A program made the translations under genes and the position numbers. This document shows, in pieces, positions 1-23,272 of a stretch of 23,272 bases of DNA; within the stretch, counting starts at the first letter, position 1; every line of letters starts with the position of its first letter. Source of the stretch: a virus; the IMG/VR virus record IMGVR_UViG_3300011187_000062, positions 1 through 23,272 of that record; one strand, given 5' to 3'. The notes under the pieces were generated by a model. That model was not told where the DNA came from and did no database searches. It was given only the letters and a program-made list of their open reading frames with translations.

Positions 1-475
1 CCCGTCGGTACACAGTGGGAAGGCGGTTGGCCTCGGTAGGTGGGAGGCCCTTGGACTGCTCGAAGGTGTTGCCGGTGCGCTGGTACTGGTCACCGAGGTA
101 GTGCTCCACGCCCTGCTTGTGCACGCCGCGCTGGACACCGTGGAGCAGTCTCGGGTCGAGTTCCCCGACGGTGACGGGGCCCTTCTGCTGCTTGATGAAG
201 TCCCTGTCGTAGGGGTACTCCGTGCCCGAGCGCTTCTTCTTGAGGGCGTTGGGGTGGACAATCCCCGAGGGCGTACGGCCACCGAACTCAGTGCGCCACT
301 CGTCCTTCTCCTGCTGGATGGAGTTGGCCTTGGCCGTGGTGTAGGAGCCCTCAACCTGCCTGTCGGGGAAGGCGGGAGCGTCAGCCAAGGACCCGGCGTA
401 CTCGCGAGTGCCAGAGAACTCGGGCGCCTCTCCCCACTGGGAGTACGGGCCCTCGAACTGTCCTCGGTTCAGCAT
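1..475 (-). CDS. Partial phage protein, possibly ParB-like nuclease (C-terminus off the window)
   Basis: An open frame runs leftward from ATG at 475 to the window edge without a stop (about 158 codons), so the C-terminus is missing. The start lies 2 bases after the stop of the SpoVS-like gene, so translation is probably coupled; the local Shine-Dalgarno match is weak. The protein begins MLNRGQFEGPYSQWGE, is rich in charged and aromatic residues, and has no signal peptide or membrane segment. Around residues 106-157 it reads LDPRLLHGVQRGVHKQGVEH followed by YLGDQYQRTG and a NRLPTVYR stretch. This resembles the N-terminal part of actinophage proteins usually named ParB-like nuclease, but the diagnostic G-H-H-R motif would lie beyond the edge. 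The reading frame is well supported; the function is a guess. Confidence 0.7.
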   Translation of the reverse strand, partial: MLNRGQFEGPYSQWGEAPEFSGTREYAGSLADAPAFPDRQVEGSYTTAKANSIQQEKDEWRTEFGGRTPSGIVHPNALKKKRSGTEYPYDRDFIKQQKGPVTVGELDPRLLHGVQRGVHKQGVEHYLGDQYQRTGNTFEQSKGLPPTEANRLPTVYRR

Positions 476-477
476 GC

Positions 478-759
478 TCAGTCAACCACCACTCTCATCG
501 TAATCGCCGTGATTTCTTTGCCGTTGATGTCGACGTTGGTGAAGCCCGGCTTGAAGGCGATGTTGTGCCCCGTGGCTGCCACGTACTGGCTGGCAATGAT
601 GCAGCCCTTGACTGCCTGAGAGACGGCTGCTGCACCGATGGCTCTCAGCGTCGGGGGCTCCCCCTTGTTGACAGCGGCAGCGATGGCGCCAGCCAACTGC
701 TCCGGTGCGGTGCCTCCGCCTACGCGTAGGACATCCTCAGTGGTATCGACAGTCGACAT
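478..759 (-). CDS. SpoVS-like (Alba-fold) protein
   Basis: This 93-residue protein matches the bacterial SpoVS family by eye over nearly its full length. It has the opening LRVGGGTAPEQLAGAIAAAV, the central RAIGAAAVSQAVKG helix typical of the family (compare IGAGALNQAVKA), then a V-A-A-T-G-H segment and the ending F-x-D-I-N-G-K-E-x-T-A-I. The usual length is about 86-90 residues, so it is complete with a short N-terminal extension. SpoVS affects septation and sporulation in Bacillus and has an Alba-like, probably nucleic-acid-binding fold; what a phage does with it is not known. ATG at 759 is chosen as the first in-frame Met. It sits 38 bases after the RuvC-like stop and has a poor ribosome site (GATGAGACG). 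The partial gene at 475 follows at once. Confidence 0.85.
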   Translation of the reverse strand: MSTVDTTEDVLRVGGGTAPEQLAGAIAAAVNKGEPPTLRAIGAAAVSQAVKGCIIASQYVAATGHNIAFKPGFTNVDINGKEITAITMRVVVD

Positions 760-797
760 CGTCTCATCGTTTCAGCAGGCTTCAAGTTCCACTCAGC

Positions 798-1397
798 CTA
801 CCCCTCGGGCTCTCCTATCTTGCTGAGACAGTCGCGCTGGAACTTCGTAATCTCCTCGCTGCCGTGGTTGATGAGGTAGAACGCAGCCCTCGCCAAGGCG
901 TAGGCGTCGGCCGCGTTGTCGTCGTCGAACTCCACACCCCAGCGCTTGTAGACCTGCAGCAGCATCTCGGACTTGCTCGCGTTGCCCGAGCCCGTGGCGA
1001 ACTTCTTCAGCGAGGAGGGAGCCATGGTGTGTGGCAGCGGGAGGCTGGCGTCGTGGAACGCGGTCTTGATGGTCCCACCCAACTCCCCGGCCTTGTGGGA
1101 CTGGGACTTGGACGAGCCGTAGGAGTAGCCCTCCATCACAGCAAGTCGGAGGTCCAGCCCTGTCAGTCGCGTCAGGATGTGCTCCCGAATCTGGACGAGC
1201 CGGGGAGCCCCGCGAGACTTGACCTTGATGACCCACGTTGACCAGTCCTCGGAGTTGTTGAGGCTCATCACCGTGATGCCGTAGGCGGTCAGGCTCGGGT
1301 CGAGGCCCACGACGTACTCGCCCTCACCGGTGATGGGGTCACCGAAATCAGGCTCGGGGAGGTTGAAGACACCTCGGTGGCGGTAGAGCCTGCTCAT
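798..1397 (-). CDS. RuvC-like Holliday junction resolvase
   Basis: A 199-residue protein with the RNase H-like fold signature of RuvC resolvases. Residues 29-40 read VVGLDPSLTAYG with the first catalytic Asp (D33), residues 86-91 read AVMEGY with the Glu (E89), and residues 158-169 read DDDNAADAYALA with the terminal acidic pair (D160/D164). A central Lys/Ser-rich SSLKKFATGSGNASKSEM segment fits the DNA-binding part. The likely role is cleavage of branched replication and recombination intermediates before packaging. The start overlaps the stop of the upstream coiled-coil gene as ATGA, so translation is coupled. It lies at the end of a nuclease/recombinase run (RecA, PDDEXK, Cas4-like), and a second junction-nuclease candidate sits three genes upstream. 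I am confident of the superfamily; true junction specificity is inferred. Confidence 0.87.
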   Translation of the reverse strand: MSRLYRHRGVFNLPEPDFGDPITGEGEYVVGLDPSLTAYGITVMSLNNSEDWSTWVIKVKSRGAPRLVQIREHILTRLTGLDLRLAVMEGYSYGSSKSQSHKAGELGGTIKTAFHDASLPLPHTMAPSSLKKFATGSGNASKSEMLLQVYKRWGVEFDDDNAADAYALARAAFYLINHGSEEITKFQRDCLSKIGEPEG

Positions 1398-1894
1398 CCT
1401 TTGCCCCAGCGGTCGTCGCGCCGGTCGAAGGCTGCCCCGTGTCCTCGCCGCGTCAACTCTCGACTGAGGTAGAACTGGTCCTCCTTGAGGTTCTCGTAGT
1501 AGGCCCGGAACGCGCGTCGCTCGGCGTCAAGCATCTGGAACTTCTCCTTGGCCTCCGCTACGGCAGGGCTGGCGGTGGCGTAGGCCTTGGCCACGGTCAC
1601 CGACTCGATGTGGTGGTCGGTCAGCGCCGTGGAGAAGGTCTGCTCGTAGTCCTCCTCGGCCTGCTCTGCGTCGCTGATGCGCTCATTCAGCAGCGTGTTC
1701 ACGAACGCGGACCAAGCGACGAGTTCCCCGAACAGTTCCATCAGTTCGTGGTCGTCCAGTTCGTCCACGCTCCTCGTCAGGTTCGGCCGTCTCCCCTGCG
1801 GGCGCTCGTACGGCTCCAGACCTGCCTGCAGCAGCCTCCCGGCGGCGGCGTCGGCGTGACTCCGGCTTCCTGTCTTCCTCAGTCTCTTGCTCAT
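1394..1894 (-). CDS. Unknown coiled-coil phage protein overlapping the exonuclease gene
   Basis: About 166 residues, with no family I recognise. The N-terminus is basic (MSKRLRKTGSRSHADAAAG); from about residue 42 it becomes helical and acidic (SVDELDDHELMELFGELVAW), then a long E/K/A-rich stretch likely to form a coiled coil, and ends with D-R-R-D-D-R-W-G-K-G. I chose ATG at 1894 over an upstream in-frame codon at 1939 because it has a strong ribosome site, GAGAAGGA about 8 bases upstream. With that start, its first 212 bases overlap the 3' end of the Cas4-like gene in another frame. The stop overlaps the RuvC-like start as ATGA. The core sequence looks like an ordinary protein, so this frame is the better-supported one in the overlap. 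It may assist the neighbouring nucleases, but that rests on position only. Confidence 0.75.
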   Translation of the reverse strand: MSKRLRKTGSRSHADAAAGRLLQAGLEPYERPQGRRPNLTRSVDELDDHELMELFGELVAWSAFVNTLLNERISDAEQAEEDYEQTFSTALTDHHIESVTVAKAYATASPAVAEAKEKFQMLDAERRAFRAYYENLKEDQFYLSRELTRRGHGAAFDRRDDRWGKG

Positions 1895-2768
1895 CAGTGC
1901 TGTCCTTCTCGAATGGGGCGCAGCGGTCGCAACCGCCACCCCTCTTGCTGCATGTCGGGGCGATACCTGACCGCGTCGCGGCCATGACTTCTAGGGCGGA
2001 CTCGAAGCGGGGCTCCACTGCCTCGTGCCGCAACTTGACGACGAACTCCTTGAGTTGGCCGGTGGGCTTGAACTCGTAGAGGACGACGGCCTCCTCGATA
2101 CCGAGGATGCGTCCGTAGATGGTGACCTGCCGCAGGTGTGGAATCAGCGGCGTACGGATGTCCTTCCACACCCCACGCAGGTCGATGACCTTGCGGCCGT
2201 CCACCTTGTGGGTGTGCTTGACCAGCAGCGAGGGAGCGTCCCAGCGGACGGTGCCCTCCCCGATGGACTTGACCTCCAGCAGGCGGATGGGCTCGTCCTC
2301 ACCGTCTCGGGGTACGACGAGTCCGTCCCCGTGGCCGCTGATGTTGTGCTCCTCATCGCGGACGGGCACCTCCTTGTAGACGAGGAAGCGGAGGGGAGCA
2401 GCGCAGGCCTCGCACGCCAGCGGGGACACGTCGCTCCACGTAGCACCGCAGGACAGGCAGGCGAACTTGCCACCGAGACGTCCCGCACGCCAGAGCCAGT
2501 TCTGCCACTTGCGGTGGTACTCGTGGCCAGCCTCGAATATGACCTCGCGAGTGATGGGTACGACAGCGGAGTCCTCCTCCACTCCCATCAGCCGGTACCA
2601 GACGGAGCGCGGGCAGAAGTCATCGCCCGCCAACTCCGAGGGGTGGATGACGTCCTTGCGCCTGCCCTCCCACGGGTCGAGGCTCATCAGGTGTCGGTGC
2701 ACAGGACCCAGCACAGGGCTGTCGTTCTTGAAGGTCTTGAGCAGTTCCTTCATCGTGTCACTCTTCAT
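1683..2768 (-). CDS. Cas4/RecB-like Fe-S exonuclease with inserted zinc ribbon
   Basis: A 361-residue PD-(D/E)XK exonuclease of the Cas4/AddB type. The iron-sulfur cysteines are visible as C52 in DDFCPRSVW and a C-terminal trio C273/C280/C283 in CSKRGGGCDRC. The nuclease core has H84 (GHEYH), D148 (GHGDGLV) and E165-x-K167 (LLEVKS). Between the first Cys and the core lie two further CxxC pairs (C104/C107, C119/C122), which look like an inserted zinc ribbon. After residue 285 the sequence turns into a charged, Arg-rich tail of about 75 residues that overlaps the next gene and looks unlike a folded domain. ATG at 2768 is preferred over 2753 because of GCGGAGG upstream; it overlaps the PDDEXK stop by 11 bases. 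The likely role is end resection alongside the phage RecA. Cas4 relatedness here does not imply a CRISPR system. Confidence 0.85.
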   Translation of the reverse strand: MKSDTMKELLKTFKNDSPVLGPVHRHLMSLDPWEGRRKDVIHPSELAGDDFCPRSVWYRLMGVEEDSAVVPITREVIFEAGHEYHRKWQNWLWRAGRLGGKFACLSCGATWSDVSPLACEACAAPLRFLVYKEVPVRDEEHNISGHGDGLVVPRDGEDEPIRLLEVKSIGEGTVRWDAPSLLVKHTHKVDGRKVIDLRGVWKDIRTPLIPHLRQVTIYGRILGIEEAVVLYEFKPTGQLKEFVVKLRHEAVEPRFESALEVMAATRSGIAPTCSKRGGGCDRCAPFEKDSTDEQETEEDRKPESRRRRRREAAAGRSGAVRAPAGETAEPDEERGRTGRPRTDGTVRGTRRLVRVREHAAE

Positions 2769-3099
2769 CGCGTACCTCCGCGAGTAGTTCAGCGAGGTAG
2801 TTCAGGTCCACGATGGCGTAGTCGCCGCCCAACTCGAAGGCCAGCACGGGCTCTCGGCCCACCTGCCGTGCCTCTTTCTTGTGCTTGGAGAGGTCCTTGC
2901 GCTTGATGGTTATCTGCTCGGTGCCGTTGGTTCTCTTGCACTCCAGCAGGATGTAGTCCAGCGCCCGTGAGTCCTCACCGACGTGGCCGTCACCGTCCTG
3001 CTCGGGGCGCGAGCCGCTGTAGGCATGGCGCTTGCCTCCGAGCACCTTGGCGACGCGCTGCTCCTGCTCTCGGCTGTGCCTCATGTTCTGCTTGCTCAC
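2758..3099 (-). CDS. Small PD-(D/E)XK nuclease, Holliday-junction-resolvase-like
   Basis: A 113-residue protein starting at GTG 3099, which overlaps the recA stop as GTGA and has AGAGGA about 8 bases upstream. It has the compact PDDEXK layout: an N-terminal helix with basic residues (RHSREQEQRVAKVLGG), a GSRPEQDGDG loop supplying acidic ligands, and LLECKRT with the E53-x-K55 pair. A following helix is rich in Lys (IKRKDLSKHKKEARQ) and could contact DNA. Size and order match archaeal-type Hjc and phage VRR-NUC-like nucleases. It lies between RecA and the Cas4-like exonuclease, which supports a role in recombination or branched-DNA processing. The superfamily is fairly clear; the substrate is not. 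Confidence 0.72.
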   Translation of the reverse strand: MSKQNMRHSREQEQRVAKVLGGKRHAYSGSRPEQDGDGHVGEDSRALDYILLECKRTNGTEQITIKRKDLSKHKKEARQVGREPVLAFELGGDYAIVDLNYLAELLAEVRDEE

Positions 3100-4187
3100 G
3101 ACAGCATCCTCTCCCGCATCTCCTTGTCGATGCGCTGGTAGAGGCTCTCGTCCTCAAGGATGTTGGCGTAGGTCTTGTCCTTGCCCCGAGCAATCTGGTG
3201 CATGTCCTCGGTGCCGTCGTCGAAGTAGTAGTAGGCACCCTTGCGCACGATGACGTCGAGGAAGGAGGCAGTCATGAACAGGTCCTTGCCCCTGTCGATG
3301 TGCCCCTTCTCCACCTCGCCCCCGTCGTCGAAGTACATGTCGAAGACAGCGATGCGTCCCTCGGGGGCGGACTTGTTCTTCACGACCTTGGCTCGGACCT
3401 CGGAGCCGATAGGGATGTAGGTGGTGTTGCCGCGCGAGGTGTACTGCTTCTTGTCGGGGTGCTTGAGTGTCTCGGTGGCCGTCAACTCGACCCGTGTGAA
3501 GAAGGCGAAGTTCTTGGCCTTGCCACCCGGGGTGATGAGTGCCTCCTGCCCATGGGGAGCCCAGCCACCGACGTTGGCTCGGTACTGGTTGAGGATGATG
3601 CCCGTGACCGGGCGGTCCTCCACGATGAGGCTGCGCTTGCCAGCGTGCCTAATCTTGCGGAAGAACTTGCCAGTGATGCGAGCCTGCAGTGCGACCTGCA
3701 CGTCGATGATGTCCTTCTCGCGCTCCTCGTTGGGCACCAGCATCGGGAGGCTGTCAATGACTGCCATGTCCACGGAGCGCGCCTCGACGAAGGCAAGCAT
3801 GCGCTGCAGTGCCTCCTCCATGACGTTGGTCTCGATGAGGTGGACGCGGCTGTTGTCCACGCCCCACATGCGTGCGTAGGGAGCGACGTACTCCTCGGCT
3901 GCTACCCACACGACCTCGAAGTTGGGGTCGAGGGCTTGGTTGGCAGCGATGGTCTGCAGGGCCACCGCCGTCTTGCCGCTGGACTCGTAGCCGTAGATTT
4001 CACTCCACTGCTTGATGGGCCAGCCACCACCGAGGGCAGCGTCCATCGCGTAGATGCCCGTGGGCAGCCTGCGGATGGTCTGGTCCTGTAGGTCAGCGCC
4101 TCGCACGACGACTGGGTGGTCGGTGTCGAACTTGGAGTTGAGTTCGTCCGCGACCTCGGAGGCCGTCTTGCGGGGTGCTTCGCTCAT
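3096..4187 (-). CDS. recA: RecA-like recombinase
   Basis: A 363-residue RecA-family ATPase. Residues 42-62 carry the RecA-like lead-in LPTGIYAMDAALGGGWP, followed by Walker A GYESSGKT (66-73), a V-A-A-E-E segment in the position of the catalytic Glu, and Walker B DMAVIDSLPML. A GGKAKNFAFFTRVELT stretch corresponds to the core strand after loop L2. The C-terminus is acidic, as in bacterial RecA. I start at ATG 4187, which overlaps the zinc-ribbon stop as ATGA; the open frame extends 40 codons further upstream, but that part is a shadow of the zinc-ribbon gene. It should pair homologous DNA during phage recombination-dependent replication, together with the Cas4-like exonuclease and the resolvases downstream. 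Its GK-T site carries no intein, unlike three other genes here. Confidence 0.93.
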   Translation of the reverse strand: MSEAPRKTASEVADELNSKFDTDHPVVVRGADLQDQTIRRLPTGIYAMDAALGGGWPIKQWSEIYGYESSGKTAVALQTIAANQALDPNFEVVWVAAEEYVAPYARMWGVDNSRVHLIETNVMEEALQRMLAFVEARSVDMAVIDSLPMLVPNEEREKDIIDVQVALQARITGKFFRKIRHAGKRSLIVEDRPVTGIILNQYRANVGGWAPHGQEALITPGGKAKNFAFFTRVELTATETLKHPDKKQYTSRGNTTYIPIGSEVRAKVVKNKSAPEGRIAVFDMYFDDGGEVEKGHIDRGKDLFMTASFLDVIVRKGAYYYFDDGTEDMHQIARGKDKTYANILEDESLYQRIDKEMRERMLS

Positions 4188-4558
4188 GAGGCATTCAATC
4201 CGTGGGTGATGGGGTAGCCGCACTCGTAGCAGCGGGGCGTAGCAGGCTTGCCACCTGTCGCGCGGTTGCCACTGCGGATGTTCTCGAAGTAGTTGTGGCC
4301 ACCGCACTCAGGGCAGGTGCCGTCGTTGCCGGTCTCCACGCTCTTGCGCCGGATGCCGTCGTAGTTCTCGGAGTCGTGGATGCGGGCAGCGCCCTCGGTG
4401 ACGTCCTGCGGAGCGGCCTTGGCCTCGGGGCGCATGGGCATGCCCGACCCCTGCGCGGTGCGCTGCATGGGCGACTGCTGCTGTGGCGTAGTCGTGGCGG
4501 GAGGGGGCGCCGGGTTCCCGCCACCGCCCAACTTCTTGGACCACCAGTCGTTCGACAT
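4184..4558 (-). CDS. Zinc-ribbon protein with disordered N-terminus
   Basis: A 124-residue protein. Residues 1-60 are low-complexity Pro/Gln/Thr/Gly sequence, probably unstructured. The C-terminal part has two CxxC pairs, CPECGGHNYFENI and, near the end, CYECGYPITHG, which should bind one zinc ion as a ribbon. The start at ATG 4558 has a near-perfect ribosome site (TAGGAGG); that site overlaps the polymerase stop region. The stop overlaps the recA start as ATGA. Its position between DNA polymerase and RecA suggests a nucleic-acid or protein adaptor at the replication fork, but no specific activity can be read from the sequence. Confidence 0.85.
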   Translation of the reverse strand: MSNDWWSKKLGGGGNPAPPPATTTPQQQSPMQRTAQGSGMPMRPEAKAAPQDVTEGAARIHDSENYDGIRRKSVETGNDGTCPECGGHNYFENIRSGNRATGGKPATPRCYECGYPITHGLNAS

Positions 4559-4567
4559 CGTCGCCTC

Positions 4568-7500
4568 CTACTTCGCTTCGTTCCAGTTGCTCCCGTGCGC
4601 GGCCTCGGCCACCAGCGGGACGTCGATGGCCTCGACGGCCTCCATGGTCTCCTGCAAGAACACGGCGCAGTCTGGGGCCTCCTCCTCGGGAGCCATCAGC
4701 ATCAACTCGTCGTGCACCGTCAGCAGCATGTGCCAGTCAGGGTAGTCCTTGAGACCGTCCCCTACATCTAGCATTGCAAACTTGATGATGTCTGCAGCGG
4801 AGCCCTGAATCAGGGAGTTGACAGCCTGTCGCTCAGCGGCCGAACGCAACTCGCTGTCGCTCCACAGCAGGGCGGGGAGGTGCCTGCGGCGTCCCCCGAG
4901 CGTGGAGATGTAGGGGGTGGGCTGACGCTTGCGCGCCTTGTGGACCACGTAGCGGCTGAACTTGCCCACGAGCGGGAAGTCCTCGTCGTACTTCTTGCGG
5001 AAGGCCTTGATTTGGTTGATGGTCACGCCCAGACCGTTGGCGAGGTTCTCGTTGCCCGCGCCGTAAATCTGTGCGAAGTTGAAGGTGTTGTGGGTAAGCA
5101 CGTAGTCGCGCGTGACGTACAGAGAGTCGCCAGCCGCTACTCGGATGCACTGGGACATCTCGTCGGCGACGCGCTCGATGGACTCGACCCGGCGCAGGGC
5201 GCGAGCCTGCGGCTTCCACGAGGAGGCTTTACGGCTCATCCAAAAGGGGCACTGCCTCATGTTTACGTGGACCACGAAGGCAGGTAGGTGGGTCGTCGCC
5301 TTCTCTCTAAGCGTCGCGACGCCGCCTAAGGACTGCACCAGTGACACGACCGCCTCCGCCAGCGGCCGGGACGCCGACGAGAACCCGGCGCCGCTGCCCA
5401 GAGACACGACCCACCCGTCGGTATCCATGAGGCCCCGAAGAAGGTCCAGCCGCTGGTGCTCTGAGGCTACGAGGTACCCGTCCGGCACGAACTTGGTCTG
5501 GCTCTTCTCCCCCCACAACCCCATCTCTCGGAACAAGGTCTGCGCGGGGGCCGGGTGGACACCCACGCTCCCAGTAGTAACGGAGTAGTCGACGCCAGAG
5601 AGGTGGACTAGCGAGGTACCCGTAAAGGTCGTCTCCACCTCGTCCCTTACGCGGGCGACCACGTCGGCGTCCTCGCTGGAGAAGGACACACTCCCCCCTC
5701 GGAAGGAGCCGTCGCCTAGCAGCGCCCCCATAAGGTAGGGGGGGACTGGGAGCGCGGCGTGCGAGTGCTGCACCGGCGCGGCAAGGAGGGGGACCTCCCA
5801 CAGCCGCTCCATCCCTCGGGTGTCCCGTAGCCCACGGGCCAGCATCTCTCGGACGGTGACCGTCTTAGGTCGCCCCCGGAAACTAACCGACCACAGGTGC
5901 TCTTCGTCGCAGCGGGTACTCGACCCGTCGGAGAAGGTGACCCGGTACGTGGGACGCACCCCTTGGGGGAAGACGCCGCGCACCTCGGTGGGCTGCCCGT
6001 CCGAGCCGACGACAAAGTCCCCTACGACGAGAGAGCCCATCGGGACGAACCCTCGGTCCGGTGTTAGGACAGGCTCGTCCACCGGCTGGGCCTTGCCGAG
6101 GTCGCGTTCCTCGGGGGTGACCTCGTCGATGGCCTTGCCCAGCAGCATGGAGGCCACGGCAGCGTGCGGGTCGTACCCGTCCTCGAAGGCCTTGATGAGC
6201 GTGGGGTCGCCGCTGTAGTGGGCGAGCACCCTGTACTCAATCTGGCTGTAGTCAGCCACGATGAGGTGGTAGCCCGGGGGCGCCACGAACAACTTGCGCA
6301 TCAGGTGGGCGTGCTCGCCCCGGCGCGGGATGTTCTGAAGGTTAGGATCTGAACTACTGAAGCGTCCTGTGACGGTTCCCCATGGCTTGAGGTCGGTGTG
6401 GATGCGGCCGTCGATGATGAAGCGCCCGAGGCCTCCCTCGACGTCACCGTCCTCCATGGTCTCCCCGAGGTAGGAGGAGACCATCTTGTTGAACTCTCGG
6501 AAGTGCAGAATCTTGGCGGCGATGGGGTCCTTGTGCTCCAGCGCTGACAGCACCTCCTTGTCCGTGGAGGGGTCACCACCGTCGGTCATCTTGACCGGCT
6601 CGTTGTCGCGGTCCTCGAACAGCACCTCGCGCATCTGCACGGGGGAGTTGAGGTTGAAGATTTTCCCTGCCTCCGCGTACACGGCCTTCTCTGCCTCGTG
6701 CAGGTCCTTGGTGAAGACCTCGGAGATTTCGTACAGCGCCTCCTTGTTGACCGGCTGGCCCTCAAGGTGCATGTCCAGCAGGTACTCGTAGAGGTCCATC
6801 TCCGCGAGGTAGATGGTCTCCACGTCCTTGTGGAGTTCGAGGATGGGCCACAGGTCCTGCCAGAGCCACCACGTGTACATCGCGTCCAGCGCGGCGTAGC
6901 GGGCGACCTTGCCAAAGGGGTGCTTCTCGACCGCGCGCCCGACGTTCTCGTGGTCGTACTTGTGCCCGTAGCCGGGGAAGTGTCGGGGGTCTGAGGTCGA
7001 GACCTTGTTGCCCTTCTCGACCATGGACTTGAGACCCATGCGGCTGCCCTCGTCGATGAGGCGGGCCATGAACATGGTGTCGTCGTAGGGCGGGGCTGGC
7101 TTGGACGGCAGGTACTTGCTCACTGCCGCGAGGTCGTACAGCGAGTTGTGGCAGACCGTGACTATCTCTTCGCTCATGAAGAGAGGTTCAGCAATCTTCC
7201 AGAACTGGCTGTGCCGCAACTGCGGGGGCGCCGGGGTCCACTGGGCTGGCTCGGAGACCGAGCGGTACTGGGTCTTGGGGACCTTGGTGACCTCCGTCAG
7301 GACCTCAGGGTCGAAGTACTTCTCCCGGCGGGTGTAGGCACGCTTGACCAACTCCCCGTGGGGATGGCCCAGTGGTATGACGTCAACGCGCCCATGGGTA
7401 GCCATGGACAGCCACGTCACCTGAGCCAGAGCCCCGGTCCCCCTGTGCTCACCGACCGACTCCACATCGAAGGCGAAGGCCTCCTGCTGTAGGTAGTGGT

Positions 7501-7576
7501 CAATCAAGGCCTCGGCGTCTGCCTCCGTGGTGACGGTGGGCGTACGCGTGAGGCGCTGCACAGGGGGACGGTTCAT
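4568..7576 (-). CDS. polA: Family A DNA polymerase with 3'-5' exonuclease, interrupted by an intein
   Basis: The precursor is 1002 residues; removing the intein (496-830) leaves about 667. The proofreading domain shows Exo I D37-x-E39 (AFDVES), Exo II around N144/D148 (CHNSLYDL) and Exo III Y227-x-x-x-D231. There is no 5' nuclease domain, as in many phage polymerases. The polymerase part has TGRFSSSDPNLQNIP (403-417), motif A VADYSQIEYR with D442, motif B split by the intein (RDLGK / TFNFAQIYG) and motif C TVHDELM with H955-D956-E957. The residue matching E. coli F762 is Phe. It should be the phage replicative polymerase, active only after splicing, because K495 is the O-helix lysine that contacts the incoming nucleotide. 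ATG 7576 lies 4 bases after the stop of the ssDNA-binding-like gene, with GGAG about 10 bases upstream. The stop is TAG at 4568. Confidence 0.96.
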   Translation of the reverse strand: MNRPPVQRLTRTPTVTTEADAEALIDHYLQQEAFAFDVESVGEHRGTGALAQVTWLSMATHGRVDVIPLGHPHGELVKRAYTRREKYFDPEVLTEVTKVPKTQYRSVSEPAQWTPAPPQLRHSQFWKIAEPLFMSEEIVTVCHNSLYDLAAVSKYLPSKPAPPYDDTMFMARLIDEGSRMGLKSMVEKGNKVSTSDPRHFPGYGHKYDHENVGRAVEKHPFGKVARYAALDAMYTWWLWQDLWPILELHKDVETIYLAEMDLYEYLLDMHLEGQPVNKEALYEISEVFTKDLHEAEKAVYAEAGKIFNLNSPVQMREVLFEDRDNEPVKMTDGGDPSTDKEVLSALEHKDPIAAKILHFREFNKMVSSYLGETMEDGDVEGGLGRFIIDGRIHTDLKPWGTVTGRFSSSDPNLQNIPRRGEHAHLMRKLFVAPPGYHLIVADYSQIEYRVLAHYSGDPTLIKAFEDGYDPHAAVASMLLGKAIDEVTPEERDLGKAQPVDEPVLTPDRGFVPMGSLVVGDFVVGSDGQPTEVRGVFPQGVRPTYRVTFSDGSSTRCDEEHLWSVSFRGRPKTVTVREMLARGLRDTRGMERLWEVPLLAAPVQHSHAALPVPPYLMGALLGDGSFRGGSVSFSSEDADVVARVRDEVETTFTGTSLVHLSGVDYSVTTGSVGVHPAPAQTLFREMGLWGEKSQTKFVPDGYLVASEHQRLDLLRGLMDTDGWVVSLGSGAGFSSASRPLAEAVVSLVQSLGGVATLREKATTHLPAFVVHVNMRQCPFWMSRKASSWKPQARALRRVESIERVADEMSQCIRVAAGDSLYVTRDYVLTHNTFNFAQIYGAGNENLANGLGVTINQIKAFRKKYDEDFPLVGKFSRYVVHKARKRQPTPYISTLGGRRRHLPALLWSDSELRSAAERQAVNSLIQGSAADIIKFAMLDVGDGLKDYPDWHMLLTVHDELMLMAPEEEAPDCAVFLQETMEAVEAIDVPLVAEAAHGSNWNEAK
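5087..6091 (-). other. Class 3 intein with LAGLIDADG endonuclease, in DNA polymerase
   Basis: A 335-residue in-frame insertion at Lys495^Thr831 of the polymerase. It starts with Ala (AQPVDEPVLTP) rather than Cys or Ser and ends LTHN before a +1 Thr. The class 3 signature is complete: Trp67 in DEEHLW (block B), Cys315 in SQCIRVAAGDSLYV (block F) and Thr333 in LTHN (block G). The centre has two endonuclease motifs, LMGALLGDGS and LLRGLMDTDGW, with their acidic residues intact. Several codons are unusual for this genome (TTA, CTT, AGA, CTA), suggesting a source outside the current codon pool. In class 3 inteins the block F Cys makes the first attack and forms the branch point, so Ala1 is expected, not a defect. 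The boundaries follow from the conserved extein sequence on both sides. Confidence 0.95.
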
Positions 7577-7580
7577 GGGG

Positions 7581-8489
7581 TCAGGACTCCATCATCTCGT
7601 CGATGAGGTCTTCCAACTGCTTGTACGTCGGGAACGAGATGATGTCCTCGGTGTACGCGTTGGCAGTGAGTTCCTCGACCGCGTCCTCAGAGAGGGGGTC
7701 GAGGTCCCAGTCCTCGGGCAGGTCACGGTCACGAACCACCGAGCAGTTGGGGCTGTAGGAGCCCTTCGTGCCTGTGGCCATAATCTCCCAGTAGAACTTG
7801 GAGAGCGGGCCGTGACGACCCTCGTTGAGAGCCTTCAACTGGTCAGTCAGAGTGACGCCAGCACGCAGGACGCGGTACTCCCACTCGTCAAGGTCCTCGT
7901 TGAAGATGATGACGTTGAACATCACCTGCATGCGCGGACCGTCGTCGAGGAACTCGCACAGCGGGCAGTCTCCCACCTCGCCGTACTTGTCGGAGTCATC
8001 GTCGTCGTAGGGAAGGGGTGCGATGCACTCCCACCCAGCGCGGCCCTTGGGCTTGGCGTTAATCCAGTGCTGCGCGTAGGAGACGAAAGGCTCGTCCGCC
8101 ACGAACTTCACCAGCGTGAACTCCTCACCGGGCTTCCAGATGGTCTCCCGGGGCACGTAGTCACTGCTGCTGGACTTGGTGACAGCGTGCTGCTTGTCGG
8201 CTGCTCCCCAACCACGGCGACCGCGAGCCCGCTTGGGACCCTTGTCGTCATCGTCGGACTCTGCAGCACGACGACGGCTGGGACGATCGTCCTCAGCGCT
8301 GGCCCGTCGTCCCCTGCGGGAACCACGGCTCTCCTCTTCAGGAGACTCCTCAGTCTCCTCGTCCTCCTCATCCCTACGCGAGCCGCGAGTGCGACCACGT
8401 GAGCCTGAGGAGTCGCCTCGCCGCGATGGGCTGGGCTTCTCTTCTTCGGTGGTGCCGCGACGTGAGCCGCGACGTGTTGATGTCGCCAT
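7581..8489 (-). CDS. Putative single-stranded DNA-binding protein with charged disordered N-terminus
   Basis: A 302-residue protein. Residues 1-95 are a low-complexity mix of Arg/Ser and Glu/Asp blocks (for example RRGSRRGTTEEEKPSPSRRG), surely disordered. From about residue 110 it folds: an E-E-F-T-L-V-K-F strand, a GDCPLCEFL segment, then MFNVIIFNEDLDEWEYRVL, a G-P-L-S-K-F-Y-W motif and an acidic C-terminus. This pattern recalls phage proteins annotated as ssDNA-binding (gp32/gp2.5-like) that carry a C-P-x-C segment and an acidic tail; I cannot confirm it without a search. Position immediately before the polymerase fits. The ATG at 8489 has a strong ribosome site, AGGAGGG. The polymerase starts 4 bases after its stop, so both are probably made together. 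Confidence 0.72.
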   Translation of the reverse strand: MATSTRRGSRRGTTEEEKPSPSRRGDSSGSRGRTRGSRRDEEDEETEESPEEESRGSRRGRRASAEDDRPSRRRAAESDDDDKGPKRARGRRGWGAADKQHAVTKSSSSDYVPRETIWKPGEEFTLVKFVADEPFVSYAQHWINAKPKGRAGWECIAPLPYDDDDSDKYGEVGDCPLCEFLDDGPRMQVMFNVIIFNEDLDEWEYRVLRAGVTLTDQLKALNEGRHGPLSKFYWEIMATGTKGSYSPNCSVVRDRDLPEDWDLDPLSEDAVEELTANAYTEDIISFPTYKQLEDLIDEMMES

Positions 8490-8523
8490 GGGGTGACCCT
8501 CCTGTGGGGTGCTAGTTGGCGAG

Positions 8524-8545
8524 CCTGCGAACGGTTGCCCGCAGG
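8524..8545. repeat. Hairpin in the leader of the ssDNA-binding-like gene
   Basis: CCTGCG (8524-8529) pairs perfectly with CGCAGG (8540-8545) around a 10-base loop. It lies in the 97-base gap between the 103-residue gene and the ssDNA-binding-like gene, about 35 bases upstream of the latter's start. There is no T-run on either side, so it is not a standard terminator; it could be an mRNA processing or control structure. No convincing -35/-10 pair was seen in the gap. Confidence 0.4.
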
Positions 8546-8586
8546 GTTCTATGAAGTTGTACGGCAGGGGTGTGACACTGCCGGTG

Positions 8587-8898
8587 CTAGGAGCCGCGCT
8601 TCTTCTGCGCTACGGGCTCGTGGTCTGCCAGCCAGAGGGGTACGAACGTCTCCTCGGGCTCGACGATGTAGGGCTCGACGGCCTGCAACTCACCGAGCAG
8701 GGTGTCGTAGAGGTGACCCCGGACAGCGTTAGACAACTCCCCGAACGCCTCCTCGTGTCCTACGTCGCTGACGTAGACGTCCCACTCCTCGTCGGTGTAG
8801 CCGAGGTCGCGGTGGTTCATCGTGACGTGGGTGCTGGCCTCGTCCATCTCGTAGTTGCCGAGTCGAATCTTGAAGCCGTGTCCCATTGAGATTTGCAT
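8587..8898 (-). CDS. Unknown 103-residue phage protein
   Basis: No family recognised. The protein begins MQISMGHGFKIRLGNYEMDE, is acidic overall, and has a helical middle (EEAFGELSNAVRGHLYDTLL) and a short basic end (QKKRGS). There is no membrane segment. I chose ATG 8898 because GGAAGGAG lies about 7 bases upstream and because it forms TGATG with the stop of the tiny membrane gene, which implies coupled translation. A second ATG at 8886 is possible. The frame extends much further upstream, but that part is a shadow of the MerR-like gene. It ends 97 bases before the ssDNA-binding-like gene and may belong to the same transcript. Confidence 0.75.
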   Translation of the reverse strand: MQISMGHGFKIRLGNYEMDEASTHVTMNHRDLGYTDEEWDVYVSDVGHEEAFGELSNAVRGHLYDTLLGELQAVEPYIVEPEETFVPLWLADHEPVAQKKRGS

Positions 8899-8969
8899 CA
8901 GAGGACTCCTTCCAGCAGGGAGTAGACGACGATGAACGCGATTATGGACGCAACGGCGAACGCCCTCAT
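8898..8969 (-). CDS. 23-residue single-span membrane microprotein
   Basis: A very short frame of 23 codons: start MRAFAVAS, a hydrophobic run of Ala/Ile/Phe/Val/Tyr/Leu over residues 3-19, then L-E-G-V-L. One positive residue precedes the hydrophobic segment, so an N-in single transmembrane helix is likely. Support comes from context: its ATG overlaps the stop of the MerR-like gene (ATGA), its TGA overlaps the start of the next gene (TGATG), and GGAG sits 5 bases upstream. Without it there would be an unexplained 67-base gap in an otherwise overlapping run. The function is unknown; small phage membrane peptides often act in lysis timing or inhibition of a host membrane protein, but nothing here decides that. 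Confidence 0.62.
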   Translation of the reverse strand: MRAFAVASIIAFIVVYSLLEGVL

Positions 8970-9367
8970 CCCTGCTCCAGTCGCTCGAACAACTTGTGGG
9001 CACGCGCGGGGAAGTCGGTGTCCCCCACGGGCTTGCGAGACGAGGGGTCCAGCAGGTCTGCCTCGCGTGCCAGCATGAGCAGCCCCTTGATTTGCACCTC
9101 GGTGTAGAGGCGGTCCTTCTTCTTGCCGCTGGTGCGGAAGGTGGCCTCGGGAATCCATCCCTTGCGCTCCCACCGGCGGACGGTCTGAACGCTGCGGTTG
9201 AGCGCTGTCGCGAGCGAGCCGATGGCAAAGAACTCCACGGGCTTCCCGTTGACGAGGTACGACCGTGGGTCGATGCGCCACTCGGGGGCCTCGGGCTCGA
9301 CGGTGTCACCGCGTACGAGGCGGCGCACCTGCTTGGAGCCGGGGTAGGTCTTGGCCGGGTCGGTCAC
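8966..9367 (-). CDS. MerR-like helix-turn-helix DNA-binding protein
   Basis: About 133 residues from GTG 9367, chosen because it overlaps the upstream stop as GTGA and has AAAGAGGA about 7 bases upstream; an in-frame ATG 72 bases earlier lies inside the previous gene. Residues 46-73 read FFAIGSLATALNRSVQTVRR followed by WERKGWIP, the classic MerR/excisionase winged helix-turn-helix, and then a basic wing (TSGKKKDRLYTEVQIKGL). No ligand-binding domain follows, so it resembles phage excisionase-like or small regulatory proteins more than full MerR regulators. No integrase is visible in this window, so a role in excision is only a possibility; regulation of early genes is equally likely. Confidence 0.8.
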   Translation of the reverse strand: MTDPAKTYPGSKQVRRLVRGDTVEPEAPEWRIDPRSYLVNGKPVEFFAIGSLATALNRSVQTVRRWERKGWIPEATFRTSGKKKDRLYTEVQIKGLLMLAREADLLDPSSRKPVGDTDFPARAHKLFERLEQG

Positions 9368-9618
9368 GCTGGGTCCTCTTTGTAGTCGCGCACGAAACGA
9401 GAGATGCCGTCTTCGACCGTTATCCAGCCGATGCGCCATCCGTCGAAGTGATGGACCTCGACCTTGGGAGGTAGCACCTCGCCGCGCACCTCGGGGAAGA
9501 ACGGGGATAAGGCGAAGGACTTCTTCTCAGGGTCGAAGGGCCACTGCCTCTCGTACCAGTCCATCGCCTTGGCCACGACGGCGACCTCCACAGCGGTCAG
9601 GGAGTCTCCGGGCTTCAT
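9364..9618 (-). CDS. Unknown 84-residue protein
   Basis: No family recognised. It begins MKPGDSLTAVEVAVVAKAMD and contains several aromatic residues (DWYERQWPF, HHFDGWRIGW), suggesting a small folded alpha/beta protein, and ends FVRDYKEDPA. No membrane segment or metal motif is seen. ATG 9618 is chosen over GTG 9630 because it overlaps the upstream stop as ATGA, with AGGTGG about 8 bases upstream. The stop overlaps the GTG of the MerR-like gene. It belongs to the chain of coupled small genes downstream of the promoter near 10440. Confidence 0.72.
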   Translation of the reverse strand: MKPGDSLTAVEVAVVAKAMDWYERQWPFDPEKKSFALSPFFPEVRGEVLPPKVEVHHFDGWRIGWITVEDGISRFVRDYKEDPA

Positions 9619-9932
9619 GAGCCGTACCACCTGTCTGCGTGGGCTTCTGCGATGCGAAGGTCATCGACAGCACTGATGAGTCGAGACTCGGCGTCCTTGA
9701 CCTCACGCTCCCTGTCCGTGATGCGGTTCTTGAAGGTCTTCAGGTACTCCGCCTTGAACTTCGCCTTGGACTGCTCGATGGGAGTCTCGGGGGGCAGGGC
9801 TCGCATGCTCCCCCAGACAGAGGGGCTGACGAAGGTGTCACCGTCCCAGACCTCTCCGTCCTCGTTTACAGAGCCGGGACCCTTCAGGTCCGCAAGCACT
9901 GCGCTGGCTGTCATCTCGGTGTAGTCCGCCAT
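9615..9932 (-). CDS. Unknown 105-residue helical protein
   Basis: No family recognised. The N-terminal part (MADYTEMTASAVLADLKGPG, then V-W-D-G-D-T-F) looks compact; residues 55-100 are charged and helical (KAKFKAEYLKTFKNRITDRE and an acidic/basic heptad-like tail), probably a coiled coil. It ends D-R-W-Y-G-S. ATG 9932 forms TGATG with the stop of the 148-residue gene and has GGAGAAGAAG just upstream. The end overlaps the next gene as ATGA. Translational coupling on both sides implies the products are needed together. Confidence 0.74.
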   Translation of the reverse strand: MADYTEMTASAVLADLKGPGSVNEDGEVWDGDTFVSPSVWGSMRALPPETPIEQSKAKFKAEYLKTFKNRITDREREVKDAESRLISAVDDLRIAEAHADRWYGS

Positions 9933-10378
9933 CACTTCTTCTCCATGGTGAGTGCCCACGAGACCTTCTGGTCAACGACAGAGTTGAGTTCGGCCTCGGA
10001 AATCTTGCCCTCGAATACTGCGGCGCTCAGGGCGTCCTCGTCCAGCACGCGGACCGTCTTGGTCACGTCCTTGTAGAGGCCCTTGTCCTTGAGCATGGCC
10101 ATCAACTCGTCCTCGCGGAAGGACTGGCTCACGCGCTTCTCGCGCTTGAACGCCTTGATGCCAGTGGCTGCCACGATGTCGTCAGGCAGGGAGAGCAACT
10201 GGTGCCCGCCCTCAATCTCAGTGCCTGTGGACGACACACGGTCGATGAGGCGGTCGCGCAAGTCCTTGATGCGACCACCCAGTTCCTTGTGGGTGTCCTT
10301 GAGCGTGACGTACTGCCGAGCCTCCTCTGGGAGGGGGTCGGTGCCGGTGCGGACGAGGACCTTCTTCTTGCTGCTCAT
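9932..10378 (-). CDS. Unknown 148-residue protein, first gene after an internal promoter
   Basis: No family recognised. Start MSSKKKVLVRTGTDPLPEEA; residues 25-50 form a likely coiled coil (TLKDTHKELGGRIKDLRDRL), then a basic segment (IKAFKREKRVSQSF) and an acidic helical C-terminal part ending SWALTMEKK. ATG 10378 has GGGAG about 7 bases upstream. It is the first gene of the run transcribed from the candidate promoter at 10426-10454, with a leader of roughly 40 bases. Its product may be an early phage protein made in larger amounts than the helicase upstream. Confidence 0.78.
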   Translation of the reverse strand: MSSKKKVLVRTGTDPLPEEARQYVTLKDTHKELGGRIKDLRDRLIDRVSSTGTEIEGGHQLLSLPDDIVAATGIKAFKREKRVSQSFREDELMAMLKDKGLYKDVTKTVRVLDEDALSAAVFEGKISEAELNSVVDQKVSWALTMEKK

Positions 10379-10425
10379 GTGGGACTCCCGATAAGTCGTG
10401 TGTGTCAGTTACGGGTGGAAGAACG

Positions 10426-10454
10426 AGGATACAGGCGGGTACAGGCCATGTCAA
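10426..10454 (-). promoter_or_regulatory. Sigma-70-like promoter (TTGACA-17-TATCCT)
   Basis: On the minus strand TTGACA (10454-10449) is a perfect -35 hexamer. It is followed by a 17-base spacer and TATCCT (10431-10426), which matches the -10 consensus at positions 1, 2, 3 and 6. The -35 overlaps the stop codon of the SNF2-type helicase. Transcription would start near 10418 and give a leader of about 40 bases before ATG 10378, carrying a good ribosome site. This is the best promoter match I saw in the window, and it lies in one of the few real intergenic gaps. Confidence 0.68.
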
Positions 10455-13024
10455 CCAGCCTGTGCAAGAAAGTCCTTCAACGTGCCTATGTCGTCCATGA
10501 CCAACTCCCCTGTGTCGTCGAAGTCGCCGTCCATGATGGCGCCGTCGAGCGCCTGCTTCTTGCGCAGCACCGCGTACTGCCTCTCCTCCAGCGAGCCCTC
10601 GGTGATGAAGTCCCGGATGTGGATGGTGGGGAAGGTGCTGCTCAGGCGCTGGATGCGGAAGTTGCGCTGCTTGAGGCGCCCCGCGCTCCACGGCAGGTCG
10701 TAGTTGATGAGGTAGTTGGCCACGGGCAGGTCCACGCCGACGCCCCCGGCCTCACTGGAGAGGAACACGCGGCAGTCGGGGTCGGTCTTGAACTCGTTGC
10801 GCACGTCCTGCTTGACGCGGTTGGACATCTTGCCGGTGTGCGTGATGGACCTGATGCCTCGCTTGCCCAGTTCCTCGTGGAGCCAGTCCAGCGTCGGCAA
10901 GAAGAAGGAGAACAGCACCACCTTGTTCACCGGATCGTCCTCCATGACCTTCTCTATGTAGTCGAGCACGTCGTCGAACTTGGTGGCGGGGGGCAGGTCG
11001 TCGAGCCACCCACGTCCATGAATCTCAGCGGCGTACTTGCTGCCGGTGTTCTCGGTGGGGGAGTTGAAGCGCCGGGCGCTCTCCACCAGCAACTGCGGGT
11101 GGTCGCACAGCATCAGCAGGCACTGCATGCGGCTCATGATGCGCCCGCGCTGCGCGAGTTCAGCAGGAGAGGCGGAGGAGTCTGAGGAGTAGTGGTCCTC
11201 CAGCGAGAAGGACATCCCGGCCCCGGCTGCTGCTGCCAGTTCAACCTGCAGGTCGGTGGAAATCTGGTTGTACAGCGTGCGCATCTTGCGTCGCTGAGCC
11301 ACGAGGACAGCCTGCTGCTCGCGGCCGGGCAGGTACTCCTTGATGTCCTCGTAGGAGTAGCGGACCATCGCCTCCTGCATGGTGTTGTGCAGGAGCGGGA
11401 GGTTGACGTACTTCTCCACCCAGCCGTAGCGGTTGCGGCTGATGAAGGTCTTGTCGAAGCGCCGCCAGTGTCCGAGCACGGAGTCGTCCACCCACTCCAT
11501 GATGGAGAACAGTTCCTCAGCCTTGTTGTCGATGGCCGTACCCGTGAGCCCGAAGCGGTAGCGGGGCAGCAACTGCTTGACCCGCTTGGAGCGCTGGGCC
11601 TTGAAGGACTTGATGGCCTGCACCTCATCGCAGACGAGGAAGTCCATGGGCAGCGAGGCAATCTCGTCCCAGTCGTTGAGCAACTGCATGTAGTTGACGA
11701 TGACGTACTCGTAGCGAGGAGCGCGGGCGTACTGTTCCGCGCGCTGGGAGGGCGTCCCGTCGATGACCAGCACACGGGCGACGTCGGTGAACTCCTCGAA
11801 CGCCTCCAGCCACTGGAACTTCACGGCAGCGGGGACCACGACCAGCCCTGACTCGACCTCGCCGGACTCAATCAGGCGCTCGATGGCAGCGATGGTCATC
11901 ACGGTGTTGTGGGTGACGATGTGGTCCTTGGTGACATAGAGGGAGTCCTCGGCAGCCACCTTGATGCACTGGACCTCCTCGACCCCGTCCTCCTCGATGC
12001 TCACGATGCTTCGACGGGGCCCGTACTTGGTCGGGGTAGTGACTGCTGACTGCTTCCGATTGAGACGGAAGAACTCCAGCCCCTCCCACACGGTGAAGGT
12101 GACCCTGTGGGAGTCGCGGTGCGACGTGGTCTTCCTCCGCAGGTAGGGGGACCCTCCGAAGGACCGAACGAGGTCAGCCACAGCCTCAGCGAGTTGCAGG
12201 CTTGCCGAGGAGAACTCGATGCAGGTCCCTGTGCGCGCACCATCCACCGAGCCGTCCGTATCCAGCAGACCCTGCAGCAGTGCAAGGCGCTGCGATGCCG
12301 ACGACCGCAGGTAGACCTCGGGGACGAACTTCTCGTGCGCCTTGTGTCCGTACACCCCGAGTTGGCGAAGGCGGTCGAGGAGGGGGTTGTTGCGCTGCCC
12401 CCGGTAGACGATGTGGTAGTCGTAGTCTCCCTCTCTCCGCGTCTCAACGTCACCTTCGGGGGCGAGTGCGAGGACCCAGCCAGTGAGTTCGGGATCTGCT
12501 GTGGACAGGGTGACTCGGTTGTGTAGAAGACATCCGTCGCCCAGCAGGAGCCCAAGGAGGTAGGGGTCCACCATGAGGTCGCGCTCGGGGTGGTCCACCA
12601 CTCCTGCCATGGGGATGAAGAAGCGTGAGTTGCCGTGCTTGTCCAACGTCCCATTGGCCCGGATATCGTTGGTGGTCATGACCCTGAGAGGGCGGTCGTT
12701 GTAGCGGTCCTGCGCGGTATGCACCGCCCACAGGTGCTCGCTGTCACAGCGCGTGGACGAGCCATCGGAGAAGGTCACCCGATAGACCCCACGACGCCCC
12801 TGCGGGAACACACCAACCACCTCAGTGGGCTTCCCGTCCGAGCCCACGACCTCGTCGCCCACCTGCAGCGACCCCATGGGCACGAAGCCCTCGGGCGTGA
12901 GCACAGGCTCTGACACAGGCTGCGCCTTGCCCGAGCCCATGATGGCGGCCAGCAGCATCGACTCGCGCTCCAGCATGCGCTGGACGGCGTCCTCCTGAAA
13001 CGGCTTGAGGGTCCCGGTGAACAT
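10451..13024 (-). CDS. SNF2-type DNA helicase/ATPase interrupted by an intein
   Basis: The precursor is 857 residues; without the intein (34-373) about 517 remain. Walker A is split: IMGSGK (28-33) / TVMTIAA. Later SF2 motifs are C-D-E-V-Q-A-I-K (DEVQ at 466-469), GLTGTAIDN (about 492), the second-lobe strand NKVVLFSFFLPTLDWLHEEL, HTGKMSNR, FLSSEAGGVGVDLPVANYLI (motif V) and QRNFRIQR (motif VI, with the arginine fingers). Motif order and spacing match phage SNF2/RapA-type DNA translocases. The likely role is remodelling forks or recombination intermediates. ATG 13024 forms TGATG with the primase stop; the ribosome site is poor (a run of G), so coupling probably matters. The stop codon region contains the -35 of the next promoter. 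Confidence 0.93.
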   Translation of the reverse strand: MFTGTLKPFQEDAVQRMLERESMLLAAIMGSGKAQPVSEPVLTPEGFVPMGSLQVGDEVVGSDGKPTEVVGVFPQGRRGVYRVTFSDGSSTRCDSEHLWAVHTAQDRYNDRPLRVMTTNDIRANGTLDKHGNSRFFIPMAGVVDHPERDLMVDPYLLGLLLGDGCLLHNRVTLSTADPELTGWVLALAPEGDVETRREGDYDYHIVYRGQRNNPLLDRLRQLGVYGHKAHEKFVPEVYLRSSASQRLALLQGLLDTDGSVDGARTGTCIEFSSASLQLAEAVADLVRSFGGSPYLRRKTTSHRDSHRVTFTVWEGLEFFRLNRKQSAVTTPTKYGPRRSIVSIEEDGVEEVQCIKVAAEDSLYVTKDHIVTHNTVMTIAAIERLIESGEVESGLVVVPAAVKFQWLEAFEEFTDVARVLVIDGTPSQRAEQYARAPRYEYVIVNYMQLLNDWDEIASLPMDFLVCDEVQAIKSFKAQRSKRVKQLLPRYRFGLTGTAIDNKAEELFSIMEWVDDSVLGHWRRFDKTFISRNRYGWVEKYVNLPLLHNTMQEAMVRYSYEDIKEYLPGREQQAVLVAQRRKMRTLYNQISTDLQVELAAAAGAGMSFSLEDHYSSDSSASPAELAQRGRIMSRMQCLLMLCDHPQLLVESARRFNSPTENTGSKYAAEIHGRGWLDDLPPATKFDDVLDYIEKVMEDDPVNKVVLFSFFLPTLDWLHEELGKRGIRSITHTGKMSNRVKQDVRNEFKTDPDCRVFLSSEAGGVGVDLPVANYLINYDLPWSAGRLKQRNFRIQRLSSTFPTIHIRDFITEGSLEERQYAVLRKKQALDGAIMDGDFDDTGELVMDDIGTLKDFLAQAG
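11906..12925 (-). other. Class 3 intein with LAGLIDADG endonuclease, in SNF2-type helicase
   Basis: A 340-residue in-frame insertion between Lys33 and the Thr of the Walker A box. It starts AQPVSEPVLTPEG and ends IVTHN, with +1 Thr. Signature residues are Trp66 (DSEHLW), Cys320 (VQCIKVAAEDSLYV) and Thr338 (VTHN). The endonuclease motifs are LLGLLLGDGC and LLQGLLDTDGS. The N-terminal splicing segment matches the polymerase intein with only about ten substitutions and one gap over 66 residues, yet synonymous positions differ widely, so this is not a recent copy. Codon use looks closer to the surrounding genes than in the other two inteins. Splicing would restore GSGKT, without which the helicase cannot bind ATP. 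Confidence 0.95.
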
Positions 13025-13974
13025 CAGTGCCCCCGGGGCATCAGCAGGGTGCTCTTGGCTGTGTCCATGCTGTAGTCGATGTCCTCGTTCGACATGTCGC
13101 CGGGGTCCTTGGCGCGGGAGCCCTCGTAGTTGAAGACGCGCACGGGCATCCTGCGCCCCAGCCTCTCTATCAACTCACGGGTCACGCGGTGGCCAGCGGC
13201 ATCGTTGTCCAGCGCCAGCACCAGCGAGTCCACGGACTTGAGCAGGAGGGCAATCTGCTCGTCGCTTATCTCCACGCCGTAGGTGGCCAGCCCGCCCTCG
13301 TAGCCAGCGGTGGCCAGCCTGACAGCGTCCAGCGGGGACTCCACGAGGATGCCCCGGGACGCGGACAGGTTGTGCACGCCGAAGAGGAACTCACGCTTTC
13401 GGACCTTGGCGGGCTCGTTGTCGAAGCCGCCGTCCCACTTGCGCTGCCACCCCTTGACCCGACCGTCGGCTGCGATGAAGGGGATAATCCAGTGGGCCTT
13501 GCCCTCGTCCCAGCGGACCTTGAACCGGTCGCAGGCCTCGGCTGTCAGGTTGCGCTTGTCGAGCGCGAGCGGGGGCGGCTCGGAGAACAGCACGAACTTG
13601 AAGTCGGGGTCGGTGCCGTCAATGAGACCTGCCTCGACGTGGCTCTTCTTGACCTTGCGGTCGATGCGGTCGATGGCGTCGACCAGCGTGGCACCACGGT
13701 CGCGCAGCCATCCCGAGGCAGCCCACGCGTCGTTGGAGAAGAAGTAGCGGGCGACCATGTTGGTCAGCGTGTCGCCGTAGCCACACGAGAAGCAGTAGCA
13801 CATGCCACTGTCCATGTTCACCGAGAAGTTGGTCGGGCTGGTGTCCTGCTTCCCGAGGCGCTCGTAGTGCGCAGGGCACAGGGACCAGACCTCGTCATCG
13901 GTGGTGCGCCCCACACCCATGCCGAGTTCGTCGAGGACCGCCTCGACGTCTTCGGGGACCAGCACGAGTGCCAT
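13024..13974 (-). CDS. DnaG-like DNA primase
   Basis: A 316-residue primase, shorter than bacterial DnaG (about 600), as is usual in phages. The zinc-binding domain shows C33-P-A-H36 and C59-Y-C61-F-S-C64, a CHC2-like set. The TOPRIM domain has GILVESPLDAVRL with E212, then L-A-T-Y-G-V-E-I and LVLALDNDAAGH with D256 and D258, which bind the catalytic metals. There is no extra helicase-binding domain after TOPRIM, only about 50 residues. ATG 13974 overlaps the DnaB stop as TGATG, and its own stop forms TGATG with the helicase start, so DnaB, primase and the SNF2-type helicase are translationally linked. It should make RNA primers at the phage fork with the intein-bearing DnaB. Confidence 0.93.
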   Translation of the reverse strand: MALVLVPEDVEAVLDELGMGVGRTTDDEVWSLCPAHYERLGKQDTSPTNFSVNMDSGMCYCFSCGYGDTLTNMVARYFFSNDAWAASGWLRDRGATLVDAIDRIDRKVKKSHVEAGLIDGTDPDFKFVLFSEPPPLALDKRNLTAEACDRFKVRWDEGKAHWIIPFIAADGRVKGWQRKWDGGFDNEPAKVRKREFLFGVHNLSASRGILVESPLDAVRLATAGYEGGLATYGVEISDEQIALLLKSVDSLVLALDNDAAGHRVTRELIERLGRRMPVRVFNYEGSRAKDPGDMSNEDIDYSMDTAKSTLLMPRGH

Positions 13975-16262
13975 CAGATGTCCGTCCCATCGAACCCGCT
14001 GAAGTCCTCAGCCTCGTCCTCCGCGACCTCCAGCAGGACGCCGGTCTTGTTGAAGTCCCAGACGTAGACGGCCGTGGTTGGTGTGCCCGTACGCGTGAGG
14101 TCGATGGTGTATCGCTTCTTGCGCACGTCCTCCTCGTCGGTGTTGATGGTGATGAGCACGTCGGAGTCCTGCAGGTACGACGAGGAGTAGCCGGTGCTGC
14201 TCGCGGTCACGCCGTGCTTCTTGGTGGTCTTCCACCCCAGCGCCTGCGTGGTGATGACGATGGGGACGTCGCTCTTCTGGGCCAGCCGCTTCAGGCTGCG
14301 GGTGATGTTGGTCAGCGCCTGCGGGGAGCCGGTGTCCTCACCCTGCTCGTCATCCATCATGTAGACCCCGTCGATGAAGACGATGTCGGGGTTGTGGGTC
14401 TCAATCTGGCTGGCTATGGCGGTGACGGTGGTCATCGAGTGGGGGTCCTCCGCGATGATGAACCCGCCCATGTTGCGCTCGCGGTAGCGGAAGGACTTCT
14501 GCACCTTCTTGCGCTCGCTGCTCCGCAGGCGCCCCTGCTGCATGCGCGTCAGCGAGACATGGGAGTTCAGCGCGTGGTAGCGCTCCTCCTGCTCGGTCAC
14601 GCTCATCTCGAAGGACACGAACAGCGGCCGGTACCCCCAGCGGCTGGCCTCGATGGCAGACCTCAGGGTGACCAGAGAGTTGTGGGTTACGACGTAGTCC
14701 TCGGTCACGTACAGGGAGTCATCGGCTGCCACCGTGATGCACTGGGAGTCCTGTGGCTCAACCTCCTCGACGGAGACAATCCGTCGTGACGGCGGCCTCT
14801 TCTGTGCCGACCCCGTCGCGGCCCAAGCCTCCGACTTCCGAGCCAACCCGAAGGGAGAGCCGGCCTCAGTCGGGAGCCTGATGGACACGGTGTACGACAC
14901 CCTGTGCTCGCCCTCCTTGGGGCGCACCGTGGCAACCCCACCGAGTCCCCGAACCAAGTCGCACACGCCGTCCCGAAGACCTTCGCTAGACGTGTAGAAG
15001 CACACGGACTTGCCGTTCATACCCCCGTCGGCGTCCATAAGCCCCCGCAGCAACTCCATCCTGTTCGCAGGAGAACTGCGCAGGTACACCTCGGGGATGA
15101 ACTTATCCACGGAGAAGCGACCCCATAGGCCGAGCGTCTTAAGCGCGCTGACAACAGGGTTGTGAGGCATCGAGCCTTTGTTGAACCGTACGACCCAGTG
15201 GTTGTCCGTCTGCGAGGTGCTCGTGGCTCCGGGGGAAGACACCTCCGCGTACCGGACCAGCACCTCGTCCCCCGACGAAAGAGTCGGGCCTCCCGGCCGG
15301 AAAGAGCCGTCGCCGAGGAGGAGGCCCATAAGCCGAGGCTCCAAGAGCAGGTGGCTCGTCGCTGAGAACTGAGAGACACCGGCTACGGGCACATACAGGT
15401 CCCGTGTCTTGCCGCTCGACAGGAGGGCAAGCACCTCTACCGTGGTAAGAACCCGCTCCTTCTTGTTGTGCGGGAGCGTCTGCCACAGATGCTCTCCGCA
15501 CGCCTCGGTGGACCCGCCGTCGGAGAACGACACGCGGTAAGTGGGGACGACCCCTTGGGGGTGGACAGCCTCCACGCGAGTGGGGGCTCCACTGCTTCCG
15601 ATGACGAAGTCCCCTACGGCTAGGCGACCCATCTGCCTCCACCCGTAAGGGGTCAGCACAGGCGTAGTCAGAGGCTGCGCCTTACCGCTCTTGGGCAGGC
15701 CGGTGATGGTCACCAACTGCTGAGGCCTCAGGCCACCGAGGTTGTGGTCCAGCGCGGGCAGACCGAGGGGGATGCCCTTGATGGAGCGGTTGTCCTTCGC
15801 GTCAGCGAGGTACTTCATCCACCACTCAGAGCCCCTACGAGCGATGTCGACCGCCCGAAGGTTGCCCCCGCGCTCGTGGTAGTCCTGCAGCATCACCGAC
15901 AGGGTTGCTGCGGCGCGGTCCATATCGGTCTTGGAGACGCGCTCGTCGGTGTCTATCTCACCAGCGGCTTCGCGGATGCCGTCGAACAGCAGGCCGAAGC
16001 GGGTGTCGTTGAGCACCTCGGTGACGTAGTACGACAGGGGCTCGGAGGCCTCGGGGTCGTGCAGCAGCGCGTCAGGGAAGTCCTGCTCCACGGTCTTGCG
16101 GGTGGGCAGTTCCTTGTGGTCCAGCCAGAACTCGCGGACGAACTCGAACGCCTTGCGCGGCGCGTCCTCGTGGAAGTCCTTCTGGGTGATGCCTTCGTCG
16201 ATTATCTGCTTGAAGTCGCCATCCCGCAGGAGGGCTGTCAGCAGTGAGCGTGGGGCATCCAT
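13974..16262 (-). CDS. dnaB: DnaB-family replicative helicase interrupted by an intein
   Basis: The precursor is 762 residues; without the intein (195-528) about 428 remain, typical for a phage DnaB. The N-terminal part is helical (LLTALLRDGDFKQIIDEGIT) as in the DnaB N-domain, with a linker that precedes GLPALDHNLGGLRPQQLVTI. Walker A is split: GLPKSGK (188-194) / SLVTL. The C-extein carries FVSFEMS (motif H1a), DIVFIDGVYM (Walker B, H2), VITTQALG (H3) and a late TYSSSYLQDSDVLI-like sensor region (sequence STGYSSSYLQDSDVLI). It should be the hexameric fork helicase, loaded by the DnaC-like protein two genes upstream. ATG 16262 forms TGATG with the preceding stop; the stop overlaps the primase start. 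Confidence 0.95.
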   Translation of the reverse strand: MDAPRSLLTALLRDGDFKQIIDEGITQKDFHEDAPRKAFEFVREFWLDHKELPTRKTVEQDFPDALLHDPEASEPLSYYVTEVLNDTRFGLLFDGIREAAGEIDTDERVSKTDMDRAAATLSVMLQDYHERGGNLRAVDIARRGSEWWMKYLADAKDNRSIKGIPLGLPALDHNLGGLRPQQLVTITGLPKSGKAQPLTTPVLTPYGWRQMGRLAVGDFVIGSSGAPTRVEAVHPQGVVPTYRVSFSDGGSTEACGEHLWQTLPHNKKERVLTTVEVLALLSSGKTRDLYVPVAGVSQFSATSHLLLEPRLMGLLLGDGSFRPGGPTLSSGDEVLVRYAEVSSPGATSTSQTDNHWVVRFNKGSMPHNPVVSALKTLGLWGRFSVDKFIPEVYLRSSPANRMELLRGLMDADGGMNGKSVCFYTSSEGLRDGVCDLVRGLGGVATVRPKEGEHRVSYTVSIRLPTEAGSPFGLARKSEAWAATGSAQKRPPSRRIVSVEEVEPQDSQCITVAADDSLYVTEDYVVTHNSLVTLRSAIEASRWGYRPLFVSFEMSVTEQEERYHALNSHVSLTRMQQGRLRSSERKKVQKSFRYRERNMGGFIIAEDPHSMTTVTAIASQIETHNPDIVFIDGVYMMDDEQGEDTGSPQALTNITRSLKRLAQKSDVPIVITTQALGWKTTKKHGVTASSTGYSSSYLQDSDVLITINTDEEDVRKKRYTIDLTRTGTPTTAVYVWDFNKTGVLLEVAEDEAEDFSGFDGTDI
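14679..15680 (-). other. Class 3 intein with LAGLIDADG endonuclease, in DnaB
   Basis: A 334-residue in-frame insertion between Lys194 and Ser529 of DnaB. It starts AQPLTTPVLTPYG and ends VVTHN, with +1 Ser. The signature is Trp66 (CGEHLW), Cys314 (SQCITVAADDSLYV) and Thr332 (VTHN). Endonuclease motifs LMGLLLGDGS and LLRGLMDADGG are intact. It has several A/T-rich codons and shares short exact DNA stretches with the polymerase intein, for example AAGTCCCCTACG at 15607-15618 and 6015-6026 (plus strand), which the helicase intein lacks. Class 3 inteins at this P-loop site are known in phage DnaB proteins, so this one has precedent. Splicing rebuilds GKS of the ATP-binding loop. Confidence 0.95.
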
Positions 16263-16690
16263 CAGTTAGGCAGATCGAAGTTGTCGGGGTTCCAGAGGTA
16301 GATTTCGGCGTCGCCCAGCAGGCCCTTGTAGGCATCGGCGCCGTGGTAGACCCCGAAGTGCTCGATGCTCATCTCGTCCAGCAGTCGTGGGTCGTCGGCG
16401 TACAGCATCTGGTCGATGGCTGCGTGCTCGGACCGTAGGCGCTGCTCAATGGCGTCGGCCGCGCGCTTGCCGAAGAACGTGATGGCGTCCATGACGTAGG
16501 CCGAGTGGTCCCACGCGTCGCGGAGGCGGGCACTCATGCGGGCGTCGGTGACCCAGCCGTTCAGCGCGCGGGTGGGGTACAGCCGCATCAGGGTGTCGGT
16601 CTCGTCGAACTCGCGCTCCTTGCTGGGCAGGGCGATGAGACCCTCCCAGACCATGAGCAGGCGCGGTGCAGGGGAGTCGTTGATGCTCAT
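16262..16690 (-). CDS. Unknown 142-residue replication-cluster protein
   Basis: No family recognised. Start MSINDSPAPRLLMVWEGLIA; the middle is helical (ARLRDAWDHSAYVMDAITFF, then KRAADAIEQRLRSEH), and it ends EIYLWNPDNFDLPN. No metal or nucleotide motif is seen. Its start overlaps the helicase-loader stop as ATGA and its stop forms TGATG with dnaB, so it sits between loader and helicase in a translationally coupled chain. That position suggests a helper of helicase loading, but this is inference from order only. Confidence 0.82.
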   Translation of the reverse strand: MSINDSPAPRLLMVWEGLIALPSKEREFDETDTLMRLYPTRALNGWVTDARMSARLRDAWDHSAYVMDAITFFGKRAADAIEQRLRSEHAAIDQMLYADDPRLLDEMSIEHFGVYHGADAYKGLLGDAEIYLWNPDNFDLPN

Positions 16691-17283
16691 GCGCGGCGCC
16701 GGTCGTCACCTGTGATGGCGATGGGCGGGAACGCCTCGTGGATGAACGACGACATCGCGTCACCGAACCGGGTCTTGATGGAGGACAGTCCCATGTTGCT
16801 GGTCAGCAGCGTCGGCAGCGAGTGGTCGAAGCGGTCACGCAAGAGGAACTCAATCTCGTCCTCGATGAACCTCGTGTGCGTGGTGTGCTCCTTGCCCCAG
16901 TCGTCGAAGACGAGCAGGTCACAGTCGGTGCGCAACCACTTCGTCCATCCCGTGACGTTCTCGTGCCGCTCCCAGACCTCAGCGAGGCTCTCAGGGGGCG
17001 CGGCCTTGGCCATGCTCTCAAGGCTCATGCGGGCCTGCAGCGCGTGCTGGTACTTCAGCGAGGTGACGTAGCCGACGGACACGCCGGTCACGGCCTCGGC
17101 GGACCTCGCTGCCCAGCAGGCGCTCGCGGTCTTGCCCGAGCCCGGGGGGCCCAGCAGGGAGAAGCCCTGCGCTCCACCGTCGTAGGCGGCGACCCACTCC
17201 GCGACGGGCTCCTGTGAGGGCAGGGGTACGAACCAGTCGAGGACGTCGTCGAAGCGGTCGGGGAGTGGTGCTGAGAAGGTCAT
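16687..17283 (-). CDS. DnaC-like AAA+ helicase loader
   Basis: About 198 residues from ATG 17283, which has AGAGGA about 7 bases upstream; the frame stays open 23 codons further, but that part is intergenic and has no ribosome site. Walker A is GPPGSGKT (45-52), Walker B DLLVFDDWGKE (122-132), and sensor 1 is L-P-T-L-L-T-S-N-M, as in DnaC/DnaA-type ATPases. The C-terminus ends with a basic DDRRRA. It should place the intein-bearing DnaB onto phage DNA, probably guided by the initiator upstream. Its own GSGKT is uninterrupted, even though its DNA there matches the SNF2-type helicase insertion site over 17 bases. The stop overlaps the next start as ATGA. Confidence 0.9.
   Translation of the reverse strand: MTFSAPLPDRFDDVLDWFVPLPSQEPVAEWVAAYDGGAQGFSLLGPPGSGKTASACWAARSAEAVTGVSVGYVTSLKYQHALQARMSLESMAKAAPPESLAEVWERHENVTGWTKWLRTDCDLLVFDDWGKEHTTHTRFIEDEIEFLLRDRFDHSLPTLLTSNMGLSSIKTRFGDAMSSFIHEAFPPIAITGDDRRRA
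17127..17143 (-). other. Unoccupied intein-site look-alike in the loader Walker A box
   Basis: The minus-strand sequence GGGCTCGGGCAAGACCG is identical to the rejoined SNF2-type helicase insertion site, whose left part is at 12926 upward and right part at 11905 downward. It encodes the same GSGK-T junction. No intein is present. RecA also has an empty, less similar site (GGCAAGAC at 3970-3977). Confidence 0.7.
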
Positions 17284-17469
17284 CGAGAGTTCCTCTGCGT
17301 ATCTGGCGTCGAGTGGTGCTTCGCGGTTCCAACAACCAACCCCTGCATCCACCGCAGGCCCGAGGAAGGGCCAAGGACACAGGGGCTAGTCGTTGGTGGC
17401 CTACTTTGGGATGTTGGCTTCTCGGGACCGACACACAAACGGAGACCACTGCTGACGCTAACGGACGGG
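17284..17469. other. 186-base intergenic region between initiator and helicase loader
   Basis: No open frame of note. It holds two overlapping hairpins: CCTGC (17342-17346) with GCAGG (17354-17358), and GGCCC (17357-17361) with GGGCC (17368-17372); the two share bases and could be alternatives. No T-run follows and I saw no convincing -35/-10 pair. The loader's ribosome site is at its left end. It may hold mRNA control structures or initiator binding sites. Confidence 0.45.
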
Positions 17470-18234
17470 TCAGGCATTGTCAAGGCTCCAGTCGGAGTTG
17501 CTGTCATCAGCCTCGTCGTACACCTCGGGCTGCTCACCGTGGTAGTCAGCCCAGATGGCAGCACGGCGAGCGAGGAACGACTTCCAGACTGGCACACCGT
17601 CGCTGACGTAGCGCGCCATGTTGGCCGCGAAGTAGTCGATGATGGCTCGGAGTTCGGCGGCGTCGATGCCCTCGTTGACCCACGTTCGGAAGTTGGCAGC
17701 GAGGGCCTTCTTGTTGCTCACGCCGGGCGGCACATGCGAGTGCCCAGCGAACTGCGTGACCCTCGTCGCGAAGTGGTTGGCGAGGTCGAACGGGGTCCAG
17801 TTTTTCTCCCCTCGACGGCGGGTCCGATTTCCCGTTTGCGGGGAGGTGAGGGGGGAGGGATGTTCCCTATCCCCCCGTAGGGGGGTAGGGGAACTTCCTG
17901 AGTCCCCGAGCCTCTTGCTTGGAAGACTCCCGCGCGCGGGCGCGCCGGGGCGCACGAGGCGACCAGATATTTCCAGCAGGTCGGCGTGGTGGTCCACGAC
18001 CTCAGCCGTGGTCGCTGGGACCGTGACCCGGCCGTTGGCGGACAGCGTCACGGCCTCGATGTCGACGAGGATGCCGAGCCGCCCGCGGTAGTCGCTGTGG
18101 GTCCAGCCGAGGCGCTGGCAGACCTGCTCGGCGGTGTCCCGCACGGTGCCGGTCTTGGCCTTTCGCTTGCGGACCATCAGCACCAGCAGCAGGCGCTCCT
18201 CGTCGGTCAGGTCAGCGATGTCGTTCGGATTCAC
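17470..18234 (-). CDS. Putative replication initiator (winged-helix protein with long linker)
   Basis: A 254-residue protein from GTG 18234. Residues 8-75 look like a winged helix-turn-helix (TDEERLLLVLMVRKRKAKTG, then DTAEQVCQRLGWTHSDYRG). Residues about 95-145 are a Ser/Pro/Arg/Gly linker. The C-terminal part, FDLANHFATRVTQFAGHSHV to KSFLARRAAIWADYHG, is helical and ends acidic. An N-terminal DNA-binding domain, linker and helical C-domain just upstream of a DnaC-like loader is the layout of phage initiators such as lambda O, but I do not recognise the family directly. The GTG has only a G-run (GGGGGT) as ribosome site, within a small inverted repeat TGACC/GGTCA (18238-18253) that could restrict its translation. 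The linker DNA is unusually structured; see the separate entry. Confidence 0.68.
   Translation of the reverse strand: MNPNDIADLTDEERLLLVLMVRKRKAKTGTVRDTAEQVCQRLGWTHSDYRGRLGILVDIEAVTLSANGRVTVPATTAEVVDHHADLLEISGRLVRPGAPARGSLPSKRLGDSGSSPTPLRGDREHPSPLTSPQTGNRTRRRGEKNWTPFDLANHFATRVTQFAGHSHVPPGVSNKKALAANFRTWVNEGIDAAELRAIIDYFAANMARYVSDGVPVWKSFLARRAAIWADYHGEQPEVYDEADDSNSDWSLDNA
17831..17946. other. Candidate replication origin: palindromes and G-runs inside the initiator gene
   Basis: Within about 115 bases of the initiator linker lie several structures. These are CCCG/CGGG around TTTG (17831-17842), plus-strand G-runs at 17840-17843, 17850-17855, 17857-17859 and 17880-17885, and a 33-base hairpin at 17862-17894. 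That hairpin has six C pairing with six G around GTA, then GTTCCCTA against TAGGGGAAC with one-base bulges. There is also a perfect 12-base palindrome CCCGCGCGCGGG (17929-17940) and GGCGCGCC (17939-17946). Nothing comparable was seen in neighbouring genes. In lambdoid phages the origin lies in the linker of the O gene, so an origin here is plausible, but no clear iterons or AT-rich unwinding element were found. Confidence 0.42.
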
Positions 18235-18360
18235 GGTTGACCCCCGGAGGTCAGTCGGTTAGGTTGCTTGGCACTCGGGAACGCATCGCACCCCACGGAG
18301 CCAGACTTGACGCACAGGACGCAGGGCCAGAAACCGCTCCCAGCCCCACGTCCCGGGCCG
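18235..18360. other. 126-base intergenic region upstream of the initiator
   Basis: No gene is supported here. It contains the small inverted repeat TGACC (18238-18242) / GGTCA (18249-18253) close to the initiator GTG, and otherwise GC-rich sequence. I saw no convincing promoter or terminator. Confidence 0.4.
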
Positions 18361-19509
18361 TCAGCGAGCGTCCTCGAACGTGACTCCGAAGGCAGCAGCG
18401 GCCTTGACCGCCTCCTCGACATCGCCGTCGTAGAGCGCCAGCAGTTCCACGAGGTCAGCGAAGGCGACGTGCACCATCGCCGGTCGGGCGTCCACGGTGT
18501 AGCCGTTGTAGGTCCCCGACGAGTTCTCGTTCGTGCCGTCGCTGAAGGTGACCGTGGGCTCCCCCCCGACGTAGGCGTCCTCCTGCACGGTGGCAACCTC
18601 GACGTCCTGCGCCTCTGGCTCCTCCTCGTCCTCGTCGGGCGAGTCGTCGCTGTCCGCAGAGTCCACGCTGTCGTCGCTGTCGGCCGAGTCCTCGCTACCG
18701 AGGTCCTCTTCCGGCTCCTCGTCGGACGTCTCCGCAGCCTGCATCGTCTCCCAGAGCGAGTCCAGCACCTCGTCCACCATCGTCTTGGTGTGCATGCCCT
18801 TGTACTGCTCGATGCCGAGATAGGCGAGGGTCTTCTCCATGGCGCCCCGGCCAATCTGGCTGGCCAGCGCCTTGGTGTCAGCGTCGCCCGAGTCGGAGTC
18901 GCTCAGCGCCTCGTGCAACTTGTCCAGCGCCACCTTGACCTTGGGGTGCAACTTCTCCTCCGGGTCCGGCGGTGCGGAGTCATCGGGGTTGACCGCTTCC
19001 ATCTCGTCGTCCTCCGGCTCCTCGACGTGCTCGGGCTCGACGTCCTCGGCTTCTTCCACCGCGACATCGAACTCCAGCATCCCGCCGACGACGTCGTAGA
19101 CGACGCGGCCGTCCTCGACGAACACCATCACGTCCTCCGCGAGGTCCTCGTCGTTCTCGTCGAACAGGCACAGGGCGTGGGTGAAGTCACTGCGTGTCAT
19201 CACGCCTGCGTAGACGTCGTCGTAGCGCTCCACGACGGCGCCCTCGGAGGTGAGGTCTTCGAGCAACTTGAGGTCGTCGACCTTCTCGTCGTCCGTCGGC
19301 GCCAGAACGACGGGCTCGTCGGTGAAGTACTCGCTCTCCATGGCGTAGTCGAACGCCACGTCCGTGGTTGCGGACCAGTCGCTGTCCGCGAAGAACACGG
19401 CGGTGACGGGGTAGTCGAAGTCCTCGTTGCCGAAGAACTCGTCAGCCACGCGGTTGAAGTTGCGGCGGGGGAACTCCCCAGTGCCGAAGATAAGGATTTC
19501 AGTGCTCAT
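18361..19509 (-). CDS. Unknown very acidic 382-residue protein
   Basis: No family recognised. Residues 1-145 look folded, possibly Rossmann-like: TEILIFGTGEFPRRNFNRVA, a V-T-A-V-F-F-A-D-S-D strand, and alternating strands and helices. Residues about 150-185 and 260-305 are runs of Asp/Glu/Ser (for example SEDSADSDDSVDSADSDDSP), surely disordered and strongly negative. Between them is a helical segment (KVKVALDKLHEALSDSDSG, then EKTLAYLGIEQYKGMHTKTM). The C-terminus ends with FADLVELLALYDGDVEEAVK, a helical piece. ATG 19509 has only GGAAG upstream. It lies between the membrane protein and the initiator. Such charge could mimic DNA or bind basic proteins, but no function is established. Confidence 0.8.
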   Translation of the reverse strand: MSTEILIFGTGEFPRRNFNRVADEFFGNEDFDYPVTAVFFADSDWSATTDVAFDYAMESEYFTDEPVVLAPTDDEKVDDLKLLEDLTSEGAVVERYDDVYAGVMTRSDFTHALCLFDENDEDLAEDVMVFVEDGRVVYDVVGGMLEFDVAVEEAEDVEPEHVEEPEDDEMEAVNPDDSAPPDPEEKLHPKVKVALDKLHEALSDSDSGDADTKALASQIGRGAMEKTLAYLGIEQYKGMHTKTMVDEVLDSLWETMQAAETSDEEPEEDLGSEDSADSDDSVDSADSDDSPDEDEEEPEAQDVEVATVQEDAYVGGEPTVTFSDGTNENSSGTYNGYTVDARPAMVHVAFADLVELLALYDGDVEEAVKAAAAFGVTFEDAR

Positions 19510-19530
19510 GGTTGGTCTTCCAGTGTTGGG

Positions 19531-19812
19531 TTAGCGCCGTCCAGAGAGGCGCTGGTCGAGAATGGACAGGAGCCTCACGCGGTCCGCCCCAGCCAGCAGC
19601 AGTCGGATGACTACGTGCAGGACGTGGGCGAGAGCGAGCGAGGTTCCCCAGAGGGTCCAGTCCACGCCACCCGAGATGAGCAGCGCGAGCAGGAACGAGA
19701 CCGCCGCAGCGACAGCGAACTTCACGGCCGACGACATCGGTGGCAGGAAGCGCAGCGTCTTGATGACGTCCACGATTGCCTGCGTTAGTGCGGCGATGAC
19801 GAAGGGTGTCAC
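19531..19812 (-). CDS. Small membrane protein, possible holin
   Basis: 93 residues from GTG 19812, with GAGGAGAGG upstream. A mildly hydrophobic N-terminal helix (FVIAALTQAIVDVIK) is followed by two strong membrane segments: AVKFAVAAAVSFLLALLISG (about 30-49) and TLWGTSLALAHVLHVVIRLL (about 53-72). A positively charged tail (LDQRLSGRR) follows. Size, two or three spans and a basic C-terminus fit phage holins, and the tail/replication boundary is a possible place for one. However, no endolysin is visible nearby, so holin is only a suggestion. It is the first gene after the candidate promoter and inverted repeats at 19837-19892. Confidence 0.72.
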   Translation of the reverse strand: MTPFVIAALTQAIVDVIKTLRFLPPMSSAVKFAVAAAVSFLLALLISGGVDWTLWGTSLALAHVLHVVIRLLLAGADRVRLLSILDQRLSGRR

Positions 19813-19836
19813 GGTTGGCCTCTCCTCGGAGAAGCA

Positions 19837-19865
19837 ACCCTACCTGTACAACTCTGGAAACTCAA
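19837..19865 (-). promoter_or_regulatory. Candidate promoter (TTGAGT-17-TAGGGT)
   Basis: On the minus strand TTGAGT (19865-19860) and TAGGGT (19842-19837) are spaced by exactly 17 bases, in a gap that is clearly richer in A/T than its surroundings. It would transcribe the membrane protein, the acidic protein and probably the replication genes. The -10 match is moderate. The -35 is covered by an inverted repeat, which suggests control by a repressor. Confidence 0.45.
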
Positions 19866-19892
19866 CCTGAATCGCTAGGTTGAACAGGTCAA
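19862..19892. promoter_or_regulatory. Operator-like inverted repeats over the -35 region
   Basis: TCAACCT (19862-19868) and AGGTTGA (19877-19883) form a perfect 7-base inverted repeat with an 8-base spacer, overlapping the -35 hexamer. Adjacent to it, TTGA-N5-TCAA (19880-19892) is another dyad. Paired half-sites over a promoter are typical of repressor operators. The binding protein is not known; the MerR-like protein in this window is one candidate. Confidence 0.42.
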
Positions 19893-19966
19893 CTGGGCGA
19901 CAACTTTAGTTAGCACCCCAGATTCAGGGAGAATCATCGAACTGGAGAGCGAATGACCTGTTCAAC
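19879..19966. repeat. 13-base inverted repeat flanking the end of the tail gene
   Basis: GTTGAACAGGTCA at 19879-19891 recurs as its exact reverse complement at 19954-19966, inside the last codons of the gpI-like tail gene. A second pair, CTGAATC (19867-19873) and GATTCAG (19921-19927), overlaps that gene's stop codon. Two copies of one 13-base word in opposite orientation suggest a pair of protein-binding sites, or a large stem-loop in the tail transcript. No T-run follows. Confidence 0.5.

Positions 19967-23272: not shown

Follow-up and report, generated by a model that had tools for sequence, protein, structure and literature searches.

Three full-length, apparently intact class 3 LAGLIDADG inteins very probably reside in the replication block of an uncultured phage that is a distant relative of the Streptomyces Borockvirus group. 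Their host proteins are a family A DNA polymerase, a helicase of the SNF2 type, and a replicative helicase of the DnaB type. In the window, i.e., the whole stretch of viral DNA analyzed here (a virus record of 23,272 bases), all replication genes are located on the minus strand, in the order DnaB, primase, SNF2-type helicase, SSB-position protein, family A polymerase, RecA, and Cas4. The features are as follows:

1683..2768, minus strand: Cas4-type exonuclease, uninterrupted (phrog_2506 exonuclease, E 2.9e-22; same order in GiJojo)
3096..4307, minus strand: RecA/UvsX-like recombinase, uninterrupted (Pfam RecA, E 4.3e-36)
4568..7576, minus strand: family A DNA polymerase with a 3'-5' exonuclease domain (Pfam DNA_pol_A, E 9.5e-105; DNA_pol_A_exo1, E 1.3e-12)
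5087..6091, minus strand: predicted class 3 LAGLIDADG intein of the polymerase, 335 aa (aa 496-830); A1, H65, W67, C315, T333, H334, N335, +1 Thr
7581..8489, minus strand: protein in the position of the GiJojo SSB, directly before the polymerase (named by position only)
10451..13024, minus strand: SNF2-type helicase (Pfam SNF2-rel_dom, E 1.9e-28; Helicase_C, E 8.7e-16), collinear with intein-free relatives
11906..12925, minus strand: predicted class 3 LAGLIDADG intein of the SNF2-type helicase, 340 aa (aa 34-373); A1, W66, C320, T338, +1 Thr
13024..13974, minus strand: DNA primase (Toprim), uninterrupted, between DnaB and SNF2 (Toprim_2, E 3.3e-13; phrog_47, E 5.2e-35)
13974..16262, minus strand: DnaB-type replicative helicase (Pfam DnaB_C, E 1.7e-19), collinear with intein-free relatives
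14679..15680, minus strand: predicted class 3 LAGLIDADG intein of DnaB, 334 aa (aa 195-528); A1, W66, C314, T332, +1 Ser

The true start of the recombinase gene is probably inside the open reading frame at 3096..4307. Pfam and PHROG searches with the 7581..8489 protein returned no match. Two other uninterrupted genes were observed on the minus strand: a DnaC-like helicase loader upstream of DnaB (16687-17352) and a RuvC-like Holliday junction resolvase downstream of Cas4 (798-1397). In the polymerase, SNF2, and DnaB precursors, it is the intein portion that is hit by PHROG models named terminase, primase, and DnaC-like loader, so intein sequence within these models leads to false gene names. 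Many intein-bearing phage records are labeled terminase or DarB-like.

Predicted splicing would shorten the polymerase precursor from 1002 to 667 aa, the SNF2 precursor from 857 to 517 aa, and the DnaB precursor from 762 to 428 aa, compared to 678, 522, and 430 aa for the intein-free proteins of phage GiJojo. The PF00476 match in the polymerase (E 9.5e-105) falls into two stretches, and the polymerase extein aligns collinearly through the intein junction with the intein-free PolA proteins of phages BRock, GiJojo, and pSt2308.

Class 3 inteins are defined by a non-nucleophile start, a His-x-Trp in block B, a Cys in block F, a Thr-His-Asn end, and Ser, Thr, or Cys at +1 (PMC3196547, PMC7664689). 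All three inserts begin with Ala-Gln-Pro and end with Thr-His-Asn; Ala1 leaves each of them without Cys, Ser, or Thr at position 1. Each has the WCT set (Trp at B:12, Cys at F:4, and Thr at G:5), and the block B His (B:10) is located two residues N-terminal of the Trp in every case. The +1 residue is Thr in the polymerase and SNF2 and Ser in DnaB. In aligned columns, all 57 relatives that were compared show the same WCT residues. The LAGLIDADG motifs, at positions 120 and 218 (polymerase), 123 and 217 (SNF2), and 117 and 211 (DnaB), are LMGALLGDG/LRGLMDTDG, LLGLLLGDG/LQGLLDTDG, and LMGLLLGDG/LRGLMDADG, respectively, with an acidic residue at motif position 8. The first-pass annotation of this DNA had described three class 3 inteins in these three genes, each starting with Ala and lacking a Cys/Ser1 nucleophile, carrying W67/C315/T333, W66/C320/T338, and W66/C314/T332, and keeping both LAGLIDADG motifs. 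The inserts were found at the places it gave, with 5087 and 15680 being the outer ends of the polymerase and DnaB inteins, every residue number was reproduced exactly, and both motifs are intact with their acidic residues in all three.

Pairwise, the three inteins are 42 to 47% identical over their full length (E 1e-66 to 1e-85), and each matches Pfam LAGLIDADG_3 (PF14528) above the gathering score. A profile built from the three matches the solved class 3 inteins 6rix, 6riy, and 6bs8 from the DnaB proteins of M. chimaera and M. smegmatis (E 1e-14 to 1e-15), as well as the endonuclease domain of PI-SceI. Together, the full-length identity, the Pfam matches, and the profile matches to solved class 3 inteins exclude a chance origin. 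The polymerase intein was also modeled with AlphaFold2 using 15 sequences (mean pLDDT 91.2, pTM 0.89). In Foldseek searches, this model matched PI-SceI along its length (E 1.6e-18), while its splicing domain matched the class 3 DnaB inteins 6riy and 6rix (MchDnaB-1; target TM-scores of 0.74 to 0.80) and 6bs8 (MsmDnaB). The polymerase intein is thus predicted to have the Hint fold, and 42 to 47% identity to the other inteins points to the same fold in the SNF2 and DnaB inteins. Overall, the class 3 assignment holds in every test available at the level of sequence.

All three inteins are inserted after Gly-Lys and before Thr or Ser. The polymerase intein splits the O-helix (DLGK|TFNF), and the other two split Walker A motifs (MGSGK|T in SNF2 and PKSGK|S in DnaB). 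A GK|T or GK|S site is also found in 35 of 57 collected class 3 relatives, and the P-loop is a classic intein position (PMC5050341). Among polymerase relatives, 7 of 66 have GK|T at the place of the intein, and 28 of 66 have Thr at +1, suggesting that the look-alike site arises naturally in this family.

Based on the class 3 mechanism (PMC3196547, PMC5222942, PMC7664689), we infer that each host protein would be made as an inactive precursor, since the intein follows the catalytic Lys and so interrupts the ATP-binding loop of DnaB and SNF2 or the nucleotide-binding O-helix of the polymerase. Activation by the block B His would enable the block F Cys to attack the Lys-Ala bond, and the N-extein would be transferred to the +1 Thr or Ser. 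Asn cyclization would then free the intein, and the exteins would be joined as GK-T or GK-S. The endonuclease domain would cut empty alleles of co-infecting phages, and this cutting would allow the intein to spread by homing.

Such empty alleles were sought among relatives of the window phage. In BRock (Borockvirus), GiJojo, and pSt2308, the replication genes are arranged as in the window, and the PolA, SNF2, and DnaB homologues are 32 to 40% identical to those of the window; in contrast, all three genes are uninterrupted. The order DnaB, primase, SNF2, SSB position, PolA, RecA, and Cas4 is common to the window and Borockvirus-type phages. The window phage is therefore a distant relative of the Streptomyces Borockvirus group, but its membership in the genus Borockvirus is unlikely because protein identity is just 32 to 40% over a 23-kb fragment. 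Searches with a polymerase profile made from exteins only, without intein sequence, yielded 66 further viral loci. When these loci and the three Streptomyces phages were assessed, restricting each count to loci that cover the site, inteins were found in 0 of 66 polymerases, 0 of 48 SNF2 proteins, and 0 of 44 DnaB proteins; some of the loci are near-copies of one another, and the counts are thus not wholly independent. The largest insert anywhere among these homologues is 24 aa. All empty alleles come from distant homologues (23 to 48% protein identity), and a search of viral contigs for the window's own polymerase site in its empty form (DLGKTFNFAQIYG or close variants of it) gave no match. 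Since the relatives are empty and a single record, L003, is near-identical to the window, the three insertions appear to be private to the window lineage as far as the collections show. The SGK|S of the window's DnaB Walker A corresponds to a degenerate motif, PKASK|S or NK|T, in many relatives (L073-L075 and kin).

L003 is 99.95% identical to the window over 11,360 bases; both the SNF2 intein and the DnaB intein are present in it, and a single amino acid within them differs. It ends at window base 6217, 126 bases short of the polymerase intein, and therefore gives no independent confirmation of that intein, which is known from one assembly alone. Presence in one contig only is consistent with an assembly chimera. 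However, the junctions are exact and in frame, the exteins are collinear on both sides, and two of the three inteins recur in L003 at 99.95% identity, leaving a chimera a negligible probability. It is highly improbable, too, that class 1 or class 2 inteins were misread as class 3. The same O-helix site does hold class 1 inteins, which start with Cys, in the polymerases of other viruses (L007 and L009-L012), but the Ala start and the W, C, and T at class 3 positions are seen in all three window inteins, and their nearest relatives carry the same set. Class 2 inteins lack the WCT set. The inteins could also be dead or poor splicers, like the class 3-like intein Arth_1007 of Arthrobacter FB24, an inactive member of the class 3 clade (PMC3196547). 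In Arth_1007 the block F Cys is missing, while the window inteins keep it, together with all other catalytic residues and an open frame. Moreover, the active-site motifs of three replication proteins are interrupted, and a dead intein should thus be costly. Dead or poorly splicing inteins are therefore very unlikely, and three intact class 3 inteins remain the reading that we adopt.

The origin of the inteins is less clear-cut. In the tree of full sequences, the polymerase and SNF2 inteins are sisters (support 96/52), the DnaB intein is unplaced, and the polymerase intein of contig L013 stands apart from that of the window. The N-terminal splicing domains of the polymerase and SNF2 inteins are 82.6% identical, with the next best match for either at 66 to 68%, and relative to endonuclease identity this pair is the strongest outlier of 1770 pairs (z 4.35). 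In contrast, their endonuclease domains are 37% identical and are not nearest neighbors. In trees based on the endonuclease only, each of the three groups weakly with a different outside intein, including the SNF2 endonuclease with an SNF2-like intein of another phage, L042 (85/64), and the DnaB endonuclease with Phrappuccino gp2 (94/88). Fourfold sites of the polymerase and SNF2 inteins are 41% identical compared to about 36% expected; being near saturation, they indicate that the link is old and nothing about it recent. Recent gene conversion between the two was rejected on the same grounds. AU constraint tests rejected neither a single origin nor several, and one clade is neither supported nor rejected. 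We read these data as an old shared splicing domain combined with endonuclease domains of separate or faster-diverging history.

A competing account, which concerns the origin of the inteins and not their class, is spread within the genome: one of the polymerase and SNF2 inteins would have arisen long ago by ectopic copying of the other, and the O-helix would have served as a target owing to the likeness of its GK|T to a Walker A loop. The sister grouping, the outlying similarity of the splicing domains, and the emptiness of all relatives at these sites are consistent with it. The 37% identity of the endonucleases, which are nearer to outside inteins (L042 and Phrappuccino gp2), and the near-saturated synonymous sites argue against it, and the AU tests reject neither view; we regard such spread as possible but doubtful. 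A more specific course is unlikely: a class 3 intein that targets Walker A would have moved within one genome, from the P-loop of a helicase to the look-alike GK|T of the polymerase O-helix, keeping its splicing domain but gaining a different endonuclease, with the result that three replisome proteins rely on one splicing chemistry. Slightly favored overall is the view that the inteins arrived separately at GK|T/S sites that resemble one another, and that the splicing domains of the polymerase and SNF2 inteins go back to an old common source.

Matches to these inteins occur in more than 500 of 50,697 annotated phage records, and the hosts of class 3 relatives include SNF2/DarB-like helicases, terminases, PhoH, and an RNA polymerase beta subunit, among others. 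In addition, at least three matching inteins with the class 3 C-terminal signature are present in each of two phages, Pseudomonas phage EL and Raoultella phage VB_ZK_P1 (block B and start residues were fully checked in four of the six), and two of those in EL are about 3 kb apart. The view of the first-pass annotation, which named DnaB-type proteins as known hosts of class 3 inteins and held one in an SNF2-type helicase to be unusual, was therefore wrong: the Deinococcus Snf2 intein is a classic case, and many phage SNF2/DarB-like helicases carry them. Novelty can thus be claimed neither for the SNF2 intein nor for multi-intein phages as such. The search that the annotation had suggested, for class 3 inteins in phage polA and SNF2-type genes, gave many of the latter and, among family A polymerases in the collections scanned, just L013.

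In a tblastn search with the whole precursor (best 5000 records, ranked best first), the arrangement of polymerase plus intein was found in 0 of 50,697 annotated phage records at ≥80% precursor coverage among the matches listed. An apparent match in Erythrobacter phage L02 was rejected, the gene being of SNF2 type. Viral contigs were scanned with a pattern joining an intein end to the O-helix, which sees only polymerases whose O-helix fits it. Among 2.9 million contigs, this revealed one class 3 intein in a family A polymerase (L013) and six polymerases with non-class 3 inteins at the same O-helix site (L007-L012); five of the latter start with Cys, and that of L008 is truncated at the N-terminal end. 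To find more polymerase inteins, patterns with a Gly-Phe or T7-like O-helix were also scanned, and these produced only unrelated genes or nothing. A scan of genome contigs gave six relatives only, mostly weak or partial, the best being a Geodermatophilus locus, and the phrase "polA intein" was not found in a literature search. Apart from the unrelated contig L013, the family A polymerase thus looks new as a host gene of class 3 inteins. The suggested unusual concentration stands as regards three class 3 inteins in one replisome with a family A polymerase among the hosts; genomes with several inteins have precedents in EL and VB_ZK_P1.

The family A DNA polymerase, at its catalytic O-helix, joins the known homes of class 3 inteins. 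One lineage with three inteins and dozens of relatives with none provide a natural before/after comparison. If a splicing domain did jump between non-homologous genes, it would show a route into new genes that is rarely caught. Since the helicases and the polymerase would all depend on one Cys chemistry, redox or metal stress, to which the DnaB inteins of mycobacteria are reported to be sensitive, may affect replication as a whole.

Among known systems, the closest parallel to the polymerase intein is L013 (IMGVR_UViG_3300013357_000095), a class 3 polymerase intein at the O-helix (AK|T) with the AQP start and THN end. It is 37% identical to the window intein and is not its sister in the tree; the polymerases themselves are 32% identical over 207 aa. 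The class 1 inteins of L007 and L009-L012 share the viral family A polymerase host and the O-helix site but differ by their Cys start, and the APSE-1 DNA polymerase intein shares a phage family A-type host but starts with Cys and is located at a different site. The polymerase of L007 (IMGVR_UViG_3300012982_000018) apparently has two inteins, the Cys-start one at the O-helix (K|C) and another upstream that ends in VHN before SSNPNLQQLP. L028 (IMGVR_UViG_3300015195_000005) has two class 3 inteins at different sites of one 1299-aa open reading frame. In the relatives L063-L065, the splicing part alone was matched, with an AQP start after TAGK; these may contain another endonuclease or none.

For the SNF2 intein, the characterized counterpart is the Deinococcus radiodurans Snf2 intein, described as an experimentally studied class 3 intein (Brace et al. 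2010, as cited in PMC3196547). It resembles the window intein in the class 3 signature and SNF2-type host, a likeness at the level of class and host rather than residue by residue, and differs in that its host gene is bacterial. The nearest outside relative of the SNF2 intein, at 46% identity by BLAST, is that of L042/L044, at MGAGK|T of a 1299-aa open reading frame in large phages; L044 and L003 come from the same metagenome. The inteins of mycobacteriophage Phrappuccino gp2, GX15bay PhoH, and Pseudomonas phage PhiPA3 SNF2 are class 3 LAGLIDADG inteins 36 to 42% identical to at least one window intein, but their hosts are other than family A polymerases. Last, the Mycobacterium DnaB class 3 inteins (MsmDnaB1, 6bs8; MchDnaB1, 6rix/6riy; PMC7664689, PMC5222942) share the Hint fold and the His/Trp/Cys/Thr set, and the MsmDnaB1 site is after GVGK and before Ser. 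They are mini-inteins of about 139 to 145 aa without an endonuclease, whereas the window inteins are 334 to 340 aa long and contain LAGLIDADG motifs.
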